From: a virus
Reading direction: 5' to 3' (one strand)
Virus record (IMG/VR): IMGVR_UViG_3300007234_000043
Location: 1-34,086 of that record
Length of the DNA: 34,086 bases
The position numbers were made by a program, and so were the translations under genes. How positions within the stretch are numbered: the first letter of the stretch is position 1; each line of letters starts with the position of its first letter. The notes beneath the pieces were generated by a model. It was not told where the DNA came from, searched no databases, and saw only the letters and a list, made by a program, of their open reading frames with translations. Shown here piece by piece: positions 1-34,086 of the stretch.

Positions 1-422
1 CAGAAAACCGCCCGTCCCAGGACGCGCGGGACGCCGTATCCTGTCGGTCGTGCGGGTGCGCCCGCACTGAAGCCCAGCACTGGGCGGATGACGCCCGGCG
101 GTCCGCCGCCGCTCCACCCCCTGCCGACGACCGTGCCGTCCCGGTCGTCGTAGTCACGCGCCACAAGGCGCTGGTTGAATACCTTCAGGCCAATGGCATG
201 GTGAGACCGGCAGCGAATGTGATCGCCCATGCCACGCATGCAGACGTGCGTGGGAGACGCGTCATCGGGGTGCTTCCCCTGCATCTGGCAGCAGTGGCCA
301 CCTCGGTGACCGAGGTGCCGCTGGATATCCCGGCGGCGATGCGCGGGAAGGAGCTTACATTGGCGCAAGTCAGGGCATTTGCCCGACCGCCCGTGACCTA
401 CACGGTGCGCGTCACAGCATGA
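1..422 (+). CDS. Csx16-like (putative CRISPR ring nuclease) domain protein, 5' end outside the window
   Basis: The frame is open from the window edge and contains no ATG, GTG or TTG before base 198, so the gene starts upstream; the ATG at 198 lies inside the domain. The visible C-terminal ~90 residues read like the Csx16 (VVA1548) family: a beta strand ending in TRH (bases 156-164), a short helix (LVEYLQANG), then VIGVLPLHLAA, VPLDIPAAMRGKELT and a final YTV strand. Csx16 proteins are ring nucleases that degrade cyclic oligoadenylate, the second messenger of type III CRISPR systems. In a phage this would act as an anti-CRISPR. The part before the domain has a CxxCxC cluster (bases 42-59) and a proline-rich linker, possibly a metal-binding region. 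It overlaps the next gene by ATGA. The family call rests on remembered motifs. Confidence 0.6.
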   Translation, partial: ENRPSQDARDAVSCRSCGCARTEAQHWADDARRSAAAPPPADDRAVPVVVVTRHKALVEYLQANGMVRPAANVIAHATHADVRGRRVIGVLPLHLAAVATSVTEVPLDIPAAMRGKELTLAQVRAFARPPVTYTVRVTA

Positions 423-640
423 CCGTCAAGGAGTTCAGGGCGCGGCATTCCCTCACCGGGGCCGCGCTCGCCTCCCTGCTTGGCGTCGAGGCCCGCACTG
501 TCCGCCGCTGGGAGCAGGAGACCGGCCCAACTGCACGCCAAGCCCCTGCGCCCGTCCTGCGCCTGCTCTGGCTCATGGATCGACACGGGATTGGGCTGCT
601 TGATGGCTGCCCTTGTCCAGTACCTTCAGCCCCCGGATAG
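419..640 (+). CDS. Small HTH DNA-binding protein
   Basis: A 73-residue protein with a helix-turn-helix in its first half (residues about 3-35: LTGAALASLLGVEARTVRRWE), the pattern of phage XRE-type regulators that pair with a short C-terminal helix. It starts in an ATGA overlap with the Csx16-like gene, so the two are co-translated. Its last ten codons lie in one copy of a 29-bp direct repeat, so the tail CPCPVPSAPG probably comes from a recombination event and not from the original gene. It converges with the PAPS-reductase-like gene with 8 bases between their stops. Targets cannot be inferred. Confidence 0.65.
   Translation: MTVKEFRARHSLTGAALASLLGVEARTVRRWEQETGPTARQAPAPVLRLLWLMDRHGIGLLDGCPCPVPSAPG
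610..638. repeat. 29-bp direct repeat, copy 1 (flanks the PAPS-reductase-like gene)
   Basis: Bases 610-638 match bases 1504-1532 at 28 of 29 positions (T/C at 621 versus 1515). This copy lies just after the stop of the PAPS-reductase-like gene and, on the minus strand, repeats codons for the end of the preceding gene (residues LKVLDKG). It looks like the scar of an insertion or a duplication by recombination. Confidence 0.85.
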
Positions 641-648
641 GCCGCCCG

Positions 649-1494
649 TCATAGCCCGCACATTCCCTCGCAGTCAGCGTCAAATAGATCCCCGTTCTCC
701 ACGCCTGCAAATTTCACATCACGAAGCGGTCGCAGGGATCGGTGCGTGAACTGGTCGTTGGTCATTTTTGAATTTCCGCGCCTAATGATGTCGTCAACTT
801 CACATGCATCTGCGAAGTCCGCTGGCGCGTTTCGTGCCATATCTGCCCACTGCCAGTCGTCGTGATATGGACACCCAACGCAGGCAGACTTCGGAGGCTG
901 CGGGTATCCCTTCGCCTCCAGCCATGACCGGCAGTCATTTCGGCTGATACCCGCCTCGATCAACGGAAAGCGATTCACCTGCCAAGGTTTGGCCGCATGT
1001 TTCGCCCGAATGATTTCATCAGTGCTGATCCCAATCCAGACCTCAACCTGTGTTCCCGCCGGTACGCGACTGCCCTTCATGACCCCCAACAGACCGCGCT
1101 GCGCTTGCGTCAACGGCTCCAGCTTGTATTCGCTGGTACATTGCCGCATTCCTCGTCCGCCGTTCGCGGTGAAGTACGGCACAGCCGCAACCCTGCCTTC
1201 TGCGCCTTGCGATTGCCTGATTTGGTCTTCGCGGATATTTCCGCCACTGGTAACAATGAACTGAACCTGTCCGTTGGTCATCCGGTTGACCTGTTCTCGG
1301 GTCCATTCAACATGGGCATAAGTCCTGACGCCCTCCCATCCGGTGTCCGCCATGATGACCGCATCCGGAAGTGGACCGATCTCACGATGCAGCGCCATCA
1401 ACAGCATGGCAGTCGATTGGACGCCCCCGCCAAAGCTGAGTACGCGCAATGCAGGATTTTCCAGCGCCGTCATGGTCATCCCCGTGGCGCTCAT
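649..1494 (-). CDS. PAPS-reductase-like / adenine nucleotide alpha-hydrolase (PP-loop) protein
   Basis: 281 residues from an ATG at 1494 that overlaps the previous stop (ATGA). The N-terminus carries an ATP-pyrophosphatase P-loop, SFGGGVQST (residues 20-28), followed by the ADTGWE segment typical of phage PAPS-reductase-family proteins. Cysteines C119 (QCTSEYK), C188, C205 and C208 (KSACVGCPYH) are spaced as a possible Fe-S or Zn site, as in many phage members and in DndC. True PAPS reductase activity is not implied. In a phage carrying several DNA-modifying genes a role in base or backbone modification, or in countering host defence, is possible but unproven. Both sides carry a 29-bp direct repeat, so the gene may be a recent cassette. 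Confidence 0.75.
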   Translation of the reverse strand: MSATGMTMTALENPALRVLSFGGGVQSTAMLLMALHREIGPLPDAVIMADTGWEGVRTYAHVEWTREQVNRMTNGQVQFIVTSGGNIREDQIRQSQGAEGRVAAVPYFTANGGRGMRQCTSEYKLEPLTQAQRGLLGVMKGSRVPAGTQVEVWIGISTDEIIRAKHAAKPWQVNRFPLIEAGISRNDCRSWLEAKGYPQPPKSACVGCPYHDDWQWADMARNAPADFADACEVDDIIRRGNSKMTNDQFTHRSLRPLRDVKFAGVENGDLFDADCEGMCGL

Positions 1495-1979
1495 GCCCTC
1501 ACCCCCTTGTCCAGCACCTTCAGCCCCCGGATCAGTTCCCGCCGCTCCTGACTGTCGTTCACCAGCCAGCCGGGGAACTGCAACAGCCCGCACACGTCCG
1601 TAATCACCGACCGCTGCATCGGGGACAGGCTGGCCTGCATCTTCCGCAGTGCCGCCTGTTCCTCGACCAGATCCGACATACCCCCGCCCGTCGCCGCGCC
1701 GGAACGAATGCCGGGGTTCTCGCTGCACAGGCGATACAGCCTGCCGAAGCGGAACGCTTGCCCCCATTCCCCGTCATCGATCTTGCCTGCCCGCCAGAGG
1801 AAGTCGAAGCCCGTGGCGCTGGCATCCTGCCTGCCCGGCGCGTCACAGATCGCCGCTGCCAGCAGCTTCCGGGCCTGCGTCTCAGGCGTCCCGTGGTCCC
1901 GCTGGCTGACCCTGCGCGCCCGTCCGTTCTTCTCCCGGAGCTTCACGCCGTGTGAGTGTGTCTTGCGCTTCCTGCTCAT
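1491..1979 (-). CDS. Conserved-looking phage protein of unknown function
   Basis: 162 residues, basic at the N-terminus (MSRKRK), with a helical core around FDFLWRAGKIDDGEWGQAF and a C-terminal helical stretch. The start at 1979 has a GGAG ribosome site about 11 bases upstream. No family was recognised. It follows the initiator gene and overlaps the PAPS-reductase-like gene by ATGA. Its last codons (residues about LKVLDKG) contain copy 2 of the 29-bp repeat. Position among replication genes suggests an early function only. Confidence 0.65.
   Translation of the reverse strand: MSRKRKTHSHGVKLREKNGRARRVSQRDHGTPETQARKLLAAAICDAPGRQDASATGFDFLWRAGKIDDGEWGQAFRFGRLYRLCSENPGIRSGAATGGGMSDLVEEQAALRKMQASLSPMQRSVITDVCGLLQFPGWLVNDSQERRELIRGLKVLDKGVRA
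1504..1532. repeat. 29-bp direct repeat, copy 2
   Basis: Partner of bases 610-638, 894 bp away in the same orientation with one mismatch. This copy is in frame inside the C-terminus of the 1491-1979 gene and is likely the original. Confidence 0.85.
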
Positions 1980-2349
1980 TCCGCCGCTCCGTTGCTGAAA
2001 TCAATGCCTGAAGGGTCTTGAAGGCTCTGTCCGCTGGCTGCTTCAGATCTGCCCATGCCGGGTGCCAGCCCTCGTTCTCCGCCCATTCCGCCAGTACCGA
2101 ACCAACCACCACTTCCGGGTACTGCGACAGCCTGGACGCAATCGCCTTCAACCGCTGGTCGGCCTTGGCCTGATCGTCGTTGCTGGACTTGAGCAGGATC
2201 GTCATGGCCGCGTACATCTGCGCTGCCCTTGCCTCGGAACAGTTCGATGACAACGCCGCCTTGGCTCTTGGCAGGCTCTCCGGGGTCAGGAACGTCCCCA
2301 CCCATCGGTGCCACTGCCCCGTCATCTGGTCCTCGGTCAGATCCGCCAT
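1882..2349 (-). CDS. Probable replication-module protein in a frame overlapping the initiator gene
   Basis: In the +1 frame relative to the initiator ORF there is a 155-residue protein beginning MADLTEDQMTGQWHRWV (another ATG at 2388 would add 13 residues). It is rich in ordinary helical sequence and has the segment SQYPEVVVGSVLAEWAEN, the pattern LxxYPxxVVxxxLxxW seen in phage proteins next to O-type initiators. The overlapping initiator frame here is G/R/P-rich and looks non-coding, so this frame is the likelier product from about 2390 to 2000. No Shine-Dalgarno site precedes either ATG, so it may be translated by coupling or as a frameshifted extension of the initiator. The last ~30 residues overlap the start of the next gene and look less natural. 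Confidence 0.6.
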   Translation of the reverse strand: MADLTEDQMTGQWHRWVGTFLTPESLPRAKAALSSNCSEARAAQMYAAMTILLKSSNDDQAKADQRLKAIASRLSQYPEVVVGSVLAEWAENEGWHPAWADLKQPADRAFKTLQALISATERRNEQEAQDTLTRREAPGEERTGAQGQPAGPRDA

Positions 2350-3088
2350 CGTCAGCCGAACCGTAGTTGCGCCGATAAGCGTCAACATACGCGCCGCCGC
2401 TGGATCGCCCACCGCTTCCCTTGCCGGGACGGGCCTTGGAACGACGCTCGGCAGCCCACTTGATCTCGTTACGGACCCACTTGCACCAAGCGAGGTGCCA
2501 GGACTTGAACCTGTTGCCCTTGGATCGGTGATGCAGGGCAAAGTTTTCAGCGATTCGCTCAATCTCTCCATCGGACAATCCTTCTGTGATGGCATAATCC
2601 CGGCTTTCGTCTGGAAGGGTCCACCCCTCCGGTAATTGCGTTTGTACCGGCTCCCGTTTTTTACCGGCATTTGGCTTCGAAGGGGGGTCAGGGGGGGTCT
2701 TACGGTTCAATGATGGTTCTATATGACGGTTAGGGTGTCTCTCTGACACCACCCCTGGTGTCTGTGTGATACCACCCTGGTGTCTGTGTGACACCACCCC
2801 CCCCTCGGCTTCGGACGCCGTTTCTGTCACCATAACCCGGTATTTATTCCCAGCATTGACCCCGTTTACCTTGTTCCGGATCACCTTTATGAACCCGCCT
2901 TCCTCCAGGTCACGGATTGCCCGGAGAACGCTTGCCCGTGACAGTTCGGTGGCTTCGGCGATGGTCGATATGGATGGCCAGCACACCCCGTCGCAGTCGG
3001 CATTGTCCGCCAGCTTCACCAGAACACCCTTGGCCCTGTAGGAGCCGCAGTGCTGCTCATAGGCCCATTTGATTGCTGTGATACTCAA
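1976..3088 (-). CDS. O-like winged-helix replication initiator
   Basis: The TTG at 3088 overlaps the preceding stop (TTGA), giving a 370-residue frame. Residues 1-95 form a winged-helix domain of the phage replication-protein type (SITAIKWAYEQ at the start, then STIAEATELSRASVLRAIRDLEEGGFI, a recognition helix plus wing). Residues ~95-130 are encoded by three tandem palindromic iterons, as in lambda O where the origin lies within the gene. Residues ~150-225 hold a second helical region (SDGEIERIAENFALHHRSKGNRFKSW, given here as two joined parts: SDGEIERIAENFALH and HRSKGNRFKSW). After about residue 240 the reading becomes low-complexity while the neighbouring frame becomes protein-like, so the natural product may end or shift frame near 2350-2390. 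Confidence 0.7.
   Translation of the reverse strand: MSITAIKWAYEQHCGSYRAKGVLVKLADNADCDGVCWPSISTIAEATELSRASVLRAIRDLEEGGFIKVIRNKVNGVNAGNKYRVMVTETASEAEGGVVSHRHQGGITQTPGVVSERHPNRHIEPSLNRKTPPDPPSKPNAGKKREPVQTQLPEGWTLPDESRDYAITEGLSDGEIERIAENFALHHRSKGNRFKSWHLAWCKWVRNEIKWAAERRSKARPGKGSGGRSSGGAYVDAYRRNYGSADDGGSDRGPDDGAVAPMGGDVPDPGEPAKSQGGVVIELFRGKGSADVRGHDDPAQVQQRRSGQGRPAVEGDCVQAVAVPGSGGWFGTGGMGGERGLAPGMGRSEAASGQSLQDPSGIDFSNGAAE
2734..2795. repeat. Three palindromic iterons, putative replication origin
   Basis: Three tandem units start at 2734, 2757 and 2779 (spacing 23 and 22 bp, about two helical turns). Each is GGTGTC, five bases, then GACACC (copy 2 has GATACC), separated by a C-rich ACCCCT/ACCCT spacer. 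They sit inside the O-like gene. The neighbouring 2698-2733 segment, downstream in the direction of the gene, is poorer in GC than its surroundings and could be the melting region, as in lambda. Confidence 0.65.
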
Positions 3089-3387
3089 CGGGGAGCCACC
3101 GCGTTCTGCGCCTTCAGCATGTTCTCGGAGAAGCCGTACCAGCTTGCCCGCGCCGGGTAGTCCTTTATGGACTTGATGATGGTGGAGTGGTTCCGCCCGC
3201 CGAAGTGAAGCCCGATAATGCCGTAGCTGTGGTCCGTGTAGCGGCGGGTCAGGTACAAGGCACAGGCGCGCGCCATCCGAACGCGCTGCCTGCCTCCACC
3301 CCCGCGACGGCCCGGTTTCGCCACGATCTGTTCAGGCGTCACGTCGAAGGCTTCGGCTGTGTGGTGAATGATCTCGGCAATCTTCAT
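3085..3387 (-). CDS. Stand-alone DnaA domain IV (DNA-binding) protein
   Basis: A 100-residue protein corresponding to the C-terminal DNA-binding domain of DnaA only. After a short N-terminal helix (TAEAFDVTPEQIV) come the basic helix RVRMARACALYLTRRYTDHS and the DnaA signature FGGRNHSTIIKSI (residues 62-74; canonical GGRDHTT). The AAA+ domain is absent. It could bind DnaA boxes in the phage or host origin, helping phage replication or titrating host initiation. An AGGAGG ribosome site lies inside the end of the small upstream gene, and its stop overlaps the TTG of the O-like gene. Confidence 0.85.
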   Translation of the reverse strand: MKIAEIIHHTAEAFDVTPEQIVAKPGRRGGGGRQRVRMARACALYLTRRYTDHSYGIIGLHFGGRNHSTIIKSIKDYPARASWYGFSENMLKAQNAVAPR

Positions 3388-3542
3388 GCTGCTTTCCTCC
3401 TGATTATCGGGCGCAACGCTCGCAATCGCGCATCAAACATTCGAGCAATCTCGTCATCGTCGTTGGCCATGGCGATGCGTAGGCATTCCATCAGCCAGTC
3501 AGCCATGAACCGGGTGGGTATGTCGGTAGGTGCCTCAGCCAT
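3384..3542 (-). CDS. Small unknown protein, 52 residues
   Basis: An ATG at 3542 opens a 52-codon frame (MAEAPTDIPTRFMADWLMEC at the start, ending RPIIRRKAA) that fills the gap between RusA and the DnaA-like gene. It overlaps the end of RusA by 8 bases and the next start by ATGA, and it contains that gene's ribosome site. It is acidic in the middle (NDDDEIAR) and basic at the end. No family recognised; tight packing supports it as real. Confidence 0.65.
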   Translation of the reverse strand: MAEAPTDIPTRFMADWLMECLRIAMANDDDEIARMFDARLRALRPIIRRKAA

Positions 3543-3885
3543 TCGCATCAACGGCCTCAATCGTGATCGTGAACGGCCCGTCTGTCACAATCGCCCGGTC
3601 GTCCACGCAGAATTTCATGGAGTCGTCCACGATGACCCGCATGGATTTCAACAGGTCTTTCGTTGCCTTCCAGTAATTGTCCAGATCGGCATTCGCCCTG
3701 TAGGGAACGGCCATCGTCAGGCGGACCTGTCCTGGGAACATGACCCGGCCCTGCGCTATCAGTTCATTGCCAGCCGCGCGCTCCCATGTCTTGTAACGCT
3801 GCGTCTTGACCCGACCAGGTCCATTCGCGTTGCGGAAGCATGAGGACAGGGCAGGCGGCTTTGGCAGTGTGTAGGTGACGGTCAT
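3535..3885 (-). CDS. rusA: RusA-family Holliday junction resolvase
   Basis: 116 residues, the usual RusA length. It starts with the family pattern LPKPPALSSCFRN and GRVKTQRYKTW, and carries the acidic metal-binding residues D67 and D69 (ADLDNYWKATKDLL) and D87/D88 (VIVDDSMK). RusA cuts four-way DNA junctions symmetrically; in phages it resolves recombination intermediates and branched replication DNA before packaging. It overlaps the cytosine methyltransferase stop by ATGA and works with Rad52, SSB and NinB encoded on the other strand. Confidence 0.9.
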   Translation of the reverse strand: MTVTYTLPKPPALSSCFRNANGPGRVKTQRYKTWERAAGNELIAQGRVMFPGQVRLTMAVPYRANADLDNYWKATKDLLKSMRVIVDDSMKFCVDDRAIVTDGPFTITIEAVDANG

Positions 3886-4997
3886 GCGCGCGCCTCCATG
3901 GATGCGGCGATGAACTCTGATGCAATGCGGGGGTCGATGGCGTTCCCGATGCCCTTCAGGGCCGTCACCCGCCCTTCGACGCCTTGCGCGAGCGGGTAGC
4001 CTTCACGGGGCGACAGTCCACCCACTCCGGCGGAAAACCCATCAGCCATGCACTGAAGTACGGATTCAGGGATGCGCCGGACTTTGCCATCGGCGCACTC
4101 GATTGCCACACCACGCGGCCAAGCAGCCCGTTGTCCGGTGCCGTCCCGACGCTCGATCCGTCCTTGTGGTCCCGTGTCGTCGGTGTCGGCCAGCCCGCCA
4201 GATGTACTTTCGACCCCAGTCCGCAGTCGTTCCCCCGGTACACTCCCGTCTGCTTCGTCAGCCGTTGCTTCCGCGCCCATACCACGTCCGGGTGGGTGTT
4301 GGGTTCCATCGCGCACGGAGTCGGCCAGCCAGAATAGCCGCTGTCGGATGTGCGATGCCCCCGCGCCCGCAGCGCACAAATCGGCTCCCGCGACGGTATA
4401 GCCCATTCCTTCCAGGTCAGCGAATACTCCGGCGAGCCAGTCGCGCCCAGCCTTGCTCGCAACCTGTTCGCCATAGACATTTGCAGGGCGGCACTCCGAG
4501 ATGAGACGGGCGAACTCGGGCCACAGGTGGCGTTCGTCGTCTTCTCCCCGCCCTTTCCCGGCATTGCTGAACGGCTGGCAGGGACACGATCCGGTCCAGA
4601 CGGGCTTGTCGTCCGGCCACCCGGCGATGCGAAGTGCGTATGGCCATCCGCCAATTCCAGCAAAGAAGTGGCACTGAACGAAGCCTTGAAGGTCATCAGG
4701 CTGTACCTCCGTGATTGAACGGGTGTCGATGACGCCGTGCGGTATCAGGCCAGCATCCATCAGGTTGCGCAGCCATTGCGCTGCACCTGGATCAAACTCG
4801 TTGTAATAGACAGGCACGGGCGCTACACGGCGGCTCATTCCGCCCTGCGCATTCCCGGCCCGAAGCTTCCCGGCATTGGCGGAACAATCATGCCCTGCAT
4901 CAGCAGGCCCGTCCCCACCACCGCGCTTCATGCCGGGCGTTGTCTCTGGACCTTCTGGCTGGTCCCCGTGAAAGACGGTGGGGCGGGTATTCTTCAT
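3882..4997 (-). CDS. C5-cytosine DNA methyltransferase
   Basis: 371 residues from an ATG overlapping the GcrA-like stop (a later ATG at 4838 with AGGG upstream is an alternative and would drop a weakly structured 53-residue leader). Motifs in order: I FFAGIGGW (111-118), IV PCQPFS with the catalytic Cys140 (139-144), VI-like VYGEQV (174-179), VIII HIRQRLFWLA (216-225) and X GIGNAIDP (349-356). It transfers methyl groups from S-adenosylmethionine to C5 of cytosine; the target is unknown. No endonuclease partner is adjacent, so it is an orphan enzyme that probably shields phage DNA or changes gene expression. A second frame through the gene is also unusually protein-like. Confidence 0.9.
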   Translation of the reverse strand: MKNTRPTVFHGDQPEGPETTPGMKRGGGDGPADAGHDCSANAGKLRAGNAQGGMSRRVAPVPVYYNEFDPGAAQWLRNLMDAGLIPHGVIDTRSITEVQPDDLQGFVQCHFFAGIGGWPYALRIAGWPDDKPVWTGSCPCQPFSNAGKGRGEDDERHLWPEFARLISECRPANVYGEQVASKAGRDWLAGVFADLEGMGYTVAGADLCAAGAGASHIRQRLFWLADSVRDGTQHPPGRGMGAEATADEADGSVPGERLRTGVESTSGGLADTDDTGPQGRIERRDGTGQRAAWPRGVAIECADGKVRRIPESVLQCMADGFSAGVGGLSPREGYPLAQGVEGRVTALKGIGNAIDPRIASEFIAASMEARA

Positions 4998-5452
4998 GCC
5001 ACCTGTTCCTTCGGCGGCACGTAACAGATGGAATAGTGGTATTCGCAGTACGGCTTGCCGGTCAATGTCTTGTGACCGCAGAAGTGGAAGCCGACTTCGC
5101 CCGGATCGCCGTGCGGGTACTGGCACTGCCTCGGGATGGGCAGATCACCCATGGGCATACGCTTCTTCGCTGGCGCGCGAAAGACGGGCTTGGGAAGGGG
5201 TGCCGACGGCGGCTCCTGGTACACCTGCGGAACCCGAACACCACACGCCCGGCGTGGGGGCTTGCGTATGCCCGGCCCTGCCTTCTTCTCCAGCCCCAGC
5301 CTGTGCGCCTTGCCAATGATGCTGTTGCGCGGGCGTCCCAGCGCGTCGGCCACTTCCCGCGAGGAATGGTCAACCCACATGCGGCGGAGGGTGGTTTCCT
5401 CGTCCAGTGTCCATTCGCGGTTGACCTTGGCCATCTGTGGGGAAATGGTCAT
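4994..5452 (-). CDS. gcrA: GcrA-family cell-cycle transcription regulator
   Basis: 152 residues. The N-terminal DNA-binding domain (residues 14-54) has WTLDEETTLRRMW, then REVADALGRPRNSIIGKAHRLGL, the GcrA hallmark. A proline-rich linker (61-105) leads to the C-terminal sigma70-binding type domain with CQYPHGDP (110-117), FHFCGHK (122-128) and PYCEYHYSICYVPP (134-147). In Caulobacter and relatives GcrA binds GANTC sites methylated by CcrM and recruits RNA polymerase. A phage copy could redirect host cell-cycle transcription or read methylation placed by phage methyltransferases. It lies directly upstream of one. MAKVNREW at residue 7 is an alternative start. Confidence 0.9.
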   Translation of the reverse strand: MTISPQMAKVNREWTLDEETTLRRMWVDHSSREVADALGRPRNSIIGKAHRLGLEKKAGPGIRKPPRRACGVRVPQVYQEPPSAPLPKPVFRAPAKKRMPMGDLPIPRQCQYPHGDPGEVGFHFCGHKTLTGKPYCEYHYSICYVPPKEQVA

Positions 5453-5649
5453 TCGACCACCGCCCGCCAGCCGTCAGCCGCCTTGACCAGCTTGACGTTG
5501 CATCCGACCGCGCTGTGATACTCGTTGTCCCGCCCAAGACTGACCGGGTAGGCAATCGCGCCTTCCAGTCCCCTTTCGGTCCAATACCGCGTGATGCGCT
5601 CGCAGAGAATCCTGCAGCCGTTCACGGATGACCAGTTGATGTCGGTCAT
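5449..5649 (-). CDS. Small unknown protein, 66 residues
   Basis: Preceded by a strong AGGAGG ribosome site. Short mixed alpha/beta sequence starting MTDINWSSVNGCRILCERI with an aromatic C-terminal strand (KAADGWRAVVE). It is coupled to the GcrA-like gene by ATGA. No family recognised. Confidence 0.6.
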   Translation of the reverse strand: MTDINWSSVNGCRILCERITRYWTERGLEGAIAYPVSLGRDNEYHSAVGCNVKLVKAADGWRAVVE

Positions 5650-5672
5650 GCTGTCCTCCTATGGGTGAAGTG

Positions 5673-6023
5673 TCAGAGAAACGCGCGAACGACCATCACG
5701 CCGAACACGAACCCGACGATGGACGTTCCGATGAATGCGGCGATCCAGAGCAGGGCGTTGCGGACAAGCGTCCAACTGAGTCGCTGGCGTTCATCTTCGA
5801 GTTCCGGCAGCTGTTCGGGCTGGTCGTAATCCCGGTCGCCAGCGCGCCAGTCGTCAGCGTCGAAGCGGCCCGGTCCCCAGCCGTCTCTGAAGCACTCGTT
5901 CACGTCACGAACGGTGTCAGTCATTCGCCCCCTGTCTGCTGGGGAGAGGTCTCGAAGGATCGACCCACCAGACGAAACAGTGCGCAAAAACGCCTGCCAT
6001 TCCTTTTCGTCACGGTCGGTCAT
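5673..6023 (-). CDS. Small protein with C-terminal membrane anchor
   Basis: 116 residues: a charged, soluble N-terminal ~85 residues rich in Asp and Arg, then one hydrophobic helix at about 88-113 (NALLWIAAFIGTSIVGFVFG then MVV), ending almost at the membrane. It is likely a tail-anchored inner-membrane protein. It overlaps the preceding HTH gene by ATGA. Function unknown; early expression would fit host takeover or exclusion, but nothing in the sequence proves it. Confidence 0.65.
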   Translation of the reverse strand: MTDRDEKEWQAFLRTVSSGGSILRDLSPADRGRMTDTVRDVNECFRDGWGPGRFDADDWRAGDRDYDQPEQLPELEDERQRLSWTLVRNALLWIAAFIGTSIVGFVFGVMVVRAFL

Positions 6024-6376
6024 GCTGCTTCTCCACGGCTGAACAGCTTCCGTACCGGAGCGACGAGGCGCTGAAGGATGCCGGGATGGACGGGCGTCTC
6101 GACCTTGAATGCGTTGGCGCTCTGAAGGGCGTTGACGAACTCGTCATCCCATGCCGGATCTGCAAGCTTGCGCGGAGCGGGTGCCGGGGAATATTCGCGC
6201 ATGTACTTGCGGACAGCCTTGCGAGACCGGGGGCTTGATCCACCATGTCCACGGGTCCAGTGACCGACCGTTGCATGTGAAAGGCCCGCGCCAAGAGAAA
6301 TCTCGTGGAGCGGCACCCCGGTTTCTTTCTGGAACTTTCGTACTTCCCGGACGATGGCTGCTGTTGCTGGTTTCAT
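6020..6376 (-). CDS. HTH regulator (XRE-like)
   Basis: 118 residues from the ATG at 6376, which has a GGAG ribosome site and overlaps the previous stop by ATGA. Residues about 8-50 form a helix-turn-helix (FQKETGVPLHEISLGAGLSH then ATVGHW). The C-terminal half is proline- and Lys/Arg-rich, possibly for oligomerisation or partner contact. As second gene of the minus-strand block, next to another HTH gene at a divergent promoter, it resembles the second regulator of a phage switch (cII- or YdaT-like position). The exact role is inferred from location only. Confidence 0.65.
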   Translation of the reverse strand: MKPATAAIVREVRKFQKETGVPLHEISLGAGLSHATVGHWTRGHGGSSPRSRKAVRKYMREYSPAPAPRKLADPAWDDEFVNALQSANAFKVETPVHPGILQRLVAPVRKLFSRGEAA

Positions 6377-6600
6377 GCTGCTGTCTCCTTCTCTGCTTTG
6401 CCCGCCCGGTTTGGGCAGTTCTGGTTTGCCTCGAAAAGCTGCTGGGGCGTGACCTTCGCCATGGACATAAGTGTCGGCCAGTGCCAGTCGGGGACGCCGT
6501 TGTTCTGCCATGCCCAGACGGAATTGCGGCTTTTGCCGACGCGACGGGCCACGGACGTAATACCGCCAGCAGCCTCGATGATTTCCTTGATGCTGTTCAT
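6373..6600 (-). CDS. Cro/YdaS-like HTH repressor
   Basis: 75 residues, first gene leftwards from the divergent control region. The helix-turn-helix is clear: IIEAAGGITSVARRVGKSR, then NSVWAWQNNGVPDWHWPTL, the layout of Cro/YdaS proteins (GG..alA..lG.s...v..W...g.vP..). Its ATG lies 7 bases after a possible -10 (TAGGAT), so the message may be leaderless like lambda cI from PRM, though AGGA could also serve as ribosome site. Repeated GTGCAAT-type half-sites upstream are good candidates for its operators. Confidence 0.75.
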   Translation of the reverse strand: MNSIKEIIEAAGGITSVARRVGKSRNSVWAWQNNGVPDWHWPTLMSMAKVTPQQLFEANQNCPNRAGKAEKETAA

Positions 6601-6601
6601 G

Positions 6602-6650
6602 GCGCAATCCTACGTGCAATAATCTTGGTGTGCAACATCATTTGTGCGAT
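6602..6650. promoter_or_regulatory. Operator region with four direct GTGCAAT-like half-sites
   Basis: Heptamers GCGCAAT (6602), GTGCAAT (6614), GTGCAAC (6630) and GTGCGAT (6644) repeat in one orientation at 12-16 bp spacing between the divergent HTH and plus-strand genes. They overlap the likely leftward promoter and lie upstream of the rightward one, as expected for autoregulation by the HTH protein. Confidence 0.45.
6607..6635 (-). promoter_or_regulatory. Possible leftward sigma70-type promoter
   Basis: On the minus strand TTGCAC (6635-6630), 17 bases, TAGGAT (6612-6607). Transcription would begin at or just before the ATG at 6600. Confidence 0.4.
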
Positions 6651-6658
6651 TTTTTATG

Positions 6659-6687
6659 TTGACCGGCATCCGGTATGAAATTATTCT
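6659..6687 (+). promoter_or_regulatory. Rightward sigma70-type promoter with palindrome in the spacer
   Basis: TTGACC (6659-6664), 17 bases, TATTCT (6682-6687). ACCGG-CAT-CCGGT (6662-6674) is a palindrome between the boxes and may be an operator. It would drive the plus-strand block starting at 6717 and rules out an upstream start at 6675. Confidence 0.55.
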
Positions 6688-6716
6688 TCACGCATCACAA
6701 CGAAGGAGAAACAGTG

Positions 6717-6935
6717 ATGACTGCAACATTCCAGGCTTTCGACCGCGACGGCGACCGGACCATGACGGCCACGGCAAAGGCGCACCGGGCCAAGGGCGCA
6801 AGCGCGGACTTCGGCGTCCTGAAGATCGACGTTGACGGAACGTACATCGACATCTTCACCACCCCCGAACGCGCCCGGTTCATTGCCGACGCGATCAACG
6901 CCAGCATCCCGGCCAAGATGGAGGAAGTGGCATGA
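6717..6935 (+). CDS. Small unknown early protein, 72 residues
   Basis: The ATG at 6717 has AGGAG about 8 bases upstream. The sequence is beta-rich (FGVLKIDVDGTYIDIFTTP) followed by a helix (ERARFIADAINASI). First gene of the rightward block and ends in an ATGA overlap with the next. No family recognised. Confidence 0.7.
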   Translation: MTATFQAFDRDGDRTMTATAKAHRAKGASADFGVLKIDVDGTYIDIFTTPERARFIADAINASIPAKMEEVA

Positions 6936-7186
6936 CCATCCACAGCACCAGCCGCGAAGCCCGGAACGAGGCGGACAGCATCAAGGCCGCATTCCGGTCC
7001 ATCGTGACCCTAGCCAACATGCCCGACGAGGCAAAGGCATCGCTTCTGCTGAACGCCGAAGAGTGCGTTGACGAGGCGTTTCACGACGAGATTGCCGACC
7101 TCGAACACGACGAGGAAGCCCGCGCGTCCTGCATCTATCACCGCGAGATTGACGACATGCGACACCCTGACCGGGGGTTTGTGTGA
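6932..7186 (+). CDS. Small acidic unknown protein, 84 residues
   Basis: Helical, strongly acidic protein (FHDEIADLEHDEEAR). ATGA overlap with the previous gene and a one-base TGATG junction with the next. Acidic early phage proteins are sometimes DNA mimics or inhibitors, but no motif here supports that. Confidence 0.65.
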   Translation: MTIHSTSREARNEADSIKAAFRSIVTLANMPDEAKASLLLNAEECVDEAFHDEIADLEHDEEARASCIYHREIDDMRHPDRGFV

Positions 7187-7470
7187 TGGCCTGCATCCGC
7201 GACCTTATCGAAGATGCCCGCAACCGGGAGATTGACCTGATGCAGAAGCGTGACGCTTGGGAGTTTGACCTTCGCAAGCAGATCGTGGCGACGGCCCCGG
7301 ACTGCCTCTCGACACCCGACCACAACAGGGCGATGCAGATGCTTGGCGACGTGGTTCAGGCGGGCTTTGACGCCCTGCTTGCTGACGTGCGCGCCGAGAT
7401 CGACACGCTGGACGCCATGACCTTCACCCATTCCGAGCGGTCCCCTGCCGCCGGAAGCGTGAGCCACTGA
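7186..7470 (+). CDS. Unknown helical protein, 94 residues
   Basis: Starts at the ATG of a GTGATG (a GTG start at 7183 would add one residue). Almost entirely helical (IRDLIEDARNREIDLMQKRD), perhaps a coiled coil. Directly followed by the structured leader at 7471. No family recognised. Confidence 0.65.
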   Translation: MACIRDLIEDARNREIDLMQKRDAWEFDLRKQIVATAPDCLSTPDHNRAMQMLGDVVQAGFDALLADVRAEIDTLDAMTFTHSERSPAAGSVSH

Positions 7471-7532
7471 CTGACGGCTCCGCGCGCCGGGTGGGGCCTC
7501 CCCGCCTGCCCGGCGTACCGAACCGTCAGAAA
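7471..7532 (+). ncRNA. Structured leader element, copy 1
   Basis: Outer stem CTGACGG (7471-7477) with CCGTCAG (7523-7529), inner perfect stem CGCCGGG (7485-7491) with CCCGGCG (7509-7515), and an apical GGGG-CCT-CCCC. The 3' arm belongs to the 16-mer ACCGAACCGTCAGAAA (7517-7532), repeated exactly 130 bp later, and is followed by a ribosome site. It may be a cis-acting RNA controlling processing, attenuation or translation. Confidence 0.5.
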
Positions 7533-7539
7533 CAGGAGA

Positions 7540-7584
7540 ATGATGATGACCCCCACAAGTTCCCGGCGACCCCCCAGCCGGTGA
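7540..7584 (+). CDS. Possible 14-codon leader peptide
   Basis: After an AGGAG site, ATGATGATG opens a frame of 14 residues (MMMTPTSSRRPPSR) between the two hairpin leaders. It is Pro/Arg-rich, which would slow ribosomes; a leader-peptide role is speculation. Confidence 0.3.
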   Translation: MMMTPTSSRRPPSR

Positions 7585-7607
7585 AGCGGATGCGATGACG
7601 TTTCCGC

Positions 7608-7662
7608 GTTCCGGGTGTGGGTCCCAGCCAGGAAGTCACCCGGAACACCGAACCGTCAGAAA
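7608..7662 (+). ncRNA. Structured leader element, copy 2
   Basis: Perfect 10-bp stem GTTCCGGGTG (7608-7617) with CACCCGGAAC (7637-7646), an inner TGGG/CCCA, then the same 16-mer ACCGAACCGTCAGAAA (7647-7662) and the ribosome site AAGGAA of the gene at 7672. Stem sequence differs from copy 1 while the 16-mer is identical. Confidence 0.5.
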
Positions 7663-7671
7663 GGAACTGAC

Positions 7672-7992
7672 ATGCTGATTACCAGTCCACCCGTCTGTAG
7701 TCGCCAAATGGGGAATCCAAAGCCCGGCGAGTTCAAGATGCGCGCCACGAAGAATGGGCCTTGGCTGGCTGCGCAGATCAAGCGTGTGTGCATGTGCACC
7801 ATCGGCGGGTCTGTGCTTCACGATCACACGCCAGACTGTGACAGGCCGGGTTCCCTTACCGCAGAACTGAACGGACGCTCGCACCCCGTTGAAGATGTCT
7901 GGATGTACGGGAGACCAATCACACGGACGGAATACGACCGGTTGTCGGGGTGTGACCCGCGACCGCTTTCATCGCAATCACCTGCATTCTAA
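7672..7992 (+). CDS. Unknown protein, 106 residues
   Basis: Starts at the ATG 7 bases after AAGGAA, immediately downstream of leader copy 2. Contains cysteines and histidines around residues 40-60 (CMCTIGG, HDHTPDC) that could bind metal, and no membrane segments. No family recognised. Confidence 0.6.
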   Translation: MLITSPPVCSRQMGNPKPGEFKMRATKNGPWLAAQIKRVCMCTIGGSVLHDHTPDCDRPGSLTAELNGRSHPVEDVWMYGRPITRTEYDRLSGCDPRPLSSQSPAF

Positions 7993-8003
7993 AGGAGAAG
8001 AAA

Positions 8004-8684
8004 ATGCTTGGACACAACAACCCCCCCGAACAGTTCGCCCGCGTCGATGAACTTGTTGCCAACGCAGATCGGTGGAAGACGGAGCGCCCGGTCATCGAAA
8101 GCGATGATGTTGCCGGTAAGGCGCAGGCGTTCCTTGACCAGCTTCGGTCATGCGCAAAGGAAATCGAGGCCACGCGGAAGGCGGAGAAACAGCCGCATAT
8201 GGATGCAGCCAAGGCCGTGGACCAGGTGTTCAAGCCTCAGATGGATCGCCTCACTGCCGCCGCCAACATCATCAAGGGGCTGCTCACGGAATTCCTCCGC
8301 AAGAAAGAGGATGAACGACGTGCGGCGGAGGCTGAGCAGCGGCGCATTGCAGATGAAGCGGCGCGCAAGGCTGAGGAAGCTGCAAGAGCCGCCTCCAGTG
8401 TCGATCAGCAGGTTGCCGCACAGAAGGCCCGTGAGGATGCCAGCGCGGCTGCGGCAGAGGCAGACCATATCGCCCGGACCCGCTCACAGGTGACCGGTCA
8501 GGGCCGCACGGTTTCTCTCCGATCCTGGAAGGTCGGCGTGATTGTTGACCAAGGCAAGGTCTACCGCAAATTCCGCGATCACCCGTCCGTTATCGAAGTG
8601 CTTCAGAAGCTTGTCAACGCGGAAGTTCGCGGGGGCCGGAGCATCCCCGGAGTGGATATTCGGGAAGAGCAGGAGGCGGCATGA
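8004..8684 (+). CDS. Coiled-coil phage protein upstream of recombination genes
   Basis: 226 residues with AAAGGAG upstream. Residues ~45-160 form a long coiled coil, very rich in Ala, Glu, Arg and Lys (KKEDERRAAEAEQRRIADEA), followed by a compact C-terminal domain (LRSWKVGVIVDQGKVYRKFR). Proteins of this build often precede phage annealase or exonuclease genes; the present one leads, via two small genes, into Rad52 and SSB. Function unknown. Confidence 0.75.
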   Translation: MLGHNNPPEQFARVDELVANADRWKTERPVIESDDVAGKAQAFLDQLRSCAKEIEATRKAEKQPHMDAAKAVDQVFKPQMDRLTAAANIIKGLLTEFLRKKEDERRAAEAEQRRIADEAARKAEEAARAASSVDQQVAAQKAREDASAAAAEADHIARTRSQVTGQGRTVSLRSWKVGVIVDQGKVYRKFRDHPSVIEVLQKLVNAEVRGGRSIPGVDIREEQEAA

Positions 8685-8734
8685 CCCCGGACTTCTGTGA
8701 CCAGTGGACGGCAATCAGGGAGACAATGGAATGA
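8681..8734 (+). CDS. Possible 17-residue microprotein
   Basis: MTPDFCDQWTAIRETME. A strong AGGAGG lies 5 bases before the ATG, and both ends are ATGA overlaps with flanking genes. It may be a real peptide or a device to pass ribosomes to the next gene. Confidence 0.4.
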   Translation: MTPDFCDQWTAIRETME

Positions 8735-8964
8735 GCGAGATCAAGTACACGCCGGGGCCTTGGCGCGCGACTGAGCGCGATTCCGAAATTATCATTGAGG
8801 GTGGCTGTACGGAGGTTGTGGCCGTGCTGCCCAACCCGGCCCGACACGGGTTTGGTGTCGTGTCTGTTGATGAGCGGCAAGCCAACGCTGAACGGATCGC
8901 CGACGCAGTGAATTTTTGGAACAACGTAGCCGCTGCCATCGCCAAGGCGGAGGGCCGGTCATGA
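8731..8964 (+). CDS. Small phage protein of the TPGPW type
   Basis: 77 residues starting MSEIKYTPGPWRA, a frequent start among small phage proteins that end with an alanine-rich helix (here NAERIADAVNFWNN). The ATG is part of an ATGA overlap; the next gene also begins in an ATGA overlap. Function unknown. Confidence 0.65.
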   Translation: MSEIKYTPGPWRATERDSEIIIEGGCTEVVAVLPNPARHGFGVVSVDERQANAERIADAVNFWNNVAAAIAKAEGRS

Positions 8965-9596
8965 CCTTCACCCCCGAACAGACGGCAATGCTGTCATCAC
9001 CCCTTGACCGCTCCCACGTCAAGACACGCCAGCAGGCCGGGCAGAACCTGTCCTATGTCGAGGGCTGGCACGTCATCGCGGAGGCCAACCGGATATTCGG
9101 CTTTGACGGCTGGACCCGGCAGACCGTGCAGCTTGATTGCGTCCATGCAGGAGAACGCCCGGACGGGAAGGCGTCGGTCACGTATCTGGCCCGCGTTCGC
9201 ATCATTGTCGGGCGGGGGGATGATCTGGTCATTCGCGACGGGACCGGCAGTGGACACGGCATTTCCAAGAACATGGGTGACGCCCACGAAAGCGCCATGA
9301 AGGAGGCCGAGACGGACGCCATGAAGCGCGCCCTGATGACCTTCGGCAACCCCTTCGGTCTGGCGCTGTACGACAAGACGCAGGCAAGCGTGGAGGACGC
9401 GCCACCGCCGCCGTTCGACCCCGAAGCCTGCTTCACGCGCATCAAGGAGAAGATCGGTCAGGTGGCCAACGGGAAGGCGCTGGACACGTTCCTGCGTGGG
9501 GAGAAAGCCAACCTCGACCGGCTCCCGACAGAGAAGTTTGACGAACTCAAAGCGGTGGCAACCAAGCGCCGCGAAGAAATGGAGAAAGCAGCATGA
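8961..9596 (+). CDS. Rad52-family single-strand annealing protein
   Basis: 211 residues. The Rad52/Rad22 core is plain: [20 protein letters not shown] (31-50), [13 protein letters not shown] (74-86), the glycine-rich DGTGSGHG (93-100), and [19 protein letters not shown] (107-125) followed by [14 protein letters not shown] (126-139). Rad52 proteins anneal complementary single strands and are the phage counterpart of lambda Beta. A C-terminal helical tail follows. It overlaps SSB by ATGA, which fits joint action on single-stranded DNA. No partner exonuclease was recognised. Confidence 0.9.
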
Positions 9597-10030
9597 GCGG
9601 AAGCATCAACAAGGTCATCCTGGTTGGCAATGTGGGCCAAGACCCGGAAGTGCGCCGGATGAACAACGGTGACGCGGTTGTCACCCTGTCGGTGGCCACC
9701 GGCGAAAGCTGGCGGGACAAATCGTCTGGCGAGCGCCGGGAGAAGACAGAGTGGCACCGCGTCGTGATTTTCAACGAGCATCTGGCCAAGGTCGCCGAGC
9801 AGTACGTCCGCAAGGGATCGAAGGTCTATGTTGAAGGCCAGATCCAGACCCGCAAGTGGACCGACCAGCAGGGCCAGGACAAGTACAGCACCGAAATCGT
9901 GCTCAACCGCTTCCGTGGCGACTTGCAGATGCTCGACAGCAAGGGTCAGGGTGGGGGTGGAGAGACGCCGCCGGGTGCGGGGGATCTGGACGATTCCATA
10001 CCATTTGCCCACCCGTGGGGTGAGCGGTGA
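9593..10030 (+). CDS. ssb: Single-stranded DNA-binding protein
   Basis: 145 residues with the OB-fold pattern: [19 protein letters not shown], then [36 protein letters not shown] glycine-rich linker leads to an acidic tip, DDSIPF (133-138), the docking peptide for replication and repair proteins. Here seven more residues (AHPWGER) follow, whereas the tip normally ends the protein. Confidence 0.93.
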
Positions 10031-10284
10031 TGCTTCGCGCGCTCACACTGCAATGGCAGGCGGTCGGGCCGTTGGTCGAAGTGGATTCGCTCGGCGTGGC
10101 GGATATCTGCACGACAGACCCGGCCATGTTCGGGCAGGGGCATTTCCCCCGGTCAGACGCCGAATCCTGCGAGATTGCCAGATTCATCGCAGCCGCACCG
10201 GCAATGTATGCGCTCCTGACAGATTGGGTGACAGAAGGCAGCGCGCCACCGGACGCCGTGGCAATCGTGGAACGGTTCAGTTGA
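10030..10284 (+). CDS. Unknown protein, 84 residues
   Basis: Starts at the ATG of TGATG at the SSB stop. Two beta hairpins then a helical end (FIAAAPAMYALLTDWV), similar in style to small phage proteins with a C-terminal AAPxLLxAL helix. No family recognised. Confidence 0.6.
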   Translation: MLRALTLQWQAVGPLVEVDSLGVADICTTDPAMFGQGHFPRSDAESCEIARFIAAAPAMYALLTDWVTEGSAPPDAVAIVERFS

Positions 10285-10607
10285 AATCACGCATCGACAA
10301 GTCGCAACTGCCGTTCGGGTTTCAGGGCGTCACCGAAGCCCCTGACTTCCTGAAATGGCTCGCGCCGAAGCCCTGCGTGATCTGTCATTCCCGCCCGGTG
10401 GATGTTGCTCACCTGCGTCTCCGCAAGGGGCCGGGGACGGGTGCCGGGCGGGGGCAGAAGAACGACCGCTACGCGATGCCCCTGTGCCGCCCCTGTCACC
10501 GCGAGCAACACCGGGTCGGGGAGCGGGTCTACTGGCGTCATCAGGACCCTCACGGCATCTGTGACGCGCTCTGGTTCGAATGGAAGCGGGAGACAGCCAA
10601 TGACTGA
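10281..10607 (+). CDS. HNH-like (DUF968-type) nuclease-fold protein
   Basis: 108 residues from a TTG in a TTGA overlap with the previous stop. Metal-site pattern C32-x2-C35 (CVICH), H44 (VAHLR), C69-x2-C72-H73 (LCRPCH) and H77, the layout of DUF968/HNH zinc-finger nucleases found beside phage recombination genes. Probably a structure-specific or single-strand DNA nuclease acting with the SSB and NinB neighbours. It overlaps NinB by 8 bases. Confidence 0.7.
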   Translation: MKSRIDKSQLPFGFQGVTEAPDFLKWLAPKPCVICHSRPVDVAHLRLRKGPGTGAGRGQKNDRYAMPLCRPCHREQHRVGERVYWRHQDPHGICDALWFEWKRETAND

Positions 10608-10989
10608 ATTCATCCTCTCCCCCGACGCCCCGAAGGTCAGGGAACGGGTGCTGGAGCATATCCGGGCGCTCGCAGACAGCAAGCGGTGGCGGGTGACGGT
10701 GGTCCGGTACCAGAAGCGCCGGACCCTTCCGCAGAATGCCCTGTTCCACAAGTGGGTGGATCAGATCGCCACGGAAACGGGCAACGACAACGAAAGCACG
10801 AAGGACGCCCTGAAGGCGATGTTCCTGCCGCCGCGCATTATCGCCATGGGGGACGAATTGAAGGAAGTGCGCCAGTCAACCGCCGCGTTGAACGTGGCTG
10901 ACATGGCGCAGTTCATGACCCGCGTTCAGGGGTGGGCCGCATCGGAGGGGATAGCCCTTCCGCAACCAGAGGAGATGCATGATGAGTGA
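10600..10989 (+). CDS. ninB: NinB-family recombination protein
   Basis: 129 residues with the NinB core YQKRRTLPQNALFHKW (37-52), QIATETGN and the final helical part AALNVADMAQFM. NinB (Orf in lambda) binds SSB-coated DNA and helps load annealing proteins, replacing host RecFOR. Its location after Rad52, SSB and the HNH-like gene fits. Confidence 0.85.
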   Translation: MTEFILSPDAPKVRERVLEHIRALADSKRWRVTVVRYQKRRTLPQNALFHKWVDQIATETGNDNESTKDALKAMFLPPRIIAMGDELKEVRQSTAALNVADMAQFMTRVQGWAASEGIALPQPEEMHDE

Positions 10990-11152
10990 CAACGAACGCG
11001 CCGTCATCGAGGCGGCTGTGGAGTGGGGGCATGTCCGCGACTTCTGCGGCAAGACGGCGGTCACGACCGAACGCCGGGCGGACGACCTGGCCTCTGCATT
11101 GGCAGAACCGCACAACGAACATGATGGCAAATGGGAGCCGAGCCGGGAATGA
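10982..11152 (+). CDS. Small acidic unknown protein, 56 residues
   Basis: ATG at 10982 (after AGAGGAG) opens MSDNERAVIEAAVEWGHVRD..., ending in EPSRE with the stop overlapping the next ATG. Helical, resembles short accessory phage proteins with an EAAVxW start. No family recognised; it fills the only gap between NinB and DpdA. Confidence 0.65.
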   Translation: MSDNERAVIEAAVEWGHVRDFCGKTAVTTERRADDLASALAEPHNEHDGKWEPSRE

Positions 11153-11901
11153 TGTTTTTCGTCGGCCTCCATCAACCGAGTGATTGTCAGCACTTCGCCA
11201 GGTCATTCGTGAGCGTGAACAGACTGCGGCAGCGGAAAGCTCCGTTCGCAGTGAATGACTGGATCATGGACAGTGGGGCGTTCACCGAGGTCGCCGTACA
11301 CGGCGGCTACCGCAGTTCCGTGCAGGACTACGCCACCGAAATCAACAGGTGGTCAGAGAACGGCGCTATGCTGGCAGCTGTCGCTCAGGATTGGATGTGC
11401 GAACCGTTTGTGCTGGCGAAAACCGGGATGACAGTCGCGGACCATCAGCGGCTGACGGTCGAACGATACGACGAACTGATGGGAGAGGCCCCTGCGGCGT
11501 ACATCATGCCAGTCTTGCAGGGGTATGAGCCTCACGAGTATGCGCGACACGTCCGCGAATACGGAGACCGGCTGTCCTTTGGCGCATGGGTCGGCGTGGG
11601 GTCCGTCTGCAAGCGCAATGCGTCACCGGAGAGCATTGCCTGTGTGCTTGCGGCGGTCAAGGACGAGCGCCCGGACCTGCGCTTGCACGGCTTCGGACTG
11701 AAATTGACCGCGCTCACGTGGGAGTCTGTTTCTGCGCAACTGCACTCCGCCGACTCGATGGCCTGGAGCTTTGCCGCACGGCGCGGGGGGCGCAACGCAA
11801 ACGACTGGCGGGAGGCGGAACAGTACCGCCAGACCGTCGAGGACCGAAAAGGAACCGTGAAATGTGGCTTTCAGCCTATGTTGCCTCTGTTGTCGGCGTG
11901 A
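11149..11901 (+). CDS. dpdA: DpdA-like DNA 7-deazaguanine transglycosylase
   Basis: 250 residues (ATG 11149 or 11152). It resembles phage DpdA proteins, relatives of tRNA-guanine transglycosylase: MDSGAFTEV (40-48) matches the TGT DSGGFQ site, with PVLQGYEP (121-128), GAWVGVGSVCKRN (145-157), LHGFGLKLTAL (179-189) and SADSMAWSFAARR (200-212), where D202 is the likely nucleophile. The zinc cysteines of tRNA enzymes are not seen. DpdA swaps guanine in DNA for a 7-deazaguanine such as preQ0, which blocks restriction. A precursor transporter follows in the operon; synthesis genes (folE, queD, queE, queC) are absent from the window, so the precursor presumably comes from the host. Confidence 0.8.
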   Translation: MMFFVGLHQPSDCQHFARSFVSVNRLRQRKAPFAVNDWIMDSGAFTEVAVHGGYRSSVQDYATEINRWSENGAMLAAVAQDWMCEPFVLAKTGMTVADHQRLTVERYDELMGEAPAAYIMPVLQGYEPHEYARHVREYGDRLSFGAWVGVGSVCKRNASPESIACVLAAVKDERPDLRLHGFGLKLTALTWESVSAQLHSADSMAWSFAARRGGRNANDWREAEQYRQTVEDRKGTVKCGFQPMLPLLSA

Positions 11902-12344
11902 ATGTCGCCTTTGACGTTCTGCCGCTCATCGAAACGCCGTGGGGGGTCGTCCCACCTGCCGCGTTGCTCGTCGGCGCGGTGTTCGTCTTCCGGGATTTCG
12001 CGCAACGCGCGGTAGGTCATTGGGTGCTTGCCGGAATGGCAATAGGCGTGGCGCTCAGTTACTGGCTGGCGTCCCCATATGTGGCGCTGGCGTCAGCGGC
12101 GGCTTTCGCCGTCTCCGAACTCGTCGATTGGGCCGTCTACAGCGTGTTGCGCCGCCCTTTCCGGGAGCGCGTTCTGGCGTCCTCACTGCTCGGCACACCG
12201 ATTGATTCGGTTGTTTTCCTGGTCGGCATCGGTGCGTTTTCCTGGTTTGGGGTCGTGGTGATGACGCTGGCGAAACTGGTTGCGGCGGTCGGTGTCTATG
12301 CCTACTGCGGCGGGCGGTCGGCATCGGAGAACGAGCATGACTGA
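11862..12344 (+). CDS. yhhQ: YhhQ-type queuosine-precursor transporter (VUT family)
   Basis: 160 residues, hydrophobic with about five membrane helices. It carries family marks: FVFRDFAQRAVG (42-52), LASPYVALASAAAFAVSELVDW (69-90, here quoted in joined parts LASPYVALASAAAFAV and SELVDW), AVYSVLRR (91-98) and PIDSVVFL (113-120). YhhQ imports preQ0/preQ1. It is shorter than bacterial YhhQ (~220), as expected for a phage form. It starts inside the end of DpdA (40-base overlap), so the two are made together, presumably to supply base to DpdA. Confidence 0.8.
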   Translation: MWLSAYVASVVGVNVAFDVLPLIETPWGVVPPAALLVGAVFVFRDFAQRAVGHWVLAGMAIGVALSYWLASPYVALASAAAFAVSELVDWAVYSVLRRPFRERVLASSLLGTPIDSVVFLVGIGAFSWFGVVVMTLAKLVAAVGVYAYCGGRSASENEHD

Positions 12345-12612
12345 CGAACTCAGCAAGGCGGCGAGGAGCCGGGGGAGCGCGCTCGCTAACGCGCTTGACG
12401 AGGCGCTGCATTATGGGGACGAACTCGGCGGGTGGCTTGCTGACATCGACAACTCGGATCGCGTCGAGGACGATGTGGCCGAGTGGCTGAAGTCCATGCG
12501 CCCGTACTTCGCCGACCGCGCGGACGTGACCGGCGAGACCGACTCCCCGATGACAGCGAACGAGGCGTTGCGGGTGCTGACCGCCATCGACGCAGCACTG
12601 GAGGCGAAGTGA
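12337..12612 (+). CDS. Small unknown protein, 91 residues
   Basis: ATG at 12337 with GGAG upstream; 8-base overlap with the transporter. Acidic helical protein (WLADIDNSDRVEDDVAEWL) ending in an alanine-rich helix. No family recognised. Confidence 0.6.
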   Translation: MTDELSKAARSRGSALANALDEALHYGDELGGWLADIDNSDRVEDDVAEWLKSMRPYFADRADVTGETDSPMTANEALRVLTAIDAALEAK

Positions 12613-12824
12613 TGCGCCAGTCTCGGGGCATGTCGTTTGTCGAATCCCTGGCCAACGTCGCGGTCGGATACTGCGTGGCGGTCGTTGCTCAAATAGCAGT
12701 GTTCCCGCTTTTCAAGCTGGACGTTCCGTTGCACGACAATCTGATGATCGGGGCCGTATTCACGGCGGTCAGCCTTGCCCGATCCTACGCATTCCGGCGA
12801 CTGTTTGAACGGCTGCGACCGTGA
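12612..12824 (+). CDS. Small membrane protein (DUF7220-like)
   Basis: 70 residues with two membrane helices, about 8-34 and 43-58. The pattern QSRGMSFVESLANVAVGY, AQIAVFPLF, then ARSYAFRRLFERL matches the DUF7220 phage family as I recall it (QSR..S..E...N...GY.VA...Q..vFP.F). Its role is unknown; family members often sit in phage accessory blocks near DNA-modification genes. Confidence 0.7.
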   Translation: MRQSRGMSFVESLANVAVGYCVAVVAQIAVFPLFKLDVPLHDNLMIGAVFTAVSLARSYAFRRLFERLRP

Positions 12825-12958
12825 AACGGAAGCCCCGTCTTAGGTCAGCCATCGCCGCCGATCTGCGGACGCCGAAATACAGGCCGCGCAAGGTGAAGAA
12901 CCGGAAGCGGTATGACAGGAAGCGTCAGCCCGACACCTCGGCACCCAGCGCCGAGTAA
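12821..12958 (+). CDS. Small highly basic protein, 45 residues
   Basis: GTG start in a GTGA overlap with the preceding stop. Sequence is Lys/Arg-rich: LRTPKYRPRKVKNRKRYDRK. Weak resemblance to the RVxKNKKGKGSYxRK tail of ArfA-type ribosome-rescue proteins, too little to name it; RNA binding is plausible from charge. Its last 34 bases overlap the convergent late gene. Confidence 0.55.
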   Translation: MKRKPRLRSAIAADLRTPKYRPRKVKNRKRYDRKRQPDTSAPSAE

Positions 12959-13185
12959 CCGGCCTTGTCCTTCCAACTGTCGAGGTGGCCCGGCGACTGA
13001 ATCAGACGGGCCGTCTTCACCCAGTCCATGCACAGGGCGACCTGTACCGGCGTCACGTCAGTCCCGAGGATGACGGACCAGCCGGTGGCGATCCTGGCGA
13101 AGTTGACAGCCGCGTCCCCGTAGTCGGCTGCCCGGTCCCCGTTGATGATTGTCTTCGCCTCGTCCAGTATCTCATCGCGCTTCAT
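12925..13185 (-). CDS. DUF6378-like phage protein
   Basis: 86 residues, last gene of the leftward operon. The pattern INGDRAADYGDAAVNFARIA, TPVQVALCMDWVKTARL and HLDSWKDKAGYSAL is that of a common phage family (I..RG..YG..., QV.l.m..lK.aRl, D...D.AGY) annotated DUF6378. Function unknown; possibly a nucleotide pyrophosphohydrolase-like helical fold. It converges with the plus-strand block. Confidence 0.75.
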   Translation of the reverse strand: MKRDEILDEAKTIINGDRAADYGDAAVNFARIATGWSVILGTDVTPVQVALCMDWVKTARLIQSPGHLDSWKDKAGYSALGAEVSG

Positions 13186-13441
13186 GTGCTACCACCTCCA
13201 CCAGAGCTTTCAGCTTCTCCCGGCAATCGCCGTGCGCGTCGAACAGGTCCAGGACGTAGCCGGCCACGTCCGCCTGCGTCTCGGCTACCGGGACCGGCGG
13301 GGCTGCGCGACAATCAGTCAGTGACGGCGGGACCGGCGGACGGACCACTTCGACCTTCGTCACGATCCTGACCTCCGGTTCCGGCCCGCAGGCCGTCAAG
13401 AGTCCGGCGCAGCACGTCAGCAACAGGGCCATCTTCCGCAT
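13172..13441 (-). CDS. Rz1-like outer-membrane spanin lipoprotein
   Basis: 89 residues with a lipoprotein signal (MRKMALLLTCCAGLLTAC, lipid at C18), then a proline-rich stretch (VVRPPVPPSLT), as in Rz1. Its start lies within the Rz-like gene in another frame, the classic Rz/Rz1 overlap. Together they join inner and outer membranes and cause the last step of lysis. The C-terminal helix (VLDLFDAHGDCREKLKALVE) is longer than usual. Confidence 0.8.
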   Translation of the reverse strand: MRKMALLLTCCAGLLTACGPEPEVRIVTKVEVVRPPVPPSLTDCRAAPPVPVAETQADVAGYVLDLFDAHGDCREKLKALVEVVAHEAR

Positions 13442-13742
13442 CGCGGGTCTCCCTTCGGATGGTGTTCAGGCGATCCGCACGGGACCGGGCCTGTGTCTCG
13501 GCTTTGGCCAGCGCATCGAGCGCCTGCTGATGGCGTTCCCGTTCGCCCTGCATGGTGGCGCGGAGTTCAGCGTTGACCGTGGTGGCCTGATCCAGTTGCG
13601 CGCCCATGCGGCCTATCGTGGCCTGTTGCTCAAGGATGGTATCGCCCCGGCTGGACCATGACCAGTATGCGGCACCCAGCAGGGCCAGCAGGGCGGCACC
13701 AGCGGCCGCTTTGGCCCAAAGGGGTATCAGGAGACCGAACAT
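13314..13742 (-). CDS. Rz-like inner-membrane spanin
   Basis: 142 residues from the ATG at 13742. One N-terminal membrane helix (5-27, GAALLALLGAAYW), then a periplasmic coiled coil (33-110: ILEQQATIGRMGAQLDQATT, HQQALDALAKAETQARSRAD). The C-terminus is disordered where it overlaps Rz1. Acts with the Rz1-like lipoprotein. Confidence 0.8.
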   Translation of the reverse strand: MFGLLIPLWAKAAAGAALLALLGAAYWSWSSRGDTILEQQATIGRMGAQLDQATTVNAELRATMQGERERHQQALDALAKAETQARSRADRLNTIRRETRDAEDGPVADVLRRTLDGLRAGTGGQDRDEGRSGPSAGPAVTD

Positions 13743-13963
13743 CAGCGACCGCCCTTCACGTTCTCCCATGCGGCCCCGAAGATATAGGCCCCGATAGTGC
13801 TGCCGGTCAGCATGGCCAGCGGCCACACGACGGCGGTGAGCTTGGCGTCAGGGACAGACGGGATGAACATGGCGACGAACAGCGACAGCCAGCCCGCACC
13901 GCAGCCCCACAGGACGCGGGCCACCCACTTGCGGCGGTTCTCCCATTTGAAGCCTTCGGTCAT
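13742..13963 (-). CDS. Holin-like two-helix membrane protein
   Basis: 73 residues, ATG at 13963. Two membrane helices (about 11-32 and 43-64) joined by a short polar turn, with charged ends (MTEGFKWENRRKW, AWENVKGGR). Location between the peptidase and spanins, and a TGATG junction with Rz, make it the best holin candidate. Sequence alone does not prove it. Confidence 0.65.
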   Translation of the reverse strand: MTEGFKWENRRKWVARVLWGCGAGWLSLFVAMFIPSVPDAKLTAVVWPLAMLTGSTIGAYIFGAAWENVKGGR

Positions 13964-13964
13964 G

Positions 13965-14342
13965 TCAGTAGCTCCAGACCCAAGGGCGGGGCGCATCGGT
14001 CATGAACGGCTCCAGCGTGTCCAGATGGATGAACCGCTTCGATCCGGTCTGCTTGATGCCCACGCCGTTGAACTTGCCGTCCAGCGCGCCGAGCAGTTCC
14101 CATGCCCGGTTGCCCATGATGGATATGTCAGCGGCCATGCCGGTTGGGTGAGCCGGTCCGTAGCCCTTCGAGTCGTTGTAGGTCGGGCATCGGTAGCCGC
14201 TGGTGATGGTCAATGGGAAGCCCAGCACCGTGCGGAGGTTCTGGAGTTTGAACATGAACTGATCGTCCATCTTCGCCACGCCACAATGCGGGCAGGCGAA
14301 CTCATGCGGGGAGAAGTTGGGGTATGCGTCCCAGTCGGTCAT
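13965..14342 (-). CDS. Endolysin, peptidase M15 family
   Basis: 125 residues. FSPHEFACPHCG (10-21) is the usual start of M15_3 phage enzymes, followed by LTITSGYRCPTYN (45-57), the zinc ligands H65 and D72 (HPTGMAADIS) and H106 (FIHLD). It cleaves peptide bonds in peptidoglycan. No signal peptide, so it needs the holin. Confidence 0.9.
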   Translation of the reverse strand: MTDWDAYPNFSPHEFACPHCGVAKMDDQFMFKLQNLRTVLGFPLTITSGYRCPTYNDSKGYGPAHPTGMAADISIMGNRAWELLGALDGKFNGVGIKQTGSKRFIHLDTLEPFMTDAPRPWVWSY

Positions 14343-14620
14343 CCGATCTTCCCCGCTGCCCACTCAGCCGCCTTGACCAAGCCCGCTCCAGCACCACCGG
14401 CAGCGAGCACGATCCCGGTCTTGACGCCGCGCCCCATGCCCCGGACCTCGGCCCGCCATATCTCGCCGTTATTCACGCGGTCGGTCAGTGTGTCGACCTT
14501 GTCCTCGACGGCTTTGGCGTGCGCGCCGTTGGCCTTTATGTCGTTACGCAGCCCCTTCAACTCGCCCTTGAGTTCCCCCAGAAGGAGGTACAGGTCTCCG
14601 TGTGTCGGTTGGTCAGGCAT
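14339..14620 (-). CDS. Coiled-coil protein with C-terminal hydrophobic helix (DUF1515-like), possible second holin
   Basis: 93 residues: coiled coil (LLLGELKGELKGLRNDI, VEDKVDTLTDRVNN), then a hydrophobic glycine/alanine-rich segment (TGIVLAAGGAGAGLVKAAEW). This build is common in phage lysis clusters as a tail-anchored protein or holin/antiholin. Coupled to the endolysin by overlapping stop and start. Confidence 0.6.
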   Translation of the reverse strand: MPDQPTHGDLYLLLGELKGELKGLRNDIKANGAHAKAVEDKVDTLTDRVNNGEIWRAEVRGMGRGVKTGIVLAAGGAGAGLVKAAEWAAGKIG

Positions 14621-15023
14621 AGGGCCACCCCTCCGGGCATTCTCGCCACACGCCCGGCTCCGTCAGGCGCATGAACTGGTGAAATGAATATCGTGTGTCT
14701 CGGATCGGGCGCGGCCCGCCTTCGTCGTTGGCATCGCCGCAGGTCATCAGGCCGAGCACGGGGACGTAGACCAGACAGACGGCGTGGTTGTAGCCGCTAC
14801 CGTCCTCCGTGTGGCAGAGCACCATCCCTATATCTTTTCGGGCGACATCAGCCGCGATAAGCCCCTCGACGGCTTTCTCCGCCCATTCCTCGCAGTCCCC
14901 GACCGCCTTGCCGTCCTGCCACGTGACGCTGCCCCACACGTCCTGTCCGTCTGGATCGGGAGCGTAGATCATCCCGTCCCATACCGCCCGATGGACGCGT
15001 TGAACGACGGCTACATCAGTCAT
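14613..15023 (-). CDS. Transglutaminase-like cysteine peptidase
   Basis: 136 residues, ATG at 15023. A papain-like triad is visible: C44 in GDCEEWA, H80 in GYNHAVCL, and D97 or N99 in CGDANDEG. This is the bacterial transglutaminase-like (BTLCP) pattern. Such enzymes in phages are thought to cleave or cross-link peptides, perhaps in the cell wall. It lies between a lipoprotein and the lysis genes. No signal peptide. Confidence 0.75.
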   Translation of the reverse strand: MTDVAVVQRVHRAVWDGMIYAPDPDGQDVWGSVTWQDGKAVGDCEEWAEKAVEGLIAADVARKDIGMVLCHTEDGSGYNHAVCLVYVPVLGLMTCGDANDEGGPRPIRDTRYSFHQFMRLTEPGVWRECPEGWPYA

Positions 15024-15184
15024 CCCGGCCTCGGGTTGTTGCAGTGGTCGGGATGCCAGCGAGCCGGGTCCGCGCAGCGTGACAGCGCGGCGGCGGGCGG
15101 CACGATCACCGGGCCTTCCGGCCATTCGGTGACAGGCTCCGGCGCACACGCGGCCAGCAGGACAAGCAGGGGCAGGAAGCGCAT
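15020..15184 (-). CDS. Small lipoprotein, 54 residues
   Basis: ATG at 15184, MRFLPLLVLLAACAPEP: a short signal with lipobox LAAC (lipid at C13), then a proline-rich stretch (TEWPEGPVIVPPAAALSRCA). It looks like a second Rz1-type lipoprotein. Ends in an ATGA overlap with the transglutaminase-like gene. Confidence 0.65.
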   Translation of the reverse strand: MRFLPLLVLLAACAPEPVTEWPEGPVIVPPAAALSRCADPARWHPDHCNNPRPG

Positions 15185-15384
15185 CAGGTGCCGTACTGGG
15201 ATGCGTAGCTGTCAGCGGCGCGCGACATGACGAACTGGACATAGTCTGCGTCGGTGGCGATGTAGTCGTCGTGCGCCTGCCGTTCCTGGTCGGTCTCCCC
15301 CAGCGGGGCGTTATAGACGGCCCGGGCGGCAGTGATGCCTGCAAGGGCGGAGGTGTCAGTGATGGTGACGGTAAACTGAGCCAT
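15184..15384 (-). CDS. Small structural-region protein, 66 residues
   Basis: MAQFTVTITDTSALAGITAA..., then a helical part (QERQAHDDYIATDADYVQFV). Preceded by an AGGAG site. Short proteins of this form commonly follow tail-fibre genes in podophages. Function unknown. Confidence 0.65.
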   Translation of the reverse strand: MAQFTVTITDTSALAGITAARAVYNAPLGETDQERQAHDDYIATDADYVQFVMSRAADSYASQYGT

Positions 15385-15388
15385 TGGG

Positions 15389-15580
15389 TTACTCCTGTTC
15401 CTGCGCCGCTTCGGCGACGGCAGTTGCGATTTCGTGGACGGACTGAAGCTGACGGATGATTTCCGGGATGGCTTCGATTGGCGCTTGCGCCTGCGCCAGA
15501 TGCGCCGCGTAGGTCCGCGTTGCGACTTCCAGGTGGGCAGCGAGCGCATTGGCCTGCCCCTGCTCAAGATCGATCTGCAT
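15389..15580 (-). CDS. Small helical protein, 63 residues
   Basis: Alanine/glutamine-rich helical protein (QIDLEQGQANALAAHLEVAT) at a TGATG junction with the preceding gene. Possibly a tail-fibre accessory. No family recognised. Confidence 0.55.
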   Translation of the reverse strand: MQIDLEQGQANALAAHLEVATRTYAAHLAQAQAPIEAIPEIIRQLQSVHEIATAVAEAAQEQE

Positions 15581-16227
15581 CACGACACCACCGCGATCTT
15601 GCGGCTGGTCCCGCCCGCGTCCTTGATGGTGATGTACCCGGTCACGGTTTCCGCCCCGATGGCTGCGTGCGTGCCGAACTGAACAACACCGGTTCCTGCT
15701 GGCACCAGCGGCAGGTCTATATTGGCTGCGCCGGTCCCTGCCGTCTGCATCCGCACACCATTCTCGAGTGCTGTTCGTTCATAGTTGCTCGCGTCCGTAT
15801 AGGTCGTTGCCGCTGCCAAGGTCTGTGGATTGGTCGTGCGCGCCTGCACCAGAACATCGCGCGACGGATGCAGGATTGAGGTTGAAAGTCCGCTGCCGCC
15901 CATTTCCAGAGTTCCGCTGGTCACCTGAACGGATGAATTGGTCAGCTTCAGCGACACTGTACCGTTGGCATAGAACTGCATGAGGTTGGCCGCGAACGCA
16001 TTGAAGCCGGTTGTTACCGCCGCGCCGCCGGTCGCCAGTTGCAGCCCGCTCGCGCCAACCTCGCCCGCCTTGTCGACTGAAAACTTGCTCGCGCCGCCGA
16101 CCTTCAAATCCATCAGAAGGGATGCGGCGTTCGATGCCGTGTCGGTCACGTCGAGGCCGATAGCGGTGAACGTGGTCCCGGCGTCGTTCCACGTCTTCGC
16201 CATGGCCGAGATGTTTACTGTTGCCAT
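15580..16227 (-). CDS. Tail fibre / virion surface protein
   Basis: 215 residues, Thr/Ser/Ala/Gly-rich and beta-prone (GASKFSVDKAGEVGASGLQL, a repeat type seen in tail fibres), ending in GTHAAIGAETVTGYITIKDA, the common fibre C-terminal strand motif. A TAAGGAGG ribosome site overlaps the stop of the upstream gene. Expected to help host recognition. Confidence 0.7.
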   Translation of the reverse strand: MATVNISAMAKTWNDAGTTFTAIGLDVTDTASNAASLLMDLKVGGASKFSVDKAGEVGASGLQLATGGAAVTTGFNAFAANLMQFYANGTVSLKLTNSSVQVTSGTLEMGGSGLSTSILHPSRDVLVQARTTNPQTLAAATTYTDASNYERTALENGVRMQTAGTGAANIDLPLVPAGTGVVQFGTHAAIGAETVTGYITIKDAGGTSRKIAVVS

Positions 16228-16239
16228 TGTCCGGCCTCC

Positions 16240-16413
16240 TTACGTTGCGTTGTCTACGATGATGAATGCGCCTTCGTCAGCGGTCGCGTCGTCCAGCACG
16301 ATGGCGTCACCGTCCACGGCTGGAGAGGTCGCGTTGTCGATGACGATGGCGTTGTCGGGGATGCCGCCCGCCGTCTGCGGCCACATCATCCGGCCCATGG
16401 CAGCGAATTGCAT
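16240..16413 (-). CDS. Small tail-associated protein, 57 residues
   Basis: MQFAAMGRMMWPQTAGGIPD, then two similar beta repeats, DNAIVIDNATSPAVDGDAIV and LDDATADEGAFIIVDNAT. The internal repeat of (A/T)IVxDxAT suggests a short beta structure. Ends with the ribosome site of the fibre gene. Confidence 0.6.
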   Translation of the reverse strand: MQFAAMGRMMWPQTAGGIPDNAIVIDNATSPAVDGDAIVLDDATADEGAFIIVDNAT

Positions 16414-16718
16414 CAGGACGACCCGTCATAGAACGACAGCTTCGTCCCCGGCTTCACGCCGAAGAACCGCTCCGTGTCCGCCGTGAACAGGGGATAGACC
16501 GTGGCGGATGCGGTCGGGTTGTCGCCGCCGAGCATGTTGTGCGCAGCGTCCGCCGTCACCAGGACGTAATGCGTTGCGTCATTGAGCGCTGCCGACTGCG
16601 TTGCCGTGGTGAAGCTGACGGTCTGGGTTGCCACCGGGGGTTCCATCGGGACAGGGATTGCCCCGCCGCCCGGAACGATTGCCACACGGGCATATTCACG
16701 AATGTAAGCGTTTGCCAT
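16413..16718 (-). CDS. Virion-associated protein, 101 residues
   Basis: ATG at 16718 with GGAGG upstream. Beta-rich, ending GVKPGTKLSFYDGSS, a form frequent in small tail-spike or fibre-associated proteins. Lies between the large fibre gene and the 57-residue gene in the same transcript. Confidence 0.6.
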   Translation of the reverse strand: MANAYIREYARVAIVPGGGAIPVPMEPPVATQTVSFTTATQSAALNDATHYVLVTADAAHNMLGGDNPTASATVYPLFTADTERFFGVKPGTKLSFYDGSS

Positions 16719-16729
16719 CAGGGAACCTC

Positions 16730-17779
16730 CTAGGCGATCTTGTGAATGAGAATGTCGGTGTAGACTTCGACCTCGGAAAACCCGGCGGCGATGCCAAGCC
16801 CGGTGGTCGCCGCTGTCGTCTCGCACTGGTGCTGGACTTCGATGGCAGCGGACCCGGCAAGCGTGAACCGGCCCATGAAGTGACTCTCGAACGTGGCCGC
16901 GACCGATGCGTTGGACTGACTGGCTGACCCGATGATCAGATCTGCCGTGTTCGTCACGTCCACCAGCTTGGTCTTGTGCAGGTTGCAGGCTCGGGCCGGG
17001 GCGCGCCCGATGGCTTCGTATGTCCCGGCGGGCAGGGTGATCCGGTTGCTGGACAGCGATGCGCCGGTGATTTCATTCGTGACCACTGTATTCAGTACCC
17101 GCGTCCGCCATGCGCCGCTGGTGAACGTGCCGCCGTCCGTTCCTGCTGTCTGTTGTTCCTGCACGTGGATCGTGTCGGGCCATACCCGCGTCACGTATTC
17201 CAGCGCCGTGGCCCCGGAATTGACCGACAGGAACTGGCCTGCCGTGCCGATGTTCAGGACGCCCGGTGCGCCCGAAGCGCCATAGAGCAGCACGTCACCC
17301 TGCGTCTGGTGCTCCATCATCCCGAGCGTGATGAGGTTGTCGGCCACCATCGCCGCTGTGAGGGCGGACCATGCCGGGTCCGTCCCGTCGCTGCTGAGAA
17401 GCTGGTTTGCCGAGCCGATGGCCAGCCGCTCGAAGACGCTGGAGGCGTTGCCCTTCAGAATGTCCCCGCGCGCCGTGGCCGCAATCATCGCCGCCGTGAT
17501 GGCCAGGTCAGGGATCGGGTCAACCGTGCGGATCTCGACATCGGCGCTGGTGTCGAACACGACCTTGAAGTCGTCCGCATCGGTGCCATAGACCGCTGCA
17601 ACGACGCCCGCCGAATCCGCGACAACCGGCTGGGTGTGCGGGGTTGACAGCCCTTCGTTCTGATAGACCGTCTTGTCGGTGGTGGTGCCGGTCTCGTAGA
17701 AATAGACCTTGGCCCCGGATACCGGTTCGCCGGTACTGTCCACGACCTGAAAGCCGGGCGGGAGAAGCAGACGCGCCAT
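16730..17779 (-). CDS. Tail fibre / tailspike protein
   Basis: 349 residues from the ATG at 17779 (GGAGG site; a start 4 codons upstream is possible). The N-terminus (LLLPPGFQVVDSTGEPVSG, AKVYFYETGTTT, VYQNEGLS) is the virion-binding domain typical of podophage tailspikes and fibres. The middle has repeat-like stretches (RGDILKGNASSVFERLAIGS) and the C-terminus is a beta domain resembling a TNF-like or C1q-like head. Directly downstream of an intrinsic terminator. Confidence 0.8.
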   Translation of the reverse strand: MARLLLPPGFQVVDSTGEPVSGAKVYFYETGTTTDKTVYQNEGLSTPHTQPVVADSAGVVAAVYGTDADDFKVVFDTSADVEIRTVDPIPDLAITAAMIAATARGDILKGNASSVFERLAIGSANQLLSSDGTDPAWSALTAAMVADNLITLGMMEHQTQGDVLLYGASGAPGVLNIGTAGQFLSVNSGATALEYVTRVWPDTIHVQEQQTAGTDGGTFTSGAWRTRVLNTVVTNEITGASLSSNRITLPAGTYEAIGRAPARACNLHKTKLVDVTNTADLIIGSASQSNASVAATFESHFMGRFTLAGSAAIEVQHQCETTAATTGLGIAAGFSEVEVYTDILIHKIA

Positions 17780-17783
17780 GCGG

Positions 17784-17799
17784 GCCTCCATGAAAAAAG
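17784..17799 (-). repeat. 16-bp terminator-tail/RBS motif, copy 1
   Basis: CTTTTTTCATGGAGGC on the minus strand, identical to 27226-27241. It combines the T-run of an intrinsic terminator with the ribosome site of the next gene. Confidence 0.7.
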
Positions 17800-17821
17800 G
17801 GCCACCCGTGCGGATGACCCT
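17793..17821 (-). terminator. Rho-independent terminator before the tail-fibre gene
   Basis: On the minus strand GGGTCATCC, loop GCAC, GGGTGGCCC (9 pairs including two G-T), then six T. It would trim transcripts coming from the ejection-protein genes. Confidence 0.75.
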
Positions 17822-17882
17822 GTGTTGATTTGCTGGTGTTTCGTTACTTTCCCCGAGAGTGGGGAATGGTTATGTTCGGCGG

Positions 17883-18095
17883 ATGAAGCTTCATTTGTCC
17901 CGATGGCCGTCGTTCGTTCACGCTGAAATCATGGCGTGGCGGACGGACTTCCGCGAAGCGCCATTGCCCACCGCGCTGAACTTCATCGGTCATGTCTGCT
18001 TCGTCGTTTTCCCGCTGCTTTTGCTGTTCGACCCATCGTTCCGGGATGGCGTCGTGGAAAAGCTTCTGGACGTTCTGCCGGTCATTGACCGGTGA
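17883..18095 (+). CDS. Lone plus-strand small membrane protein
   Basis: 70 residues, oriented against the surrounding late operon, with a hydrophobic helix at about 33-50 (FIGHVCFVVFPLLLLF) and a charged C-terminus. A GTG at 17859 is an alternative start. TTCCCC-GAGAGT-GGGGAA (17849-17866) just upstream is an inverted repeat that could be a regulatory site. It overlaps the convergent ejection-protein gene by 14 bases. A separately expressed accessory (moron) gene is possible. Confidence 0.5.
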   Translation: MKLHLSRWPSFVHAEIMAWRTDFREAPLPTALNFIGHVCFVVFPLLLLFDPSFRDGVVEKLLDVLPVIDR

Positions 18096-20187
18096 TGACC
18101 GGCAGCGCCCCCATCATTAGCGCGTTGCCCCGTTCGACGCCCTGTGGCTGCTGGAGCGCCCTCTGACGCAAAAGCCGGTTCACGATCTGGTCAGTTGCCT
18201 CCTGCGACGGGTTGAGAAGTGCATTGACAACACCTTCCGCCGTCGCGTTCATGCGCCGCTCTTCGACATTCTTGCCGACAGCCCGCGCCGTGTCCCGAAT
18301 TGCCCGGCCCGCGTCCAGGTTCAATGCGCTTTCCGCGAAGTCCCTGATCGGGGTTTTCTCATCGGAGAAAATGCCCTGACCGGCTTCACGTCGCGCCGTG
18401 GCGCTGTTGCCGATGGTTTCATCCAGCGCGCGCCGGATCATGGTTTCACGATGCATGGCCTTGGTGAAGCGCTTGAATGCCACCTCGCTATCAAACGCCG
18501 GGCGCATCCGTTCGCGCCATTCGTCCGTATTGAACCACCGTTTCAGGCTGTCCGCGCCGTCCTTCGTGGTCTGCATCTTCAGCCGGATTTCACGGGCCAC
18601 ACCCAGGCGGTACGCTTCCTTCCCGGCGTCCGACAGTCCCGCGACATATTCCGCGATGTCTTCCGCCATCTGACCACCCTTTGACGAAAACACCTCGCGA
18701 CCGGTTTGCAGCGCATCAATGATTTCGCTGTCGCTGGCGTACTTGTTTGCGGCTGTCTCGTATTCCGGGCTTGCATCGTAAAGCAATTCCCGAAACCGGC
18801 GCGCCGTGTCTTCCTGTGCGCCCCGCATGACATTGCCCGCGCTGCTTTCTTCTGTTGACCGCTTGGCGGCGTAGGCCACGTCATCCAGACCGAGTTTGTA
18901 GAAATGCATCTTTTCCAGGAACGAGAGTTCCTCGAAGTCGACACCCTTTTCCTTTGCAATGGATACTGCCCGCTGTTGCGCCTTCTGTCCGCTTGGCCTT
19001 TGCAGGATCGTGGTCATTTCCTTCAGCACATCTTCCTTGCCGTCGCGAATCCCCGCCTCGAATGCAGCATCATAAAGGGGGCTGGCAGACTGGCTTCGCA
19101 GGTCACGAAGTGCCTTGAGGCTTTCTGCATATTCCGCTCCGTTGCCCAGCATGTCGGACAACTTGGCATCAATGCGCCCCTTGGCTCCTGCCGCGCGTTC
19201 CCTCAGCACTGACTTCGCCATGTTGTAGGCGTTGGGGCGCGCCGCTGCATATTCCGCGATGCCCCGCACATGGTCGCCGCCCATGTCCATCAGCATTCCC
19301 GGAACCCCGTCCTGTCGCCAGCGGGCAAGGCGCGCCTGCGCTTCCTCAAGCGGGATGCCGTCTCGTTCAAACGCCTCGATAACTGCGTCGTACGCCTTCT
19401 TTTCCCCCGCGCTCAATGTCCCCTGCCTACCCGCCGAAACCTTTCTCACAGCACTCTTGACAAGGCCGGAGAAGCCTACGCCGACCGCACCCAGCGTTGC
19501 GCCCATGGTTGCGCCAAGAACCGCATTCTGGACACGGCTTGCAAAGCCGTCCTCTCCGCTCCCGAAGCCCGCAACAGCGCCGCCCCCGGCTGCGGTCCCC
19601 ATTACATTCCGTGCGCGCTTGGCCTTGCTGCCCGCGTTTGCAATGACGCCCATCCCCTTCATCGCCATGCCGACGGGGACCGCCGTTGCGGTCTCTATGG
19701 CAATCCGCGCCCCGACGGGCAGGTTGTCCATGGATTGCCGGGTTTCCTGAAGCGCGTATTGCTGCCCGGCGCTGAACCGGTCTGCCGGGTCGCCTTCGCC
19801 GGTCAGGTAGGATTCCGCTGCCGCCGCGCCGCCGGTGATGTAGCCCGTCAACTCATCCCCGAATGTAGCGGTCGGCACCTGTGCGATGCTGTTGACGACG
19901 CCGAGCGCGGTGCTATCGGATGGCCGTCCTGCGTAAAGCCCCTGTTCCCTGGCGCGGTCCTTCACCGCCGCCCGTTGACGCTGGTCCAGCTTCTCCAGTT
20001 CTTGCAGCCGGACTCCAGCCACATCCGCGTTTCGGATCATATCCGGCGACATCTGGTCAAGCGTCTGCCGTTCGCGAACACGCCGGAATGCGTCAATCAT
20101 CGTCTGGTCTTCAACGCCGATCTGGCGCTTGCGGGGCTTGTTCTTCACCCGGCCATAGGCGGCGCGCATCTCGTCTTCGTTACTCAT
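18082..20187 (-). CDS. Large ejection (internal virion) protein
   Basis: 701 residues from the ATG at 20187. Mostly helical, with Gly/Ala-rich hydrophobic stretches around residues 150-260 (VGARIAIETATAVPVGMAMK, AVLGATMGATLGAVGVGFSG) able to enter membranes, as in podophage ejection proteins. Then come long charged helices. By location after the head-tail genes it matches the P22 gp16/gp20 or T7 gp15/16 group that leaves the virion to build a DNA channel. No lytic-transglycosylase motif was seen. Confidence 0.7.
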   Translation of the reverse strand: MSNEDEMRAAYGRVKNKPRKRQIGVEDQTMIDAFRRVRERQTLDQMSPDMIRNADVAGVRLQELEKLDQRQRAAVKDRAREQGLYAGRPSDSTALGVVNSIAQVPTATFGDELTGYITGGAAAAESYLTGEGDPADRFSAGQQYALQETRQSMDNLPVGARIAIETATAVPVGMAMKGMGVIANAGSKAKRARNVMGTAAGGGAVAGFGSGEDGFASRVQNAVLGATMGATLGAVGVGFSGLVKSAVRKVSAGRQGTLSAGEKKAYDAVIEAFERDGIPLEEAQARLARWRQDGVPGMLMDMGGDHVRGIAEYAAARPNAYNMAKSVLRERAAGAKGRIDAKLSDMLGNGAEYAESLKALRDLRSQSASPLYDAAFEAGIRDGKEDVLKEMTTILQRPSGQKAQQRAVSIAKEKGVDFEELSFLEKMHFYKLGLDDVAYAAKRSTEESSAGNVMRGAQEDTARRFRELLYDASPEYETAANKYASDSEIIDALQTGREVFSSKGGQMAEDIAEYVAGLSDAGKEAYRLGVAREIRLKMQTTKDGADSLKRWFNTDEWRERMRPAFDSEVAFKRFTKAMHRETMIRRALDETIGNSATARREAGQGIFSDEKTPIRDFAESALNLDAGRAIRDTARAVGKNVEERRMNATAEGVVNALLNPSQEATDQIVNRLLRQRALQQPQGVERGNALMMGALPVITGQ

Positions 20188-21607
20188 CGGCAGCATCCTC
20201 CAGGTATCCGAGGTCATAGCCCTGCCCCATCAGCCGTTCTATGGCATCGTCGGGGGACAGGCCCTCGCTCTCCCGCAGGTAGTTGAACTGTGCAGTCGCG
20301 TCGTTGTCATCTATGCCGCCGTCAATCGCCGCCTTGATCTTTTCCTGGTACTTGCTACTGCCCAGGTTGAAGCCCTCACGCAGAAGCCGGTTGCGCAACC
20401 TGATGCCCCGCGCCACTTCCTCGCGAAATGACTTATAGGCTGCGCGCCATTCGGTCGGCCCCTGGTTCTCGTTGAACATGGACTTTTCGAGGTCAATCAA
20501 TTCCGACGGACTTGCCGCCGCCCCCGTGACGAACTTCCGGTAAGCATTGAACAGCCGCTTCATTTCCTGAATGGCACCAGTGCGGCCAGTCAGCCATTTA
20601 CGGTCTTCGTCATCCAGCCCAAGGAAGCCAGCCCCGGAGGCGGCGGCCTTGTCACGCTGGCGCAGGAGATACTGCCGTGTATCCGCGCCCGTGCCGAGGT
20701 ATTCATCCTGGAACTTGGTCGCGAGCGAATCCATCTTGCCCAGCAGTTCATAGGCGTCAAGATTCGCGGATTGAAGCTTGCTTGTCGTCGTACTTGTCGC
20801 GGGCATGTTCACAGGAACCTCCGCCCCGCCCTGCGTAAATGTAATGTTGCCGTCCGCGTCAACGGTCAGTCTGGTGCCGGTGGTTTCGGTCTTCTTTCGG
20901 ATCAGTTGCGCATAAAGCCCCTTCTCCGGCGCGCCTTCCGGCAACGCGTTGTGCTCATCAATCAACCGCTTCAGTTCGGTGGGAGCAGTCTGCTTCGGCG
21001 CGCGGGGGTCCGACTTCACTTCGCCGGTCTTCATGTTCTGCTGACCAGTGATGTTGCCGTCCGCGTCCCTGATCGGCTCAAACCGGGTTTCGTCCAGCAT
21101 TTCGTTCAGCGCATCACTCTCCAGCCCGAGCATCTGCAAGTTCTGGTCGATGTCGGGCGTGTACTCGGCGGGCAGTTCGTTCTCTGCCGCAACCCCGCGC
21201 TGGATCAACCCGGCCCGCAGGTTCGCATAGACAGCCGCTCGCCTGCCCTGCGGTGTGTTCGCCAGGATACGCGCGCCACGACCGAAAAACTCCGCCTTGG
21301 CCTTCGCCGCCGCCCGCTGCTGTTCTGTGAGCTTGCCCTGAAGCCCGACGATCTGCTGCGCCCGTTCAGGATCGACAGCCATCAACCGCTTGAGCGCGCT
21401 TTCGTCACCACTCACGGCGGCACCGGCCATCTGGTTGATCTGCCCCTGCTGCGCCCGTGCGGCCTGCTGGTCCTGCTGCTGCTGCATCAGAAGCTTGTTG
21501 CGGATCTGGCTGTTCTCGATGCCCTGCTGCGATGCGGCAAGCTGCTGCGCCTTGAGCAGACCGTTGGTCACATCGCCCGGCTGGACGCCTAGTGCTGGCA
21601 ATTGCAT
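20180..21607 (-). CDS. Ejection / internal virion protein
   Basis: 475 residues, helical, with a Gln/Ala-rich start (KLLMQQQQDQQAARAQQGQI) and a middle beta part (TGTRLTVDADGNITFTQGG). The C-terminal third has a helical module (DSLATKFQDEYLGTGADTRQ) often seen in podophage internal proteins. Part of the three-gene ejection set; overlaps the next gene by 8 bases. Confidence 0.7.
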   Translation of the reverse strand: MQLPALGVQPGDVTNGLLKAQQLAASQQGIENSQIRNKLLMQQQQDQQAARAQQGQINQMAGAAVSGDESALKRLMAVDPERAQQIVGLQGKLTEQQRAAAKAKAEFFGRGARILANTPQGRRAAVYANLRAGLIQRGVAAENELPAEYTPDIDQNLQMLGLESDALNEMLDETRFEPIRDADGNITGQQNMKTGEVKSDPRAPKQTAPTELKRLIDEHNALPEGAPEKGLYAQLIRKKTETTGTRLTVDADGNITFTQGGAEVPVNMPATSTTTSKLQSANLDAYELLGKMDSLATKFQDEYLGTGADTRQYLLRQRDKAAASGAGFLGLDDEDRKWLTGRTGAIQEMKRLFNAYRKFVTGAAASPSELIDLEKSMFNENQGPTEWRAAYKSFREEVARGIRLRNRLLREGFNLGSSKYQEKIKAAIDGGIDDNDATAQFNYLRESEGLSPDDAIERLMGQGYDLGYLEDAADE

Positions 21608-22635
21608 CAGAATACCCCCGGCGTGTTAAGCACATCGAACGCGGCGCGCTGGCTCAGGAGCACGTTCGGATCGGATGGAGCCGCGAAGCCCCGCCCGATC
21701 TGCGCCCCGCTGGCGAAGGCACCCGGCAAGCCCGCAAGGCCCTGCGACTGCGCATTGGCCGCGCCCACGATGCCGCTGGCCTGGACCGTCCCCTGGTTGG
21801 CGAATGCCTGCCCGACCTGGTTGCCCGTGTTCTGCAACGCATTGGCCGTGGACTGGTTCGCCGTCTGGCCGAAGCCCGCAAGGTTGAACAACTGGTTCGT
21901 GAAGTTGTTGAATTCGTCGGACGCCATGCCCTGATTGAAGCGGATGAAGTCCTTGGTCCCCGCGCCGCTGTCCAGCCTGCCGGATGCCGCAAGACGGTTC
22001 TCGATGGCCTTGTTGCCTTCGTCCAGACGGAACTGGTAGCCGGGGCTTTCATAGAAGCCCGAGAAGTCGAATTCCTCCGATCCGGGCTGGAACGTACCGG
22101 GAGCCGTGGAACCGGTCTCAGGAGCCGCCGCAGGGGCAGCAACGGTGGCTGGAGTGGTATATTGCGGCTGGTTCAGCAGGTTCTGGCGAATGCTGTCCGG
22201 CGTTCCGACTTCCGCACCCACCATCATGTCGAATTTCTGCTGGCCCTGTGCATTCAGCGTCGGCCCCGTTCCGCCCGCCAGTGTCGTGTCGCCGGACCCG
22301 CCGGAAACCGTTCCGGGCTGTCCCGCGTTCGGCCCGAGAATGTCAGGCACCGCGCCCGTTGAAGGCGTTCCGGTCTCGAATGCCGATTGCGCCAGCGGAG
22401 AACCGGTGCCGAGGAACATGCGGGACAGCATGTCCTGCGCGCCGAAGCCGATCTGCCGCGTCGGAGCCAGAAGCCGGTTCGTGGCGTTGAAGGTGTCCTG
22501 CTGAAAGGCAATCTGCTTGTCGATGCCCGCCGACTGCGCCCGCGCTGCATCCTTGGCCGCACCGGAGGCATTGGATGACGACAGCAGGCCGAGGCCACCA
22601 GAAACTACGCCGCCGACAATGGCTTCAACACCCAT
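21607..22635 (-). CDS. DNA transfer / ejection protein
   Basis: 342 residues from the ATG at 22635. A Gly/Ser N-terminal hydrophobic segment (AIVGGVVSGGLGLLSSSNAS), a disordered Gly/Pro/Thr middle, and the motif SPGYQFRLDEGNKAIENRLA, ASGRLDSG, NQLFNLAGFGQTA, known from podophage DNA-transfer proteins. Probably the first ejected component, comparable in place to P22 gp7. Confidence 0.7.
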   Translation of the reverse strand: MGVEAIVGGVVSGGLGLLSSSNASGAAKDAARAQSAGIDKQIAFQQDTFNATNRLLAPTRQIGFGAQDMLSRMFLGTGSPLAQSAFETGTPSTGAVPDILGPNAGQPGTVSGGSGDTTLAGGTGPTLNAQGQQKFDMMVGAEVGTPDSIRQNLLNQPQYTTPATVAAPAAAPETGSTAPGTFQPGSEEFDFSGFYESPGYQFRLDEGNKAIENRLAASGRLDSGAGTKDFIRFNQGMASDEFNNFTNQLFNLAGFGQTANQSTANALQNTGNQVGQAFANQGTVQASGIVGAANAQSQGLAGLPGAFASGAQIGRGFAAPSDPNVLLSQRAAFDVLNTPGVF

Positions 22636-23057
22636 CACAGCACCCTTTCATAAACATGTTCAACAGGCCGAAACCCGTTTCTGCGGTATGCCCGCGCCGT
22701 GGCTTTCGTCCGGTAGTCCAAAGCATCAGCCCGCACCCGCGTTGCGCCCATCTCCCGGCCCCATGCCGCGAAGGCGTCCAGCAACAGCGGCCCATCGCCC
22801 GCGCCCCAATAGAGGAACGTCCGGGCCACGATCTGCGACTGATCAAACCATACCGGGATCAGCGAACCGCCGATGGCCGATGCCACAGGGTCCGACACAA
22901 TCAGACATGCGTTGCGCGCCTGCATGGCGTTGACCATGACCTGCGCCGCGTGGTCCCGGTTGAACCCGATCCCGTCCGGGTGGGGCAGGGCATCAGACAC
23001 CTTCTGCTGTATCTCCAGAAGCGCCGGAATATCCCCCGGCCTCGCAAAGCGGATCAC
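22635..23057 (-). CDS. GNAT-like N-acetyltransferase
   Basis: 140 residues: MIRFARPGDIPALLEIQQ at the start, and the C-terminal GATRVRADALDY, AYRRNGFRPVEHVYER strand-helix-strand of the GNAT fold. The usual acetyl-CoA loop is degenerate (WGAGDGPLLLDAF), so activity is uncertain. GNAT-like genes are regular guests in podophage head-tail clusters; a substrate among virion proteins is a guess. Confidence 0.7.
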   Translation of the reverse strand: MIRFARPGDIPALLEIQQKVSDALPHPDGIGFNRDHAAQVMVNAMQARNACLIVSDPVASAIGGSLIPVWFDQSQIVARTFLYWGAGDGPLLLDAFAAWGREMGATRVRADALDYRTKATARAYRRNGFRPVEHVYERVL

Positions 23058-23386
23058 GTGACCAGCACACCCGACAGCAGGTAGTTGATCTTAGACGCCG
23101 AACTTGCATCACCGTGGATGGCGTCCCCCGCGTCCAGAATGGGCAGGGTGGCGAGGTCAACGGTTTCCTTCGCCGCCAGGCTCTTGTCGTTCAGGAACAG
23201 CTTGGCATCAGCCGCAGCCGAACCGTTCTCGACGAAGTACAGGTTGGCCGTGAAGGCGGAGGCGTCGTCGCTGTTGGTCAACGTAATCCCCGTGACGATG
23301 ACCGTGGTCCCAGCCGGGGCGGTGTATATCGCGCCCGTGGACGCCGCCAACTGCCCCTGCGCCAGGTTCTTCGCTGTCCGCGCCAT
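23054..23386 (-). CDS. Small virion structural protein
   Basis: 110 residues, beta-rich (STGAIYTAPAGTTVIVTGIT, LTNSDDASAFTANLYFV), typical of minor tail or decoration proteins. ATGA overlap with the acetyltransferase-like gene. Confidence 0.6.
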   Translation of the reverse strand: MARTAKNLAQGQLAASTGAIYTAPAGTTVIVTGITLTNSDDASAFTANLYFVENGSAAADAKLFLNDKSLAAKETVDLATLPILDAGDAIHGDASSASKINYLLSGVLVT

Positions 23387-23661
23387 TATCGCGCCTCCAC
23401 ATCAATTTCGAGATCGGCCACACGCTGCTCAAGGGCCGTGTTGTCAGCCTCCAGCGCCTCGATACGAGACAGCAACGCACCGATCCGGGCAACCGCCCTG
23501 CTCACCAGCAGATCTGTCACGTTCAGCGCCTCTGTCAGGTCGTCGCTCGTTGCCGCATCCGCGTCCTGGTCCGCCGCCTGTCGTTCAAGCTCCGCGCGGG
23601 TCGGAAAGCCTGCCGGGCCGGTAATCCGCTGCCGACTGTTCGGCGGGGGCCGGGTGCTCAT
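23386..23661 (-). CDS. Coiled-coil protein, 91 residues
   Basis: Disordered Arg/Pro-rich start (MSTRPPPNSRQR) and a C-terminal coiled coil (LSRIEALEADNTALEQRVAD). Possibly a tail needle-like or assembly factor, by its place after the gp10-like gene, but too short for a P22-type needle. Confidence 0.6.
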   Translation of the reverse strand: MSTRPPPNSRQRITGPAGFPTRAELERQAADQDADAATSDDLTEALNVTDLLVSRAVARIGALLSRIEALEADNTALEQRVADLEIDVEAR

Positions 23662-25031
23662 GTGATGTCCGCGAATGCGCCGATGATGTCACGTCGCACC
23701 GCGTCCGATACCGTCACCCGGAACACCCTGCGCCGGGACGATCCAAGCCGCGTGAACCTGACCCGCTTCGCAAACTCACCCTGCTTGCCCAATGACTGTT
23801 GCGGCTTGAACTCGTTGAAGGTCCGCCCGCCATCGTCCGACCAGTCCAGCACGATCTGCGGGTCCGATGACCCGATGGTGGTGCCGCTGTTCATGACGAA
23901 TTCCAGGTTTCGGAACTTCGCCAGCCGGTTGGTTGCGTCAACGAACGGGGCGGACGTGGCCGAGGAAATGATTGTCTCTGACCATTCCGTGTGCGTATCC
24001 GTGTCCAGCCTGCCGATCTTGCCGCTCAGGGCGTCCCCGACATAGTGATTGCCGAACGCCTCCGCGTGACAGGTCACACGCCAGTCGTTGCGGTCGTACG
24101 ACCCCCGGTCATGCCAGAGACCCGTGCGCGCGTCATAGACGAACGTGTGAAAGCCGGGAAAGCGCAGCACGTAGAACTGATGCCCGCCCTTGCTATACGC
24201 AAACCCTTCCGCGTTGCTGATGCTGTCCAGCGCCTCGATCTGGCTTTCGATGCCGAATGTCGAAATCTGCACCGGGTCCAGCCCGTTGGCCTGCCTGACC
24301 GTCCGGTCATTCGCAAGCCAGAAGATCGTATTATCCAGCCTTGCAACTGATCCCGTGGCCCCGCAACCGACTTCCATCACCGCGCCCTGAATGCGCTCGA
24401 ACGGGAAGTCCACGTTGCCGCTGTTGAAGAAGAACTCGGTCGTCTGTTCCCCGAACAGGACCAACTGTCGCCGGTCGGAGACGATGGCCACCAGATTGTC
24501 CGGTGAACCCTCAGCCGAGGCGAACTCGGTCCCGTCATAGGCCAGCGGGTTGTTGATGGCGCTGATGAAGAAACTGTCGGTGCCGTCCTCGATGAAGATG
24601 AACCGGCCATCCTGCCACGCCACGTCCTTCGATGCCTTGAAGTCCGCGTCGGTGATTTCCGTCAGGGTTGAAGACGTGGCCACCCATCCCCGCGAGCCGG
24701 AGAGAATGACCCAATTGGTGCCGTCATGCGCGTGGCGACAGGGGTTGCCGTCATCGTTGATGGTGCCGAGGTTCGTTGTCGAACCGGCGCTGTCGATGCG
24801 CCAGACGGTCGTATCGACCACGGCATACAGATAATCGCCCATGGCCTGCATGGCCCGGACCACCTGCCCGCTCAGATCCACCGAGGCAGCAACGCCATCG
24901 GTCCCGAGCAGCGTGACAGGTTCCGCCGGGTTGTCGGGGTTGTTCTCCGCGAAATAGTTCAGCAGCCTTTGCGCCTGCGCCGGGAGCGCCTTGGACTGGT
25001 ACGACTGACGGGCGAAGATGACCGCAGGCAT
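23658..25031 (-). CDS. P22 gp10-like tail hub / DNA stabilisation protein
   Basis: 457 residues. N-terminus AVIFARQSYQSKALPAQAQR, LLNYFAENNP, then beta-propeller-like repeats (NWVILSGSRGWVATSS, DGRFIFIEDGTDSFFISA, QLVLFGEQTTEFFF) as in P22 gp10. This protein closes the portal channel after DNA packaging. It follows the gp4-like gene as in P22-like phages. Confidence 0.8.
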   Translation of the reverse strand: MPAVIFARQSYQSKALPAQAQRLLNYFAENNPDNPAEPVTLLGTDGVAASVDLSGQVVRAMQAMGDYLYAVVDTTVWRIDSAGSTTNLGTINDDGNPCRHAHDGTNWVILSGSRGWVATSSTLTEITDADFKASKDVAWQDGRFIFIEDGTDSFFISAINNPLAYDGTEFASAEGSPDNLVAIVSDRRQLVLFGEQTTEFFFNSGNVDFPFERIQGAVMEVGCGATGSVARLDNTIFWLANDRTVRQANGLDPVQISTFGIESQIEALDSISNAEGFAYSKGGHQFYVLRFPGFHTFVYDARTGLWHDRGSYDRNDWRVTCHAEAFGNHYVGDALSGKIGRLDTDTHTEWSETIISSATSAPFVDATNRLAKFRNLEFVMNSGTTIGSSDPQIVLDWSDDGGRTFNEFKPQQSLGKQGEFAKRVRFTRLGSSRRRVFRVTVSDAVRRDIIGAFADIT

Positions 25032-25384
25032 CAGAAGTATTCAGCCCGGATCGGTTCGCCGGTCGTGTCCCGCTTGGCCGTCAGTGCCACCAGCCGGGTA
25101 TAGGCCGGGGTTGCCTCGCTGCGAAGCTCCGCACGTAGCTGCACGTCCACTTCGAACGCCTTGGCTACCCGGAACGCAACGATGGCCTTGAACGGCTCCA
25201 CAACGTCGTCAGGAACCGCGCTGGTGGCCCAATAGCTGATGCCGTCCGCAACCAGTTCCTCGTTCAGTCGCTCGATGGCATTGTCCACGCGGGACGCATC
25301 AGCCGCCGATGGCGTTTGCCCCGCCGCCACAACGGCAAGGTCTTCAAGAACCTCATTCCTGATCTGTGCTTTTGCGACTGACAC
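25031..25384 (-). CDS. P22 gp4-like head-completion (tail accessory) protein
   Basis: 117 residues from a GTG at 25384, which has GGAGG 6-7 bases upstream (a TTG five codons earlier is less likely). Helical pattern IRNEVLEDLAVVAAGQTPSA, RVDNAIERLNEELVADG, FKAIVAFRVAKAFEVD is that of gp4, which binds the portal and lacks here any lysozyme motif. Confidence 0.75.
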   Translation of the reverse strand: MSVAKAQIRNEVLEDLAVVAAGQTPSAADASRVDNAIERLNEELVADGISYWATSAVPDDVVEPFKAIVAFRVAKAFEVDVQLRAELRSEATPAYTRLVALTAKRDTTGEPIRAEYF

Positions 25385-25535
25385 GGCGGACCTCCGCAAA
25401 ATGGTTGTTACCCCGGAGCTTCCCGATAAGGAAAGCGTCCTTTACCTCCACCGCCTCACCCATCGGGAAGCGATGACCGAACAGCGTGACCTCCGAAGGG
25501 TCCGACTGCCCGTTACCAATGAACTTGAACTTCAT
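25353..25535 (-). CDS. Small phage protein, 60 residues
   Basis: MKFKFIGNGQSDPSEVTLFG, FPMGEAVEV, LRGNNHFAEV. This short beta protein (FxG..FPxGxxVEV...KLxxNxHF) is widespread in podophage head clusters just before gp4. Overlaps the gp4-like gene by 32 bases. Confidence 0.7.
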   Translation of the reverse strand: MKFKFIGNGQSDPSEVTLFGHRFPMGEAVEVKDAFLIGKLRGNNHFAEVRRVSRKSTDQE

Positions 25536-25571
25536 GGGATCAGGGGCGACCCGAAAGCCGCCCCGTCAACC

Positions 25572-26069
25572 TCAGACCGCGTAGTTCGGGTCGATGAAGT
25601 ACTGCACCCACACCGTCAGGGTGCCGGTGCCGCCCGTCGCAGCCGCCGCGTTGGCCTCGACCTGGATCGTGGTTTCGGCGGAGAACTTCTTGGCCCCGGC
25701 GGTCATCAGAACACCACCAAGCGGCATGTTGATGCCGACTTCCGGCTTGACACCGGCAACAGCATCGCCGGTCCAGACGCCGAGATTGCCGAAGCCGTCA
25801 GGGTCCGCAGCGTCGGTGCCGTTCGCGGCCCAGCCCACGTCCATGTCCAGTGTCTCGGTTGCGTTGGTGTCGAGGTCATCGGCATAGACGCGACCATTGA
25901 ACACGACAGCATTCGCCGGAACCTTGCACATCTCGAAGATGTCGCCGTCCTCAACGTTCGCAGCCAGTTCATAGGTGCCAATTGCGACCTTGACGTTCCC
26001 CGCCATGCCGTCACCGGCAACCGGGAAGGTAGATGCCGCCCGTGTGGCGGTCAGAGTTTCAGCAGCCAT
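25572..26069 (-). CDS. Capsid-associated (decoration-like) protein
   Basis: 165 residues, beta-rich, with AGNVKVAIGTYELAANVEDG, DIFEMCKVPANAVVFNGRVY and an ETTIQVEANAAAATGGTG, LTVWVQYFID end. Encoded just after the major capsid gene, past a terminator. Likely a head decoration or minor head protein. Confidence 0.65.
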   Translation of the reverse strand: MAAETLTATRAASTFPVAGDGMAGNVKVAIGTYELAANVEDGDIFEMCKVPANAVVFNGRVYADDLDTNATETLDMDVGWAANGTDAADPDGFGNLGVWTGDAVAGVKPEVGINMPLGGVLMTAGAKKFSAETTIQVEANAAAATGGTGTLTVWVQYFIDPNYAV

Positions 26070-26096
26070 TGTAATGGCCTCCTGTGTCTTGAGAGA

Positions 26097-26126
26097 GAAA
26101 AGGGGCCAAGGTTTCCCTCAGCCCCT
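26097..26126 (-). terminator. Rho-independent terminator after the capsid gene
   Basis: Minus strand: AGGGGC, internal mismatches, AGG-GAAA-CCT, then GCCCCTTTTC. A GAAA tetraloop closes the stem. It would boost capsid message relative to downstream genes. Confidence 0.75.
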
Positions 26127-26133
26127 AGTCCGA

Positions 26134-27219
26134 TCAGGAATCCGCGACCGCCGCGAAAAACCCGGTGGCAACGCCATGGTCCTTGAGGTCATCGGTGTCA
26201 CCCAAACCCGAGCCGAAGGTCAGCTTCTCGACGCCGTACATGGCCGAAACCGCGCAGCCATGCTTGAAGCCGTAGTCGAAGACCTCGGTCGTGGTGCGCC
26301 AACGCTTCGCCCACGCAAAGCCGAGGGCCTGCGCGCCGCAAAGGTAGATCGGGCCAACGTCGATGCTGGAACCGCCAACACCGGAGATCACCCCGATGTC
26401 ATCGACTTCCTTCACGACGATGCCGTCCCAGACCAGATCCCCACCCTCGAACAGCTTGTTGTTCTGCTCGCGGATGACCACGTCGCGCTGTGCCTGGATG
26501 ATGGTCGAATCATTCTTCAGGTCACGGAAGACACGCGGGTTGGCATAGGCGACGAAATACCGGCGATTGCCACCAGCCACGCGGATCGGCTTGATCTTCG
26601 GGCTGGCAGTCAGGGCGATACGCTTCAGAAGCGACAGGGCAGACGCCGTGAGGGTGTCGTTCGTGCTGTCGATCTGAGCCAGCGCCGCCGAGTGGTCGTT
26701 GCTGGCGTTGTTGCCGACAGCCGCGCCAAACAGCACACGGTCTGAGTTGTCAACCAGCCAGGCATCCTTGTTGGCCTCGGAAGCGGAAGCGTAGGCAGTG
26801 CCGTTGATGGAACCCAGGGCCTCGATGATCAGATCGCGCTGATCTTCCATGGCCCAGTCCATCAGCGTCGGCTTGGCTGCATTGCGCAGGCTGATTGCCG
26901 ACTTCTGCTCTTCCTCTTCATCGACACGCACACCGTTGCGACGGGTGGTGACGGTGACGCCGTGCGAGCGGCTGGTCAGGTCTTCCTCGTTGCCTTCCAG
27001 CGTACCATTGCCGGTGACACCACTGTTCGTCAGGCGGTTGACCAACGCATAGTTGATCTGGTTGCCCTTCTTGGTGGTGAGGTTTTCCTTGACCTGAATG
27101 ATCGAGGTTTCGCCAGTACCCATCGCCGCCTTGAAGGGCGATTCCTGGATGTACTCACGGAAGAACTTGTCGTCCCACTGTTCGACAACAAGTCCGGTAG
27201 CTGCATTGGTCTCCGCCAT
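26134..27219 (-). CDS. Major capsid protein, N4-gp56/DUF4043-like
   Basis: 361 residues. The start MAETNAATGLVVEQWDDKFF, then REYIQESPFKAAMGTG, the hairpin VTVTTRRNGVRVDEEEEQKS and the C-terminal part (NRRYFVAYANPRVFRDLKND, GGDLVWDGIVVKEVDD, LCGAQALGFAWAKRWRT) match the N4-gp56 family capsid proteins. It follows the scaffold gene and is bracketed by two terminators. Confidence 0.9.
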   Translation of the reverse strand: MAETNAATGLVVEQWDDKFFREYIQESPFKAAMGTGETSIIQVKENLTTKKGNQINYALVNRLTNSGVTGNGTLEGNEEDLTSRSHGVTVTTRRNGVRVDEEEEQKSAISLRNAAKPTLMDWAMEDQRDLIIEALGSINGTAYASASEANKDAWLVDNSDRVLFGAAVGNNASNDHSAALAQIDSTNDTLTASALSLLKRIALTASPKIKPIRVAGGNRRYFVAYANPRVFRDLKNDSTIIQAQRDVVIREQNNKLFEGGDLVWDGIVVKEVDDIGVISGVGGSSIDVGPIYLCGAQALGFAWAKRWRTTTEVFDYGFKHGCAVSAMYGVEKLTFGSGLGDTDDLKDHGVATGFFAAVADS

Positions 27220-27225
27220 TGGGGA

Positions 27226-27241
27226 GCCTCCATGAAAAAAG
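27226..27241 (-). repeat. 16-bp terminator-tail/RBS motif, copy 2
   Basis: Identical to 17784-17799. Here it precedes the capsid gene. Confidence 0.7.
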
Positions 27242-27260
27242 ACCCCGGTTCAGGGGGCCT
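27235..27260 (-). terminator. Rho-independent terminator before the capsid gene
   Basis: Minus strand stem AGGCCCC with GGGGTCT (one G-T pair), seven-base loop, six T. It begins at the last base of the scaffold stop and overlaps the capsid leader. Confidence 0.7.
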
Positions 27261-27970
27261 TACTTGAGAAGATCATCCAGCGGTGTTGGCCCGCTGTAGC
27301 CGCGCGTTCCCGGCGGTTTTGACGGCACGTCCGACATGTCAGTCGGCTGCTGGATGGGTTGAGTGGCCTTGATCTCGGCCATGAGTTCGGCCTTCAGCGC
27401 CTCGCGCGTCCTGGCCTTCCATTCGTCGAGGTTTCCGATCTCTGCGATCTGCGTCTGCTGCTCGTGCCACTTCAGAACATGCCCGTAGGGGTCACGCTGC
27501 TGCATGGCCTGCTGTTGCATCGCGGGGTTCTGGCGCACGGCCTCCACCCACGCTTCGACAGCCGCGTCAACTGCCTGGTCACCCTTCGCCTGCCGGTGCA
27601 TCATTTCCGACATGTTCAGGCGTTCATTCAGCAAACGCTGATCAACGGTCTGTTGCAGGGTGCGGTAAGCCCCTTCCGGGTCTTCCAGCGGGTCAGGGGC
27701 CGGTTGAGCCTCTTTCTGCGCCTTCAGATCCTTCCAGAACTGTTCCTGTTCCTCCAACGCCTGCCGCTTCCGGCGTTCGGCCAGCAATGCGGCTTCGGGA
27801 ACCATCTTCTCCGTGGTCGGCGGCACCACCTCTTCAGGGGCTTCCTCGGCTTTCGCTTCGGGGGCCTCTTCGCCCTTTTCCGCAGGTTCCGGTTCCGGCG
27901 CTTCCGCCTTTGCCTCTACCTCCGGCTGTTCAGGTTCCTTGTCGTCCAGAATGTCCTGCAAATCGCTCAT
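27260..27970 (-). CDS. Capsid scaffold protein
   Basis: 236 residues, low complexity and helical: acidic Glu/Pro/Ala-rich start (EPEQPEVEAKAEAPEPEPAE), long central coiled coil (LLAERRKRQALEEQEQFWKD), and a basic-polar C-terminal tail. Composition and place between portal and capsid are diagnostic of phage scaffolds, which shape the procapsid and then leave. Confidence 0.85.
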   Translation of the reverse strand: MSDLQDILDDKEPEQPEVEAKAEAPEPEPAEKGEEAPEAKAEEAPEEVVPPTTEKMVPEAALLAERRKRQALEEQEQFWKDLKAQKEAQPAPDPLEDPEGAYRTLQQTVDQRLLNERLNMSEMMHRQAKGDQAVDAAVEAWVEAVRQNPAMQQQAMQQRDPYGHVLKWHEQQTQIAEIGNLDEWKARTREALKAELMAEIKATQPIQQPTDMSDVPSKPPGTRGYSGPTPLDDLLK

Positions 27971-28035
27971 CGGTTTTCCTCAAACGCCCGTCATGGTCGG
28001 CGGCACCGTCAACGCCCGTTCCCCGGCGGCGGGTC

Positions 28036-29841
28036 TCACACGGTCTGCGCTCTGGCATCCGCGTAATTCTTGGCGGCGGCGCTGATGTCCTTGAGCGCGC
28101 TCGCGTTTGTTTCCTTGACTTCAGCCTCGGTCTTGGCGATTTCCGCCATGGCACCGCGCCTCGCCAGTTCCTGCTGTTCCTGCATCGCCTGCGCCTGTTC
28201 CGGCGACTGGCCACCGCGCATCCGGTCAAGCAACTGCTCCCGGTTCCGCAGGCCCGGCATCATCTCGATCAGCACGTCCGGCGGGAACTGAACCCCCGCC
28301 TGCGCCAACTGCACCACCCGGTCGAAGTTCTCCGCCATGATGGTGATGGTGTCCGGGGCATCCTCGACGATGATGTCAACGTCCAGGTCCGCCAGCGTGT
28401 TCACGCTCACCATCTGCTGCGACCGTGGATCCTGCTGCGCCAGCGCCATGATCTGCTGCTGTTTCGCGGGCGGTTCGTTGGCAATCTTTTCCTGAAGCAA
28501 CTGGATCGCCGGAACCTGCCGATTGAGGCCCACGAAGCGCATGTTGCGCTCGTCATCCGTCACCCTGATCCAGCGTTCCTCGGTCCAGAACTGTTGCACC
28601 CGGTCCCATATCGCCCGGTACATGCGGATATTGAACCAGCGCAGCCGGTCCAGAAGCGTGGCAATCTCGGTCTGCCCGCCCTGCTGACTGGCAAGGATGG
28701 CCCGGCCCGATGCTTCCTCGCCCGCACGGCCTGTCAGGGCTGCATTCGGCCCCATCTGGTCCATGTCCGCCTTGATGTCCGCGAGCAGGTTGAAATGGCC
28801 GACGATTTCCTCGTTGTTTGCCAGAATTTCAAACCGCTTGCCGGGGTGCGCCTTGATGACGCCATCCGGCTTGGACAGTTCCCGGCGGACTTCGCGTTCG
28901 TCGTCAACCGCGCCATCGTCCATGATGATCTGACGGGCAATCAGGTTGTGCAGCAGCTTCGACCGCCGCTTGTTCACTTCGTCCTGAAGCGGGCGCATGT
29001 CTCGCACGACGCCCTGACGCTCGTTGTCCCGCTGCACGTAGGCCGATACCAGGATCAGCGGGCAGGCGGTCCCATCCTCCGTCATGAAGGGTGACGGGCC
29101 GTTCTTGATGAGTACGTTCGCCGTGAACTGCGCAAACGACCAGTTGCCCGAGCCGTCGCGATACCAGCATGTGACGATCTTCACCCGCTTGCGCTTGTGA
29201 CCGTGAATCCACCGGGGCTTGTCGTCGTATGTCTCGCCCTGTCCACGACCCTGAAGGTCTGCCGACATTTCCAGTTCGCGCGCACTGTCCGGGAACTTCG
29301 CCTTGGCGACCTCGAAGTCCATCCAGACGATTTCACCCATGTACCGCGCATCGGAGAAGTCATGCCGTGCGCTGGTCGGGTCATAGAACAGCCGGTCCCA
29401 GGGGATCAGCCGTAGTGCAACTTCCACCCGTCCCTTGCGGTTCCGCTTGATCTCCACAGCCGCGCCGCCGAAGCCCTCGACAAGCATGTGCTCCCATACA
29501 TCGGACCTGATGCTGTCGCCGTTCTGGTTATCCCAGACATAGCGCAGGGCGTCCGTTGCGGCCTGTGATGCGCTTTCATCCTGCGGGTTGCGCGGGAACG
29601 CCTTCGGGTCCGTCCGCTTGATCTTCTCCAACCCGGTGAGATAGTCGATCTTGCGCTTGATGCGGTTGTCGGTCGTGACCGGCTGGCCGCGCTGCTTCAG
29701 GGTGCGGACCTCGGCATCGGTCCACTGCACACCGTCATAGTAATTCCGGTCGAGTTCGGAACGCTTGCGGGGTTCGATGGTGGCGTCTTCCGCTTCCTCA
29801 ACCCACTCCGTGAGCATGGACAACAGCGCATCGTCTTTCAT
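28036..29841 (-). CDS. Portal protein, P22 gp1-like
   Basis: 601 residues from the ATG at 29841, in an ATGA overlap with the terminase. Start pattern ELDRNYYDGVQWTDAEVRTL, RGQPVTTDNRIKRKIDYLTG is that of P22-type portals. The long C-terminal helices (ELARRGAMAEIAKTEAEVKE) form the barrel. It makes the dodecameric DNA entry ring and binds gp4 and the terminase. Confidence 0.9.
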   Translation of the reverse strand: MKDDALLSMLTEWVEEAEDATIEPRKRSELDRNYYDGVQWTDAEVRTLKQRGQPVTTDNRIKRKIDYLTGLEKIKRTDPKAFPRNPQDESASQAATDALRYVWDNQNGDSIRSDVWEHMLVEGFGGAAVEIKRNRKGRVEVALRLIPWDRLFYDPTSARHDFSDARYMGEIVWMDFEVAKAKFPDSARELEMSADLQGRGQGETYDDKPRWIHGHKRKRVKIVTCWYRDGSGNWSFAQFTANVLIKNGPSPFMTEDGTACPLILVSAYVQRDNERQGVVRDMRPLQDEVNKRRSKLLHNLIARQIIMDDGAVDDEREVRRELSKPDGVIKAHPGKRFEILANNEEIVGHFNLLADIKADMDQMGPNAALTGRAGEEASGRAILASQQGGQTEIATLLDRLRWFNIRMYRAIWDRVQQFWTEERWIRVTDDERNMRFVGLNRQVPAIQLLQEKIANEPPAKQQQIMALAQQDPRSQQMVSVNTLADLDVDIIVEDAPDTITIMAENFDRVVQLAQAGVQFPPDVLIEMMPGLRNREQLLDRMRGGQSPEQAQAMQEQQELARRGAMAEIAKTEAEVKETNASALKDISAAAKNYADARAQTV

Positions 29842-31292
29842 GCCGTTCTCCAATCCGATTCATCAATGTCATCGTCCAGCAGGCGCGCCCAGCGGTCCCG
29901 CTTCGGTTTCGTGTCCGGTCGATCCCGGCCACCCGACACAAGGTCATCCAGCATCCGCCCGAACAGGCTCAGAACGTCCACCTGGTCATCGTGCTTTGCA
30001 GCCGGGAAACTCAACAGTTCCGCCATCAGATCCGCCAGCCATGGCGCATTGCTCGGTAGGTAGACCTTGCGCATCGCTGCACGGGCCTGAAACGACCGCG
30101 CTCGGGTTGGCTTGTCTGCCGTACTGACGAACTGCTCCCGCGCGCCATAGACCCGCCGTTCCCGTTGCCGCTTCTCAATGAAGGGTCCGACAGACTTGAT
30201 GATCTGCCCTTGTTCCTCGGCCCAATTCAGCGTCTTCCAGCGGTCCATCAGGTCAAGGAACGCCTCGATCCACACGTCCGGGGAATAGCGGCCCCGCCAC
30301 CAGTCCAGAACGTACAGGTTGTCATCAGCGTCAACGCCCATGACGCCGTGAACCGTGAAGTCACCCTTGCCCTCCGACACCGCGTAGTCGCTCGCCCCGT
30401 ATGTCCGCAGATGCTTCGGCGGTTCGTCATACCAACGGAACCAGTCCCGCTTGAAGAACAGCCCCTCATCCGGTGCCGGTGACTGCTGGTAGAGCGCAGA
30501 CCAGTCCCGAACCGGCAATGCCGCCCTGATCCGTGCCAGTCGCTTCTGGTCGAACCGTTGAGGCCACAGGGCCTTTCCGTCATCGTCAATCGCTGGCAGG
30601 TTCAGCACGTCCCACTGGTCCCCGCCCCGCTGCATTTCTTCCAGCAGGTAACCCGCAAGGTCGTCTTCGTGCCACCGCGTCTGGATCAGGACCATGGCCC
30701 CGTTCGCAGACAGGCGCGTGTAAGCCGTGGAGCCGTACCAGCCCCGTATCATTTCCCGTCGCCGTTCGCTGTCCGCCTCTTCCCGGTCCTTGATGGGGTC
30801 ATCAATGAGGAAGATGTCCGCACCACGCCCCGTGATGGCCGTCCCGACACCCGCAGCCACGTAACCGCCGCCGTCTGTCGTGTGCCAGCGGTTCGCCGCC
30901 GTGCTGTCCTGCGCCAGATCCAGGTTGGGAAACACGTTCCGGCATTCTGGCGACCGTGCGATGTTCCTGACCTCCCGCCCGAAGTCGTTGGCCAGGTCCG
31001 AGTTGTATGACGCCCCGATGATGGACAGCTTCGGGTTCTGCCCCAGCGCGAAGGCCGGGAAGCGCCGAGACGCCAGTTCCGACTTGCCGTGCCGTGGAGG
31101 CATGAAGATGGCCAGCCGGTCGATCTCGCCACGAATGACGGCTTCCAGCTTGTTCGCGATCAGCTTGTGATGAGGGGCCGGTTCGTAATCCGGCTTCGTG
31201 TACTCAGTGAATGCGATCAGGCTTTGACGGGCTGTCCTGCGTCGTAGCAGTTCCGTCGCCGCCTGCGCGGGCAATACGTTCGAGTTCTGCAT
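29838..31292 (-). CDS. terL: Terminase large subunit
   Basis: 484 residues. Walker A MPPRHGKSE (64-72), Walker B IFLIDDP (160-166), the coupling motif after it (TRWHEDDLAGY), and nuclease acidic residues in GVMGVDADDNLYVLD and KHDDQVDVLS. ATPase and nuclease that packages DNA. The start overlaps the small subunit by 89 bases without a clear ribosome site, so translation is probably coupled; a slightly later start is possible. Confidence 0.92.
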   Translation of the reverse strand: MQNSNVLPAQAATELLRRRTARQSLIAFTEYTKPDYEPAPHHKLIANKLEAVIRGEIDRLAIFMPPRHGKSELASRRFPAFALGQNPKLSIIGASYNSDLANDFGREVRNIARSPECRNVFPNLDLAQDSTAANRWHTTDGGGYVAAGVGTAITGRGADIFLIDDPIKDREEADSERRREMIRGWYGSTAYTRLSANGAMVLIQTRWHEDDLAGYLLEEMQRGGDQWDVLNLPAIDDDGKALWPQRFDQKRLARIRAALPVRDWSALYQQSPAPDEGLFFKRDWFRWYDEPPKHLRTYGASDYAVSEGKGDFTVHGVMGVDADDNLYVLDWWRGRYSPDVWIEAFLDLMDRWKTLNWAEEQGQIIKSVGPFIEKRQRERRVYGAREQFVSTADKPTRARSFQARAAMRKVYLPSNAPWLADLMAELLSFPAAKHDDQVDVLSLFGRMLDDLVSGGRDRPDTKPKRDRWARLLDDDIDESDWRTA

Positions 31293-31614
31293 CGGTCATG
31301 TATTCCGCAGGCGAATTGCCGTGCTCGACGACATGGGTCTCTTTCCACTGCGCCTGCGTCTTGAGCCAGAAGATCATCGCCGTGGTGTCGCCGGCCAGGC
31401 ACTTCTTGAACAACGTGCCGCATACCTGTGCGTTGGCCTTGGCCTTCGACATGTCCAGTTCGGCGCGGTAATGCTTGCGCAGTGTTTTCGAGTCGATACC
31501 AAGCACGTCAGCAACGATTTCCTGCGGTGTGCCGACCATGGTGTGCATCTGCACGGTCTGGCGTGTCGCGTCTGTCGGTTCGTGCGCTGGGCGTCCTGGA
31601 TGACTACGCGGCAT
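31204..31614 (-). CDS. terS: Terminase small subunit
   Basis: 136 residues. N-terminal HTH (RQTVQMHTMVGTPQEIVADV, LGIDSKTLRKHYRAELD), the pattern of phage small terminases with the basic start PRSHPGRPAH. A central oligomerisation helix (ANAQVCGTLFKKCLAGDTTA) and disordered tail follow. It picks the packaging site. Overlaps the methyltransferase gene by 11 bases. Confidence 0.85.
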   Translation of the reverse strand: MPRSHPGRPAHEPTDATRQTVQMHTMVGTPQEIVADVLGIDSKTLRKHYRAELDMSKAKANAQVCGTLFKKCLAGDTTAMIFWLKTQAQWKETHVVEHGNSPAEYMTDAELERIARAGGDGTATTQDSPSKPDRIH

Positions 31615-32866
31615 CGGGGATGGCCTTTTCTACTCGGGAAGTATGCAGGTCGGCGTATGTCTCGCCGGTGGCTTCCAGCACAGCCTGTTCGCCCGTGAAG
31701 TCCTGCCAGCGGATGATTGCCATATCCACGTATGCCGGGTTCAGTTCGATGGCGTGGCAGGCGCGGTCGGTCTGCTCGCAGGCGATGATCGTGGTCCCCG
31801 ATCCGCTGAACGGCTCGTATATCGCTTGACCGGGACTGGAGTTGTTCTCGATGGGCCGCTTCATGCACTCAACGGGCTTCTGCGTGCTGTGTCCCGTCTC
31901 CGACTTCATCGGCTTGTCGATGTTCCACACCGTTGTCTGCTTGCGACCGCCGCGATAGTGACCCTTCCTGTTCTTCCTGACGGCGTACCAGCACGGCTCG
32001 TGCTTGGGGTGATAGTCGCCCCTGCCGATGACCATGTTGTTCTTCGCCCAAATGATCTGCGCCCGGATATCCAGTCCGCAGGCTTCCAGGCTGGTGGCGA
32101 CGATGTGCGCCTTGTTGCCCGCGTGCCAGATGTAAGCCACGTCGCCGGGGAACAGCGCCCATGCCTCGCTCCAGTCGGCCCGTTCATCGTTCATAACGAC
32201 GCCCTCGGCGTGCTTTCCGGTACTGAAGCCGGGTTTGATTTTGTTAAGCTTGGGACGCCAGCTTGCATCATACTCCACGCCATACGGCGGGTCCGTCACC
32301 ATCAGATGCGGCTGGACGCCATTCAGCGCCTTGGCCACGTCATCTGCGTTCGTGCTGTCGCCACACATCAGCCGGTGCCTGCCCAGCACCCAGACATCGC
32401 CGGGGACCGTGACGGGCGTCTCCGGTGCGTCTGGCACCGCGTCCTCGTCGGTCAGGCCCTCGGTCGGTTCCGCCAGCATGTCCGCAATCTCGTCCAGCTT
32501 GAAGCCGGTCAGGGACAGGTCGAAGTCCATATCCTTCAGGTCTGCGAATTCCAGCTTGAGTAGGTCGATGTCCCAATCCGCGAACTCTGCCACCTTGTTG
32601 ACGCTTAACCGGAACGCCTTGATCTGTGCATCCGTCATGTCGTCGGCCAGGATGACCGGGATTTCCGTCAGGCCCAGCTTCTTCGCCGCCTTCAATCGCA
32701 GATGGCCATCAACCACCGTTCCGTCAGACTTGGCCACCACCGGAACGCGGAAGCCGAATTCGCGGATCGCTGCCGCTACATCATCGACCGCGTGGTCGTT
32801 CTTGCGGGGATTGCGTGCGTATCCGACGAGCCGGTCAATCGGCCATGTTTCAAACGTCAGATTCAC
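31604..32866 (-). CDS. ParB-domain DNA methyltransferase (DPPY type)
   Basis: 420 residues. Residues 1-100 are a ParB/sulfiredoxin-like domain (LVGYARNPRKNDHAVDDVAA, DGTVVDGHLRLKAAKKLGL). Residues 155-400 are an N6-adenine/N4-cytosine methyltransferase with motif IV TDPPYGVEYD (191-200) before motif I FSGSGTT (353-359), the beta-class order, and the usual STQKPVE (327-333). DPPY favours adenine-N6. No restriction partner. Placed directly before terS, it may mark DNA prior to packaging or protect it. Target unknown. Confidence 0.88.
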   Translation of the reverse strand: MNLTFETWPIDRLVGYARNPRKNDHAVDDVAAAIREFGFRVPVVAKSDGTVVDGHLRLKAAKKLGLTEIPVILADDMTDAQIKAFRLSVNKVAEFADWDIDLLKLEFADLKDMDFDLSLTGFKLDEIADMLAEPTEGLTDEDAVPDAPETPVTVPGDVWVLGRHRLMCGDSTNADDVAKALNGVQPHLMVTDPPYGVEYDASWRPKLNKIKPGFSTGKHAEGVVMNDERADWSEAWALFPGDVAYIWHAGNKAHIVATSLEACGLDIRAQIIWAKNNMVIGRGDYHPKHEPCWYAVRKNRKGHYRGGRKQTTVWNIDKPMKSETGHSTQKPVECMKRPIENNSSPGQAIYEPFSGSGTTIIACEQTDRACHAIELNPAYVDMAIIRWQDFTGEQAVLEATGETYADLHTSRVEKAIPDAA

Positions 32867-33219
32867 GTCCGGTAATCCTCTTGCTCGTCATCCCTGCGTG
32901 AGCGGTAGCGGATGCGGAGTGTTTTCTTCTGCCCGGCACTGTCGGTGATCTGCTGTTCAAGCTCGCCAGACGCGCCATCGTCCAGTTCAACCGTGAATGT
33001 CGCTGTCGTCGTGGTGTTGCTTTCACCCGTGATGGTCATGTCGTCGGCGGTGTTGGTCACGGCGCTGATGGTGTTGGAACCAAGCCAGCGGGACCAGTCA
33101 ACCGTATAGGTCAGCTTATCGTCGTCGTCGTGAAAGGCTGTCGGATAACCGCTGAGCATGAACAGGCCGCGCATGGTGAGGCGACCGTTCTCTTGCATCA
33201 GGATTGTCCGGTCAGCCAT
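32863..33219 (-). CDS. Small beta-rich phage protein, 118 residues
   Basis: Single beta-sandwich-like domain (YTVDWSRWLGSNTISAVTNT, TGESNTTTTATFTVELDDGA) with a charged C-terminus (RIRYRSRRDDEQEDYRT). It looks like a small Ig-like or head-fibre domain protein (known in phages as a head or tail decoration). TAATG junction with the upstream gene. Confidence 0.6.
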   Translation of the reverse strand: MADRTILMQENGRLTMRGLFMLSGYPTAFHDDDDKLTYTVDWSRWLGSNTISAVTNTADDMTITGESNTTTTATFTVELDDGASGELEQQITDSAGQKKTLRIRYRSRRDDEQEDYRT

Positions 33220-33542
33220 TAACCAGCCACCCCGTACTCAGCCTTGACCGATTCCCAGTTGTAGCCGTGGCCGAACTGGCAGGCCCGCTTGTTCGGGTCC
33301 ACGATCAGCATCGTCCATGTCTCGCCGTTCTCGGATGCCAGGACAGACAGCATGTGCATGACCTCGATGGGGGAGCCGTCTGCGTTCATGCCGATCTTGA
33401 CCGGCACCACAGCGCGCAGGACTGGCTTCTCGCCGTGCCGGGTGGCCAACTGCTCCAGCGCATCGTCGTAAGGGGCGCAGGGCGCAGCCAGAACAGGGGT
33501 GCAGGCGATGAATGGCAGGGCAGCGAGTGCGAGCAGCTTCAT
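33219..33542 (-). CDS. Small secreted protein, first gene of the late operon
   Basis: 107 residues with a clear signal peptide (MKLLALAALPFIACTPVLAA, cleavage probably after LAA). The mature part has two cysteines (APCAPY, RACQFGHG) able to form a disulfide in the periplasm. GGAG site 9 bases before the ATG. Secreted phage proteins of this size can modify the envelope or prevent superinfection, but no motif identifies it. Confidence 0.7.
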   Translation of the reverse strand: MKLLALAALPFIACTPVLAAPCAPYDDALEQLATRHGEKPVLRAVVPVKIGMNADGSPIEVMHMLSVLASENGETWTMLIVDPNKRACQFGHGYNWESVKAEYGVAG

Positions 33543-33610
33543 GGCGTATCTCCTGTGTTGCGGGGACGCCCAACCGCATCAGACGCACTGATGGAGGTTG
33601 CTTGACTGAC

Positions 33611-33639
33611 ATAAAACCACATGCAGGACAGGGAATCAA
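33611..33639 (-). promoter_or_regulatory. Candidate late-operon promoter
   Basis: Minus strand TTGATT (33639-33634), 17 bases, TTTTAT (33616-33611). Start near 33604, about 60 bases ahead of the first late gene. Confidence 0.45.
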
Positions 33640-33660
33640 CCCCGTTCGCTCGGGCAGCGG

Positions 33661-33687
33661 TTGGGAATTTCCTTCAGATTTTCCCAA
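33661..33687. promoter_or_regulatory. Inverted repeat between divergent promoters
   Basis: TTGGGAA (33661-33667) and TTCCCAA (33681-33687), 13 bases between. It may be a regulator site or weak hairpin. Confidence 0.4.
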
Positions 33688-33695
33688 TCTCCCTA

Positions 33696-33724
33696 TTGAC
33701 CATTAGGGCCATTGGTCCTATATT
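33696..33724 (+). promoter_or_regulatory. Rightward sigma70-type promoter with operator palindrome
   Basis: TTGACC (33696-33701), 17 bases, TATATT (33719-33724). The near-perfect palindrome TAGGGCCA-T-TGGTCCTA (33704-33720, one mismatched pair) fills the spacer and touches the -10 box, an ideal place for a repressor. Confidence 0.65.
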
Positions 33725-33750
33725 CAATTCGTCAACAAGGGAGAAAGAAA

Positions 33751-33966
33751 ATGACAATTCAGAACCGTGAAACCTCCGCCGAATATTTCGGCATTCTCGC
33801 AGACGGTCACGCATCGGGGCGGCTGGCCCTAATTGCGGAGACCACCGATAAGGCGGTTGAGGCACTGACCGATATTTGCAAGGCGGCAGGCGTGACGTGT
33901 CCCGGTGATGACCGGCTCGCAAATATCGAAACTGCAATCTACGCCATGTTGAAGGCGGCTAACTGA
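33751..33966 (+). CDS. Small unknown early protein, 71 residues
   Basis: AAGGGAG about 8 bases ahead of the ATG. Helical, mildly acidic (LALIAETTDKAVEALTDICK, NIETAIYAMLKAA). First gene of a strongly promoted rightward transcript. No family recognised. Confidence 0.65.
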   Translation: MTIQNRETSAEYFGILADGHASGRLALIAETTDKAVEALTDICKAAGVTCPGDDRLANIETAIYAMLKAAN

Positions 33967-34066
33967 CTCGCTTGCGGTCGCTCCGGTTCCATCCGGGGCG
34001 ATCACTGGCCAGTCAGGCCGATCAGGGGCCACCACGACCCCCACCGAACACAAGGGAGAAAGACAG

Positions 34067-34086
34067 ATGGAAGACACCAACTGGAC
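34067..34086 (+). CDS. Start of the next plus-strand gene (cut by the window)
   Basis: AAGGGAGAAAGACAG then ATG and MEDTNW. The same ribosome-site sequence AAGGGAGAAAGA precedes the gene at 33751. Confidence 0.5.

Follow-up and report, generated by a model that had tools for sequence, protein, structure and literature searches.

The csx16 gene that is divided between the two ends of the window quite probably encodes a virus-adapted Csx16, a cyclic tetra-adenylate (cA4) ring nuclease that would act as a type III anti-CRISPR. The window, the whole stretch of DNA analysed here, is a podovirus-like IMG/VR virus record of 34,086 bases. The assignment rests on the protein family, the viral setting, a clade separate from cas-linked Csx16, the conserved residues, purifying selection and a zinc-ribbon motif, all read from the sequence.

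Virus record and extent of the csx16 gene

The terminase large subunit encoded in the window identified the record as that of a tailed virus, and a portal protein and a phage stabilisation protein were also encoded. The ORF at 3–422 (+) was open from the first bases of the window, with its first complete codon at position 3, and contained the motifs VVVTRH, VIGVLPLHLAA, LDIPAAMRGKELT, and YTV. The contig IMGVR_UViG_3300006026_001913 (L002) was composed of window 28962–34086 at 100% identity, 17 extra bases, and window 1–329 at 100% identity. This contig joined the window end to its start, and therefore the window represents a genome of ~34.1 kb, either circular or circularly permuted, that was cut inside csx16. 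The features of the region were as follows.

29838..31292, − strand: terminase large subunit (phrog_38, E = 8e-117; 59% identity to the counterpart in Pseudanabaena phage Pam1)
33696..33724, + strand: promoter-like site TTGACC-17-TATATT ahead of the three-gene cluster (10 of 12 matches; 0.3 expected per shuffle)
33751..33966, + strand: 71-aa ORF with no family match, upstream of csx16 on the same strand
34067..34086, + strand: 5' end of csx16 with its ATG start (MEDTNW...); the gene runs on into 17 bases that L002 contains (5126–5142) and the window lacks
1..422, + strand: remainder of csx16, residues 14–152 of the 152-aa protein
3..107, + strand: remainder of the putative zinc ribbon, and linker; second CxxC at 42–53; Pfam and PDB scores marginal, model confidence low
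144..407, + strand: Csx16 (Cas_VVA1548) domain, alternating β and α, five strands; conserved RH, H, GxLP, and RGxEL
419..640, + strand: 73-aa helix-turn-helix (HTH) protein, overlapping the csx16 stop by 4 bases (HTH_31, E = 3e-4, under the cut-off; phrog_7950 transcriptional repressor, E = 1e-7)

Upstream extension of the contig, which the original prediction had proposed as the way to the true N-terminus, gave through L002 a full protein of 152 aa that starts at ATG 34067 and begins MEDTNWTCRECETENRPSQDARDAVSCRSCGCARTEAQHW. The 17 junction bases missing from the window encode the first CxxC, that is, the first two cysteines. The start codon was preceded by GGGAGA and was the sole in-frame ATG, GTG, or TTG upstream of the TRH motif; therefore, the N-terminal fusion is real and is not the product of an internal start. 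Cas10 was absent from the window record, and a general Pfam scan of the window proteins detected no other cas family, in agreement with the earlier statement that no cas gene lies near.

The Csx16 domain

The Pfam profile PF09652 (Cas_VVA1548) matched residues 50–129 of the ORF over profile positions 2–84 of 91, with an E value of 9.3e-18 and a score of 64.6 bits against a gathering cut-off of 25 bits. Together with the presence of the motifs first described, this score bore out the reading of the ORF as a Csx16-like protein. The profile search that had been suggested as a check was nevertheless divided in its outcome, because TIGR02620 (Csx16) matched the window protein at 21.2 bits (E = 2.5e-4), which is under the NCBI trusted cut-off of 46.35 bits. 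Profile–profile comparison with cas-linked Csx16 gave an E value of 8e-16 (98.6%).

Residues T/S52, R53, H54, H76, G89, L91, P92, R114, G115, E117, and L118 (numbered, like all residues named singly here, in the 139-aa scheme) were common to the viral clade and the cas-linked Csx16 proteins. The two sets differed at A57, three residues past the RH pair, which was changed to Leu in the viral clade, and at S/T90, after the conserved Gly, which was changed to Val. These clade-specific changes could affect substrate or activity. The dN/dS values of 0.16–0.17 in two pairs indicated purifying selection.

The predicted model of the core had a pLDDT of 94.4 and the order β-α-β-α-β-α-β-α-β, with five strands. 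This layout is in line with the Csx16 core, which has been described as five-stranded and Rossmann-like (PMC12409355). The structural comparison envisaged in the original prediction thus yielded a confident five-strand model and no significant PDB match. Foldseek searches of the whole model against PDB and BFVD, and of the core against PDB, gave no match at E < 0.001, and the fold evidence is therefore neutral; no Csx16 entry appeared in a sequence search of the PDB. The cOA-bound CARF proteins (Cad1) and AcrIII-2 were returned by Foldseek only at E values of 0.7–2.6 and were not counted as evidence. Many ankyrin and DARPin matches in a PDB search made with the first alignment were attributed to the chance likeness of GVLPLHLAA to the ankyrin motif G.TPLHLAA. 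The ankyrin reading was rejected because the match was confined to that short region and single repeats scored weakly.

A separate virus- and plasmid-borne clade

The Csx16 tree was split into two groups with a support of 100/99. Group a was composed of the window protein, 35 other viral loci, a phage-like MAG contig, and three plasmid genes, and group b was composed of four cas-linked Csx16 proteins, Methanobacterium virus Drs3, an archaeal plasmid, and one viral locus (L069). All four cas-linked sequences came from gammaproteobacterial plasmids with type III or other cas genes adjoining csx16, namely Cas10/Cmr or cas1/cas2 genes. The TIGR02620 scores were 87–114 bits for these four proteins, 45–59 bits for the rest of group b, and 19–30 bits for ten members of group a, with 42.6 bits for the second csx16 gene of plasmid pMESIL02. 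The window protein thus belongs to a virus- and plasmid-borne Csx16 clade apart from cas-linked Csx16. The view that this clade is specific to viruses and plasmids has its main weakness in the comparison set of four gammaproteobacterial proteins, which is small because the genome scan was made with the viral motif.

The window protein shares with cas-linked Csx16 the domain itself and the RH, H, GxLP, and RGxEL residues, whereas it differs in its clade, in its TIGR02620 score (21 against 87–114 bits), and in its putative N-terminal zinc ribbon. It also differs in setting, since the window and 49 virus carriers lack Cas10 and the gene thus lies outside a type III CRISPR locus. Methanobacterium virus Drs3 is likewise a tailed virus with a gene of the Csx16 family, whose product is annotated as a putative CRISPR-associated protein. 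However, the Drs3 protein groups with the cas-linked proteins in the tree, at the end of a long branch, scores 45 bits with TIGR02620, and has no zinc ribbon.

The separate virus/plasmid clade is new, whereas Csx16 in phages as such was already known: a survey found it in two of 28,114 phage genomes (PMC12409355), which may be the two Drs3 records of the phage collection. The proposal of a new viral form therefore holds for the clade and not for phage Csx16 in general. A viral Csx16 clade and a zinc-ribbon fusion were both searched for in the literature, and no description of either was found.

Relatives in viruses, plasmids, and genomes

Conserved-motif scans of IMG/VR gave 38 and 42 viral loci. 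A scan of viral contigs with a cas-type alignment gave one locus, and a single-sequence scan of viral contigs with cas-linked Csx16 gave none. PF09652 scored over its cut-off in all 49 IMG/VR carriers that were checked, the locus from the cas-type alignment among them, and a stop codon inside the domain was found in none of them (0/49); the Cas10 palm domain and Csm1 over cut-off were each absent from all 49. One terminase model matched 24 of 50 records, the window included, and was over its cut-off in 17 of the 50, many of the records being fragments. The window and the viral tree rows formed 36 clusters at 90% identity.

A motif scan of 84,980 species genomes gave one locus, located on a phage-like contig that encodes a serine-type integrase, a phage clamp loader, a helicase, and an endolysin. 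The MAG to which this contig belongs has Cas10 on another contig. The genome-scan patterns were slightly stricter than the viral ones, yet 25 of the 35 viral rows would pass them, and therefore the patterns do not explain the difference between the virus and genome counts. As the motifs were derived from mobile-element sequences, the counts show that this branch is virus-rich and do not describe Csx16 as a whole. A phage collection searched with three clade members gave no match, and a cas-linked query retrieved from it only Methanobacterium virus Drs3, in two records, with a Csx16 of the cas type.

The putative N-terminal zinc ribbon and other fusions

The cysteine-containing N-terminus reported in the original prediction proved to be real, and what had been visible was half of the motif. 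The full pattern, C-x2-C-x15-C-x2-C, extends across the contig break. The likeness of the window N-terminus to Pfam Zn_ribbon_RPAB4 (E = 0.074, under the cut-off) and to RPB12 in the PDB (E = 0.023) was marginal, and AlphaFold confidence was low at the N-terminus for a folded sequence without the first CxxC. From its cysteine pattern, the N-terminal domain is probably zinc-binding. A search for other proteins with the N-terminal ribbon of the window protein retrieved the same virus only.

A zinc-ribbon-like N-terminus, CPFC-x14-CEHC, was also present in the viral relative L015, and that of L022 (CRFC) is perhaps another such case. Putative zinc ribbons thus occurred in at least two branches of the clade. 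The ribbon is present in L015 and absent from its sister L008, which is joined to it at 100/99 support; therefore, there has been more than one gain or loss of a ribbon. Long N-terminal extensions were found in L020 and L056, and long C-terminal extensions in L007, L014, L039, L040, and L057, none with a Pfam match. The plasmid pMESIL02 carried two csx16 genes (L050 5989–6774; L004 7983–9998). One of them encodes two Csx16-like domains in a single protein, as judged by eye with one domain scored, and the other has a 580-aa extension; no further cas genes were annotated in the stretches of pMESIL02 that were read. A second, divergent Csx16-like domain was located in a neighbour of csx16 of 321–329 aa (L011 10331–11293; L042 8979–9968); one of these two contigs is viral and 261 kb long, and the other belongs to a MAG.

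Proposed function and alternatives

For one Csx16, ring-nuclease activity specific to cA4 has been proven, and the same protein did not degrade cA6 (PMC12409355). Of the two substrates that the original prediction put forward for a cleavage test, cA4 is thus borne out for that Csx16 and cA6 is not. A precedent is given by the viral ring nucleases AcrIII-1 and AcrIII-2 (PMC12751052). AcrIII-1 (Crn2, DUF1874) is a small ring nuclease that viruses use against cA4 (PMC12409355), and the window protein is proposed to work likewise; however, AcrIII-1 belongs to a different protein family and gave no sequence match to the window protein in any search. AcrIII-2, a viral SAVED ring nuclease, is a part of the host type III machinery that a virus has put to use for cA4 degradation (PMC12751052). 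Unlike the window protein, it is a 230-aa SAVED protein with two CARF-like domains, and that study knew it from one virus. Crn4b, which occurs in phages and plasmids, has a fold unrelated to the window protein and a broad specificity.

In the proposed mechanism, the type III CRISPR complex of the host would make cA4 on meeting viral RNA. In the viral Csx16, probably a dimer, the conserved RH, H, GxLP, and RGxEL residues would form a pocket where cA4 is bound and cut, so that cA4-activated effectors would stay off or be switched off. The zinc ribbon may be an added module for dimer stability or for placement near nucleic acid or a host protein, which is a guess. The viral Csx16 and the HTH regulator would probably be expressed from a short accessory operon.

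It is unlikely that the viral protein is instead a sponge, which would take cA4 or another cyclic nucleotide out of action by tight binding, with no efficient cleavage. Csx15, which is grouped with Csx16 in the literature, mainly sequesters cA4 (PMC13148439) and gives this reading its precedent, and the clade-specific substitutions near the pocket would also suit it; all strongly conserved polar residues of the active family, however, are kept in the viral clade. Furthermore, the authors of the Csx15 study argued that type III systems make so much second messenger that a sponge may be of no use against it, and they noted that phages lack Csx15 (PMC13148439). Quite unlikely is a change of target, in which the clade would have moved to another nucleotide signal, such as a CBASS cyclic nucleotide or some other nucleotide, cyclic or linear, and would counter a non-CRISPR defence. 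The deep split of the tree (100/99) with its fixed differences, the low TIGR02620 scores of the window protein and clade members, and the many unrelated viruses among the carriers are consistent with such a move, but the conserved residues are the same as in the cA4-specific family, and the MAG of the single genome carrier has Cas10.

A role as a regulator that damps a type III system on the same virus or plasmid, as cas-linked Csx16 does, is very improbable: the cas-linked genes on plasmids do lie beside Cas10/Cmr or cas1/cas2 genes, but the Cas10 palm domain was found in 0/49 virus records and was not found in the window. Most improbable is a decayed or non-functional passenger gene, which the lack of conserved partner genes might suggest; the domain was free of stops in 49/49 records, dN/dS was 0.16–0.17, and the residues were conserved over 36 distinct sequences. 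The cA4 ring nuclease acting as an anti-CRISPR is therefore the preferred reading.

For the branch as a whole, the balance tips slightly towards a broader proposal. The virus- and plasmid-borne Csx16 proteins, far commoner in viruses than reported, would be another class of viral ring nucleases directed against type III systems, beside AcrIII-1 and AcrIII-2. This class would be modular, with zinc ribbons joined more than once, a double domain in a plasmid protein, and long N- and C-terminal extensions, and the added parts would direct the enzyme to a site in the cell or widen its range of targets. If this is true, diverse viruses, with at least 36 distinct sequences among them, commonly counter cA4 signalling with Csx16, and these viral forms score under the threshold of the CRISPR-oriented profile TIGR02620. 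The clade would supply ready test proteins for comparing the viral versions with the host damping enzyme in rate, affinity, and added domains.

Gene neighbourhood

The 71-aa ORF, csx16, and the 73-aa HTH gene formed a cluster of three on the + strand. The spacer of the promoter-like site ahead of the cluster contained an imperfect inverted repeat, GACCATT/ATTGGTC, recognised by eye, and the fold of this stretch was unexceptional (z −1.3). The HTH protein is a possible repressor of the csx16 operon. The coupling of the two genes noted earlier was confirmed in the window by the 4-base overlap, but the HTH gene was not conserved in the clade, and an XRE-type HTH was found near csx16 in two other relatives only (L015 and L040). 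The Aca-like, that is, anti-CRISPR-like, arrangement is therefore weak evidence and a local feature at most. No conserved neighbour family of csx16 was found among the relatives, either in a first comparison, in which a simple gene caller lost many loci, or on repeat with the csx16 gene fixed.

A PAPS-reductase-like phage protein (window 649–1767, −; phrog_424, E = 5e-45) was encoded on the opposite strand, adjoining the HTH gene. A DpdA-like protein (deoxypurine in DNA) was encoded at window 11131–11901 (+; Pfam, E = 1.6e-41); it may modify the viral DNA, as another counter-defence. On a 33 kb viral contig (L003, ~4300–10400), a similar stretch of ~100–150 bases was observed by eye before most small genes, including csx16, and this stretch may be a promoter or a cassette element that recurs along the contig.
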